From Tetmemena sp. SeJ-2015 (taxonomy: Eukaryota > Ciliophora > Spirotrichea > Sporadotrichida > Oxytrichidae), in the NCBI GenBank assembly GCA_027382625.1, contig JAJKFJ010021811.1, forward strand, positions 214,893 through 278,892: a DNA stretch of 64,000 bases. The letters are read 5' to 3'. The notes under the pieces are model-generated. The model was not told the DNA's origin. It saw nothing but the letters and a program-made list of their open reading frames with translations, and did not search any database. Numbering within the stretch: position 1 is the stretch's first letter; every line of letters starts with the position of its first letter. This document shows positions 1-64,000 of this stretch, piece by piece. The position numbers were made by a program, and so were the translations under genes.

Positions 1-299
1 GAACTTCTCCCACCTATTTTTTATAAAAAATTTCTTAGGCTCACTATTTTGAAGAAAAATATATAGGGGTTCCCAAAAACATGAAAGCATTCATCAAAAT
101 TAGACTTAATAACAAAAAAATAGAACATTTTTGAAAAAAAATGAAATCATAAAATTTCACCCTCAAGGAAATTTCGAAGGTCAAAAACTCTTAATTTTTT
201 GGCATTTTTGGCCCATTTCGGCCTACATGGACGATTTTGGGGCTATTTTGACCATAAAAAGGGGGGGAGGTGCACTTCCGTCCCCCCCCCAGAAATAAA
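1..299. other. AT-rich, homopolymer-rich non-coding stretch
   Basis: No reading frame of convincing composition is seen on either strand. The stretch is dominated by runs of A, T, G or C (for example G7 at about 261-267 and a C-run at about 281-290). Its texture resembles the patches at 22310-22480 and 47925-48090. It could be germline-limited spacer, a decayed gene copy or poorly resolved consensus. Confidence 0.5.
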
Positions 300-524
300 A
301 TGTTATTTTTATTTAGTAGCCCTAAATCGAAAAGAGACTACTCTAAGTATTGCGCTTTAATTGGGAGTTCTGGAGAGGAGAAAGTTTCGAAAGATTGCCA
401 AAGGTGGGAGATGCCTGCTGTCGACTGCCATTTAGGATTGAAAGGTTATTCAAAGAGGAGATTTGAGTTTAATTGGGTTTCAGAGGAGTTTACTGCATAT
501 TTATTGAGCTCCTTGGAGAAATGA
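300..524 (+). CDS. Small hypothetical protein or 3' exon (74 aa)
   Basis: The frame opens at ATG 300 and ends at TGA 522-524 without using TAA or TAG. It encodes a mixed, soluble-looking peptide with several K/S/E residues and two W residues. No domain is recognised. The sequence just upstream is a homopolymer patch, so this may be the last exon of a gene whose 5' part is lost or interrupted there. A short stretch (525-755) without visible coding separates it from the next gene on the opposite strand. Confidence 0.3.
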   Translation: MLFLFSSPKSKRDYSKYCALIGSSGEEKVSKDCQRWEMPAVDCHLGLKGYSKRRFEFNWVSEEFTAYLLSSLEK

Positions 525-755
525 AGTAATTTTAAGGACTTTTATTCTGAGCTTTCATTTTGCTGACTTAAGTTCTGATTTTATTATGACCCGTTTATTT
601 GCCCAATTAAAATTAATTCAGAATTTCACAACTTGTGGGAGATTCATCGATGAAAAAAGTGGACAAAAAAAACATAGTGAAATAGAAATTTTACTGAAAT
701 TAAATTTAGTTAGACTTTAAAAGCTTCTAAAATTGAGTCTAGTTTAGGAATAAGT

Positions 756-3700
756 TCAATTTCTCGCATAATCCCTGTTCCTCTGGTTTTATCCGCTTTA
801 AACTATTTCACTTTCTTCTTCTTCCTCTCCATCATCATCCTCTTCATCTATACTCTCCTCATTATCTTCTTCTTCCTCATCCTAATCTAGATCTTGCTGT
901 CCTTACATCAACTCTTGATCACTCATGTTCTCGAGTTCCTCATCAGGATTTTCACAGCTTAGTGTATCTTAGGGATTTCTAGCAACCCTCGACACTTGTG
1001 AAATGTTATTGACCATAAACTGAGGTGTATTAAGCTAATTGCCATTCGCAGATTGCTACTGTTACTACTAAATAGATTACTGCTGCATCAATTGACTTTA
1101 TAGAATTTGATGCTGCTGCCGCTATTGATTGATGTTTTACATGAGCAGTTATTAATATTAGCTTTGCTGCTGAAGTAGAGCTTACTGTTACTGTTGCGTG
1201 AGATTTTGCAAGTTAGCTGAGTTTATTTGCATCAAAAGCTGCTATTGCTGCTAGAGCTAGTACTGATGTTGCTACTGCAGGCTCTTTGCTTGCTCCTATC
1301 TCTTCTTATTTACGAAGAACTAGAGCTGCTCCTGATAGAGATGATTCGACTGATCTTGCGACTGCCTGCGCCGATTTTTCACGCTCGCTATAAAGGTATC
1401 AGAGAATATTAAAGAGGGGCTGTCTTACGGACGAAAAAGTCTTATCTTAAGTTTCTGATAAGTTTATCAGGAACTGTCCTAACAGAGCTCTCATCATAAT
1501 ACATCTCAATCTTCTCATCTAACTCTCGTCTTAGATTCAATTTTGTGTCATCAACCAGCCCCTCGTCAGTAGCAACATCATCGTCTCGCTTCTAAAAGAT
1601 TTATGGATTAATTGCGAGAGTAATTTACTGTATCTCTCAGTTATGCAAATTCACCACTAAAACCCAAAAGTGACTCTGGTACGAGTAGAAAGGGTACCCT
1701 CGCTCCTTTCTTCTGGTTTTAATTTTGGTACAAAATGATCTCTGAGAAATACCTCTCCCGATTCATTTTCTTATCACTGCTGTTACTTCTGATTTTCCTC
1801 AAGCTATTACGGTTCCTTGAGGAGCTTAATGAATTTTCTCTAGTCGATTGGGCTTACTAGCTCGAAGATAAGTTATTCAAAGTAGGATCTTGGAATTGAA
1901 CATTTTACTACACTCTTCTCCTTGTAAGGTTCTCTTAAGATGAAGGTGGATGATACTATTGATGATGGTTGGATCTCATCTAAGCCATCATTTGCTAGGA
2001 TTGATCTAAAATGTCAAATAAAGAATGAGGTCTTACTTCTATCCCTAATGATGTTTTCTGATAAAGATAAAGGGTTCTCTGCTTGGAAAGGAATCAGCCC
2101 AAGAAGATTAGATCTCTTCGGAGTATCATTTTCAATCTCTTCATCAATTTATCGCTTTCTCTCTTCTGCTCCTTGTGGACCCAGCTGCTCTAAGAATTTA
2201 TATCCAAATAAGAAATTTACCTTTGCTCTAAAGTTCCTCAGACAGCAAATCATCAACTTCTTGCTTTATCAATTCATCAGCAAGAATGTCTTTAGAGGCT
2301 TTCTTTTGCTTCCCTTTCCCTCAATTACTTTAAACATTTTTGTTTTGAACCTACTTGCTCTTTTTAATTACTTTCTATTTGTTTTGAATCTTCTACTTTA
2401 AATCCTTTTTGGATTCGTTTTGTTCCACTTCAAGATCCTCAACCTTCACAATATTCTTTATGCTCTTCCCTTTCACCAAAACTGGGAGCTTTGCTTATTC
2501 ATTCTTGTGATCAGCTTTTGGAATTTGCTATTTCTTTGTCTTCTTATTTTCTTATACTTTAGGAAGGCTACTTTCAAAGCTATTTGGATCCATAATCACT
2601 TGGACTCCTTCATTTAGTGATCCATAGATATCATAGTTGGCAGCTTGTTTATGAGGTAAAGTCTTGGAACGAGACCTAGATTTAGATTGCTTCTTTGGCT
2701 TATCAGCCTCCTTTTGACTCTTTTTACTTATTAATTCTCTCTAACTTGCACTATTCTCTAGCGAATCGTCAAACTAGTTTTAGCATTCTCTACTTTAAGG
2801 TTTTGCTTTTTCATTTTTGCACTGTCTTCCCCTTTTCTTAACTTCTGGCTTCTTTTACAAAAGATTAATCGGGGATTCCGATTTCACTATAAGACTCCCA
2901 CTTTATCTCTTATTATGAGTTTAGACCTTACTTTTAGAAGTAGAGTCACTATCTAGCTTGCGTCTTTTCAGGGTTTGCAGCTCATCAAGTATAATTAACA
3001 ATAGAAATTATTATCTTAAACATCCCTGGTCAAAAACTCTAAGAGATACATTTTATCCATCTCTTTACCGCCAAAGAGAGTTTAAGTGGATACTTCACAG
3101 CCAAAGCTACTGACTCTCCCTCTTGGTGCTCTTCTACCTCTCTTATGATATGAAAATTGGTCTTGTATCTTCTACTATTATTCTATTTTCCTTTTCTCTA
3201 ATTCCTCATCCTAGGCTTTAGTAGAAACCTTTTTCCTTCCTCTTTAAATTTGTTGATTAACTTTTTATTTCACTTCTTTCTTGCTACCAATCTCTTTACT
3301 GCTCCTTGTTTTTTTATTCTAAGACTCTTCTTGCAAGTTCTAGTCTCCTTTCTTTTTCACTTTATCGCTTTTTTGTGTAAATTGTTCACTGTTATTTTAC
3401 AAGCTAAAGATTTTGGTGTCAGTAGAGCTATTTGAAAATATTGAAGCATTTGAAACCAAGGGACTCTCATAGTTGTTTTGATCCTCAAAATGGACCTACT
3501 TGTTTTAATTATTCTTTTGCGATGCGTTAGGTTGAAAGGAAGACTAAAGAAGAACCTTAGATTTGTCTATCTCTATTATAGATTTGTCTCTCGCGCCATA
3601 CTTTTAACTCTACTTGCTAGATATCTTCTCCTTCAAAGCTTTTTTCTTATCCTCTTTGATTTGTCTTTTCTTAAGTTTAGGTTCCTCACTTTTCGATCTT

Positions 3701-4120
3701 TTGCTATTGGTATCTTTAACTTCTAATTAAGTCTATCTCTCTTCTTGAGAAATAAGTGGTAACTGCCTATGATGCTTTCAAATCCGCTCTTTGCGATTGG
3801 GTTTGAGCCACTAGCTTATTCACCTTCCCTTAGAGCCTAGGGTTAATTTAGACTTATTAGCTTTGGGGCTTTTTTGCCTTCTTGGGTCGATATTCATCCT
3901 AGAGACGGGAGGGTTTAGATCTAGAGCGACTCGTTCTCTAGATTTTTGAATCTTCTTCTGAGTCCAATTTATCTTTCCTGTGGTCTTTCTTACCCCAGAT
4001 CGAATCCAGCTTCTTGAGTGCTCTTTCTTACTTGCTTAGAGTCAGTTACCTTCCTCTATTTGCAGAAGTTCCATCATTCGTAGAACAGGCTTCGTCCAAA
4101 GGACTACCAGCTATCAACAT
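756..4120 (-). CDS. Lys-rich, poly-Q and acidic-tailed nuclear-type protein (unknown family)
   Basis: Starts at ATG 4118-4120 and ends at TGA 756-758. The conceptual protein (about 1000 aa) is open through many TAA/TAG codons. Its parts in order are a basic N-terminal half rich in K, S and Q with SRSRSK-like tracts, a middle part with short helical stretches (LADELIKQEVDDLLSEEL), a charged segment (RRELDEKIEMYYDESSVRT), a long poly-Q region at about 1050-1330, and an acidic D/E tail at about 790-900. The frame is restored by several short GT-AG introns, for example 41 nt at 1388-1428, 37 nt at 1592-1628, 41 nt at 2981-3021, and 25-31 nt ones at about 3.68, 2.34, 2.20 and 2.04 kb. The composition suggests a chromatin or transcription factor, but this is inference; no catalytic or DNA-binding domain is recognised. 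Confidence 0.7.
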
Positions 4121-4427
4121 TGTCAAACTTTTTCTTTTTTAATACTGCAAAACAAAGGAAATGGAAATTAAGGCGGGATAAAGCGAAATCCATACGAAAA
4201 TTATTTAATAAAAAAATTGAATCCACAGTTAAATGAATGCTTTATAGAGGTATTGGTAAATGATTGGAGAAAGAAATTTAAATTTGAAGAAACAAAGACC
4301 ATAGATAATCAGGAAAATTCATGGGGACTAGATTTGAAGTGGATTAAGCTTCTCACTTTGTTGAGGAATCACTTCGGGATTGATGAATTATTGGTCCCCT
4401 TCGTTTCTGGCTGGCTTTTGAGGAAAT
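4121..4427. other. Intergenic, likely 5' region of the minus-strand poly-Q gene
   Basis: About 300 bp between the start of the gene at 4120 and the TGA of the next upstream minus-strand gene at 4428. A plus-strand open stretch runs through it, but it lacks an ATG and overlaps the end of the B-box gene, so it is judged to be chance. No promoter motif stands out beyond A/T runs. Confidence 0.4.
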
Positions 4428-5334
4428 TCAGAGTTGGAGATTTGAAGGATCTCTAAGTTCTGGAGCATCATCATTCGTTGAGGGTCTATCTACTATGAAG
4501 CTATCGTTGATGATGTTGTCAAATTGCTCTTGAATAACTTCCTTGAAATCTGAAGTCAAGCCTATCATCCTTGAACCGAGATCTTTGATAGTTGAGCAAA
4601 CCTCTCCATATCTTTCTTGGTTTCATCAACTGTGTTTAAGAAGGCCTCAAAGAAGTCCTTCCTGTTTATGATGGAGGCATATCTGCCTTGTTGAGTTTAC
4701 CCTCGAACTCCCTTTGAAGCTCAAAATACTTCTGTCCTGCCTCGGGCTTGAAATAATCCTCTTTAGCTGAGATGAGCTCTTCGAACTTCTTGAGGTACTC
4801 ACTCTCATTGATCTTCTAAATGACCCTTGACTTTTAATCCTCAACTTGCTATCTGAGCTCTTAGAACTGTCTCTTGATTTGAGTGATGAGACTCTTCTTC
4901 ACAATTTCAGGATCGATATCTCCGATCTTATTGAGATTGGTTGTGAAACCTCCGTATACTTGGTCGTATCTCCTCTTAATGTCCTTTGTGATCAAGTGGT
5001 GTGAAGACAGTCTGTGCGGTGCCTGAGGATGAACGTGGATCCCTCGGCCTTGATCTTCTAGTTTTCGAAGATGCACTTGTTGCAAGAGAAGCTAGTTCTG
5101 GTCACGATCAAAAGCCACTTTGAGTTCGTTGTGTCTGGGACAGATCTCTTGAGGCAGAGTTTGCGATATAAGCTGAGGGGGCTGCCCTTCCTTCTTGAAA
5201 GCAGATTGGTTAGCCTGTGCATGTAGACCCTAGTTCAAGTTGGATTGAGAGTTGAGCTGATTGAGTCTCTTGATGTCTTTGATGGTAGAGTAGGTAGTTT
5301 GTGGTGCAGTGATAAGTCTCTTTCCGAAATTCAT
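4428..5334 (-). CDS. B-box zinc finger / coiled-coil protein with frame breaks
   Basis: Starts at ATG 5332-5334 and ends at TGA 4428-4430. After about 50 residues of Q/N-rich leader comes a B-box-like zinc site: CPRHNELKVAFDRDQNQ followed, in the next frame, by SCNKCIFENQK. Then follow long charged helices (ITKDIKRRYDQVYGG, KSRVIQKINESEYLKKFEEL, KDFFEAFLNTVDETKKDMERF, FKEVIQEQFDNIINDSF). This is the order of a TRIM-like or ciliary B-box plus coiled-coil protein without a visible RING. The frame changes at about 5082-5095 and 5010-5050, again near 4672-4690, and near 4590-4615. None of these has a GT-AG intron that would explain it. In a germline genome such breaks may be tiny unexcised IESs; sequencing error or decay is the alternative. 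GC is visibly higher than in its neighbours. Confidence 0.65.
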
Positions 5335-5527
5335 TCTCTTTGCTTTGTATCTTACTTTTACGATCTTTGTGATTGATTAACTTTGATGAAATAGATATTT
5401 CAAATATGACAACTGTTCACACTTAAATATGATGAACTCTTGAATTGAAAGCATCACATCAATTTAAATATTTAAAGTCGTTGGGGAAATTCAAAATTAA
5501 TCTAATCTCGAAAAATCAATGGACCAC

Positions 5528-5852
5528 TCATCTATCCACAATAGCCTATGCGACTTCAATCAATCTAGGATAAGTTCTATAAAGCCAAAAGAAGATCACT
5601 ATGCTGAGATTAATCATGGAATTAACTTCAAGTACCTTGGCAACGACATATTTCCACAACTTAAAACTAAGTAGACTCACTATGAAAAGTGCTAGGTTTA
5701 AAAGCATGACCAAAATTAAACTAGTCATCTGTTTTACAACTAGTAAATTCGAACTTCTAAAAAGGTGTTCATAAAATTCTATTGCATCTGAGGTGATCAA
5801 GACTCAAAATTAAGGCAAGAGTAGGCCAGTTTTATTTGAATATATATTTCAT
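5528..5852 (-). CDS. Small membrane protein (about 100 aa)
   Basis: ATG at 5850-5852 and TGA at 5528-5530. One junction near 5785-5805 is needed to keep frame: a very short GT-AG gap of about 16 nt, or a tiny IES. The product has two hydrophobic helices (LILVMLLNLALFIVSLLSF and NLSIVIFFWLYRTY) separated by a short charged loop, and polar ends. No family is recognised. It lies in the same direction as the B-box gene, about 190 bp upstream of it. Confidence 0.45.
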
Positions 5853-5919
5853 TTTACAGCTAATAACTAAAAGCAGTATATCTCTACAAGGCTTTTAAAG
5901 ACTTCGAATTGCGTGAGTG

Positions 5920-6650
5920 ATGGCTAACCTAAATCATTCACTCATGAGGTTTATCAATAGCTCTGGGCTGATAAGCCATCTAAACATAGAGAAACCTTTG
6001 GGAAAACTCCACATGCTGAAATCTCTTCTTCATAAAGAAAAAATGCGACTACTTTTCAATTGATTTGATTATTCTTATTTGAACTTATTTTATCTCTATT
6101 TATTAAACATCTGTAAAAGCTATTGCAGACTTCTGTGATGATGATGCTCTCTCTAAGATTTCAAGAGTACTCCATTTCTGTATTTTAACCTTTTGCTTCT
6201 AGGTTAATAAGGACATTAGAAAAATGATCGTGGAGGAAAGTAAAGATCGCTATATCCGCATTTTGGAGTACAAGTACTTGAGAGTTTGCTCTTTCTTGGA
6301 GGTAGGTCAAATTTATGAGTCTCAATTTAATTTCATCCACTCTCTTTCACCTTACAAAATTAATGGCTTAAATTTAGCAACTGATGGAGAAATTGAGACA
6401 AGGCCACTAAATAGATCTAGAAATGCTTGAGGAGGCCAAGGATGGATTAAGACTTGGCTTCAATGCAACAGGTTCATCTCCAGGACTTGACCACCACATG
6501 TCCATTCACAGAAAGCTACTACTCAACTAGATCGGAGTGTCGAAGAAGCAGAAACCATCCATACTTGGCTTTGGATTCTTAGGTGGGTTTGGTGCCAACA
6601 GATCTATGAATTAAAATAGACCTCAAACTTAAAACTCAAGTTTAAAATGA
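5920..6650 (+). CDS. Unknown multi-exon protein
   Basis: The 3' part is well supported. An exon with DFCDDDALSKISR is joined over a 36-nt GT-AG intron (6167-6202) to VNKDIRKMIVEESKDRYIRI, then over a 76-nt intron (6302-6377) to EQLMEKLRQGHQIDLEML. The frame then stays open through several TAA/TAG to TGA 6648-6650. The 5' end is uncertain. ATG 5920 opens a coding-like exon (MANLNHSLMRFINSSGL), but the connection over about 6055-6110 was not resolved. The product is mostly helical with a Gly/Phe-rich segment near the C-terminus (ILGFGFLGGFG). No domain is recognised. Confidence 0.5.
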
Positions 6651-6738
6651 CTTAAATTTAAAAGAAATAAAGTCTTTCTATATTAGATATAGGTAACAGA
6701 TTAAAATTAATTAAGCTGAGATCCTTAATTTAGAATAG

Positions 6739-9726
6739 TCATAATAATTCCTAATATTTCCTTTAGAGTTTCTCTTCATAGCCTTCATCTTCTTACGCAT
6801 TCTCTTATTCACTAAATAGATCCCCATGATTTGTGTAGCCCATGACAATCTTAAAAATCAAAATTCGCGATATCTCTATTTAAATTATTAGTTGTTGAAC
6901 CTCTTAGCTTGCCAGGAATTCAAAAGCCTGCCGATTTTGCTAAGTCATTTGAAGTAGATTCCCCTTCTCCTCGTGAATTTAGTTTATTCTGTCTATTGTT
7001 TCACATCTTAAGTCTTCAAAGTTAAACTCAAGCAGATTGTGGAGTTCTGAGGCTGAAAAGTGGGACTTTAACTCTTTGGAGTCCTTTTCTATGACTGCAT
7101 CACTTAGGGCGCTTTTGAAAACTTGCCTTCTATACATTTACTCCTCCACTGAACCTACTGTGATAAATCTATACACTAAGACATCCCTCTTTTGTCCAAT
7201 TCTGTACAGTCTGTCAATGCATTATAATTCAACTGTGAAGGAAAAGAATTATCTCTATCAAAGTTTTTTAAAAGATAAAAATTTTGAAGGAGAAGTAGAT
7301 TTAATTTGCTGCACTTTCTAAATCTAAAACATATTTGAGATTGAAATTAAAAATAAAGATGTCTGTTGGAAATTAATTTTGAATTCTAATTAGTTTTAGT
7401 TATAGTTATCAACAGCTGGATTCCAGTCAGGGTCTAGAATAATTGCCCTATTTGCAGATTGCAAGTTCAATCCATAGCCTGCTACCTTAGCACTCAACAG
7501 AAATACGTAATAGTTCTCGCTCTCCCTTAATTAAATTTGCCTGAATAAGAAGTTTAAGTTGATAAAATTTAAAATTGAACTCCTCACAGACTTTCTCTCT
7601 GTCAATAGGAGGCACTGACCCATCCAGCCGCTTGTACTTAATCTTTGAAAATCTGTTATCAAGCTAAAAAGTAGTTAAAGAGGAAAAAAAATTTGCTTAC
7701 TTAATGAGAGATAACGTCCAGGAGGATAACTGATTTGGTGAAGATGAGCACCTTATTCTTCTTTTCCTGATGAAGTCTAGAATCATGTTGAACAGAAGCT
7801 TGATCTTGTAGGACTAGAACCCCCATTCTAAAATTAAGAATAAAACACATTAGCGCTTTGTTATTTAATTTTGCAATACTCTGAGTAATCATTGATGTGA
7901 TACTTTGTGACTATACTTTCGTTAAATACTTCTATAATGTAATGAGAGTTTATAAATTTTCGTAGAGTTCCTAGATATGTAAACTTGTATTTACATCCCC
8001 GTCGGCTCCCTTTTTGCCCTCTGAAATTCTCTTAGTCTTCTCGATTAGCAAATATTAAAGATATAACATTAATAAAATGAGATTCCCCTAAGTTCTTCAC
8101 TAATGCCCTCTGTCCCATCAAAGTCATCCTCGCAATAAACCTATTTCTAACATCTTCGAGACTTTACACTTGTAGGAATAAATACCCTAATAAATTTAAA
8201 ATAGTTAATCACTTTATTAAAGGTGGAGTGAGTTTATATTTAATGTTTGTAAATGTAGGGGACTATAGATAGATTAACCCTAAATAAATTACTAAAATGA
8301 TGAAAAGAGAGGCAAGGATGCACGCAAAGCTTCAAATTAATTTAAGATTAATGTAGAGTAAATATCTGAATATGCAATCTTGTTATACTAATTTATTTGA
8401 ATAAAGCTGTCTGAGAGCTTGAATGATCGAGAGCATCTTGACGCTGGACTTCTTTTGCGTCTTCATAAGTTCAATTGTTGTCTTGGTGATTTCTTGGTTA
8501 TAAATGAAGGTGTACATGTCCTTCTAGAGAGGAGTCATCTTCACCCAAACAACTATTCAATGAGAATAATTAAAGAAACTATGTCCGTTTTCAGAGGCAG
8601 CACTTGCTCTCCCTTAGCTATTTAATAAAAAGGAATTCACATTTAAGACTTAGCTATTTTGGTTGCTTCAGCTGATCTCATCTTGAAAAGAACTTTCTTT
8701 AGCCTCCTCAGGAAGAAGGGTTAATAGATCTCTATAAGACATTTTAGTTTAGAATACTCGTCATAACTATGGAAAACAAACTTTATGCAGCACCTCTCTT
8801 ACCTTTAAGCTTTTGAATTGCTTCCCTCGCTCTCGGTAGTACCTCTATCTTCTCCTCTTTCTTAAAAGACTTGATCGCAATTTCAATTGGTTCTGAAAAC
8901 TGCCTCTTAAAGTAGTGCTGGGATTTGAAGATGCCATCTTGCACCAGATCATACAAGCTATATAGTTCATTGAGATTATTCTGAACAGGTGTGCCCGTGA
9001 GTATCAACTTCATCTTTGTCGCTTGAATTTCCTTGAGTGTGGTTCTAATTTTGGTTCTCACATTTTTGGCTTTGTGCCCCTCATCTATAATTACCACATC
9101 GATCTTTAAAAGCTACTAGAGCCGTTGATATTCAGTCTCAAAAATCTTAAAAGAGGTTATCACTATCAACGAATCTTTTCGGTTTGGATTACTTAATCTG
9201 TACGGCTGGTAGCTTTTCTTCAAGCCAGTAGTTATAATAAATTCCTAGGAGAATAATAATTAACTCTTTAATTATAACTCATAGCAATTAAGAGCTTTAG
9301 AATTCCATTCGAGTAGTATCTTCCTCCAGTAAGTTATTAAAGTGGTGGGGGTGACGATCACTATATCTCGGATCTCCCTTTTGGAGATAAGGTTGCCTAG
9401 GAATACAGAGACTTAGATTGTCTTTCCGAGGCCCATATCGTCTGCTATTATACACCCTTTATTCTGCTGATAGTTTCGATGCAGGAACTTCACCCCTTCT
9501 TTTTAGTATTTGTACAAAAATAAATAACTGAAAATGTCTTCAAATCATAAGTTATAAATTGGTACAACCTTTGAGCCTGCCAATTCGTAAAATACTCACC
9601 ACTGTCGCCCTAATTTAATAAATGAATTTACTCTTCAATAAATTAAATAGATAATACTTCTTCTTCATTAGCAATTAAATTGTGCATTTCCATTTATTTT
9701 AAACTAATTGAAAGGTGGTTCATCAT
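6739..9726 (-). CDS. SNF2-family DNA-dependent ATPase, ERCC6/ERCC6L-like
   Basis: Chromatin or repair translocase with both RecA lobes. Visible motifs: [14 protein letters not shown] and [10 protein letters not shown] (Walker A, about 9415-9445), [11 protein letters not shown] (DEGH box, about 9065-9100), [20 protein letters not shown] (about 8940-9005), KYKRLDGS (about 7625), [19 protein letters not shown] (about 7450-7500), DPDWNP, and [11 protein letters not shown] (about 7190-7220). Start ATG 9726 (MM...) is chosen because it is in frame with the acidic N-terminus; stop TGA 6739-6741. Several GT-AG introns interrupt it. At 7752-7768 the conserved helix [13 protein letters not shown] and the following strand KVLIFTKS are in different frames with no intron between them. 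This may be a tiny IES, a sequence error or a real lesion. The DEGH box and the GTPVQNN motif resemble ERCC6/ERCC6L more than ISWI or CHD; no accessory domain is seen. Confidence 0.88.
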
Positions 9727-9751
9727 CTATGATAATTTATTCTTAGTACAG

Positions 9752-11105
9752 TCAATTGAGTTCTTCCTCATAGACTGCAATAGTATTATCACCCATGTCT
9801 TCCTCATCAGTCTAAAACACAAAAATATAAAAGTATGGATTTAAATTTAACAATTCATTGCTGAAATTCAATTATTTGATTTAGATTGTTCTCGTAAAAA
9901 TATATTAAGAGTATTTAAGCGACAGACTGTGCTCAGCTGATTAGTTGTTAAGAGTTGATGATGTTAATCTACTGAACTGGAAATAAAATTAAAGCAGACT
10001 AGATAATAAAAAAACTTTATTTTACGTTGCAAATAGTTGCTGTGGAAGGAGACTAAGCTATCTCTAAAAATTGTTCACATTAAACGGATCAGCGACGCTA
10101 TCTTAACTGTTATTGTTGTTGTTGCAGTTGTTGTTATCAAAGTAATCTGTGATTCTTCTATTTTAAGCAACTCTGAATCCTGATTGTTAGATCCCCATTT
10201 ACTACTGATTCTTCCACTCTCTAGGCATTCATGTATTAAATAAAGCAAAAAGAAGCAAACTATGATTAAAATTTAGATTCTAAGATAACGAAGTTTGATA
10301 ATTTCTTTCTGTAGATGAATTTCTCGGTCCATATTTTCAATGTCAAAAGCAGTTATTTGATCCCCTCTGTTTGAGATAAACCTGTTCTTGATCTACTTTG
10401 TAACCTCAATCATTTCTTGCAGCATTTGTTGCTAATTCTAAAGCTCCAATATTTGAGGGTCTAACTCCTGTTAATCCTACAGAGCTGCTATTTAAGTCTT
10501 TTATAAGGAAATTTATTGCTCTGCTGTCTCTCTGTTGTTTCGTAGATCAGTGGCCCTTTTCTTCTCCTCAAGTTTTTTAGATCTCTTGGTGTTCTAGCTG
10601 CTTACTTATTCTTGGTTTATCTATTTCTTTCTAAAAGACTTTTACTACTAATTTGGATTTTGGTTTTGGCTTAAATGCTGCTGATTTGTAGTAATTTACA
10701 ATCCTTAATTCTGAAGGGCATTGCTTACGAATTCTTAAGTAGCTCAAACTTCTGGATGAACAAAAGGCTTATTGACTGGGGCTGGTGGAGGTTTCTAACA
10801 GGAAATCCCCTATTGCTACTTCTAAATAGTCAACTTGGCATCAGTGTTAGCTTCAGTATCTGAGAGTTCTATATAAATAAATTAAATAACTTAAAATATT
10901 TTTGGTTAATTTAAATACAGTTCTTCTATCTCTTCTAAGTAGAGTTTGTCAATTTTACTAGTTATCTAGGAAGAGCCTGAATATTAAGATCTGTTTAAAA
11001 AACTTTCTTGTAGAACGAAGTCCAAAATGTTCTTTTCAAGATTTTCTTGAGAGCAGATTTAAGAGAAATTTTCGTCGTCTATCACCTCCTAGAAGCTAAT
11101 TTCAT
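9752..11105 (-). CDS. Coiled-coil, N-rich protein with a PIP-box-like motif
   Basis: Coding is clear from about 11103 (EISFQEVIDDENF) to TGA 9752-9754, but no starting ATG in frame was found, so the 5' end may lie in an upstream exon. The protein has an acidic helix (KIDKLYLEEIEELYL), a P-rich segment, a long coiled coil rich in Q (LEEKKRATDLRNNRETAEQQ; QMLQEMIEVTKQIKNRF; DIENMDREIHLQKEIIKLR), and then an N-rich tail. The tail contains RRITDYFD, which resembles a PCNA-interacting peptide but lacks the canonical Q at its first position. A hydrophobic run (ILIIVCFFLLYLI) lies next to the coil; it may be an intron read through or a real membrane anchor. The gene ends 25 bp before the SNF2 start codon on the same strand. 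Function unknown. Confidence 0.5.
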
Positions 11106-11223
11106 TAAAAATTATTATGGTTTAAAAATGTCATGATTAGGGACTTAGATTTCTTCTAAATGAGAAGTCAAAATAATAATAAAATTTAGATATAGATTTT
11201 ATAGAAATTGGTTTTGGATTCAT

Positions 11224-14200
11224 TCAAAATGTTAGGCTTTAGAAACTTAATTAAGTAAGCAAGCCATTCGAGTCTGCTCGTTTTAGAGTATGATATTATT
11301 TATTGTAGTGTGCCTTCTAATATTTCCCCTGAATATCTTTATTAATTTGCTCTAAAGAAAAATCAATCTTCTTAATACTGAATTCAATTTTCATTTTCAA
11401 TGTTAATTTAACTACTGGAAATAAGACAGTTTCAGAATAATAAATTGAGTAAATTTTGAATAAGATAAATGTGGGATAAATCCACTAAATGATAAATAAG
11501 AGACTCCTATGATAAAGTGGAGTTGAAAAAGATATATTTTTTAATAGAAGTGAACAGTAGTAGTAGTCGACAGTTATATTAGGAGTTTCAATATCTTTTA
11601 GACTTCGTCTTGTAATGATAATACTTAAATGCTTTATAAACATGAAAAGGAAGAGTTTATTAAACTTTTCTAGGGCCTGGTTGATTTGATCAACGTTTAC
11701 TGGCTTGTGAATGATTTCAGTGATTCCTTTTTCATAGCAGAGCATCTTACTCTGATCGCTAATGTATGCTGTCACTGCAATTAATTTCAAAATCACTCAA
11801 ACACACATATAAAGTAAATGCATTATGAATTATAGTGAGCTTGTCTTCATTTGCGTAGAAGCCGCTGGGGTGTCTTTCTTTGAACTCCCTGAGTATGAGT
11901 TCTGAGGCTTAGTATCCATCTAGGATAGGCATATTCAGATCCATCAATATGGGAAAAAGACACATTCAAATCCCTATTTATATGAGTTTGTATCTTAGCT
12001 GGCAGCATTTCTTATCTAGATTAGCTTTGAACATCTCAAAAGCTCAAAATACAGAGAACACATTAATATAGAGTTAAGCTTGCTACCCGTTTTGAGCCTA
12101 GTCCACATAAAGTCCAAAGACATCTCTTAAGATAGCCTCCAAAGGAATGAGGTTGAACTAATTGTCATCCACTATCATTATCTAGGCCTTGCAATCACAA
12201 AGAGGCAGCTTTAAATTGATGGAGGAGCTGTGCCTCTTTCCGAACTTAGACTTGGTTCTCTTCTTGGGGCTGATCTCATTTAAGAAGTCTGGATTGAATT
12301 AAGCAGAGGGAGCATGCATCAGCTCTTCCAGATCCATGTCGTTGTCCATTTGCAACTTCATCATTAGTAATTTCAGAACAATATCAAGTTAATATGCAAC
12401 AAGTTGTTGTGAGGGTTCTCTATGTGAGCCATGCTATGCTCTTAAAGCGTGATTTCATTCTCTTGAGATTTGTTCGCCTCCCCGTTTAGTAAATTTGCCT
12501 CAGAGTGTCGTAGGCTGATATCCAATAACTATTCATGTGTCATAAATGGCTTGCCGATTTCAAACTTGTCAACTCTGTAAAGGGGGTATCACCTCCTCCT
12601 TAAACTTTTAAATAAAACTTTTTACATTCATAAGTAAACGTCTGAGCCGTTTGCAGGACTTATTCTGCTCCTATTAACTTAAAAATATCGTAAGGGGAGA
12701 ATGCAAAATTTTGCAAATTCAATAACCTCACATTTAATTGATTTTGAATGCATTGAAATCTTTGCTCGAGATGAAGTTATCAGATTCACCACCAATGCCT
12801 TTTTAAATGATCTGATTCGAGGGTTTATCCTGCAAGTTTATCTTGATCTGAGGAGAACTGTATTTGTAGTAGTGAGCTAAACTTTAAAACTAAACATTTG
12901 TGAATGATCTAAGGAGTCATTCCTTGGCTTCTCTGGCTGGAGCAAACCTTGGCGTATGGGCATCAGTGAAGATATGCTTTCATCCACGTTAAAGTCACTC
13001 GTAATTTGGCTCTAGTTGTTGGAGACCTGTAGTCCGTACTTCTTTTTCTTCTCTCTGTCTTGCTTGACTGCTGTGGGGTTCAGTTAGTGAATAAAAAATC
13101 TTTTACTCGGAACTGGTGTATGAGCTCTGATCTGCCTTCGCTGCTCCTTTTTCTTCTATGCGATTTTTTGCCGAACTTGTGCCTTTTGCTATTCTTAGTA
13201 GAGGGGGGTACCTCCAAAAATTCACAAAATATTGGCCATGTTAAATTGTCCTCCAATTTAGCAATCTCAGTGGCTTTCCTTTTGCTGTTCAATCTTTGGA
13301 GATTGATGAAAGTCTACTCTTGACCGCCAATGGGCAAAAAATTAAATTTGGGAAATCTTAAGTGCTCTAGTACACTCATGCGCTTTGACCTCTACTTTGA
13401 TATCTTCATCTCTTCATCATCACCATTCACAGCTGTGTGATTAATCTTAGTTTAAATACATGACATATAAATTGCTAACTCTTATCATTAATCTTGTCTT
13501 GAGGAGGGAAAGGTCTGCTGCTTCTTTGAAGGATTCTGTTTCTTTGGGTAAAAATTATAAAAAAAAGAAGAGTTTTACTATATGTAATTACTATACCCGT
13601 TATTTACATAATGAATTTAACATATAGGACTACTTTTTTAATGACGATTATTTATTGCTGTTAAAGTTCAGATTAAGATTAACTATGGAGTTCATGGAGC
13701 TAATTTTGCCAATGGTTGGGTGGTTATGATTCCTACTGCCCATCATGTGATTGGGACTAGTGCCCATATTATCCGGGGCAAGGTTGTTACCGGGGCTCAT
13801 AGGATATCCGTAGTTACGTGAGGCTATTAAGTTGCTGAAATTAATTGAGGAAAGGTCCACGTCCCCACCTCCGAAGAACCTTTTCTAAGAAGGATTCGAG
13901 CATAAATAGAGATTAAACTATGTAGATAAAGTTTTCAGACCGTTGGATAAAGGAGGCTTCTTATTAAACTCTTGCTTGAACTGCTATTGTAAGTTGTTGA
14001 TAAATATAAGCTTAAAATAAAAATCAGCATGAAGAAAGCTTAAAATTGATGTTAATTGTGAAGGGTAGACTAGGAATGGCTTCCACTTGAGAAGAAGAAA
14101 GATTCTTGCTGGTCCTTATTGAGCTCCCAGCATCAAGATTTTTAGACTTGCTATCTTGAATGATCTGAATCTTGTACTCATTAGGTAACTTGACAGTAAC

Positions 14201-17200
14201 CTATTTTTAGAATGGTGGAGGGAAGCTCTGCTACCTACTCATCTACTTCCTATATTCAATTATAGATAAGTGAAAGGTAATAGCATATTCTCTTCTATAT
14301 TGCAAGTTGGGGTGATTCTGCAGGCAGGCTTCTTGCTGTACTTGGATTTTGAACTCCACAGTGGTGCCTTCACCTTCTTTGGAGTAGACTTGGATTCCTC
14401 CCTTCATAGCTTGAGCAAGCTCCTTGCTGAGACTCAGTCCCAATCCTATTCCAGAGGTACCTAGTACTCCAAGCTCATTAGCTTCATGCGCCAGCCCACC
14501 ATGCTTGCTAAAAGTTTAGAACAGACTCCATTAAAGTTAAAACTTTGAAATTTTATTGATTATTGAGAACTCCTTAGTTTGGGCTCACTCATTCCTATGC
14601 CTGAGTCTTGTACTCTCACCACGAGGATTCCGCAGGACGAGCAAGTGACTGAGTGATTACGACTAGAGTGCTCCGGATTTTAGCAAGATAATAAAAATAC
14701 TTATTATAATTAGTGAGTGGTCTGAATTCTAAAGTAACTTTGATTTGGCCTTGAGTGGTGAATTTAGCAGAGTTTTAGACTATATTAACTAGGATTTGCT
14801 AGTATCTCTCCCAGTCAGTTACTAAATACCTAGGCAAATTCTAGTCCTCCACTAAACCCTAACTCTAAAACTGAAGTAATCTGTAGATTAATTTTTCATT
14901 TAATAATAAAAGATTGTTTACTATTGTCTCGACCTTGCCATCGAGTTAAAAATAAATAACTATAGATAGAAGTTGGATCCGAAAAAGATCCAATATTTGC
15001 TGAGACTCATAAATAAATTTAGAGACTTTTCTTTAGGGCGGTGGGAAGAAATGTTTAGAGTGATCTGGCCATTCTTATACTGCTGAATGTCTATCTAGCT
15101 CTTTATGAGGAGATAGATTAGTCTGCTACTACAGTTAATTATTTGGAAGTTAAGGAAAATATTTTTTTGCATTTATTCTATTAAGAGAAGTACTTTATCC
15201 ATTCAGCAGCTAATTCTTTTGAAATATTTGGCCCATAATATTATTGCTCCCATTATAATTAAAAATATATTTTAGAATCTTAGCTCCACCAATCCAGATA
15301 GATTTATTATGGAATTAAAAGTAATGAATGATGTTTTTAGAATTAAGTGGGTTCATCAGTTCATGGGACAGGGTAGCTGTGAGTAGTTCCTGGTACTTAA
15401 CTTCGTTCTTCTGCTGCTCAGCCCTCAGCAGCTGCGAAATGTTTCTTATTAGGATTAACAAGCACTCTTTGTCGTTGAATACCAAATTTATCCAAAAAAA
15501 TAGCAAAAATAAATGCACATACACTTAATAAATTAATTTAAATTCCTAATGTCAAATTCTAGCACTTCAGAATCTGACTAGCAAAAAAATGTAAATATTA
15601 GATGGATAGCAGTCATCTTGGTTTTTGGTTGGAGAGTCCACAAGAAAAGAAAATATATTCTAATAAGAAAATATTGCTTGGGCTTGTTGTCTTGCAAATA
15701 ATCCTCTATATTGCAAAAGTTAACAAAAAAACTTATACAATATGTTTAGTGGATTAAATAAATATTTTTTGGAATAATATCCTCGAAAGACTTAGAGGCC
15801 AAGATCATGCTCTATGTTAGAGGCATACCCAAAGTGTAAGGAATGAAGAGTTCGTGGCTTAAGAATTCTTGCCGCTGTTCTGAGACTTCTTCAAACAACA
15901 GGAATTTCTATAGCTCTAAAATAAATAACCATCATAAATGGAAATGATGAATTATATTTGATCTTCATTCATAAACTAGATCTCAAAATCAGATGTGGTG
16001 ATCAGCACTCCCTAAGGAAAGTTGCCCAGCACTGATTCATAAGAAGACTTAACAATTTAAAATTTAAATATGAGTATATTTACTCTTATCTGACTTTAGG
16101 GTTTGCGACATGTAGTTGTACATGAACTGTCGTTTTCGAGACTATACCACCTCCAGCAGCCCCATTATGAACAGACAAATTGCAATTCCTATATTAGAAT
16201 AATGATATTCAGTCATTCTTTATTTAATTGCAAGTAGAGAAATGAAGATGGGGTTGTAGATCCCATAGGCCCCGCGAAAGTGGAATGTTAGAAGCCATTC
16301 CCGTCGATATAAACATTTCGCTGGATCATAATTTGCATAAGGAACGAATTTGCGAGAAATTAAATATTAAATATAATGATCACAAGCAAATTAAATGCAG
16401 CTGAGCTAAAAAGGCACTCCTCGCAAATCTTAAACAGCCCCACAAACACTATCTAAACTTAATTTACTATTGCCACTTGAAGAGCTGACATGTATAAACC
16501 TTTTAGCTTAAGCCAATTTATATCATTGAGAAAATTAATCTTTAAGCATATCTCAGTTTTGAAGGAGGGCTTCACTCCGATAGCAAACGGGCAAATGAAA
16601 ATCAGTAGGAGATAAATAAATGAAAGAAATATATAAAATAGAAAGATAGCAGTATTTGGAAATGCCATATTTGTACTTGGAAATGACGACAGCTGTTGCG
16701 TAAATTATAATCATCACAGACCAAACTATAAGATTTATTTTCTCGTTATCCATCCCCATCTCATTTAAAGCTATATAGAAAAAGATCGACAATTTAATGT
16801 GCTGATAATATCTCAACTAGATCGTGTTTCTATAGTAGTACTGAAATATATTTTTGTCGAAGTAAGCGATGAGTCTTGTCACCAGGGCAGCCAGCATTAA
16901 GAAGAGAATGAAAAGATTGCAGTTGAATCACTCATTCTGCCTCTCTCTATTGTACTTCCGCAGAATGTTGGTTTCTTTTATAGGATCTCTGAACTTATGC
17001 ATCAATACAAAATGAATCCCTCAAATCCAAATGCCTTTAATATGACTTATTGATGAAGGCTCTAATATATTTCAGAGCACAAGGTGTTTTATCCTTCTCA
17101 GGCGGTGGTTGCTGAACCTCTGTCCTCCTTCTAAGAGTCATAGAGCCCTCGAAATCAGAGCCTATTTGGTAGAGGGAGGATCTGTTGGTTGACATTCTTC

Positions 17201-17210
17201 TCTTCATCAT
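11224..17210 (-). CDS. Membrane-bound hybrid histidine kinase with C-terminal receiver
   Basis: Two-component phosphorelay kinase. The N-terminal quarter (about 17210-16050) carries a basic cytosolic head and several hydrophobic helices, for example NLIVWSVMIIIYATAVVIS. The catalytic core follows: H-box ATLSHELMNPLN (about 15345-15385, the phospho-accepting His), N-box VNIVQNSAKFT (about 14764-14795), G1 box VQDSGIGMSE (about 14590-14615), and G2 box GLGLSLSKELAQAMKGG (about 14395-14450). A long low-complexity linker (about 14200-12200) is rich in N, G, S and K. The receiver then starts with MIVDDNQFNLIPLEAIL (about 12135-12180), has the phospho-acceptor Asp in MDLNMPILDGYQ (about 11905-11950) and the conserved Lys in IIHKPVN (about 11690-11720). 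A C-terminal extension runs to TGA 11224-11226. Start ATG 17208-17210 begins MMKRRMSTN. Short introns are scattered through it. Ciliates carry many such kinases; the ligand cannot be told. Confidence 0.9.
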
Positions 17211-17831
17211 TAGTTATTGTTGTTGTTAGTTTCTATTTGTTAGCTACTACCTCTTCTTCTACTGCTGAAAATAATTACTACTATGCTGTTTTTACTTTAA
17301 TATTTCTAAAATTATTATCTCTCTTTTTAAAGACTTCATTTAATGTCAAATCGAATTTATCTTTTAAAGAAAAGAGATTCATCTTATTTAAATATTTTAA
17401 TAAGTAAGTGGAAGAAGAGGAAATTCTTTTAAATAAAATAGCCAATTACAAAATCCGACTCAAGATGTTATTAAGATTTTATAATTAAGTAATTTGAGAA
17501 AGCGCAAAAAATCAATTAGAATTTAAAGTAAATTATTAGGAATTAATTATTCCTAACGGTCATATTTAATACTTAATGATTTAAATAATTCACAGGCGTA
17601 TCTCTTAATAAGTTAAAATTTTGCCAGTAACCGATGATAATTTAGATGTGCCAAAATTAAATTTAATTAAATTACCGAAAAGTATTTTCATTATTTCTAA
17701 ATAAGAATTTTATTTAAAGATGTGAGAAATCAAATTAACTACTCAAGGAGATGATGATAGTGATGGGAGTGTTAAATACCAATATATACTATTACAAAAT
17801 TAAATAATCTGAGGTTAATAAAACACGCATA
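17211..17831. promoter_or_regulatory. Divergent intergenic region between the kinase and the sugar porter
   Basis: About 620 AT-rich bases between two start codons that face away from each other (17210 minus and 17832 plus), so it probably holds both promoters. A near-perfect palindrome, TAGGAATTAATTATTCCTA, lies at about 17537-17555. No gene is seen; the open stretch at 17189-17407 on the plus strand is low-complexity and lacks homology-like features. Confidence 0.4.
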
Positions 17832-19782
17832 ATGGCCAAGTAAGTATCAATTTAGCAATACCACTTACCTAATCAAGCTATCATAAAGTAAACCCATTTC
17901 ATAGATAGACTGAAGAAGCAATAAGCTATCCTGCAATAATTCTGATGACCTTTTCGGTTGCCCTTGGAGGCTATTTCGTTGGGTATGCATGTGGAATGTC
18001 GGGAGGGGTTCTCATTTTCCTAGAATCTGCCTACCCTGATGTCACATTAGCGCAGAAAAGCGTAATTTATCAGCCATAAGTGTTTACAAAATTATGTAGT
18101 CGTTCACTAGCAACCCAGTGTTTGGAGGAACACTTGGCGCTGTAATAGCTGGCAGTATTTCAGAGAAAATAGGAAGGAAGATGACTACTCTTCTAGCGCT
18201 GCTGATAATGCTCGTTAGCACTGTCGTCATCACTATCTCAGATAAAATATTTAAGATAGCCTTGACTTTATTTGCTTAATGAGACTGCCCTAAGGTCTTG
18301 GAATGGGCATCAACATGATGATTGGATAAGACTGCAATTTATATTTAAATGTGGTGGATAAGTTTATCTGTCAGAGAGCATTCCAAAGAAGATGAAGGGA
18401 GTGTCTATACAGACTTACATTCTCTTTATCTTTGCAGGCTTCATCACAGCGCACTCAGTAAACCTAGCTATAGCTTACTAGTTGAAGACTATCTTCGGAA
18501 TAGGCATCATCATACCTGCAGTCTCCATGATTCTAATTATACTCACCTAGAAAGAATCACCCACATTTGTAGCATAGCGCTACTAGCCAGAACAGGTTTA
18601 TTCCATCCTTCAGAAATTCTACAAGAAGTCTTCTCCTTAATTCAAATTTGCTTTCTCAATTAATTTTGCTTTGATTTTTGCAGTAGATGAGCACTATCAA
18701 GATATCATGAATCAAATCAAGCCAGCAAACAAGGGAAGTTAGGAGTAAGAAAAGTCTCAAGGGTAGCTTTTGAAAGAGCTGTTCACTAAGTACAGATGGA
18801 ACATGACACTTGTTTTCATACTCATCTGCTTTAAAACATGACAGGCTTTAATATCATCCAAAATATGGGTCCATCTATTTTGAAGGACGCTGGCATGAAT
18901 AAAATTTAATCTAATATTGTTCTTATCAAAATGAGTGGTGACTCTTATGTAGGTTAAAAATTATTAGGTTTGTTGCTTAGCATGATATTCCTTTGCTGTG
19001 TGATTACCTTCTCAAGCATATTTGGAATAAGGTTCAGCACAAAGTATGGAAGAAGACAAATGATGATGTACACCTGCATCCCTATGGGCATCGCTCTACT
19101 TCTCCTAAACTTTGCTCTCTATCTCAACATGTCTTCAAACGGAGAGTCCAAAGGTATGACTTCAATTCTATTCTCATTTTTGTTTAGCTGCTGGTTGGCT
19201 TTGCGTCATCGCTTTAAGTTTGTATCTCCTATCTTTTGTCTGGGTTTTAACACCAACCCTTGGCTTGTGCAGACTGAAATTTTCCCAGTAAAATCATCGC
19301 TTTCCACTAATTCATCTTCTATAGATTGAACTGATTGGACTTTCAAATTCTTTCGCAACTACTTCAAATTGGCTTTTCAACGCTCTAACTTTGTACCTTT
19401 TCCTGCAGATATCTAAGACAGAAACTGGCAAAGTAATTGCTTACGTCACACTTGCTGTGTCTTGCTTCCTCACTCATAAAGTAATAGTGACTATGAAATT
19501 TAATCAGTCTGGATTAATTTTCAGCATTGTTTATCTTCACTTGGAGATACGTGCCAGAAACTAAAGACAAGCCCCAGACTTTAAATGCCTAGCTGGTTCT
19601 TAGATACACAGCGCTATGGAATTAAAAAGGCTTATGAAATGGCTGAGAAGACTCAAGCTTCTTCTTTGCAGACCATAGGATAGCAATCTCTGGGCCCTGA
19701 TGATGAAATGAAACTAGGTCTGTTAGATAATAACAGACGCTTGAATGAAGAGGGGTAAATACAAATGACTACAAGGCAGTGA
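17832..19782 (+). CDS. MFS sugar porter (sugar transporter family)
   Basis: Twelve-helix major facilitator of the sugar-porter type, likely a plasma-membrane or vesicle hexose transporter. ATG 17832 is followed by a short first exon and introns. The body contains MTFSVALGGYFVGYACGMSG (helix 1), the family signature AGSISEKIGRK (loop 2-3, about 18150-18180), RLPQGLGMGINMMIG, YLSESIPKKMKG (the loop 6 P-E-S/P-K-x-R-G type signature, about 18365-18400), a central cytosolic loop with helices, IFGIRFSTKYGRRQ (loop 8-9 repeat of the GR motif), GFNTNPWLVQTEIFP, and FTWRYVPETKDKPQ (PETKG-like end). A polar C-tail ends at TGA 19780-19782. At least four introns are needed. Order and spacing match the family; substrate cannot be told. 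Confidence 0.9.
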
Positions 19783-19916
19783 GTATAAAATGTTGGAATC
19801 GAGATTTTTAATTAATTTCAGAGTAAAGATGATAAATTTTCTAAGTGCAAAGTAATGTTGAATGGTAATTATGTAATTAAATTATCAGATCTAAAGGAAT
19901 AATTTTTAAAGTTAAA

Positions 19917-22900
19917 ATGAACAACAACCTTAACGAATCGTTCAATAGCGAACTAGCTATGATTTAGCTGGAGCCTATTATCTACTTATAAATTTTATAA
20001 GCTCTAAAAACTGCAGTAAAGATATCAAGTACAAGCGGAGGGGATGAGCAACCCCTCATAGACATTAATACAAGGATTTCACTAGTCAAATTTAAACATT
20101 CAATCCCCTAGCTTAGCGTAAAGGAAAAACTAAGAGTACCCATAGGATTCAGGCAACTCACTTAGGACTGAGAGCTTTCTCTTGCCTCTTAACTCCTTAA
20201 GCCCCACCAATTTATTATAAGCAATATATATTTACAGTAATTTACCTTTTGAGAACCCCTTATTGATTGCAGGCTACGGGTAATGACTTGACCAGAATTG
20301 AAATTTGATATTGGTACAGGATAACAACGCAGCTGATGTTCGCAGTGGCATGTTGAGTAATTGGAGTTGCAGCCAAACCAGTCAGCAAAGCTCTCAGCCG
20401 GGTATAAGTCAAACACCTCTTAGAGTGCTTTAATTTTTAAAAGAGACAACAAATCTAGTTCGAGTTCAACTATTGAAAGGATTTAAAACTAGCCAGAGTA
20501 AAGTGAAGACATGCTCAAAAGTTTAAGCTACTTTTAGCAATTTTCCAACCACTCTAATTAATTCTAACTCCCTTATTTTATGACACTAGCCAACCTATCA
20601 CAATAATAGATTTATTTTGAACTATAGTGTTGATATTATAACTATCAGAACACAGTTAATCAAGATCGAGGATAGCAGTAGCAACAGCTGAGTATGGGAA
20701 TCCTGTCCCCTACTTTCAATACTATAAGCCAACAGCAGCAGCATCATTAAGTCGTTGATCTAATGTAATTTTACATTGAATAAGCGAGAAGCAACTAAGA
20801 TGCTGAGGAGCTAAAAAATAATGAAAGATAAGAAGACATGAATTCAAGTGTGAATCATTAAGAGAGGTAGTCACTCAATCCTAACCTCCAATCTACTTCC
20901 GTTTTCTTACTCCCTAGAATAAGTCAAGAGGTCTAGGACCCAGGTAGACTAACCCTGGACTAACTAGCTAACCAAAGTAATTTGCAATTTCTTCAATCAA
21001 AAAGCTTTCCTTCTCAATCTCAACAACCTATCAAAGCGCATCTTGCCTAGAAGTTTAATACACCACAATAATAGTGGAATGGATTATAGTATAATAATCC
21101 ACAAAATCAAGACCAAATTTTAAGAATAGAAAATCGGCAACAGCAGAGAATGAGTCCCTTGCAAGCAAAGAGAAGCAGTTTGCACTCTTCTTAAAATAGT
21201 TTAGTCCAGCTCCAACTTAACGAGCACTCTGGAATATTTTAATCATAGGTTCCAATGAGATTGGATCCCTAAAACGCTGGAAGCTTGGGCCAGACTATAT
21301 AGAGCTATTAGAGCAGCTCCCCAGTCAGAATGAGTTTCTAGGCGTCTGCTTCTTCACACCACTTAATTCTCAGAAACAGAGTGCGGCTTATTCATTTTTA
21401 ATTTTAATGGCTGCAATACAAGCTCTAAAGGCCATGTAAGACAGAATTTGTGATTAAATATTTACTCTTTTTGAGAATAAAGATGTTAGAGGACGAGAAT
21501 AAGAACTTAAGGGACAAAGTATTGCAGATGAGTGCCTTAAGTTAACAACAACACAATTTGAACTTGAGTAATAGCCAATCATTGGAACTAGAAAAGTAAG
21601 TGAGACTGCTTATAGAATAGCTCAAATTAGCTGAAAGCGAAAAGCTCAGACACCTTGAATATAACTCTAAGGAAATAAGAAATATACACTCTATGATTTT
21701 TTGCAATGGAAAAGCTAGAATTGAATAACCAACTTTAAGCAAAGGAACAGCAGCTATTGAAATAGAATCACCTTTTAACTAAACTTAAAGCAGAAAATCA
21801 ATCGTTGAATGAGGAGATTAAAGATCAGGATGACCTAAGATAATTCAAACCATTATCATCATAAACTAATTAAGAGAAGGAGAATCATGAATAGAAGCAA
21901 ACTTTGCCAATTAAATGAATTAGAGATCATATCAAAGCAAGTGATTGTATTTTAATTGCTGATATATAAGTTATGAGAAGTTAAAGAAAGAAGTAGTCTA
22001 CTCATGAAGAGATTAAAGGGCTTTGAACTAGAGCAAACCAAAGAGCGGTAAATCTGGAGAAGCAGGTAGCAACTTTACCTCTGATAATCTGAAACTGAAA
22101 GAGAAAAGCAAGGTGCTACAAGAAGACCTCACTCTATTCTAAAAGCTATATGGAACTCAATGAGGCAGAAGGCTTTTGAGTAGAAATAAAGGAGCAGCTT
22201 GAGTAATAGGAAATGCAGCAGAAAGAACTATTTTCAAATAGAGAGCTTTCTCTAAGAGAAAAGTTGTCAAAACAAGAAGAGTCCAAGAGAAGTTGAAGGC
22301 CAATAAGAAACAGTTTTTGATACTCTTTTAAAATAGTTTTGGGGCAGCTCCAACCCCCTTAAAAGGACCACCCCCTAATATTTACAACTAAGGGTTCCCA
22401 AAAGAGATTGGGTTTAAAAAGCTTTGGAAAACTTTTTTGGGCCAGCTCTAAAAAATAGAGCTTTTTAGAGCAAAATTCACCAGTAAGAATGAGTTTCCAG
22501 GCTTCTGCTTCTTCACCTCTAAATTCTCAGAAACAGAGTGCGGCTTTTTCATTTTTAATTTTAATGGCTGCAATACAAGCTCTTAAAGCTATGCAAGACA
22601 GAATATTGATTCAATCTTTTCTATTATTGAGAATAAAGATGTTAGAGGACGAGAATAAGAACTTAAGGGACAAAGTGTTGCAGATGAGTGCCTTAAGTCA
22701 ATAACAACACAATCTGAACTTGAGTAATAGCCAATCATTGGAACTAGAAAAGCAAGTGAGACTGCTTTCTGAGTAGCTTAAATTAGCTGAAAGTGAAAAG
22801 CTCAGACACCTTGAATATAACTCAAAGGAAATAAGTTTAATTACAATCTCTTAAATGTTTTGCTTTGGAAAAGCTAGAATTGAATAACCAACTTCAAGCA

Positions 22901-24341
22901 AAGGAACAGCAGCTATTGAAATAGAATCACCTTTTAACTAAACTTAAAGCAGAAAATCAATCGTTGAATGAGGAGATTAAAGCGACTAGGATGAATCTCA
23001 AAGAAATAAAAACCATTATCACTCAACTCAAGGCTAATCAAGAAAAGGAGCTCCAATCAATAACTAAGCGAATGCAGAATCAACTAGACCAAGTCAAAGA
23101 TGAAAGAGATCATATCAAAGCAAGTGGTTCATTTTTCTTCTTGCGTATGATTATTAAAGTTACGAGAAGTTAAAGAAAGACAGTAGCCTACTCATGAAGA
23201 GATTAAAGGGCTTTGAACTAGAGCAAACCAAAGAGCGGTAAATGCTGGAGAAGCAGGTGGCAACTTTAACCTCTGATAATCTGAAACTGAAAGAGAAAAG
23301 CAAGGTGCTACAAGAAGACCTCACTTATTTCTAAAAGCTATATGGAACTCAGATGAGGCAGAAGGCTTTTGAGTAAAAACAAAGGAGCAGCTTGAGTAAT
23401 AGGAAATGCAGCAGAAAGAACTATTTTCAGATAGAGAGCTTTCTCTAAGAGAAAAGCCTTTCGAAAACAAGAAAGAGATCCAAGGAGAAGTTGAAGGCCA
23501 ATAAGAGTTCTGCTACTTTAAGATAGCGATCGTTTGATACATAGAAAGTAGGAGCAGAACTGCCGAGATCGCTCTCAGTGCAAAGGATACCACCCTCTAA
23601 TAGAGTTTATAACAACTAAGTCATCAATAGAAATGATAACACTGTTGAGCAAAGCAAAATTTTAGCTGATTCGACCCGCTCTAATAACATTGACTCTATA
23701 TAACAAATAAGGAATCAAAGATAGTCAAGCATCAGCTAAAACTTAAGCAATATACTAGCAGAAGGTAGAACTGATCAGAGCTTTGCAGATTATCATAATT
23801 TATAAGACAACTCATTCTATAATCAATACTCACCTTTAGACAACATTTATTATATTTAACGATCCAAATACAATTAATCCGTGCAAGCTCTTCACACTCA
23901 CTCAATTCCTTTTGACAATTCAATAAGCATGGGCACCGAAACTATAACTTTTTCTTAAGAAAAGGCTAGTCCAATTCAATCTACAAACTAAAGTCGCATT
24001 CTTTAAAGCCAATAGTTCTCTCAGTCACCCATAAAGTTCTTATAATTTTTTCTTGGAAGATAATCATGGGTAGAAGTTAAAATTTGGCATTTATTTGTAT
24101 ATCGAAGTTAGGAATAAGAGAGGAAATATTCCAACTAGAAAGACAAATTAGTGATCTAAGAGTATAGTATTAGAGCGCTCTTTAAGCTTTTGACTCAACC
24201 CAAAGCAGTAAAAGTTAATAAGAGCACTAATAAATGAATGATTTATTTTAGCTAGCTTAGTCTCGATTATAGATGAGCAAGCTTCTACTAAATTTGCAAT
24301 AGAAGGAATATGAACTCAATAGAATGAAATAGCAATTATGA
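19917..24341 (+). CDS. Q/S-rich coiled-coil protein with an internal decayed tandem duplication
   Basis: ATG 19917-19919 and TGA 24339-24341. The N-terminal part (19917-21345) is low-complexity, rich in Q, S and N, and heavily dependent on TAA/TAG as Q. The middle is a long coiled coil (MLEDENKNLRDKVLQMSAL; LELEKQVRLLSEQLKLAESE; KAENQSLNEEIKATRMNLKE; LMKRLKGFELEQTKERQML). The end is S/Q/N-rich with a final helix (MSKLLLNLQQKEYELNRMK) after a 44-nt intron at about 24210-24253. Between 21172 and 23506 the locus is duplicated with a period near 1.15 kb. The first copy is intact only at its start and in patches, the second only after its start, so neither is a full reading frame alone. Likely a cytoskeletal or scaffold protein; no domain is recognised. 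Confidence 0.7.
21172..22307 (+). repeat. Tandem duplication, copy 1 (decayed in its middle and 3' part)
   Basis: Matches copy 2 (22308-23506) over its whole length with indels. The first about 170 bp read cleanly as Q-rich coding in continuity with the upstream exon. Beyond about 21345 the copy shows deletions and frame breaks relative to copy 2, worst at about 21820-21990. A short patch near 22258-22295 (LREKLSKQEESKR) reads better than its counterpart in copy 2. Confidence 0.8.
22308..23506 (+). repeat. Tandem duplication, copy 2 (decayed at its 5' end)
   Basis: Its first about 180 bp (22308-22488) correspond to the Q-rich coding start of copy 1 but are scrambled by substitutions and long G, C, A and T runs. 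From ATG-like 22489 onward it gives the intact coiled-coil frame. The good half of each copy is the bad half of the other, as expected for alternating decay after duplication. Confidence 0.8.
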
Positions 24342-24413
24342 TCATTTTATAATCTCTCTGACAAATTCATTCACAGATTAAGATTCTATGTTAAAGATAA
24401 TGGTAAAATTAAT

Positions 24414-27400
24414 TCAAACATTTACTAAAATATTTCTTGGAGAATTGTTTTTACTGTGAGGGTTAGTCTTAACCTATCTAATACTTCTAAGCCTGAACTG
24501 TCTGTCTCTCTCATTTTACTTTCCCTTCTCAACTAATTTCTAAATGCCCTCGGAGACGCCATAGTTCCAATCTTTTATAAGTTTAATGAGTTCCTCGTCA
24601 TCGTCTTTTCTAAGTGGATTTTTCATTTGTCTTTGTTATACAATAGCCTTTGGAGATTAATCTTTAATAGTCGTATTTTGTAAAGGGAATTCCTGTTTAA
24701 GGATTTCAAAAGCATTCTGTCTCTAATCTTAGAGTTCAATCTTGCTTTATTTTTACTCTCTTTGACCTTAGGGCTCTGGACTTAACTGATTCTCTTTCCA
24801 TTTAGCTGTTTCAAACCTTGATCTCTTTTCTTATCTTGCTTTGGAGAGTGATTAACTTAAGTGGCTTCATTTAATTTATTGCTCTTATTTCTGAGCTCCC
24901 TCAAAATCTTCCTTAGTTTCTACCTTGCCTCTATATCATTCAAGTCACTCAGATCTTAAAGTGATCCCTATATCAAGGTGACAAATTATTTCTCCTCTCA
25001 GCTATATTAAAGTCCCTATTTTCTTGACCTCCCTCATTCTAGGTAAAGCTGTTATTGTGTTACTGTTGAAGCATCTTTAAGGATTCTTTCTTCTAAGCTA
25101 TATAGCGCTAAGGCCCTTGGCTTTTGGAACTCATTATTGGAGTATGAAGAGTGGAGGAATGCTAAACTGGAGTTTTTATTTGGCGAACGGGTGAGAGAGG
25201 AGGTTGGCTACCTTTAGATCTATGCCTCTTTATGATATTCTAAAAATAAATTAAATAAAATTCCCAGTCAGATCTATACTATCGAAACTGTTGATGCTCG
25301 AGTTTAGACTCTAATCAAATTCTGAAGCCACATTTATCAGATGATTTTAGCTGAACTGGTGTCTTCTACAGGTTAAAGTGGTTTAAACTTAATCTAAGGA
25401 ATCTCCAGAGTCTCGATTTGCTCCTAAGCTTCAATAGTTAATCGTTTACTCCTCTGTCGAGGCAACTCCTCTATCTCAGAATCTTCGTCATATTCATCCT
25501 CGAGTTCCACGATTTCTTGCGAAGGGGAATTTATCACAATCTTGGGAATCCGCTTTTTCAATTAGATCTTCTAGAAAGGCTGAGCTTACTAAAGTTTTTC
25601 ATCTTGCAAGCTAAGTTTCACTTCATTCTTTGAAGGCTTCTTAATTCGAACTTGGGGAATCAACGGTAGACTACTCAGCTTAGGGTTGGAATTGGTAGAA
25701 ATCTTTGGACTTCTATTAAAAGCTCTCAGCTTATTTATAAACTCATTTCCATCGAGTAGCAAATCTGAAATAGCACTTGGGTGCAGGAAATAAAAGAAAA
25801 AATAATTAAAAAAATGGCTTTGTTTATCGATCTTCTGGTCTAAATGTTGCTTTTATGAATCTTAGATGTCAGTTATAGCTTTCCTGACTTATTATCTTAT
25901 CCCCTTCAGCTTCTTTATTTGCGTTTCTATGCTTTCCTTATCTACACTCGTTTTATTCTCTTCGACTGTTCGTTCATTCGACACTTTCCTATTTATAATC
26001 TAGGGCGACTGTGGGGTTTGTTCCTCATTCTGAACAAGGGAGCTCTAGAACTTTCTGATTTTAAAATTGAGTAGTTTTAGCTTCCTCTGATTCTCTTCTA
26101 AGTCTACTTCAAATCTATGCTGATAGAGTGCATTCAAAAAGTTCACAAAGCTTTCCTAGTCTATGGTCAAGGAGTCTGCTGATACCTTCTTGAAGATTTC
26201 ACAGACCTTGCCAGGGTTAAACTTTAGCCCGAAGTCATGAATGATAAGCATCACTTTGTTGAGAGTGAGTAGGTGATTTTAGTTCTCTATGTTTTGAAAA
26301 GTGTTGTCTAGTCTTGCGTTCACATTTAGATGTGAATAGTGATTGAAGATTCTCTTAAGCGACTTAAAACATTTGGCCACATTAGCTTCAAACAAATGAT
26401 ACAAATAATTGAATTCGGGTCTGCCTTCTATAGTTATATCTTAGGATTATTCTTCTTCTTTAAAATGTTTATCTTGCTTCTTCTCAGTTGATATAAGTTC
26501 TTCTTTCTTTTCTTCCTCTATTTAAATCTTGAGCTAATTCTCTCCTCGTGATGTATCTTAACTTCTGAGGCTTCTGTTGTAAATCAAATCATTTAATTCT
26601 TGCAGCTAGGCTTTCAAATTCTCTATCACTTGGATTAGCTTGGCTCTGTTGTATTCATCTTCCAAGGGCAACTTGCAGAGTAAAAATAATATCAAAGAGT
26701 TTATTCTCGTAATCCTATATAGTGAGCAACAGATTTTCCTAAGGACTTAGGATCTCAGAAACTTTAAAATAATTGCGAATTAAAAATGAAACTTAAGAGG
26801 TCTCCAAAATTGCTTATCGAGGCTAGCTCTGCTCTTCTATTTCAGCTTCATAATGGATATTTTCAAAGGCTGCTTCTTTGCTTCCACTACAAATTTTGAA
26901 CTCATTTCCATTTACTCTCTTTTCAAGGATTTCTCGAACTGGCATATTTGAAGGGAGAGAAACTGCGATGTAGAAAGGTCCTTCTTAGAGTGAAGAGAAA
27001 TAGTTTGCTTTCTTCCTCTCAGCCTTGACTAGGGAGTTCAAAAGTTTTCTCCCATTCGAAGTTCAAAACTTTAACTTTCTCCATATCCTCGTAAACAGGT
27101 AGGTTTCCACCAGCCTTAAATTCAAAAGGTCTCGCCCATGAATCTTAAAGCACGGTCTTCATCTCAATAACTTCAAAGATCCTCTGATGTTTCTATAGTT
27201 TGAACTCCTTTGTCCATTCATCAGCGGTTTCTTTCTCTATCTCTATTTCTTCGAAACATGCCTATGGCTTGATGTTATCCTATAAGTTACTCAAATCAAA
27301 GGTCTTGGTCCAAGAATCCTAGAGTACTCTACTTTCCTTGGCTATTTTTTCGAATACTGGTTTAATAGGCTTAAGTTAGTGGGTCTTAGTCCACTCAGTT

Positions 27401-29415
27401 AAATGGTTTCTACTCTCCATAATGATGATGTCACTTATCGATTGCAAATGGGGAAGCTTAACTTCCCTGGTCCAAGATTCTTGGTGACTGATAGTCTGCT
27501 CGATTTTTTCAAATTTGGGCCCACGCTTTTCACCAGTATTGCTCTTAATGGCTTTACCTTTCGGGTTGGAAGTTGGTGGGATGTGAACTTCTTTTGTCCA
27601 AGAGAGACTGTTGTCCTCCAATTTGTATGGTTCCATCTTCCCATACACTGGTAAAATATATTAAAAAAAGTATAATATATAATGGTTATATAAATCTTCT
27701 ATTCACTTATTAAACCCACTTCTAATTGCAATTAAATTATATAATTTTTATTTTTTTAATGCAATCAACTCTATTAGATTCGATTTTTAATTATAGCTTT
27801 GGATAAATGAATCTTTTATGAATATATTTAATTTGGTAGGGTAAGAGGGACTTCAATAGTTCTCTGCCAGGTGTTTCTTACAAGAGCTGACTTTTGAATT
27901 CTTTCGAAAATAGGAACGGAGGGAGGAATTGATATAGACTTAGCGAACGACTCATCCCTACTTACTGTGAAACTTATGTGCTCAAAGGGAAGAAGGATAT
28001 CTGTCTTCTCTTTCTTACTCATTTGAATTGGAACCTTACAGATCACCATCTCACTTTGATGTTTTGTAAATTCTATCTTTTCAAAAGTTGGCTTAGGTTT
28101 GTTCGCTGTCAGGTCGTATGGCTTCTGATAGGAGGTATTTTAAAAGGTCTGCATCTCTAGTTTACTATAGACAGCTGCATTCTTAGGCAGCTTGATCTCC
28201 TTCGTCCACTTCTCTTTCCTTTGAGAAGCCATTTCGATCACCCCCTTAACTGGGCTAACTAACTCCACCTTCACGACCTTGGGGAGATTGATGGTGCTAT
28301 TGTAGTGGAACATGTGTGAGTTCCTCTCGTTGAAGATGCTCTTGTCCTCCCCCAGTGACTGGTTCTGCATCAGATAGTTATCAATGTCAAACGGCTACAA
28401 CTACTGCTCATTCTATTGTTCAGCATCGTTGAACTAGTTCTGATCGGCAATCATCTGCTCCTCAGCCTTTAGAGACTTGTGCACCTGTTCGATGTTCTGG
28501 TTGAGCTGGATCTCCTTATTCTCGTCAAACATGTTCTGCAGCTCGTTCTCCTTCTCCTTGTCCCTCTTCTTGTGCTGCTTGTGCTTCTTCACCTTGTGCT
28601 TCACTTTCTAATACATATACAATTTAAGAGTTTAAGTTGTCATTCGCCTCTTCCTCATGCTCTTCATCGGAGTCTCCACCACCCAGACTTATCATGTCCA
28701 GCAGGTTATCTTGCTCTCGTTGAACTCTCTTCACCTTGGGGATGTAGTTGGCTTTGGCGACTGGGTGGTGGCCTTTGAAAGTCCACTTGGTCTTGCCCTT
28801 CACCTTGTTGTTGTTCTCGTCCAGCTCTTCCTCCCACTCCTCCTCCCACTCTTCCTCGTACTCCTCCTCAGCCTCCTCCTCATACTCACTCTCCTCCTCC
28901 TACTGCTGAGCAAATTAAATTCCCTCCTAATATTTAGCAGGCGGTTGTTTACTCTAGACTTGATTGGTTTGGTTTTGGGGTAACTACTTCTACTGGAGCT
29001 ACTTGTCCAAGTCGACCATGACGTACTTGTTGGCGTTCTTGGCCATGAAGGCTCCGAACTGGCGCTGGATGTCCTCCATGTAGATGAGCCCCTGAGGGGC
29101 AAAGAGTTCACTGTTCTTGTTCTTCTCCTTGTTGTGCTTGATGAACTCGCTCGCCTCCTCCAGGAACTAATTCATATTCACGTCCTTGGTAATATCTGGT
29201 GGCTCAATCTCCAAGTGCAGAGTCTTCAGCAGATCCCTAATCAGAGTGGGCAAGCTCCAGACGTCGATCTCCTAATACTCCGTGGAGTAGAAGTCCTCCC
29301 CCAGTTTCTGAACTGCATCCAAGTACTAGTTGTACTTCTGCATCAGCACAGGTGGAGGAGCGGCTTATTAAACTGCAGGTTGCTTGAGTGTTTATTTTTA
29401 AGCATTCCTCATCAT
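24414..29415 (-). CDS. Large protein with acidic N-terminus, novel W...P..FEKI tandem repeats and helical C-terminus
   Basis: ATG 29413-29415, last TGA in the traced frame 24414-24416; about 1600 aa with a few unresolved junctions. Order: a GC-rich N-terminal region (LRDLL/LEEASEFIKHNKEKN helices), an E/W/Y-rich acidic block (about 28800-28920), a basic patch (KVKHKVKKHKQHKKRDK), then at about 28250-26950 a tandem array of units of roughly 30 aa. Examples are EKWTKEIKLPKNAAVYSKLE, SFAKSISIPPSVPIFERIQK, ESWTREVKLPHLQS and DEWTKEFKLQKHQRIFEVIE. The consensus is W-[TAE]-[KR]-x-[FVI]-x-[LI]-P-x(3,6)-[PA]-x-[FY]-[EDS]-x-[ILM]. After the array come helices with an EF-hand-like stretch (DSLTIDQESFVNFLNALYQHRF, split here at DSLTIDQESF / VNFLNALYQHRF) and a basic C-terminal tail. 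No known family is recognised; a structural or ciliary scaffold is a guess. Confidence 0.65.
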
Positions 29416-29953
29416 ACTTTCATGAATCACAATATAAATAAATTAGAAAGAAGCAGATAACTTTATATTCAAAATCGGATTTATAACTAACACCCTCCTT
29501 CTCAAACCATCAAACCAAGTATATGTTTACTCTCTCTTGCTCTTTCCAGATTTTCTATAAATAGGATGGATTATCGCAAAGTTTTAATTTCTTCATCTGC
29601 GCTTTAATTCCAGATCACAAAAGGGAAAAAAAATATAAAACGTGGAATTCAAAAAAGATGAGATTAAATAACACCAGAAGCTATAATAAGAATATAATTA
29701 CACAATTTTTAGTGAATAATTACTATTCAAAGTATTCTACTATTAGTCTACTAGTACTCAATTGACACCCAGATTATTAAATCAATCCTGCAAAAGAAAA
29801 TGTAGAAGCAGCGCTCCTATCCTATTATAATAGTGCATTATTATATTTTATCCAGAAGAAATAGAACTCAACACGCAGAATAATAAGTTCAGCCAAGAGA
29901 ATTAGCAACTCTTGAATCATTAAGTATTTTATTTTTAAATCATAAGTAGGAAG
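29416..29953. promoter_or_regulatory. Divergent intergenic region
   Basis: About 540 AT-rich bases between the start codons at 29415 (minus) and 29954 (plus). No coding stretch of convincing composition is seen. It probably holds the promoters of both genes; no specific motif is claimed. Confidence 0.4.
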
Positions 29954-31392
29954 ATGGCGAACTACTCAAATAGGAATCAAAGCAAGATTTGTTTGTGTGC
30001 TTTTAACTTTATTTTATGAAGATCAAACAAACAAGATATAGCCTCAGTTTTGGTGGTACAGCTTGGGAGCTACCACAACATTTGCATTTTCAAACATCGT
30101 CAGGTACTATCATGGACAAAATTCCTACCTCACAAACATAATCATCAACTCAGTGCTCATCATTCCCTGCATAGGATACATTCAAAACTTTATAATCTAT
30201 CTTCAGAATTAGAAGATTAGTTTGTTGATTGCTGTGATAGCTTTTAATATTTGATAGTACTGCAAGCTCACAAGAATGGCTCTAAGATTCCCCTTCCATG
30301 GATGATAAAGGGCAAGGGATAAGATACCGAGAATCTCCATTTCAGCTTGTGGGTACTTTTCATACTCTTTATCGGTGGGTCATTTGAGTTTTTCGGCAAC
30401 CTCTTCAGTACAATCAATTATAAAGAGATGACTTTTCTTTAACTGTTTTGAGTTAATTTAACATCCATGAAGTTTGGTTTGCAAGCGCATCTTAGTCAAG
30501 GGCTCTGTGCAGCAGTCTTGAATACGAGCATCATATACGTCTCAGTGTAAAATAAACTCATCAATCCACATTCTGTTTCTATATAACTAAGTGATGTCAT
30601 TTCTTCTCTTCAAAGAGAAGATGAACCTTTGCTAATTTAAGTATTTTTAAATTTAGTGGAGTGATAGGGATAATAGCAGCTGTGTTGATAGTTAGTCTTT
30701 TCAGAAACAACGATAGTAAATTAATATAATAAGCACGAGGAGGAAGATGAGAATACTGAGGTAGTGGAGTTTGAAGATCATGCCCGATTCCTGATGGTGA
30801 TTACTGCGCTCATAGCCTCCATCCTCTATTCAAGTCAACTCCTATCCTTAAATTAAATTGAGAAAGAGAGAATTCAAGTTCAACATTTATATTATTTCAA
30901 TACTATTCAAGTACCTGCTAAGATATACATTCGACACCTTCGGTATAGCGTTCGCATTCCTCTTTTTCTCTGCAGCTTATGGCCTTATAAGTCTACTCTA
31001 CGTTATCTGCTTTGACCCAAACACTCTCAACGATCACAATTTATGCACATATGAGATATTATTAAATTCTAGTCAGCATTTTTGGAGTGTAGTTTGTGGA
31101 ATTCTACTTGGAGCTGCCATCGTTTTAGTGAATGTCTCTTGCAATTTTGGCCTAATAGGCATCACAAACGCCATTCTTCAATCAATAAATATTATAGGAG
31201 ATGCATTAATCCTACATGCTGCATTTAAATTTGAGTGAAAGCGAGACAGTGACTGTGAGTGTATTCAACTACTTCTTTTTTGGGCAGGATTTGAACCTCA
31301 TGCAGGCTTTTGGAGTGTTCCTCTGCTTTACTGGGGGAATCACTATGGCATTAGGAGAGAGCATAGCCAATAAGATCAAAGGCAAATAATGA
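29954..31392 (+). CDS. Drug/metabolite-type (DMT, EamA-like) membrane transporter
   Basis: ATG 29954-29956 (MANYSNRNQSKIYQ after removal of a 31-nt GT-AG intron). About ten hydrophobic helices follow: FWWYSLGATTTFAFSNIV, NIIINSVLIIPCIGYIQ, ISLLIAVIAFNI, VLFILFIGGSFEFFGNLFS, HLSQGLCAAVLNTSIIYV, GVIGIIAAVLIVSL, FLMVITALIASILY, FGIAFAFLFFSAAYGLISLL, VVCGILLGAAIVLVNVSC, GVFLCFTGGITMALGES. The loop LSESETVTVSVFNYFFFGQD before the last helix resembles the E-R-x-T...FG loop of DMT carriers. An acidic loop (EEEDENTEVVEFEDH) sits in the middle. TGA 31390-31392. Some junctions between about 30290 and 30660 and at about 30870 are not resolved exactly. The substrate (nucleotide sugar, drug or amino acid) cannot be told. 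Confidence 0.65.
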
Positions 31393-31499
31393 GAGTTAAA
31401 AAAAACTAAAGGGATTAATTAAGACATGCATGATAAATATAGCTTTCGACTTTACTCTAAAAAGCTTTAGCAATTCTCTAATGCTGATTATAAATATTG

Positions 31500-34400
31500 A
31501 TTAGTCGAAAGTTGGATATGCAAAACGAAGTTTGTGGAATGTCCTGTAGAAATGCTTTAAAAATTGTAGTAGCTTCAATCTTATCGACTCTAAGAGGCTT
31601 GAGCCATTATCGTGCCTATTAAATACCAGCATAGTTTGTATGCGAGTGAGTCAAATCATACTTGTGGGGATCACTGATTACTTCAAAGTCGAAGTCGATC
31701 TAATCAATAGCGATCACATGCTTTCTAGCATAATTTTGCTTAACTCCAGTCAAGAAACTCTAAGTGAAGAAGAATCCTGACAGCCAGAAGGTGCTTGGGG
31801 CGCCATTATCAAATAGAAGTATACTTAACAATGAATTTCAATCTCTAGACAAAGTCAACAACCCAAGAGGCCAAAATTCATGTAAATAATTGAAGGATAA
31901 GACTTCTTTGCCCAGAGTCCGGGTACTATATTATCGATACAATAACTGGCAGCCTCTAATTCTAACGACATAACCACTTCTCCTTTTATGGCTTTGCCGA
32001 GATTGATAAGTGAGCCTCTAAAATATGTATCTCAAAAGCTCTTGTTAGAGCACAGTATTCATGGATTCCTCGTAATATTATGCTTTCTCCATAATTTTGC
32101 TTCTTTGATGCCTCATCAATATCAAAGTTAGGTGGGAGTTTGTCGAGCACACCCTTCGCCAATTCGTTCAAGATCTCGTCTTGAGATTTGCCAACACCGC
32201 CAGCCTTTCTAGGCATGAGGGAAAGGGCTGTTCCAAGCAGATTATTAGTGTCGTTAATTGCACTAGTGATATCTGCGTTATCATGGAGACCGAAATTCAT
32301 ACTTCTCTCATCTGCTCCTTGATATACTCAATGTAGCCTGCGAGAGGTCCATCAGGTGGTACTATGTAAACTATTTCTTATATTCAGTCAAGGTATAATT
32401 AAAGATAAGGTTTTACTTTCCACTCTCAGAGAACTTTTAGGATTAAGACATCAGGGTTGTAGAAGTCTGAGAGGATCTCATTTATTGCCCTTCTATAAAC
32501 ATGTATTTCAAGGCTGCGAACGGAATCTAAATTTATGATTGATAGATAGATGTTCCAACCAAGAGGTCCATACTTTCTTCTTTCCAATATGAGTGCGTTG
32601 AAGAAGCAAAGTGCCCACATCAGTCTCTTCAAGGCTTAAGAATCAAGTTTTGCAAAGTAAGAACCTAGGATGTTATTTCTAAGACCTTTTGGAGGCTCGT
32701 TGGTGATCTTAATTCCATTTTGAAGGATTGAGACTGGGAATTTCTCACTAGGCATAGAAGTAAGCCATAATAAATAAATTGTTATTAGAACTGCCTTTAT
32801 CTTCTACAATCTCCTCAATGATTCCATCAAGCATAGGCATGAATGATTTGAAGTAAAGTTTTGTAGTACGACCCACTCTTGCTGATCAGCTGCGAATAGG
32901 ATGGCCTGATTTTGAAATGAGTCTTTGGAGAATCTTACTTTCTTTTACTCTTAAAGCTTTTGAAGTTCAGACATGGGATCTGCTCCTTTTTTATGCATGC
33001 ATCTCTATGATGGAGGTGTGATATAATAGAGTCCAAGCTCCTTATCCTTTTTAATGAGCTTTTAAATAAATTTGTCAAGATTCTCAGTACGATAGCTCTT
33101 CTGAAGAGAGTGAGCTCATTCCACACACCTGGCCATAGTTCCTTCAAGCTTTGAGGAGAAGCAGAATTGAAGATCTTTTCCCAATCGTGAATTAAATTTC
33201 AAAGTCTCTGTCAAATCCCTTGAAGGCAGTAAGATTTCTCCCATATCCTTACCATCCATTATCTCCTGTAGGGTTAGCTCTGTCAAAGTCAATTGATGTA
33301 GCACTCTTCATTTATAGGAATCTAGCTTCAAGAGGATCGAGCTCTTTATTTTCCTCCATGATTTTCATGCACATCAAGAACGAGAAGAGCAGCTTATCTT
33401 TCTCAAAGAGAGATCTACAGACATTAACGTAGAGCAATTTTTGGAACTTCTTGATGAAGAAGTGCTTTCTGGCATTTCTATCTCCCTTGTCGACTTTTCC
33501 ATCAGCCTTGTCGAGAGCTCTTTCATAGATCATACATGCCATCTTATATAGTTTAAGTTTATTGAGAGAGTACTGGTACATAGGGTCTACATTCATTAAG
33601 ATAGCCTATCTGTTACAGCTACTGGCACAAATTGCTCTCTGATATTTTCAATTTGCTTCATTGTGGACTCCATTTCGATAAGTTAATAATTTGTCTGAAG
33701 AACCAGCAATCTAGTTCAGAATCTTGTCTTTCAAATTATACCATGAGCATTTGATCTTCTAATCCCTCTTGTGTAACCATGAAGTTCATAATTATATCGA
33801 CTTTTGAAAGCTTTGTGGTCACATAGAACCTGAAGCTGGTAGAGTATTCCACTATTTACAAACTTGAATATCTCCAATTAAGATATGAACTACCCTTCTT
33901 TTCAATTTGCTTTCCTAATAGAGGTTCAAGCATGGGATCGAAAGTCTCATTGGCGTCTTCTAAGATGACTGGGTTTCCAAGATTGACGCAGTTTTCTAGG
34001 ATTCTGCTCATTACTTTAGCGTCCATAGTGGGCTTGATTACTTGGATCTTATTCTTTAATATTTCTTCTTGATCCAAATGTTGGCCTGCATTTGAGGATC
34101 GATCATAAGAGTCCTTAAAATTGTAAGTTTTCTAGAATGATGGCATTATCGATAGAGAATTGATCTTGAGGTAGCTTGTCAATCAGCCATTCAATTCATG
34201 AACATATCAATGAAAAATTTTATGGAAAATACGTTCGATTGTCTGATTCTGACTTGGTTTCCAAGGATAGCATTCAAACTGATATCTTCATTGCTCTTGA
34301 TGGGAATTAAAAAACCTTAAGCACATCATCTTGATAGTTTGGCTCAGCAATAAGAGGCTTAAGCCATACACACACATACATAATAGATAATTATCCTTCT

Positions 34401-37400
34401 CGAAGTTCACGCATCTCTTTAAGAGATCATGATTTAGCCACAATAATAGCTCCATCGGGTGGCTTTTTGAAACCTATCATACTATATGATACCTTCTCTC
34501 TCATCAAGCTATATTTAATTTAGAGAAATAAGAGCTTCCTTTGGCCAGGGCAAGAACAAATTTAATGATAGCACAACAGTTAACAAGCACTGATAAAAAT
34601 CTCTCTATTCACTTATTCTAAGTCTTCTCTTAAAGTCCTCTCCAATAGGTGACATAGCAAGTACGACGTGGCAGCTAGTTTTAGCCTTTTGAATGAAATC
34701 AAGCATAATCTCCTAATCAGTATAGTTCTTATAATTGGGATTATTCTTATTCACGTCTTTCATTTAGTCCAGGATGTTTCCAATTTCATCTGCCTCAGTG
34801 TAGAGGTTTGGAATCTATAAACCATCATAATAACCAATTGATGTTCAAAATGTTGTTGATATCTTCCACGAAAGCCTCATTTGTGATTTGGGTGTCTGAA
34901 AATAGGAAAACGGTCTGCTTCTGATCCACTCCACAGCCAAAGAACAGCTTCTCCTTCATATCGTCTCTCCAAGCCTTGAAATCGTAGTTCTTTGAAATTT
35001 CAATACTGAAGCTCTTCACAAATCATCATCTTAATATCTTTGCAATGAAAGTTGCTAATTCAGTGAGGGATTTTCTACCAGAGCCTCTAAAGTGTAAAAG
35101 AAGGCCATGACCGTATTCAGTGGTGATAATTCTGTGGATTTTGACTATATGCTCAATCAATACATTTAATAAAAGCACCAAGTTCATCTTCTTAGAGTGA
35201 TTGAACTTTAAATATAGTCTACAAGGCCTTGCTCAGTGCATTCTTTCACCTTATTTCTGTCAGTGAGCTCACAATACAAATCTCAAACATATTTTAATTC
35301 ATTATCAGGGTAAACAGTTGGAACGAAGGAGGCAAACATATTTTTAAAATATAACTAAGTATTTTGAAATACCCTGGAAGACTTTGCCTTTAAAATAGAT
35401 TTAACCATTCCATAACGTTAGTGAAAATATAGTGTCGAATCTTTTATTCATGTTGTAGTTGAAGTGTCTGACATATCTAGCAGCTAAATATCAAAAGTTC
35501 GATGGGAGGTTGAGCTCATAAAAACAACAACGAAGATGACTCCTTTCTTTCCTAGTCATATATTTTCTTGAGAGAATGACATGGCGAGGTAAGTATTTAA
35601 ATTAGTTATTTTCAGATTTATGAATTCAAATTTTTTAATTAAATACTCTTACCAGTACCTGTGGGACCGCTTATTTTATCTCTGTCGAAGTATAAATCGA
35701 AGATGCTCTTAAAGTCTCCAAATCTGATATATTTGCCTTTCATTTCTTGTAGGAATAAATCGTATTTGGGTCTAGTGTTTTCATCTAAAGCACATCCAAT
35801 ACTCCAAATAACTGAGAAGAGTTTAAATAGAAGTCTTATTCATCATAAAATTTATAGCAGTCGAAAATGTTAATCATCGAGTTGACCAGGAAATTAGGGT
35901 CAGTAGGCACTGGGAACTTTCCTTTCAAGTTGGTAAAGGCAATAGAGAGTTAGAAAAATGAATAGTGCATCAGGCCTCTAACTATCTCAGAAGTCTTGCC
36001 AATATACTTCTCGAGAGCGTTGCAGTAAGATGTGATCAAGGGTGTATGGCCAAGTTATTTAGGCTCCATGAAGACCATACCGCATCTGCTAACTGTAGCA
36101 GGGGAAGCTTGAGAAAGGTCCTCAACTTCGAACATTCAATAAAATTTGGCTTTAGTTTAATAATCTGACCACTATTCAAGCAGAGCTTCTTGTTATCGTC
36201 AAGTACAGTATTCATGTTTTCAATCTTAAAAATTGTAGGTCCATCAAATATAATCCACTTCCTGTCAGGTGTTTCAGATTCTGCGCAATCTCTAATCTTT
36301 TTTATTTATAAATGTATACCTCTCTGAAGAGTTTAAATGACCTTAGATTTTCAAAGTTTTTGACTTATCAATCCGTGTCTAACCATGATAGTCTTATTGA
36401 TATATCTGATTGGAATGAATTCCTACTTTGGTTGCAAATTTTTGAATTATCTCTCAGGCCAGTCTAGCTTTCTTCTTCATATACGGAAAAAGTTCTGATC
36501 TTGAGAGGATAGCTGCTCAGATAAATTCCTATCAACTTTAAGAAAAAAGAGGCAACGACCTTTACTGCCAACTCTGATGCTTCTGAAAATCCAAAGGAGT
36601 AAAGCTCAATTTCTGCAATCAACTTATAGTCTGGCACCATCATAGCGCAAGGTCTGAAAAGTGCCTTGAGATTATCTGGGAGCTCGGATCTTCCAGCGTA
36701 ACCAGGGTTCATGGTGATGTTAACAGCACAAGCTCTGTTAATTGCCAGCTCTGTGCCTTCAAAGAAAGAAATATGTTGTAGGAGGAATGATGAGATCCTT
36801 AATAGCGAGTTGAATTGACAAGATTTGCTGGGCTATAACTGAGAGCACTTCTAAATCGATTCTGTTGAACTCATCGAAGCAACACCAGGCTCCGGAAGCA
36901 GCAAATATAATAGAGCAGTTAAACACGACACACTGGACAGCAATTGCTTTTAAAGATCCTTCACTGATTCTGTCTTTCCAGTTTATAAGACAAAATGTTG
37001 CTCCACCATAGTTCAGATGCTTTGCACCAAGAAGAGTTCTTAGTATTCACTCTAAGGGTATCATTCTCTTCCCAGTAGTATCTTAGCTGGGCTGACCAAA
37101 TTTTAATCCAGAGAAAGGAGCAACATCAATAACGACTAAGGCTTTCAAAGTAGTTCTCTCTTAAAGTTAATGATCTCACAAGCTGCACAATATCTTCGAT
37201 TCCAGAAATTAATATCTTTCAAGCATCCACTTCTCGACATTTCCCTTTTTATCTCCCTCATTCACATCAATCTTGTTGTCGAAAAGAAGAATTTCGTCAG
37301 AGTCACTAAACATGATTCTATAAATTCCCTCAAAGCACTTGTAAAGATAGATTATAATTTTTATAATCAAAGATTGGCTCCAAGTACATCCAAGTTCTCT

Positions 37401-40400
37401 GAATTGAAAAAAAAGGTTCAGACATGTTGTTCAATTTATATAAGAGCTTAGTCTCATTTACAGACTAATTTGCGAGTGAGAACTTTTTCTCTGCTTTCAT
37501 TCTACTTAATTAAAGATAAAAGTAGGCATCTATAACTTTTTTTAGCATTAATTCGAGTTTTGCTTCACAGCATCTTGAATTTCTTTCCTATGATTCACTA
37601 GATGAAAGGCATTTGATCAATTGCAAATATAAAAACTTTGCGACTACGTTAGCGTTCCATTATTTCATAATAATCGAAGAACGGCTTGAACTAGTTGTTC
37701 AAATCGTCTAAGTATAGTATTTACATATTCTATCAATCATATACTGCTTGTAAGTGTCAATACTCTTCAAGGTAATAATTATGATTTTCTTGAAAGATAC
37801 TTCATGAACCAGAAGATTTCAATGTCCTTATCCTCGTATTAAAAACTATATTCCAATAGCAAATAGTGCTTGTAAACTTCATGGAGGAGCTATATATATG
37901 CATTCAACTTTGTTAGGTGCATCTTTAATGAAATCTCTAGTTGAAACTAGCTCTCTTTCGTTGTTTGGATCTGCCATAATTGCAGCATTCATATCTTTAA
38001 TAAGTTAAAGATGGAAAAGGGAATATTATTTAAATCTTAGTAGGTTTTATTGATGTGCTCCACAGATTTTTAGCAGTATCTATTCACACCCTCGAGTAGC
38101 TTTTCTTTTATCTTCTCAGAATTAAATTGATCTCATCGTAGGCAATCTTATAGTGCATGATCTTCTATTTAAAAAAGCTCTCATCTAAGGGGAAGTTTGA
38201 TGCTAAATTTATCTATAAGGGCTGTTTTCGTAGGATTAAGAATTAGCTTGTAATATAGATAGAATTGATTTTTTCATTTGTCTAACGTATTCCTCTTCGA
38301 CGACTCTCATAAGGTACTTGAAAGTTGCATAGACTTTGTCATCTCATTTTGTCACTTTCTCTGACACACTTGCTTAGGAAGTTATATCTTCTCTCCTTAG
38401 AGAGAACTGATACTTAATCTGAACATACTTTTCCAAGTTTGTGAATCTTAGCTCTGCCTCAACGATGGCTTGCCTTTCTTTACACATATTCACTCTTTCT
38501 CTCTTTAATTAACAACTCTCTTTTGCTTCTCTTGTCCTGTATTATAAACTATGACCACAAACTTTCTTTCCTTGTAGTTGTAGTCAGTAACTCATATGGC
38601 TTCCAGAGGTATTCTTTACCCTCAAAGACGGGGGAGAGAGCGTGGGGTTAGCCAGGTCTGGCTTTGCAGTATTCAACCCACTATTCAATAGTCTTGTCCT
38701 CTTCCCATGTGTCGTATCTAGTGAGAGTCTTTGTGTTGGGAAGACTCGGGTCATTGAAGATCTCATACTCCTTTTCAAGAATAAAAATTTATAACCAGTT
38801 GGGTTTACTCCTGGGTAGCTTGATAATTTCATATAGTTTCTCTGAAATTAAACTTGCTTTCTTATTACATTGGCATGTCTGGCAGGATATCTAATACAAA
38901 GTTTAGTGCTAATTTAAATTAAATAAGAATCTTAGGTTATAATAAAATTTGAAAAAGTTGGCACTCACCTTCACGGACTCAAAACTTAAAATTAAAAAAT
39001 TGCAATCTTCTGACTACCAACCTTGGAGTAAAAATATTTTGCACATAGGAATTGTAAAGTGAATTTAAGTGAGAATTTAGAAATAAAATCAACATCATCT
39101 TAAAGCGATATCTCAATCGTTAAGTTGATAAAAGTCGAAATTAATGCTTTTGATCGTGCTTCTTGAGCATAGAAAGTTGGATATGCAAATTCAATTTCAT
39201 AATAAACACTTCCTGCTCTGAATTCCATCTGCAAATATAAAAGGAAGAGTCCGAACACAAAAGCACCATCTGAGAATAAAAGTCTTACCATTATCAATCC
39301 ATTCTTGCATGAATTTTATATCCACACAAGAGGCCAAAGGTTTGAGTGAAGGATAGCTAAATATAGTTGTTATCGAATAGACTATTTGCTACAGCCTCTA
39401 AATCTATTTCAATAAAATGTCCTCGTATTTGATAGGGTGCTTCTTTGATTAAGGTTTTATTGAGAACTTGTAGTTGTCCTTTAAGACATCATAAAAATTA
39501 AAGCCCTTCTATCCATAGGATCAGTAACTCTACCTCGATCGATATTGTACTTATTTTATGATGCAGAGAATTCATAGGGGATGTTCCAACTCATGTAAAA
39601 TGCAATAGTACTAAATTATTTTACTCTGCAAGCTTTTGAGAATTAGGATGAGCTTTTAAATGGCTGGGATGACTTTATCTGGTCTCAAGATTCTCTGAAA
39701 TATATTCTATAAAGAGGAGGATAGATAAACATTCATTAAATCTGCGAGCACGAAGAATAATCTTGAAACTCTAACAGCTACTAATTGATTTCCTTATTAC
39801 TTCATTTCCTTAAGCTGCTGCTCTATTTGCTTGCACTATTCCTTTGACTTTAAATTACAACAAGCTCATCATCTTCCAAGATATTGTCTGAATACTATGC
39901 TCATCTTGTCCTATAGCTCGAACATCTTCCTTTCGTTATCTGCTTTTTGAACGATATCTATAAAGCCTTTTCATATCTCTGGGGTTCTTCATGCTTTTTG
40001 AATTTGAGCATTTGATAATTAATTAGGAGTGAGAAGTTCAACATAGTGACTTTGACACAGACTTCTAAAGTATTACTAAGCTCTATCTCTCTCTCTGTAT
40101 TTAGTTTTCATTATTGCTCTTGATGTTGAATGACTTGATCATGCTAATCCAGTTCTTGACACAATCTTGTCTGTAAATCTACGTGAACACTCCCAAATAA
40201 GCAATGATTCCTGAAAATAAGTTACCACTTATTCTAAACTAAATTCTCTCTGCTTGCCTTGTTAGTGACAAGTGAGTTCTGCCAGTTGATATTTTCAGAG
40301 GCAAGCTTATCTATCAAACTTCCTGCTCTCTTATACTTCTTTTCGCAGTCGTCCTTAAAAAAATTATAGCATAATCATTTAACCTTCTGTGCCTTAAGCT

Positions 40401-43400
40401 TCTCTTCTTCATTCTTTGTGGTCTCAAATTCATCCATCAATTTCTTCATTTGAGCCTCCACTGCTTTAAGTCTATCGAGAGCTTCATCCCAAATCTTTTG
40501 TGCGTCACGAGAAGCCTCTTGAGCTTCCTTGAGTTATTGCTGCTTAGGTCTAACCACCTTCATAGCCTCATCATACTGCACAATAGCTCTCACCCACTTG
40601 GCAAGACCCCAGGCTGCCTTTGATGCTACCTTAAGCACAACACTTATTAATTTGAGGCTTAAGCTTTTCTATAATGTCTAGATTGATGTTATCCTTCTGA
40701 TTAAACGATATATAAGAGGTCAGGACTCAAGAGTTTATACATATTGAAGAGACATTTCCTCCCTTAACTTTCTCAGGAGGTACACCGAACATGATAAACC
40801 ATCTATGATTTGTGTTGATCAAATTATCGGTTCGCATTAGTTTACACATGGTCTTCATCACAAGAATAGTACTTAAAGCATATTTGAAACCTCTGATTTC
40901 CACGATATCGTTTTTGTCGAGTTCGGAGACGGCTTTCATGGCTGCATTGTAAATAGGCATGACTCTAGAAAGCTCCTCCTCGCAATCCTTCTGTATTCCA
41001 TCAGCATTTTCTTTCTTGCTTAGAATCATGCTAAGACATTGAAGTTTGGGCATAAGATCTTGCAGTTCAATGATCTTGAGTACTCTACTTTCTCATACTT
41101 GGCTATGATAGTGTTGACATTAAATTAGATAATGACCCAGCAAGGTCTGGAATGTCTTAATGAGCACAAGATAACTTGTGGGTGTAACGTAGTAGTATCT
41201 CTTTAACTCTTATTATAATATATACGTGGTCAATAAGATATGTAAATTTTACTATTTATGTATAGTAGTATCTATGTGTGAGTTGAGAAACTCTTTCTTG
41301 CATATCAACGCAGATCTGAATGATACCTTGCAAATTAATTTATATTTTTCTCAAGCTCAATTTGATTCAAGAAATGCTCTGCCACTGATTGCAAAGCTTC
41401 CTTTATTTAATTTTAAAGACTTTACAACAGTTAACAAGAGATGGGAACATTCTAAGTATGCAAAGTTTGGAATCTCACCGTTGTTCAAAATTTATATGAA
41501 GCTCTCATAGCTTGCGATGAAAGTTCATATAGAGCCCCCAACTCCGACAAGAAGTCCACATAAATCGAAAATAGCATTGAACTGATTGTAGTCTACAAGG
41601 CAAAATTAATTCACAAATTTAGTTGCAAATTTGAACTATTTTTCTATTATTTTTATAACTTTAGCATCCTCTTGCTTCCAATCATAAAGTGCTAATTTTT
41701 TATAATCGAACATCATTGTCATAGTTGGCTTTAAATAATTAATTTTCAATCCAAACAGCATCGACAGGTCCACAAATTTTTAAGAATAATAATAGATTTC
41801 CAAAAGCAGCTAGACCCTTGAAAAACTTAGCCATAGCTAAATAGTCAAGACCATCAGAGCAGTTTTAATAAGTTATTTATCAAGAATTCTCTCTTGAACA
41901 TTTAGGTCTGATCTCACAAAAGGTTTTTATGATCCTGACCCAATTGGTTCTCTTTACCTTAAGCTTTTGCTCTTTAATATTTCTGAGTGATTTCCTCATA
42001 ACGTTTTCTATCTCAATCATCTTACTTATTGCATTTTCTTCGAGATACTCATTCAAACATAAAGTTATTTTTCTCTTTCAATGAGGTCTATGATGCCTTG
42101 AAATATTCGCAGAATAAAAAGAATTGTGAATGTCATCGGAAGCAAAGATAGTTGCAAATCCTGATACTCATTTGTTCAATTTGGTTTCCCAGAGCTTAGT
42201 CTCTTAAAAAATAAATCTTGATTTTAATTTAAAGAATTGATTTTCATTTTCTCAACAGTTACATCCTCTCTCTATCTATGACCTTAAAATTTTTGATGAG
42301 CTATTTCTCCATGAAGGCTTCTATTCTCTTCTTGAATATATTTAATTTTATCTTTAGTCAGCTTCGTATGCGATACTTGTATATAGTTAAGAGTTGAATT
42401 GCTTGATCTTCTCAAAGGCGTTAGAGAGATTCAATCCAAAAAAGAGAGATCGTTGAACTTCTTTATCTTTTCAAACATTAAAACTCAACTGATTTCCAAA
42501 GGCCATTACTTCATGAAAAAAGAATATCCTCGTATTTGTAAGAGAAGTCTTCCAAAATATTCTATAGGAGCTACGAAAGCTATTCAACTTTTTTAAAATC
42601 TGATAAGTAAATATCTGAATAAGGGATAGTCAACAATTCACTACTAAAGATTTAATTTAAAGTAAACTATGGATTAATTGTGAACGTCGTTAGAAAGGTT
42701 CATGATGAATTCTACTATCCTTTTCCTCGCCATTAAAGAGCTCTTTAAGACTTTTTATATCTTATTTCTTAGTAAAGATCTTAGTCATGCCAACTTTAAA
42801 ATGTTCAAAAAGCCTAACTGGAATCTTAAGCTTCAAAATCATTATAGATTATTTGAGAACGATGCATTTTTTCATTTGCATCTATATACCTTTGTCAGGA
42901 TCAAACTTGTCACTTTTATATTTAAAAAGCATAATTTCAAGAATCTTAAGTGCCTCCTGGGAATATTAACTTTCTCTGATGACGTTTTTATGCTTTCTTA
43001 TATCATTTTATTATAATGAGCATGTCTGGCCGGCAAGCCCTAAATTTAAATGTCACATTTAAAAATATCCATTGAATATTTTGTTAATCCTTTAAATTAT
43101 TTATTAGTTAAGTTGAGTAAGCATGGCGACTCCTCTCTTGACCCAATGCTTTTGGCTTTTTTAAAGTTAGATAGGAATATTATGAATGTCCTGTGGTTGA
43201 CAAGGTACCAGCTCTTCTAGATGTCTTGTAGACAGGGCACATATATGTCTATAAATAACTTAATAAGTAAATGTGAACTTACGTGTTTAGCTTCAATCAA
43301 ATTTAAATTGAGCCATATGTGAGGTACAGTAGAGAATAGAAGCTTAGGGAAGGATTCGGACAACACTTACATAGATAATAAAGATGTATGTTTTCAATCT

Positions 43401-46400
43401 GCAACCTTCGAGGAAGAGTCTAATAAAATCATCTGAGGCTGAGTGAGTCAATATATGTATATAGGATGAGCCTCTCACCTCACTAAGAAGCTTATTGAAT
43501 CTCAAAAGCTCACAATATATTTGTAGAGACCGAAAACTTCTGTGAGGTCGTTAATAGGCATCTGCTCCTTATCTTAAAAGTCTAAATTATGGTAACTCTA
43601 CCTCCATAGTTAGCCTCTGCTACCATGTATTTCAAGTTATTTTTAAAGGAATCTCTTGGAAGTCCTTCAGGAACATGAATAGTTGAGATTGCGAAATTCT
43701 CAGATCTGATGCAGAAAATTAATTTCTTTCTGTAAATTAGCAATATCTTCAAGGCTATAGGCTTGGGGGATGCCTCGATTTCAGCCTCATCAATTGCAAG
43801 GTAATAAAAAAGAAATTCATTCTCATCTATAGAGTAAGCCATATTCTGAAAGCACTGCCTTTATTCAAAATTTTCAAATCATTATAAAGTAAATCTAAAA
43901 AAATAATGGGCATGAATGAAGGAGCAAGATGGCAGTTTTAAGTGTGTTGATAGATGGCCTCCTTAGCTTTCTCACTCTAACCTTGTCCCAATGAGAGTGA
44001 CTTCCATCTTACTTTAGCATTAATCGCATCAAAAGTGATTTTCTGCTCCTGGAGACAATACGAAAATCACAGGAGTCTTGTTAGTTGAATCAGAGAATGA
44101 TTTAGCCAAGTCAAATGGTGGAGGTAATATACTTAAACAATTGTGAATGTGAGTTTCAAAGATGGGTAATCTGCACGTGAAGAAGATTTCTGGACATTTC
44201 TAATATTGAGGCCCACTGTTTGTCAGATAGCCATCCATAATCATCTATTTTAGTAGCACCAGTCATAAGGAATCTTCTTCTTATAGATCATACAGAAGAA
44301 CTTGAGAGAGTATAAATTTCAGTTTTTCTCAAACCATTCTAACTTTGACTCATCGAGGGTTATCACAAGCTCATTTTTTAGAAATTTGAACGATGAACTG
44401 ATTTCTCTTTTCATTAAAGAGATTATGTTAATTCATGCTTAACGACAATACTGAGCATAATTTTCCTCTCTTTAAAATATGTTGACACAGACTTCTGGGC
44501 TGTAATGAGGTCTTGAAAGCATTTTTCTTGTTATTATATTTATTCAAAGTATTCCACTGGGTTATCTCCGATTCTTAGGTACATCAAACTACCCTATATT
44601 TATAAGATCTTATTCTTCTCCTCCATCTTCTTGATCTATTAAAAAGAGGCCATCTCTCTGAGTTTTCTAGAATAGACTTTCATTAGTGCATTTTAAGATT
44701 CCTGAACTGACAAGGATATCTCCAACTAAATTTTAGCTTTAAATCCATGCTCAAGAGTTTCTTCTTTGCTGGCTCCCAGAAATCCCATTGCACTTCCTTG
44801 ACATTTACTACCCCATTATATTGATTTAAGAATATTTTCTTTCTTGCCCTTAGCTATAGCCTCCTCAGCTTCGACCTCCTTAGTTTTCTCTGCTACTTGC
44901 TTCTTTTGCTTATCAATGTCTATCATCATTATAGCTGTCTGTTTCTACTTCTCTTGAAGTTTGGAGAAAATTAAACTATGATAGAGAGTTCAATTTGAAG
45001 TCTGTTTACTTCTTTAGATGCATGCACTAGCTAGTCAAGACCTTTCTCATGTATCTCAATAACTTTGACATGCTTTCTCTTTTGACCCAGCAAAATATAG
45101 AAGATTGAAAATCGATAAAATCTACTATATATTTTGTGTTGTGCTATCGACTGGTTCTTTCCCTAAATGCTCAATAGCGAAACGAAAAGCACAAAGATTG
45201 AATTATAATAAACTTTCAAATCTGTAAAGGGCTTCTTGGTAGTGTCATTATCACACTATTCACTAAATGAGGCAAATAGGAGTGGCTCTACCTCAACTAT
45301 CGATTTCCACTCTCTCTTGAACTTTTCTTTGATGATATCCTTGAGCAGGTCATCAAACTTGATTCTATCCTCATCACTGATCAATCTGTCTTGGAAGACT
45401 CTTAAGCACTCATGAGCCCAGAGTTTGACCATCTCACTTTCGTTTCTTACTCCCTTTGGAGAAGCCTTTGAAATTCAACTATCAATTAATCACAGACTTT
45501 GCTCACATCTCTCAAGTTATAGGTGTAGTGAGACTTTGCAGGGGTTGGTCTGAACTTCTCAGAAATACTCTTGTAGATGAAAATTGTGTTAGAGACCAAG
45601 CTATCTCTCATTCCTTGAATAGCCTTTGAGTAGGAGGGGTTTGAATTTATAAGGAAGAACCATTCCTCGTATTATGAGAGATAAATAAGAGCTGTGATAA
45701 TGAAAATGTAGTTCAAACTCTCCTGAGAGTATGGTTCGATGTAAATGACGTTGAAGTGTATTTATTGAATTTAGCAGTGATATGATTTCTTCCACCTCCT
45801 GGGGGACCCATAGCAGTCACAAACTTGATAGATTAGATGAATCTGAAATCCTTCTCATTGGTATCAATGTCATACCATCCACCATAGTCCATCCACTATC
45901 TCAAAAGTTCAGTCAAACTTAGATCCGATTTTGAGCTCCATAAACTTCTTTTTGTGGCATGTTCAAGTCATCAACGAATGGTTAATTAAGTTTAAATTTT
46001 CTTTCCAAGAGGAGGGCCATAGACTCCCTTTCTTCTCTTTTCCATCTTTCCATCTATGATTCTTTGAGTTTAGTTGGCGCTAGTTTGGGCAGAGAATGAC
46101 TTAAATAGAGGAGATGTAAGTATAGGTCTGATTATCAAATGAGTTCTTGAGTTCATTTGCAATTGAAATACTCTTACCTAGCAAATAAGTAGTTAGACCG
46201 CAAATCATGGGATGCTTGTCACAGTTAATAAGAGTGTTGAGGAGTTTGTTCATTCTAAACTTTGAAATTTAGAATTCGTACTTTGAATAACCCTAAATTT
46301 ATTTTCTACGGTTTAATAGAGTCAATGGTTGGGACGATAAGTCTTGAGTAAGAAACGTCCTTTGGCACAACAAAAGGTGGGATAGTCTTGAGCCAGTTGA

Positions 46401-49400
46401 TCCAGTTAATCTTGTCTCTGTCATCGCAATAAATTAATTATTCCTCCAAGTTTGACATTGATTTTCTTGGCTTCAAAATTAGGGATCTCAAGTTTATGCT
46501 TTGTGTTGACATCCTTCTTGTCCAAGGATTTCTTGTGCTCAAATTTTAAAAATTGAACTGAAAAGAGAACAGCATTGATGCACATTTCCTCTGCTTCTCT
46601 GGGTACTTTAGCATCCCAAATAATTTCATAAACGTAGCAGTTTTTGGATTAGAGTTTATATTTAATAGAGAGATCAGCAAGATAGTGCATTCATTCATTA
46701 GGAAAGGCAAAATCTCTAATCTTGATAGCGAGGACTCCATCACTCCATTCTCCGCTATCCATATCAAACTTTCCATAAAGCTAGTCTTGCAGAATACTCT
46801 TGGGATTAATGTAGTAACATAGCACATTTACAAAGTTAGGATCATCCTTTATCAAACTCATACCTCTCTAATTTGAGGATAGATTTTCCAGAGTAAGATC
46901 TTCCTACCACCATCAATCTCATTCGATAGTCTCATAGAGTTAGATACACTTGTCAATGAATTTATGATAAAGATAAGGAAGTAAATTTTTCTCAACACAT
47001 CCTTCGTGCATAGCGGTAATAAGTTTCTCATAGTCAGGTTGAGGAAGAGTAACTCCAGGGAAGAGATCGCTGGTAATACCCAAGAAAAGAGGAATATCGT
47101 TTGAGGTAAACTTGGGGAGATTTACATCGTTCAAGGCTCTGAGACCAATATATCTCTCAGGAGTTTATGATTGTTTTCTTCTTAAATTACCGCAAGCTGT
47201 CAAAATAGCTTTAAGGGCTCTCATTCCAAAGTCATAGTGATCTTGAAAATACAAAACTGCTCACTAGAAAGTCTGAGTGAGGCAACTCATTTTTTTTTTC
47301 AAAGATGAACTTTCTCTTCTTGAGATCCTTAGAATTATTTCTCTATAAATGAGGATTGCCTTTGGCAAGATCCTGTAATTTTCCAGTTCCGGCGGGGCCC
47401 TCTGGTGCTCCAAATTCAAAGAGTTCTGTAACATCTATCAGTAAGGGGAGTAATAACCAGTCCTAGTGAGTTTCCTAGATACTCATATCCGTAATCAATA
47501 ATGGCTGTAACCATCTTCACTCTGAGTTTAAATTTCATTTCCAGCTTACCAATCAAAGTCATAGACACTCTTAATTTCCTTGGCCATAAGGTCAATTACA
47601 ACGTCTCTTGCATGCACATCAATAATGAGTGAGTATAAGAAAATCTTCGATTTAGCTTTGAAGAATTTTTTCCTTTTAAGATTCAAGTCCGACATATCCA
47701 GACTCTTTAATAGCTGCCTTTAACCTTCAGTTGTCCAGTGAGTTTGATTCAAAGGCAAGTACAATTTGTCCTGGCCACTCTCTGACCCAATTATTCTAAT
47801 GATTTACCTTATGGTAAGCTGAAAGACTCTCCTTGCAAATCTTTCTGATTATTATATATCAAGCATCCTGAGTAATTTATTGTCGAAAAGTACCTCTTCA
47901 CCTTCCTAACTTATCATTTCCATAGAAAAAATTTTTTTTTTTATCAGAAATTAACTTTAAAAAATAAAATTGGTTTCACACTTGTCCATATGAGGCTGTA
48001 CAGCTCTTGGCTCTTTGGTCTGAGCCCCCCAAGAAAGCAAAAAGAGAAAGATCTTCCCCCCTTTTTTTTCTAAAAAAGTAAAAAATTTCCTGGGGAATAT
48101 CAATCTCTTTTCTTTAACATTCTAATTCAAACTCTTTTAAATTCTATCGAGTTTTTTGTTTGCATCCTCGAAGGATTGCTTGATGTTTTCTCTTTCTCAT
48201 TTAATATTTAGTTGATGATGCCTGGATCACTTTCAATTGCATCCATGGTTTGCTTCCAAAGGGTGTCTACATCCTTAAACCAAGAACCCTCATTTGGCAT
48301 TTGCTTGTGAATGAAATATTATCAACGACTATAAATTTTAATCTAAGTTCTTTGGCACTTTGCTACCTCTTCTATGAGTTCAGACATGAACAAAATTCTA
48401 AAGTCTCATTTCTAAGTTTACCCTTCATGAATTGGGAACCAAGCATAGCTTGAGTAGAAACAATCTAGTCATCAAGCTTTGCATTTACATCGTCATAAGC
48501 CTTGAGGACATAGGTCTTTCCTTTGTAAGGGAAGAGAGTTAGAGTGAATAGCTTCATTTCTTCTTTCATGGTCTTGAGTTTCTTTGCGAGTGAATATTTT
48601 TAATTACTTTCATTGTGATTTCTTCAATTTCTTCGATGTACTTGTGGAATTCCAAGGTCTTCATTTTTCCTAAAATTAAGGGCACATCCTCTCTCTCAAG
48701 AGCTGGTTGCTTCACAGATATTAAAAACTTACGATGGGTTAAATTTCCTTCCAATCTTCTTCCAAAATTGCTTCAGATGAAAGCTTTTTCATTTTAATTG
48801 CAAGTTCTCCATAAGTTAAAAATCTCTTCTTTTATTCCATAGCTACCTCTGCAGTCTCAGGGTAATCATCAAGTAGCTTTTTGTACAATTAGAAGCATGA
48901 CTGATGCCAAGAATTAATTGAGGAAGTAACAGCAGCCGCATCCATCTTTGCATCTTTAATAAATATAAGTTCCATTCTTTGATGCTATAGTCAGCAAAAA
49001 ATGATTGAATTCGATACTTGTAAGATCGAAGAACTTCTATTTTAATTCTAAGTCAGGATACTCACTTCTAGGTTGATTAAATAGAGACTCCCTATCGTTG
49101 AATTCTATGGTGGCTTTTTAAAGAGAGATTCTCCTTAAGATTGAAGGCATCAGCTGAGTATTCAGTTATAGCTGAGAGATCTATCACAAATTTTCAAAGT
49201 GCTGCTTGTTAATAAAGTAAAATGCTCTTCAAGAACAAGTCTTTTTCTTGCTCAAGTTTAGTTGTGAAGATAACTTCCTTATTCTGGATTTAATAACTTC
49301 CATCTGTTAATGAGGAACTGATTTCCTATTTTTCAAAATTTTATGTCCACTAAATATATCTTATCTTCTCGGCTTGATGACCAAGATTCTATTTCATGTT

Positions 49401-51221
49401 CTGAGCCATAACTCTGAATAAGTTAAATGAAACCTTAAGTAGTTCATGATCTCATCATTATTGTAATTTATACAAGCAGAAGATGATCTTCTCTCTAATT
49501 TCATTGAGAGGTGCCTTTTCAATTTATTTAAAGCTCTTTAAGCAAAGCCTTTTTGTCAACATTGAGTATATATTCATACTACTTGTATTTTTCTAGGAGT
49601 TCAAGGGGGCCTTTGATATTTTCCTCTATCATAGCCTCAATGTGATCCTTAGCCTCAACACACCACTCAAAGCTCTCATTTTTTAATATGGAAGTTTGGT
49701 GTTCTTTCCTTTTAAAGGAAGGGCATTAGGTCATCCTCCAAGTTGCAAACCTTATTTGTGGAATGAACAATCATGGTGATTGCAGACTTGAGGAAGTCTC
49801 CGCATTTTTAGATTCTAGGGTGGTAGAGGATCCTATTTGAGTCATCATCAGGGTTCTAGTCTGTTTCTTCAGCACCTGGAGCTCCTTTAACAGTCTTGCC
49901 TCCCTTCTTTGCTCCCTTTTTCTTGTCCTCCTTTTTGTTGCTCTTCATTTGGAAGCTAAGATGAATGACAATTAGAGGTGTTGGCTGAACTTTCCAAAGC
50001 TCGTTCTTCTCAATGCTTGGAATAGTGAATGACCGAATAAACTCAACCCAGTCTGTTATGGAGAGTCTCACAAACTCTCTCAGATAAGTATTCAATATGT
50101 ACTCAAATCTAGCGATGATTCGCTTTAAGGGGCTGTTTTATTCTCTATTGAGTATAAATTTCTAATTAGCTTCGAAGAAGTTATGGTTCTTTCTGAGTTT
50201 GTCTTAAATCTCTCCAATTAGGAAGTCTCTCCACTGAATGAGCATATTTTGTGAAACGGATTAGTGGTGTGAGTTCTCCATCTTTTACAGCTCAGAGAGT
50301 TCTCTTGGCAGTTTCAAAATTTGCTTGTTGGTGTTCATAAACCTGAATTCCTGGAAGTCAATGCATTTCTTGGTAAAGACAACTACTATATTTTTTCATG
50401 CCAACTAGGTCAGAGTCTGCACTGTAGTGCTCTCTTCTAATTTCATCAGTCTTCTTCTTGAAGTCGTTTTCTCTTGTGCCAGGTGGGAAAGAAATGGGGT
50501 AGACGCCTTCTTTGCTTACCAGGTAACCCTCTCTCTTAAATTTGACCACGGCGAAGTATGGGGCAGTTTTCTTGGGAAGCCTAACTAGAGGAAAGTAAAA
50601 TTGATAAGCTTCAAGAACTTTTGGTGGTTGACTGGCTCTTGCATCTCTTTGAGAACTTAAAAAATATCCTAGACACTATTGTATCGAGGGCAAAACTTAA
50701 TCTGAAGGAATGGAATCAACCAAGTTTAACGACTCATCTATGCCCAATTCTCTTTCTCTAAACAGATCAGGGCTTTCATCGAAGAATAGGAGGGAAAGTC
50801 TTGTAACTAGCTTCTCTTGATAATTCTCAGTAACTGACACTGGCTTCCAATTTTATAGCACTTATATGGGTAGCTTGATCTTTGGCAGCGTTGGAGTCTA
50901 TCTCCTCAAGGAAAGTTTTTTCTCTGAAATTGAAATCGATATGATCTTCACTGACTCAAGATACTCTTTGTGCGTGGCTTCATGGATCCAAGGGTTGACT
51001 ACTTTGATCTCCTTGGGTTGCAGGGCTTGTTATTCCTCGACCGACAAAAGTGATGGCTGCTCTTCGCCGTTGTAGCCGTGGTTTGCTCCTCCGTTGGTGT
51101 CCATATATCCATCAGCACCAACCTTGGAGTCATCAACGACTTCGTCTGCACCGCCTGGTCCAGTTCTGTATTTACCTACGAGCACAGGCTTGTTCACTTT
51201 GTGGATTGAGAATTGCTTCAT
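31500..51221 (-). CDS. Scrambled germline gene for an axonemal dynein heavy chain (inner-arm type)
   Basis: Microtubule motor of cilia. The start ATG 51219-51221 opens a clean N-terminus ([20 protein letters not shown]) with [14 protein letters not shown] further on, like single-headed inner-arm chains. Within the locus every canonical block can be found: linker, AAA1 ([44 protein letters not shown]), AAA2 ([15 protein letters not shown]), AAA3 ([24 protein letters not shown]), AAA4 ([30 protein letters not shown]), stalk and microtubule-binding domain, AAA5 ([19 protein letters not shown]), AAA6 ([11 protein letters not shown]), and the C-terminal [13 protein letters not shown]. They do not lie in one line. 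They are spread over three successive passes, each lacking blocks that another holds, with short repeats at the joins. The 3' limit is approximate. The macronuclear product must be assembled by DNA rearrangement before it can be expressed. Confidence 0.88.
36496..36503 (-). repeat. Pointer 8, pass 3 side (CAAGATCA)
   Basis: Recurs at 47238-47245 in pass 1. Crossing gives [17 protein letters not shown], the canonical start of the AAA1-AAA2 junction. Confidence 0.9.
36513..36519 (-). repeat. Pointer 7, pass 3 side (TGAGCAG)
   Basis: Recurs at 47257-47263 in pass 1. Crossing back gives [10 protein letters not shown], as in other dyneins. Confidence 0.88.
36549..36556 (-). repeat. Pointer 6, pass 3 side (GTTGCCTC)
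   Basis: Recurs at 47279-47286 in pass 1. Crossing gives [14 protein letters not shown] across the end of AAA1. Confidence 0.88.
36896..36902 (-). repeat. Pointer 5, pass 3 side (GCTGCTT)
   Basis: Recurs at 41804-41810 in pass 2. Crossing back joins FFKGLAA to [13 protein letters not shown] in frame. Only 9 nt lie between pointers 4 and 5 in pass 3, so the displaced IES is minimal. Confidence 0.88.
36912..36920 (-). repeat. Pointer 4, pass 3 side (AACTGCTCT)
   Basis: Recurs at 41856-41864 in pass 2. Crossing here joins VVFNCS to DGLDYLAM, the invariant dynein sequence that pass 3 lacks. Confidence 0.88.
36953..36959 (-). repeat. Pointer 3, pass 3 side (GGATCTT)
   Basis: Recurs at 47367-47373 in pass 1, where the 13-nt micro-segment GGATCTTGCCAAA follows. 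It supplies the Ala codon missing from pass 3 and restores the frame. The return point is AAA at 47361-47363 and 36948-36950, giving KDLAKAIAVQC. Confidence 0.7.
36975..36983 (-). repeat. Pointer 2, pass 3 side (AACTGGAAA)
   Basis: The same 9 nt lie at 47380-47388 in pass 1. Crossing back here gives GTGK followed by TESVKDL, the canonical dynein AAA1 order. The 15 nt between pointers 1 and 2 in pass 3 do not encode dynein. Confidence 0.85.
36999..37004 (-). repeat. Pointer 1, pass 3 side (GGAGCA)
   Basis: The minus-strand GGAGCA at the end of a pass-3 segment recurs at 47406-47411 at the start of the Walker A segment of pass 1. Joining there continues LxxGGA into PEGPAGTGK in frame. Confidence 0.75.
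38971..43020 (-). other. Dynein locus, pass 2
   Basis: Again in N-to-C order but shorter. It holds [18 protein letters not shown] of AAA1 (about 41804-41860), [11 protein letters not shown] of AAA4 (about 41425), the stalk with the microtubule-binding region ([20 protein letters not shown] at about 40890-40950; [28 protein letters not shown] CC2 helices to about 40430), the AAA6 start [15 protein letters not shown] (about 39770) and C-terminal pieces WIDNGK and [10 protein letters not shown] (about 39240-39280). Stop at TGA 38971-38973. The parts between these blocks are dynein-like but garbled. Confidence 0.8.
43053..51221 (-). other. Dynein locus, pass 1 (N-terminus to C-terminus)
   Basis: Carries the N-terminal 400 or so residues nearly intact, linker pieces ([18 protein letters not shown] at about 48440-48500), the AAA1 Walker A segment [11 protein letters not shown] (about 47380-47411), [17 protein letters not shown] (about 47190-47240), [21 protein letters not shown]2 [16 protein letters not shown] (about 46760), AAA3 Walker B FVDDLNMP (about 45965) and GPPGGGRN (about 45800), RDVSKVCQ, the start of the stalk, [19 protein letters not shown] (about 44250), [11 protein letters not shown] (about 44060), [16 protein letters not shown] (about 43600) and the very C-terminus [15 protein letters not shown] (about 43125). 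It ends at TGA 43053-43055. Missing here: the AAA1 Walker B block, AAA4 and the microtubule-binding tip. Confidence 0.85.
47925..48090. other. Homopolymer-rich patch inside dynein pass 1
   Basis: T10, C6 and A6-type runs replace the place where the linker sequence around W-x-Y-LEPIF is expected. Pass 3 carries that motif at about 37390. The patch is either IES sequence or poorly resolved consensus. Confidence 0.4.
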
Positions 51222-52027
51222 CTACTTCCTACAGTAACATCAAAATATAGTGTAAACTTATCTATCATGAATATTTTTGAGAAGTAACGGTTATCAAAGG
51301 GAAAGGAAGAAGGGGAGCGAGAGTACCTGGCCTTTGAGGGTTTTTCTAAGATTTCGTTCTAAATTTGTTCATAGTGGTTGCTTATCTATTGGAAATCGGG
51401 GACTGTCAACTTCTAGATTGGTCCTACACCACAAACAAATAAGTAATTGAATTCGCGAAGGGCCGCTTTTCAAATTTCGAGTTGCAATTACAAAACCCAA
51501 ATAAATTAACTCCTTGCCAAATGAGTTAATTTCTTCTCTATAAGAAAATTATTTTAATGACAAATTTAGGGTTATTATATAAATAGTGAATGTAAGAGCT
51601 TACCGAAATTCTTATTCTAGCCAATTGCTTTTTTCTTAGACTTATGCATACACTTAATTAAAATAAAATTATTTATTGGGATCTAGTCTCCACCCCTTTA
51701 TATAAGCCCTATTTTATTCCTACTCTCACTCCAGCCAATATATTCCCAAATAAATAAAAAAAGGATGTGTACTATATAGTTGTATTTAATGAATAATAAA
51801 TATAAGCCCTCTTTATTAGCGATTAAATTCAAATCTTAAAGCGCTCTATGAGTAAGAATTTCAAATTCTACTCTAATAGTATTCACTCCTTCACCACTCC
51901 ACTTTCAAATTTAAATGATCACTCTTCAATGTTGGTTTTCAAGATTAGCAATGGTAAATTGCTAATTACTTTTGTATCGTGTATATTTATCTGTACATTA
52001 AATTAAATCCTTATATTCTTGTGCGAA
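51222..52027. promoter_or_regulatory. Divergent region between dynein and PGP-repeat genes
   Basis: 806 bases between the dynein start (51221, minus) and the start of the PGP-repeat gene (52028, plus). No coding is seen. It contains an imperfect inverted motif GTAACGGTTATC at about 51286-51297 that is not a canonical RFX X-box. Two axonemal genes may share this control region. Confidence 0.4.
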
Positions 52028-54332
52028 ATGGCGATAACCAACTACTCTGAAAGAGATGTGCTGAAGGTATTTATCTAGCAAGATCCAGAAAGAGGACCTG
52101 GCTTGTATGAAGTGCCCTTCTCAACCTTTGGTTAAAATCAGTAGAAGCGCAAGAGCTTGAAGGCAGCACCGCCTTTCGGACAAGGCTCAGGTTTCAACAA
52201 TCGAGACCAACTCCCTCAAGGTGGTGCTACTAGCAGTTACCTCCCACAGCATCACTACACACCCGGCCCAGGGTAGTATGACGTGAAGAAAACCAAAGGC
52301 TCCTTCGACAGTCAAACTGTAGTTAATGTAGATCAATAGCAAGGAGTTTACTTTGTGGTCAAGAATGGCACACTTCAAAAGAAGTCTCAGTGGCTCTCAG
52401 CCGATAAAACCAAAAAAGGATTCGATACTGTGAATCAGGCACCCAAGTAAAATATACCTGGACCTGGCGCATATAACACAACTGATATTCATATAAGCTT
52501 AGGTGATATATCAAAGAAAATAAAATAGAGGAATCTCAGTCCAAGGCTTGGACTGGCCAATAAAAACATCAAGAGCATCAGTATTAACTAGACTGATCAT
52601 GCTGTAGAGACTTATAAGCTCACTTCAGTGCCCAGTATACCTTCTAAAAGTCAACTGATCATAGTGCAAAAGTAGCAGCACCCGATCAATGCCTCCTCCT
52701 TTGAGAATTCTGTCTAAGACCTTTCTGGAAACTAAAGCTTTTAGTCTAGTCATCAAAACTTGAGTCCTCTTATTCAGACTTCTTAGGTGTCAACTTCCAT
52801 CATGGCTTAAGTAAAAACAAGCGACAATGATGAGGATTACAGAAAGAGGGTTGGACCTGGAAGCTATGACCCAAAGCTTTTGGAAAAATAAAACTCTGTA
52901 TCAGCCTGGAGTAAGTCCAAGCAAGAGAGGAAACTTTGGTTCGAGTAGAATCCAAATGCCCATCCTAATCTCAACATGACTTCATAGTATCAATTTTCTA
53001 CTAATTTAAGCTTCTTAGCTCGGATATAGACCAGGCCTAGAGGAAATCTCAGAGTACGATGAAAGAAGAATTGAGATTGGAGATCAGAACCCACAAGACA
53101 TCAAGCTTAGAAACCTGAAGCTAAAGAGATATCATCAAAAGTATAAAGTCAAGCGGCCTTTCAGCATTGGGGAATTCGAGAGAAGATTCCTTAATAAAAG
53201 TGGACAAGTAGATAAATCACAAGATGATGATGACCTTGAGGACTCAGAAGATGAGAAATTTATTTTACTGCTCTTAAATTTAAATCCAAGGGGATCACTC
53301 CAGGACCTGGGTAATACTATAACCCGATTACTCAATCCTCAATCAAGAAGCAATTTAAAGATCAGAAGCACTAGTTCTTTGGGAGCTCAGAAGACAGATT
53401 CTTATTTTAATGTGTTCTTTGATTTAAAGGGTCAATTTTCAAGCAAGGGGAAGATTCTCACAAAAGTACTCCTGCCTATGTAGGCCCTGGTTCCTATAAT
53501 TTAAATAGGATTAGTAAAGCATAAATTAAACGAGACCACAATTATTCATCAAGGAGAGATAAAAAGAGTCTTTGATGTCGATAAGGAGACTCTTGAGAAA
53601 CCTGGACCTGGAAATTATCAGCTTAGTGACTAGTCAATCTCAGCTAAGAAAGATTTTCAAAGGCAAATTCAGGCAGCATTTGGATCTTCGGACAGTAGGA
53701 AGATCGGTGCTTTTAAAGATTCCCTATCTCCCGGACCAGGTACTTACGATGATAAGAAACTTGAGCAGAACAATCACATCTATGGTAACCAGTCAATCTT
53801 CAAGTCTAACACGAAGAGAACTATTGAAAAGTTTATGGTCCCAAATCCTATGATCCCATCAGCCGCTGATTACAATTTGCAACATTATAAAGGCACATCT
53901 TACAACTCACTTCAAGGGGGTGCTCCCAATAACATTCTAGTCTTGAAGAGAGCGGTTTAGAAATAGGTGGAGAAGAATTATGAGAGAGGTCCTTTTAATG
54001 ACTAGAAGATAATTTCTTAACAAACCACTCTTGATTAGTACGAAAATATAGGGCCCGGAGCTTACACACCAATCCAAAATGAAGGATTTGGGCCTGCTTC
54101 GAAATAATAAAAGGGCAAGGGAAATGTAGATACCTTTGGAAAGAGCCGAAGATTTAATGATACTCTCAACGAGCTTAAAGCTGGTTAACTTCCGGGGCCT
54201 GGCCACTATGCAAGACAGCCTTATATGGAATAATCTGAGTGGCAGAAAAGAACTTTCAATCTAAGATATTTATAGAACGGCTAGGAGGTCTTAAGATCCA
54301 AAAGCCAAGTCAATAAAAGTGCTATATATTGA
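52028..54332 (+). CDS. SHIPPO / sperm-tail PG-rich repeat protein
   Basis: Axonemal microtubule-associated protein of the ODF3/STPG type. ATG 52028-52030 (MAITNYSERDVLK), TGA 54330-54332. At least ten PGP-x-Y style repeats are seen along its length: RGPGLYEV, TPGPGQYDV, IPGPGAYNT, VGPGSYDPK, TPGPGQYYNP, VGPGSYNLN, KPGPGNYQL, SPGPGTYDD, IGPGAYTPI and LPGPGHYAR. Typical spacing is 60-90 residues, with K/S/Q-rich linkers that use TAA/TAG freely. The frame changes a few times between about 53030 and 53570. The gene is divergent from the dynein and convergent with the next gene. Confidence 0.88.
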
Positions 54333-54468
54333 TGAATTTTCTCTTCCTAAATAAAAAATTATAAATAAATTAAAGATATTTCTCAAACATTTTTATGAGT
54401 TAATTTTTATATAAAGGTACAATAACAAATTTTTACTAAGAAATTTAATCTTAAGCTTTGGATTAAAT

Positions 54469-57026
54469 TCATTAAATATAGCTCTACTTAATTTACTGGT
54501 CAGTTATAATATTACAGTCTATTGAAAAGGTTGATAAAAATATTTTAACTTTCTAAAATGTAACAAATTATTACTCTGATAGTGTCCTTCCATCATCAAG
54601 ATCTAAAGACTCCTTAGTTTGAAGTATCGCTGAAAGTCCAGACATGGAGCTCTCAGTTCTTCCAATCCTAAATTTAAAGCTCTCCTCTATTGTGGGCTCG
54701 TCATATTCGAATATCTCTGAGTGCTTCTCAATCATGAAATCAAGGAACTTCTCAAAGCTCTTCCAAGTGTAGATATCGCAAGACATCAACTATGAATTCT
54801 TGAAAATGAGTTTCAAAAACACGCTCTGGATCTCCCCCTATAATTTAGAATTAGACAGGCTATGGATTGTTAATTACCTTCGAGTACATATTTAAAATTA
54901 ATTTAATACAAATTTCTGATATATATTTGCGATCTATAGATTATAAATAAGTCTGAGGATGAACTTCCAAGTCTCTCTATACTCAGCACAAAAGCATTCT
55001 TAGAAGAGGATTTTGAGCTCCTCTATGCTATTCCCTTGATCACTTGTCCTCTGGTAGTAGCTCTTGCAAATAGTTTTGAAAAGTGGAAAGTATCTGTCCT
55101 CGCAAAGAGCAGTAGGTAGTTAGTTCAAAACTTGCAGAAGGTAATGGAAAATTAGTTTAGGACTCTTCTACTCTAGAATGTATTCATAGTCTGAAAGCAT
55201 TATGTGATGATGCAAGATGTCCAAGTTTTTAGTAATAATTTATATAGATCAAATTTTCCATTTCATCAGGCAAGATTTAGTCGAACAGCTCTTTTGAAAA
55301 ATATGCTTTCTCTGGGTTTGCCTCGAAGTACATGCTTATGTAAACTTAAAGCAATGAAAAATATATCTTCTCTAAGTTTCTTAAGAATAAATTAATTTCT
55401 TTACTTAAAAAGCTGAGGAGTATCTGAAAACTCATCTCTGTAAAAATTTCTCAAATCTTAAGAGAGCACATTATGCAGCATCTTGTTGTGCAATTTCGGC
55501 TTTGCAGATTTAGGAATGGTTGGCTTTATTTCTGTGCGCTGTTCTCCGATAAACTCAGACATCGTCCTCGAGAAAGACTAATTTTATAGTGTCATAGAAT
55601 CATCACAGAAGAAAACTTTGTTTACAAACCCTCCCCCATTTGATAGATTTCGAGTAGTTGACTGCTGTTGCTCAAACTTCCTTCTTTCTTAAAAAAATAA
55701 TTCGCTTATTGCCAAAGCCCATTTAAGATTTCCAAATAGTTGAGCATAGTCGCTTTTGTTAGAATGGTTTTCTAGATCCTTTTCAGATTGTTTAATGAAT
55801 TTTTCTAAGATTTCATCTGGGAGTGCTTGAATAAAGTATCATGAGAATATAAATTTGACTTAGAATTTATATGAAGAAATCTATTGTGCATCCTTTAATC
55901 CTGTTCCTCTCTTTGGTAGATTAGGAAGAATTCTGGCAGTCTAAAAAAGTGGAAGATAAACTCTACTGAATTAATTTACGTCTTATAAATTTGAACCTTT
56001 GTAGTAACCTCACGGAACTCAGAGCTCAAGCACCCTTCTATCATTCAAATTGATTATAAATTGTATACACTAATTACTTCTATCATCATGTAGCCCTTAA
56101 AATACATGGTTGGCTGTACCACGTAAATGCTCTAAATGTTTTCCTTTTAATTAATTAAAGAATAAATTGAATCAATGCATTTTAATTATCTGGGAGAGTA
56201 GCGTAGTAGTCTTTGTAGTTTTTCATTATACCAAGCTTGGTTGAGCTAGAGCCACTGTGAATGTAAATATAGCTGGTCTTTGAACTACAACAAATTACAA
56301 ATTAGGTCATTCTAATTTATAAATTAAAATCAAGATTTTGAAGCAATTTTTTGTTTCAGAAAAGTGCGATGCTATCTATCTGAAGCTACTTTTAAATGAT
56401 GGAGATCTAAATTCAATTTAAATTACTTCTTAAATATTAGCCTTGATTTATAGACGGTTCTAATAAAATCATTTAGGAAAAGACTCCATCTTTATTGAAT
56501 AGACAGCTTAAATAAATTATCTAACTGTTCATTTCAAACAAGCATGAGAAAGAAGTTTCCAAGAACGATGGTCCTTCTGATCTTAACTAGATTATTCAAT
56601 CAGAACTTTTAAGAGGATTTTCGCTTATTTCAATACTTTTCTTTTTAAATAAATTCATGATAAAATATTTATATTAAGTCACTGATAATAATCATGACGT
56701 GTTAAACCAAGGATAGTATTGCTTACTATTTGGTCAGACGACTTTGGGACTAGATAACAGCTTCTCTCAATTCCTTCCTGAATTTGCTTTGCAAATAGTC
56801 TAAATATCAACAACTATGAAACCTTTAGCTGACTTACTGTTTCCATATATTACTATTGTTATCACGCCTTGACTGTTGATCATTTTAGTCACATACAAAT
56901 CAATTGCATGTAGAATATTATGATGCCGAGATCTGACATGAAGCCTTCACGTTTGCAAAGCATTTTATCGCGAACTAATTAATTGACCAGCTCCCTGCTC
57001 ATATCAGCTGCAAGTAAGTCCGCCAT
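54469..57026 (-). CDS. Unknown multi-exon helical protein
   Basis: Start ATG 57024-57026 (MADLLAADMSRELVNQLVRD), last in-frame TGA 54469-54471. Downstream coding pieces read NILHAIDLYVTKMINSQGVI, SLFLNDFIRTVYKSRLIF, NQAWYNEKLQRLLRYSP, ALPDEILEKFIKQSEKDL, DYAQLFGNLKWALAISELFF, MSEFIGEQRTEIKPTIPKS, AYFSKELFDQILPDEMENLI, YEYILEQKSPKLIFHYLLQV and YTWKSFEKFLDFMIEKHSEI. They are joined by short introns such as 40 nt near 54880-54920 and about 70 nt near 55330-55400. The protein looks like a helical repeat (HEAT/ARM-like) scaffold, but no family is recognised. The region around 56100-56900 is least certain. Confidence 0.55.
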
Positions 57027-57590
57027 TGTTCTATCTATACTTCTACTAAAAGAGATATTGTTAGACTTTTTTTATTTCAGAGGGAGTCTTCTTACTATCA
57101 AAAAGTTTAGAAGAGAAAATAATAATAAAATAGAAGTTATTCATTTATTTATCATAATATTCTTCGCTCGTTTCTTTTCTCTGCTAAATAAAGTAGTTTT
57201 ATTTTCATAAATAAGACTACTTAAGAAAGAGTTTACTATTCAAGATATTCTAGGAGTTCTCGTTTGTGGGATTCGGATAGAGAGCCCCCAGATTTAGAAA
57301 AAAGTAAAATTAAACATTTATGAAGATAATGATGCGACTATTTTGGAAATTTTAGAATGAATCTATTCTTTGTCCATGCGAAATTTATAATATCAAATCA
57401 GGTTTATATAGTTATTTATTCATGTTGTAGGTATTTCGCATCATATAAATTCAAGATATTTTACTCTTCACACCAGATTCATAGCCAAAATGTGAAATAT
57501 TCCTTAATGAAATAAATACTTGACTTTGATAAGTTAGACATTTTCAACATCATAAGGTCAAAAGACTAATCTCTAATAGCTTTTAGATTT
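57027..57590. other. Intergenic stretch
   Basis: About 560 AT-rich bases between two minus-strand genes. It should hold the promoter of the 57026 gene and the 3' end of the next. A 9-bp inverted pair (ATGCGAAAT / ATTTCGCAT) lies at about 57378 and 57432. The plus-strand open stretch at 56983-57210 is T-rich and judged non-coding. Confidence 0.4.
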
Positions 57591-59729
57591 TCATTGCTCC
57601 AAGTCAGGGAGAAGAGGCTGAGACACTTCTGAGGTTTGAATGTTCTCCATAGTTGAAAGAACATTTGTAGGTCTTAGCATCTCCTTCTGATGCTCGTATC
57701 TCCAACTTGCATCTCTGCTCCTTTGAGAGGCCTAACTACCCTCGTCCTCATCTTAAATAAATTAAGCATGGCAATTACAACAACTACTTTTAATTAAATC
57801 TTCCTCTGTATGATTTGACAAGTTGAGTAGGTCCATTTGAGCCTGCTGCTACTAGGTCATCCCTCTCTTTTTTGTTTACTTCTCAGAGTTTGAATGCGAC
57901 TTTTCTTCCTCTGATTCATAGAGCTGTTCATATCTAATTTCTTGCTGCTCGTGGTGTTTTTACTTCTACTGAATCTCAGAATTCACCACATAGAAGTAGA
58001 TCACCATCACTATATTTCAATTATAATCCATAATGTGTTGTGGATAAAAATCTTTTAGATCGTGTATATTTTGGATGAATTCATCGGCGTAGAAGTAGTA
58101 ATGATCAGAGGGGGAAATTAAAATTATAATCAGAATAAGAATATAAAATTGCTTCCCATATGTAGCCATCGTTGTTGCTATTTTTCCCAGTAGCTTCAAT
58201 TCTCAACTCTACATATTTAGCAATCATCATTAAATAAAGCTATTCTATTTACTATACTGTATTTTACAAAATCCTAAAGCCGAGCAAGAATATATAGAGA
58301 ATGAAGAAACAGTGGAAGATCCATCTGCCGCTTCCATATTTATTTGCTATGTAGAATTCCATTTGAGTTGCGTCGTCAACTTCACTTTCAAAATTGTAAT
58401 TTTCTGTTGGCTTCCCATTACCTTATTTTTCTCCTTCTCCTTCTTAATCAATATCCGTTTGCTGTAAAAGATTCTCCCTTTCTCTAAGCATGGAACTCGA
58501 GCGTAGAGTTGAAACTCTGTTAGTAACTTGGCGGAAATAGCCCACAAGCACCAGATAAAGTGCGAATTAGAGTGCTAGCAATGTTAACTGTAACACGAAA
58601 AGAGATTGTATTTTATGATAATTAATTTGCTATAAATTATTTTTTAGAAGCGGCGTTAATCCTATAATAAAAGATTATGCCTCAAGAACACAGAAATTAA
58701 ATATGGAGTGAAAGAGATGCTGATACTTACCAAAAGAGAGTGAAGAATAGTCCAACGAGGTCATTCATCTTTTTTCCGAAGGATACGAATAGAGTATCTG
58801 CTGTCAAGCAAATTGTGGCAAATGCAATTATAAAAAAATTAGGAGTGATTTATTTATAATTCTATTTGCTAATTATCATGACAAGGTATAATTTCATCTT
58901 CTTCATTCTTTTTACCGATTTCTTGATATCATCTTCTCTCAGAGATTTTAGGAAGTAGTAGATCTAAGCCCTACATACTTTAAAATAAGTACACCAATTC
59001 TCATTTTAAGAATCTATTATATAATTTATTTACTTTATTAGAAATATGATATTACCAGCAAAAAAGGACAGCATATCCAACTATGATATAGCAGTAGTAG
59101 GGGATCTCAAAAAATACTTGCTGATAGATGTTCCCTCTCAAGGTTGTGTCTTTGAACACCCAAAGATACAGAATGCTCAAAATTATTCGAACTACAGTCA
59201 AATCATTAAGCCAAATTTAACTCTCAAACTCTATCCTTACTTGAAACTGAAATGATTAGACTTCAATTTATGGAAATTTAATACACACATTAAAATACTT
59301 TATAATTTAATTTCTTAAATTAAAATAAAATTAAAGAGATTTCTATAAATAAATTTTGGAGTTTCTTTTAACTAAAATAATTAAATTATAAAGAATTTGA
59401 ATACTCACTTTTCATGTGTTTTATGATTTAGACTGATCAATATGGTAAGTGAGAAGATATTTTGGTTTTATTTGTGACGTAGAGAGTTGATATGCAATGC
59501 TAAGAATACCGAGAATGCGGGAATAATTGCATAATTTATATTTTCCACGAGAGAGTAGTCATAAAAGCTTCCCTACAAAATTAATAATATATTGAAATTA
59601 ACTTACCTTGCTCTACTGATTATTCGTTAAAACAAAAGTACTAGAAGTTGCAGGGAACGAATCAGACTGAGTAGTGTTCAAATGGCTTAGCAAGCTGTTC
59701 TCTTGCGTGAGTGAGAAAAATTAAGACAT
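57591..59729 (-). CDS. Seven-helix membrane protein, paralogue 2
   Basis: ATG 59727-59729 (MSQFFSLTQENSLLSHLNTT), TGA 57591-57593 after LPDLEQ. Helices in order: NINYAIIPAFSVFLALHI, LTVVRIILSILYLWVF, FEIPYYCYIIVGYAVLFAG, PNFFIIAFATICLTADTLF, LALQFALYLVLVGYF, RWIFHCFFILYIFLLGF and QFYILILIIILISP, then a charged S/E/Q-rich tail. Introns include GTAAGT-type ones at about 59530-59615 and 58660-58730. The loop before helix 3 carries QQVFFEIPYY, shared with the upstream paralogue (QQFYYEIPFF). Topology recalls THH1/TOM1 or GPR137-like proteins, but that is only a resemblance. Likely a membrane receptor or organiser; ligand unknown. Confidence 0.65.
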
Positions 59730-59842
59730 TTTATTACCCTTCTCTGAATTAAATCTCAGTCTTATGTAATTTCAATCTGAATTTCTAAAGATATTCTATT
59801 ATGAAGATAGATTCACAAGTTTCAAACAATAATATATTCAAA

Positions 59843-61927
59843 TCATTTCGCAGAGGACTAATCATTGTGATGTTTATTAGTATTCCTATTCTTCATTGTT
59901 CTAATGGAGCTATTATGATATGCGCCGTAAGGGTCATCTTGTTCATTCACTAGGTAATGACCCTAGGCGAAAGATAAAAATTTAATTATTTATCTATAGT
60001 TTAAGATTTGATATTCATGAGGGGACTTCCTACTATGCTCATCGACCTATCATTAGAGTCGTTAAACTTGAATTGTTAACTTTCTTCGAATGACTCTTCT
60101 TCAAATGTTTAATTCAAGAAATCCTCTTCCTTCTCATGCTTATTCTAATTCTTACCCTCACCATTTTTATCGTTTTTTGTTTATTGAGATAGAAGTGAGC
60201 TGTTAAATCCCAATCTACCTAATAGACCTTTATTGCTGGAATTTTGATTCTTTTATGGACTTTTCTCGAAATTCTAGGCCTTTTTCTCATTATTTGCATT
60301 CTTCTAAGAGTGTATTGAGAGTTTGATCCCTTGCATAGATTCCTCAATAGAGGGAGCCCGGCTGCTCTACTAGCTCTGATCTTGTCCGGACAATCTCGTC
60401 TTACTCTTTTTGACTTTCTTTTGGCTTTTAATTCCAGAAGCTTTTACTTAAGAGGTATTTGATGTCATGAAGGTATTTTTCTTGGAGATTGAACTCTGAT
60501 TGTCCTAATTCATCATCAATTTCTCATTAAGGTCCTCTTCTTTATTTGCAAAGAAGGCGCTCTACTCACTTGTGGCACTGCTTTGCAGATCTCGCTCTGA
60601 CTGGTTTTGTTAGCTGTTTATGCTGTAATTGGTGTAGCGAGAACGATCATTCTAATCCGCTTGAAGTTCTCTCTTTTGAAAAAGTAGAGTAGTGCTTGGA
60701 TCTCGAGAGTTTCCACCACTATAAGCAAAAAGGATTATTAGAAATTTATCTAGAAGGATAGATGTAACTTACTTTTGTCCTTGCATTGAGTAAAAAATAA
60801 AAGTCAGAATAAGGGAATTCAGGATCAATTCTACGAAGTAGACGGGCACTAAATAGGAAAAGCTCATGACGTAGGAGGATTCAAAGAACTGGGAAATCCT
60901 TATTATCTAAAGTAGAAATTAAAATAAGTTCACACTCTATCTTACTGTGTAATAGAAGTTTCTCTCTGCAAGAATTATCAGGAAGGCGAAAAAAGCGCAG
61001 CGTAATCGGATTTTTATGGAGCTATAAAATTGCTGTCTGCGTTTCAGAAGACTTTCAAAGAGGATATAGAGCACTACGAAACTGATCATATTCAAGTAAG
61101 TTAAAAAAATTAAGGTATATAAAAACATTTTATAAGTTATGATTAGAAGGAAAATATTCGAAATCCTATAATATCATCAGACTTGGAAAGTGAGTACCTG
61201 AATATAACAAATGCGAATGTCTTGTTATTAATTCAAATTCCTTTTTAATTTAAAATAGAAGTATATATTATTTGAACTATATCCCTCTACTCGTCGAAGT
61301 CTCCTTGATAAGTATAAATGTAGCTGGTTTCTAATGTCACTTCAATTATGATCAAAGAAATGAGGATCATTTAGACCTTAATGTAAATATAGCATTTTTA
61401 TTGCTGATATAATTAATGTATCTGGATGGGTTGAACTGATCTGGTCGATTTGATTCACTTGTTTTGAGCATCTCATACGTAATCACACTATTCGAAAAAA
61501 GGTTTAAAGACAATTTAGATTTACAATTGAAAGAAGATGCAGATGAGGACGATGCAGAAACTGAAGAAGGGGATTTCATAGTAAAACTGCTATTCCCAAA
61601 TCTCGCTCAGATCGAAATCGTTATTTTGCATGGCCATGATTGTGATAGCCAATCTAACTAACTATCACCATTAAAATTTAAGAAAGGAACAGTCATCAAT
61701 AAGTAATTAGAATAAAAAGGAGAATAATATATCTGATGAATAGTAATATATGCTTCATAATTTGTCAAATAGCACTTACATGAGAAGGTAACTATCATGA
61801 AAATTAGAACCAAAGTAGTTTGGAAGTTGCGAATGTTTTTCGTTAAGCAGTATATATCGATAATCAGCGATAAGGAAATTAGGACGCTGAAAACTAGGAA
61901 AAATATTGACTGAAAATCGATCTCCAT
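59843..61927 (-). CDS. Seven-helix membrane protein, paralogue 1
   Basis: ATG 61925-61927 (MEIDFQSIFFLVFSVLISLS), TGA 59843-59845 after HHNDQSSAK. Helices: FFLVFSVLISLSLIIDIYC, LVLIFMIVTFSFRLAITI (across a GTAAGT intron of about 115 nt, 61662-61780), YYEIPFFSFCIVLICIFFQL, a pair near 61130-60940 (LIFLTYLNMISFVVLYILFE and CAFFAFLIILAERNFYY), and VPVYFVELILNSLILTFIF near 60800. A long polar tail follows, rich in S, Q, K and N (60750-59850). It ends only 114 bp before the start of its downstream paralogue on the same strand, so the pair arose by tandem duplication. Confidence 0.65.
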
Positions 61928-61983
61928 TTTATAATTTATAATTAAGTCAATTTGCAATTTTCTATCTTTTCAATTAATTTAAG

Positions 61984-62609
61984 TACTAATCAGAGTAGAT
62001 GGAAAGACGGAGACAGACTCAGAAAATTGGGTAAAGCTGACCGATATCAATCCTAATTTGCAACTGGATTTCAGATAGCGAGTACAGAGTAATAATTCTC
62101 CCCTTCTCCCTCCACCAAAAAAGAATTTGGAGGCCCCTGTCGATCTAAACTTGCTATACTACAATAGAACACATAACGCCAATTCCGATTAAACTATCGA
62201 ACAAATTGAGATGCTTAAAAGGAAGTTGCTGCTATTAGATCATTAAATTCAGAGATCGAAGGACTTGCGAAGATAGTACTGTACAATTGATTGCGACTAC
62301 ACTCATACCAGAGTAACTAACATCAAGGTCAGCGATGGGCAAGGTAGCTTTGACGACATCAAATAGCAAATGTCATAGCTCACTTCACTTATTGAGAAGA
62401 CTGTGCTGAGAAAAAGTTAAAGGAAAATTAAGTAGATTGTCTGCGACTTTTTGTTTGACAGTATCAAGGGGTATTGGACAAAATATTTTTTAATATAGAT
62501 AGTAATTTAATAGATTAGAGGCGGTTGTAGAAATCTCAGATTAATTAGATTAAGTTCAAACTACGCATTATTTAATTCCCTGACCAACGGCCAGATAAAA
62601 AGAAGTTGA
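61984..62609 (+). CDS. Unknown protein running into the left inverted-repeat arm
   Basis: Open through many TAA/TAG from about 61984 to TGA 62607-62609. No ATG in frame is found at the 5' end, so a first exon may be missing. Pieces include ENWVKLTDINPNLQLDFRQ, SPLLPPPKKNLEAPVDLNLL, IEQIEMLKRKLLLLDHQIQR, VTNIKVSDGQGSFDDIKQQM and FLFDSIKGYWTKYFL. The last about 35 codons lie inside the inverted repeat, overlapping on the opposite strand the end of the next gene. No family is recognised. Confidence 0.5.
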
Positions 62610-62695
62610 TGTGAAAGATTGAAAGATATTTTATGACCACCTGATCACCGGTCAGAAAAGCAGGGTTGGGAAAGGTAAAATGGAAAGATTTTATT
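62517..62695 (+). repeat. Left arm of a perfect 179-bp inverted repeat
   Basis: Identical to the reverse complement of 63155-63333 over 179 bp, by base-by-base reading. Outside this, similarity continues imperfectly outward for about 25 bp more (62492-62516 against 63334-63358, about three mismatches). It ends abruptly toward the loop. Confidence 0.95.
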
Positions 62696-63120
62696 ACTTA
62701 AAGATAAATATTAAATAACTACAAATAACTCATGATAGTGCGTATGATTTCTCCAGTACAAACTTGCGAGTTGAATGAATATTCTTCTGTCTAGGTAGCT
62801 CTTGTATCAGTTGAATTCTCCTCTAGTTTTTCTTTTTGAGAACTTGCCTCACTCATAGAGTGATCATTTGTTTCAGTTTCGAGAGGCATCGTGTATTCCT
62901 GTTCTCTCTTCTCTGCCTCCAATCTTCTCAAGAAGTACTCTGCGAGTTGGAATGCTGTGAATGGAAAGGTCCCGTCGTCTCGGCCCATTTGCTTTGGGAA
63001 TTCCACCACTTTGAGTCTTGTTTGATGGCTCTGAAATCACTGCCGCTGAGATCCTGGATATGAAGAGTATGAGAGCTGAGGATAGTTTGGCAGTTCTTGC
63101 AGCTCATCTACTAACTGCAT
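62536..63120 (-). CDS. Small acidic protein in the inverted-repeat loop
   Basis: ATG 63118-63120 (MQLVDELQELPNYPQLSYSS), one GT-AG intron of about 32 nt near 63015-63050, then VVEFPKQMGRDDGTFPFTAF, QLAEYFLRRLEAEKREQEYT and an acidic S/E-rich part. The frame then runs through the left repeat arm to TGA 62536-62538, so its true end may be earlier. The C-terminal part is antisense to the end of the previous gene. No family is recognised. Confidence 0.55.
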
Positions 63121-63154
63121 TTTGAAAACTAATTATATTTCAGAGATTAAAATG

Positions 63155-63333
63155 AATAAAATCTTTCCATTTTACCTTTCCCAACCCTGCTTTTCTGACC
63201 GGTGATCAGGTGGTCATAAAATATCTTTCAATCTTTCACATCAACTTCTTTTTATCTGGCCGTTGGTCAGGGAATTAAATAATGCGTAGTTTGAACTTAA
63301 TCTAATTAATCTGAGATTTCTACAACCGCCTCT
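63155..63333 (-). repeat. Right arm of the perfect inverted repeat
   Basis: Reverse complement of 62517-62695. The 459-bp loop between the arms holds most of a small gene. In the plus direction the arm reads as open coding leading into the gene that follows (LVRELNNAQFELNLINLRFL). Confidence 0.95.
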
Positions 63334-64000
63334 CATCTATGAAATTCCTATCTATATTATTGATAGGACGTTCCTTCAAATCAAAGCTTACAAGCTGTAT
63401 GATAAAGGAGGAGAGTCTTTGAATGAGAGCTTGTGCGAGAGCCCCATAAATCAAAAGAAAGCTTCATTTTCTAGTAAAGGCAGTCCAGGCTAGAGGCATC
63501 GTACAATGAAACCAGGTGATTAGACTTCAAAGAATGTTAACTCTTTGATGACCTTCATTTTTATTGTATTTATGTAACTTTAATTAGTACATGACATCTT
63601 TTAGCGGGTCCTCATCTTTAGAAAAGCACGTCTCTATAAAATAATAATCTCTGCTTCCAAGACTTAGCAGTTCTTTGAACGTGAGATTCAGCTCAAACTT
63701 CAAGTCTCAAGTTACAATGCTAGTGAACTCTCCTCTCATGAAAAGAAGGAATGTAAGACTATTTGAGGACTCTTTCGAGATAGAGCCTGTTAAGAAGATA
63801 AAGAATGATCCCTTCGAGCAGGAATTTGTCTGCCCTGGCCAGTATTGTAAGTGCTTAAAGCTGCATCATTAAATATCCTTGTATAGGTAACTTCTTTAAG
63901 AACTGGAGGAATTTGGGAAATGAGCCACTATATCTGCAAGAGTATTACAAGAAGGTGGAGCTTATGGAAGAGGGAAGAAGTTCGAAGTTCAAATAGAGAG
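63204..64000 (+). CDS. Partial gene leaving the window (unknown, S/K-rich)
   Basis: Open from the right repeat arm (about 63204) through IDRTFLQIKAYKLYDKGGES, KKASFSSKGSPGQRHR, a 31-nt GT-AG intron at about 63574-63604, GSSSLEKHVSIKQQSLLP, MLVNSPLMKRRNVRLFEDSF, EPVKKIKNDPFEQEF and a 40-nt intron at about 63848-63887 into NFFKNWRNLGNEPLYLQEYY. No in-frame stop is reached before the window ends. No initiator ATG is seen before the repeat arm; ATG 63717 is an internal candidate start. Polar, probably nuclear or cytosolic; family unknown. Confidence 0.55.

Follow-up and report, generated by a model that had tools for sequence, protein, structure and literature searches.

A dynein heavy chain gene in probable germline DNA of a spirotrich ciliate, interleaved over three tandem tracts

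The stretch analysed here (the window, 64,000 nucleotides) is the end of contig C2873, in an assembly of 146 Mb and 5213 contigs. Between 31500 and 51221, the minus strand carries a dynein gene three times, each time from the N to the C terminus. We refer to these runs as tracts 1, 2, and 3, which are passes 1, 2, and 3 of an earlier sequence-only reading (Table 1). The dynein motor domains (AAA modules, then stalk and C-terminal domain) follow the expected order, and AAA1 motifs are present in the window. The three tracts are complementary, pieces absent from one being present in another. The coding segments have a G+C content of 40.5% and the spacers between them 27.4%; the spacers are noncoding and A+T-rich and are missing from the joined product. 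The longest open stretch of the locus is 287 codons under genetic code 6, compared with 1525 codons in contig C3676, whose positions 7-7514 contain the dynein gene's 3′ part in reading order.

On the opposite strand, the dynein locus is adjoined by two overlapping frames of 490 and 450 aa (51590-54332, plus strand, code 6). Both contain sperm-tail PG-rich (SHIPPO) repeats, which mark a type of ciliary protein. Pfam matches were obtained for two of ten window frames chosen by length, both being SHIPPO repeats. CTC-rich tandem repeats are located at 28825-28904 within a 405-aa plus-strand frame (28444-29661, code 6) that has no Pfam match. Rfam and tRNA scans of the window, the latter run with a bacterial setting, returned nothing.

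Table 1. Coordinates of the tracts, motor pieces, switch words, and spacers in the window.
Feature	Position	Strand	Description
Tract 1	43107..50819	-	38 kept DNA-level segments (43107-47072); protein-level segments to 50819
Tract 2	39032..41864	-	34 kept DNA-level segments (39032-41765); most of stalk
Tract 3	31507..38782	-	50 kept DNA-level segments (31507-36435); protein-level segments to 38782
Piece ending GPAG, first half of AAA1 Walker A	47388..47411	-	Tract 1
Piece beginning TGKT, second half of AAA1 Walker A	36921..36982	-	Tract 3
AAA1 piece with SDGLDYLAM	41811..41864	-	Tract 2
AAA1 piece with DEFNR (Walker B region)	36557..36902	-	Tract 3
Longest switch word, 18 nt	31507..31524	-	Second copy at 39172-39189; kept once, at C3676 161-178
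Other copy of the 18-nt word	39172..39189	-	At edge of tract-2 segment 39143-39171
Tract-1 spacer like missing piece, possible decayed copy	43393..43451	-	54/65 columns
Tract-2 spacer like missing pieces, possible decayed copy	40689..40736	-	44/54 columns, switch word first

A full-length relative, P0096, was found with the pass-1 reading frame. It is a 4102-aa dynein on a 12.8-kb metagenome contig and, like inner-arm dyneins, has a tail, a linker, AAA modules, a stalk, and a C-terminal domain. We aligned P0096 to the window with free jumps, with no order imposed and without using C3676. The resulting segments fall into three monotone chains, which take up all 67 segments scoring at least 60, 91 of 93 at 45 or above, 101 of 107 at 40 or above, and 117 of 176 at 25 or above. 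The controls (plus strand, reversed P0096, and window 1-20600) gave 2, 5, and 2 segments of at least 60, and 25, 32, and 27 of at least 45; hence, a single weak segment means little. These chains, with controls far lower, bear out the three same-strand N-to-C runs of the sequence-only reading, and place the gene in the same three tracts as C3676 does. Tract 2 is strongly supported only below 41.87 kb, that is, from P0096 residue 1437 on, and the region of 41.9-43.0 kb contains weak matches only. The alternation in the N-terminal third is mainly that of passes 1 and 3, and residues 1-31 of P0096 have no reliable match in the window alignment. The evidence for the 5′ part of the gene is at protein level, and the joined DNA covers the 3′ part.

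The P0096 alignment resolves several motor blocks. The AAA1 Walker A motif, which had been assigned to pass 1, is split between tracts: the GPAG half is indeed in pass 1 and the TGKT half is in pass 3. The sequence AACTGGAAA is common to the TGKT piece and the end of the GPAG piece. The other assignments agree with the alignment, SDGLDYLAM being matched in pass 2 and the AAA1 Walker B block, with DEFNR, in pass 3. Translation from 36902 keeps the P0096 frame at its start and shifts further along. According to the P0096 map and the domain limits, AAA4 is mainly in pass 3 and the stalk mainly in pass 2, also as previously read.

C3676 was recovered by a DNA search of the same genome with window 31500-51300, which scored 30 of 32 candidates. 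Its first 7.5 kb consists of short pieces from the three passes in turn, as seen with blastn too. We mapped C3676:1-7530 to window 30001-52500 using a dynamic program that allows free jumps. This coarse map has 101 segments with 96.7% identity; 88 of its 100 junctions change tract, and two small segments are out of order. A fine map, with a lower jump cost and with bands taken from the coarse map, has 141 segments and 125 switches before filtering. It is not monotone, the order check having failed at all three jump costs tried. We dropped 19 of the 141 segments, which lay within C3676:5157-5384 or 6191-6330 or at either end, or were no longer than 7 nt; the dropped zones were picked after the alignment had been seen, and strict order holds only after dropping. 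The filtered map contains 122 segments with a median length of 38.5 nt and 98.5% identity (7006/7115), 82 of them perfect. There are 113 tract switches, and the order is strict within every tract. In control runs of the same program, neither window 1-22500 nor the opposite strand of the locus yielded a segment of at least 30 nt at 95% identity or more, compared with 58 at the locus. The order of segments in the window differs from that in the joined product, as in a scrambled gene.

The interleaving proposed by the sequence-only reading is thus seen, with blocks much finer than the eye could read. That reading expected a rearranged sequence to map to alternating pieces of the three passes. C3676:7-7514, a candidate somatic sequence, fits this expectation. 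DNA colinear with one pass, the first outcome named as speaking against scrambling, was not seen: two DNA searches of the same genome, one of which scored 30 of 32 candidates, gave no such joined copy. As for the gaps between consecutive pieces of the same tract, we considered introns missing from C3676 and rejected them, for none of the 10 gaps listed, out of 12 in the coarse map, is GT...AG on the coding strand. Several same-tract spacers in window 31879-46312 are 30-60 nt long, three of them with TA shared at the flanks.

We then inspected the switches for words shared by the two sides. At 100 of the 125 switches of the unfiltered fine map, the two sides have an identical word of 6 nt or longer (median 9); the remaining 25 have none of that length. 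In the coarse map, such a word occurs at 73 of 88 switches (median over all 88, 9), compared with 0.2% of displaced control junctions. Most switches have a shared word of which the joined copy retains a single instance. Hence, the overlaps of 2-20 nt that had been predicted exist as direct repeats, one copy of which is retained in the product. The switches predicted from the protein alignment were scored for frame-compatible shared words of at least 7 nt. These are found at 14 of 24 switches in the N-terminal half, the other 10 having none, and at 36 of 52 in the C-terminal half, against 1.0% of 2995 control pairs.

The C3676 frame exceeds the Pfam cut-offs for the microtubule-binding stalk, AAA_9, the D6 P-loop, the lid, and Dynein_C. 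The closest solved chains to its C-terminal 1525 aa are DNAH7, DNAH12, and DNAH3 (PDB 9fqr and 8j07), which match over nearly the whole length. By this best-match ranking, the protein would be of axonemal type, near the single-headed inner-arm dyneins. The 1525-codon frame contains 17 in-frame codons of the type TAA (7) or TAG (10) but lacks TGA, which indicates that both codons encode glutamine here. Among 67 exact matches of the C4A4 telomere word, nine begin a contig at its first base; the control pattern is identical when reversed and therefore carries no information. Glutamine at TAA and TAG and C4A4 telomere repeats are traits that we take to be those of spirotrich ciliates.

Contig C807 matches window 43369-29825 in a single alignment (94.5% identity) that crosses both tract borders. 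Tract 1 above 43369 is outside this alignment and is present in the window's contig alone. As C807 keeps the spacers, has a longest open stretch of 257 codons, and has no 12-nt C4A4 telomere word, it is likely the other germline haplotype. Substitutions between C807 and the window, counted in the part mapped at DNA level, amount to 81 in 3415 positions of segments and 139 in 2407 positions of spacers (p=2e-10). In the ungapped segments of the protein map, the differences at the three codon positions number 9, 4, and 60, with 793 sites each. This bias indicates that purifying selection acts on a frame that becomes open only once the pieces are joined. Elsewhere in the assembly, the contig pairs C446/C2934 and C1923/C3577 have identical scores and profile coordinates in their dynein AAA_6 matches, and the assembly is therefore likely to include contigs that are duplicates or haplotypes of one another.

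The locus very probably represents one axonemal-type dynein gene in more than 120 pieces, which are interleaved over three tandem tracts in likely germline spirotrich DNA and would be joined at pointers. The pieces would be MDSs that are cut and rejoined during macronuclear development, the shared words would act as pointers, and parental RNA would guide the joining as described for Oxytricha; joining of segments at pointers under parental RNA guidance is set out in PMC5940158 and PMC9797194. The C3676 mosaic, the shared words, and the P0096 chains all support this MDS and pointer interpretation, which the sequence-only reading had offered. Three same-strand runs, none of them open for more than 287 codons and some with spacers resembling decayed copies, could also come from three decayed tandem dynein paralogues that were never joined, the gaps being remnants of decay. 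However, such paralogues account neither for the complementary losses nor for the shared words at the switches, and a codon-position pattern of 9/4/60 is unexpected in decaying copies; together with the existence of the joined copy, this pattern refutes decayed paralogues in substance and makes them extremely improbable. Just as little credit is due to a misassembly, in which the locus would be an artefact patched together from reads that came from several dynein genes or from both joined and unjoined DNA. Artefacts do occur in C3676, another contig of the assembly, but C807, which differs by 5.5%, shows the same arrangement across 29825-43369 and the two tract borders within it. Moreover, the pieces keep strictly to their order, and the switches carry shared words.

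C3676 itself has several irregular features. In C3676:5157-5384, it retains a pass-1 spacer where P0096 matches pass 3. At 7515, it passes into sequence resembling contigs C132, C189, and C2943, and no second contig spanning this junction was found among the matches listed. Its last 5.3 kb is a self-palindrome of 72% identity and low G+C (L041:3173-8463, equal to C3676:23173-28463), which looks like a raw-read foldback carried over into the assembly. The 12-nt word C4A4C4/G4T4G4 is absent from C3676. The sequence from 7515 onward belongs to a repeat family (L039 in C3676; L057, L058, L059, and L060) common to C3676, C132, C189, and C2943, whose direct and inverted copies are about 70-85% alike. 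We rejected the repeat start at C3676:7515 as a transposon end: a family copy elsewhere continues past that point, so 7515 is merely a breakpoint of C3676. We take C3676 to be somatic DNA within a flawed, chimeric contig, the mosaic itself being real sequence. The passage of the joined sequence at 7515 into C132-, C189-, and C2943-like sequence would also be expected if C3676 were a germline back-copy rather than somatic DNA, the joined gene having been inserted next to the repeat family; such rare events are proposed in PMC9797194. With a foldback-like palindrome, a retained tract-1 spacer, and no second contig listed across 7515, however, the contig looks chimeric, and we regard a back-copy as improbable. 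A combined scheme carries slightly less weight still: a frozen three-copy duplication ratchet of approximately 200 mutually indispensable pieces (extrapolated from 122), with C3676 as the germline back-copy that rescues the gene. It draws on the proposal, also made in PMC9797194, that somatic-to-germline rescue is the sole exit from scrambling.

The degree of interleaving was assessed by reducing the pointer word, that is, by removing repeat and return words in our own implementation of the approach outlined in PMC5940158. The reduction clears 107 of the 113 pointers of the filtered map and leaves 6; in the coarse map, 9 of 88 are left. An odd-even pointer word reduces to nothing, which that of the locus does not, and map errors may explain some of the leftovers. 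As references, 41 of 41 pointers remain under a strict three-way order and none under a strict odd-even order. A strict cyclic three-way order was considered for the locus and rejected. Only 30 of 120 consecutive triples of segments touch all three tracts. Hence, the gene occupies three tracts, yet its arrangement is mostly one of nested two-way (odd-even) blocks.

We then compared the spacers with the pieces that their tract lacks. The lengths of a spacer and of the missing piece are weakly correlated (rho 0.35, p=2.5e-4, n=106). A resemblance to the missing piece was seen in 19 of the 88 spacers of at least 20 nt. In 11 of the 19, the match spans at most 20 columns and is largely a copy of the switch word. 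Among the 8 longer matches, 43393-43451 (54/65) and 40689-40736 (44/54) look decayed, whereas 44606-44636 (30/31), 39616-39639, and 44138-44161 (23/24 each) represent either second copies or segments that our map assigned to the other tract. With modest support from these comparisons, the likely origin of the locus is a tandem duplication of the gene, after which each copy would have lost pieces that another kept. Three tracts of the same orientation, each running from N to C over much of the gene, fit such a duplication more simply than another route of origin, of the model type named in PMC9797194 (Chang et al. 2005). So do the spacers that resemble the missing piece, and the same paper favours duplication and decay as the general origin of scrambling. 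On the other side, only 6 of 113 pointers (9 of 88 in the coarse map) are irreducible, no more than the 30 of 120 triples noted above touch all tracts, and tract 2 is poorly supported in the N-terminal third. Another route is, on balance, doubtful, with a real chance of being correct.

With this locus, a further case of extreme scrambling becomes available, together with a joined copy and what is probably the second haplotype. The possibly half-decayed spacers and a haplotype 5.5% apart make the duplication-and-decay model testable piece by piece. According to PMC9797194, the published Oxytricha gene with the highest degree of scrambling likewise encodes a dynein heavy chain, and long motor genes may therefore be sites of a scrambling ratchet. 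That gene, Contig17454.0 of Oxytricha trifallax (dynein heavy chain family, 13.7 kb), has 195 scrambled junctions and is extremely scrambled as well; the comparable figure here is 113 switches in 7.1 kb of mapped 3′ sequence. No Oxytricha-named protein is among the 120 of 2423 protein matches listed. Massive scrambling of a dynein gene is already known, and what is unusual is the three-tract layout. The sequence-only reading had called such a locus an extreme case; it is less extreme than supposed, given the Oxytricha dynein with its 195 junctions. Among the titles and abstract starts listed in literature searches, none concerned a three-tract gene, which does not by itself establish its absence from print. 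The odd-even genes of Oxytricha, Tetmemena, and Euplotes woodruffi (PMC9797194; PMC5940158) share with the locus short direct repeats and alternating tracts. Like theirs, the pointer word of the locus reduces mostly to repeat words, and its spacers are low in G+C. The 6-9 irreducible pointers counted here, with our own map and implementation, compare with none in a strict odd-even gene, and are near the class of at least four, which comprises 22 Oxytricha loci in PMC5940158. Different from the odd-even genes, which are divided between two tracts, the gene described here is spread over three tandem tracts on the same strand.
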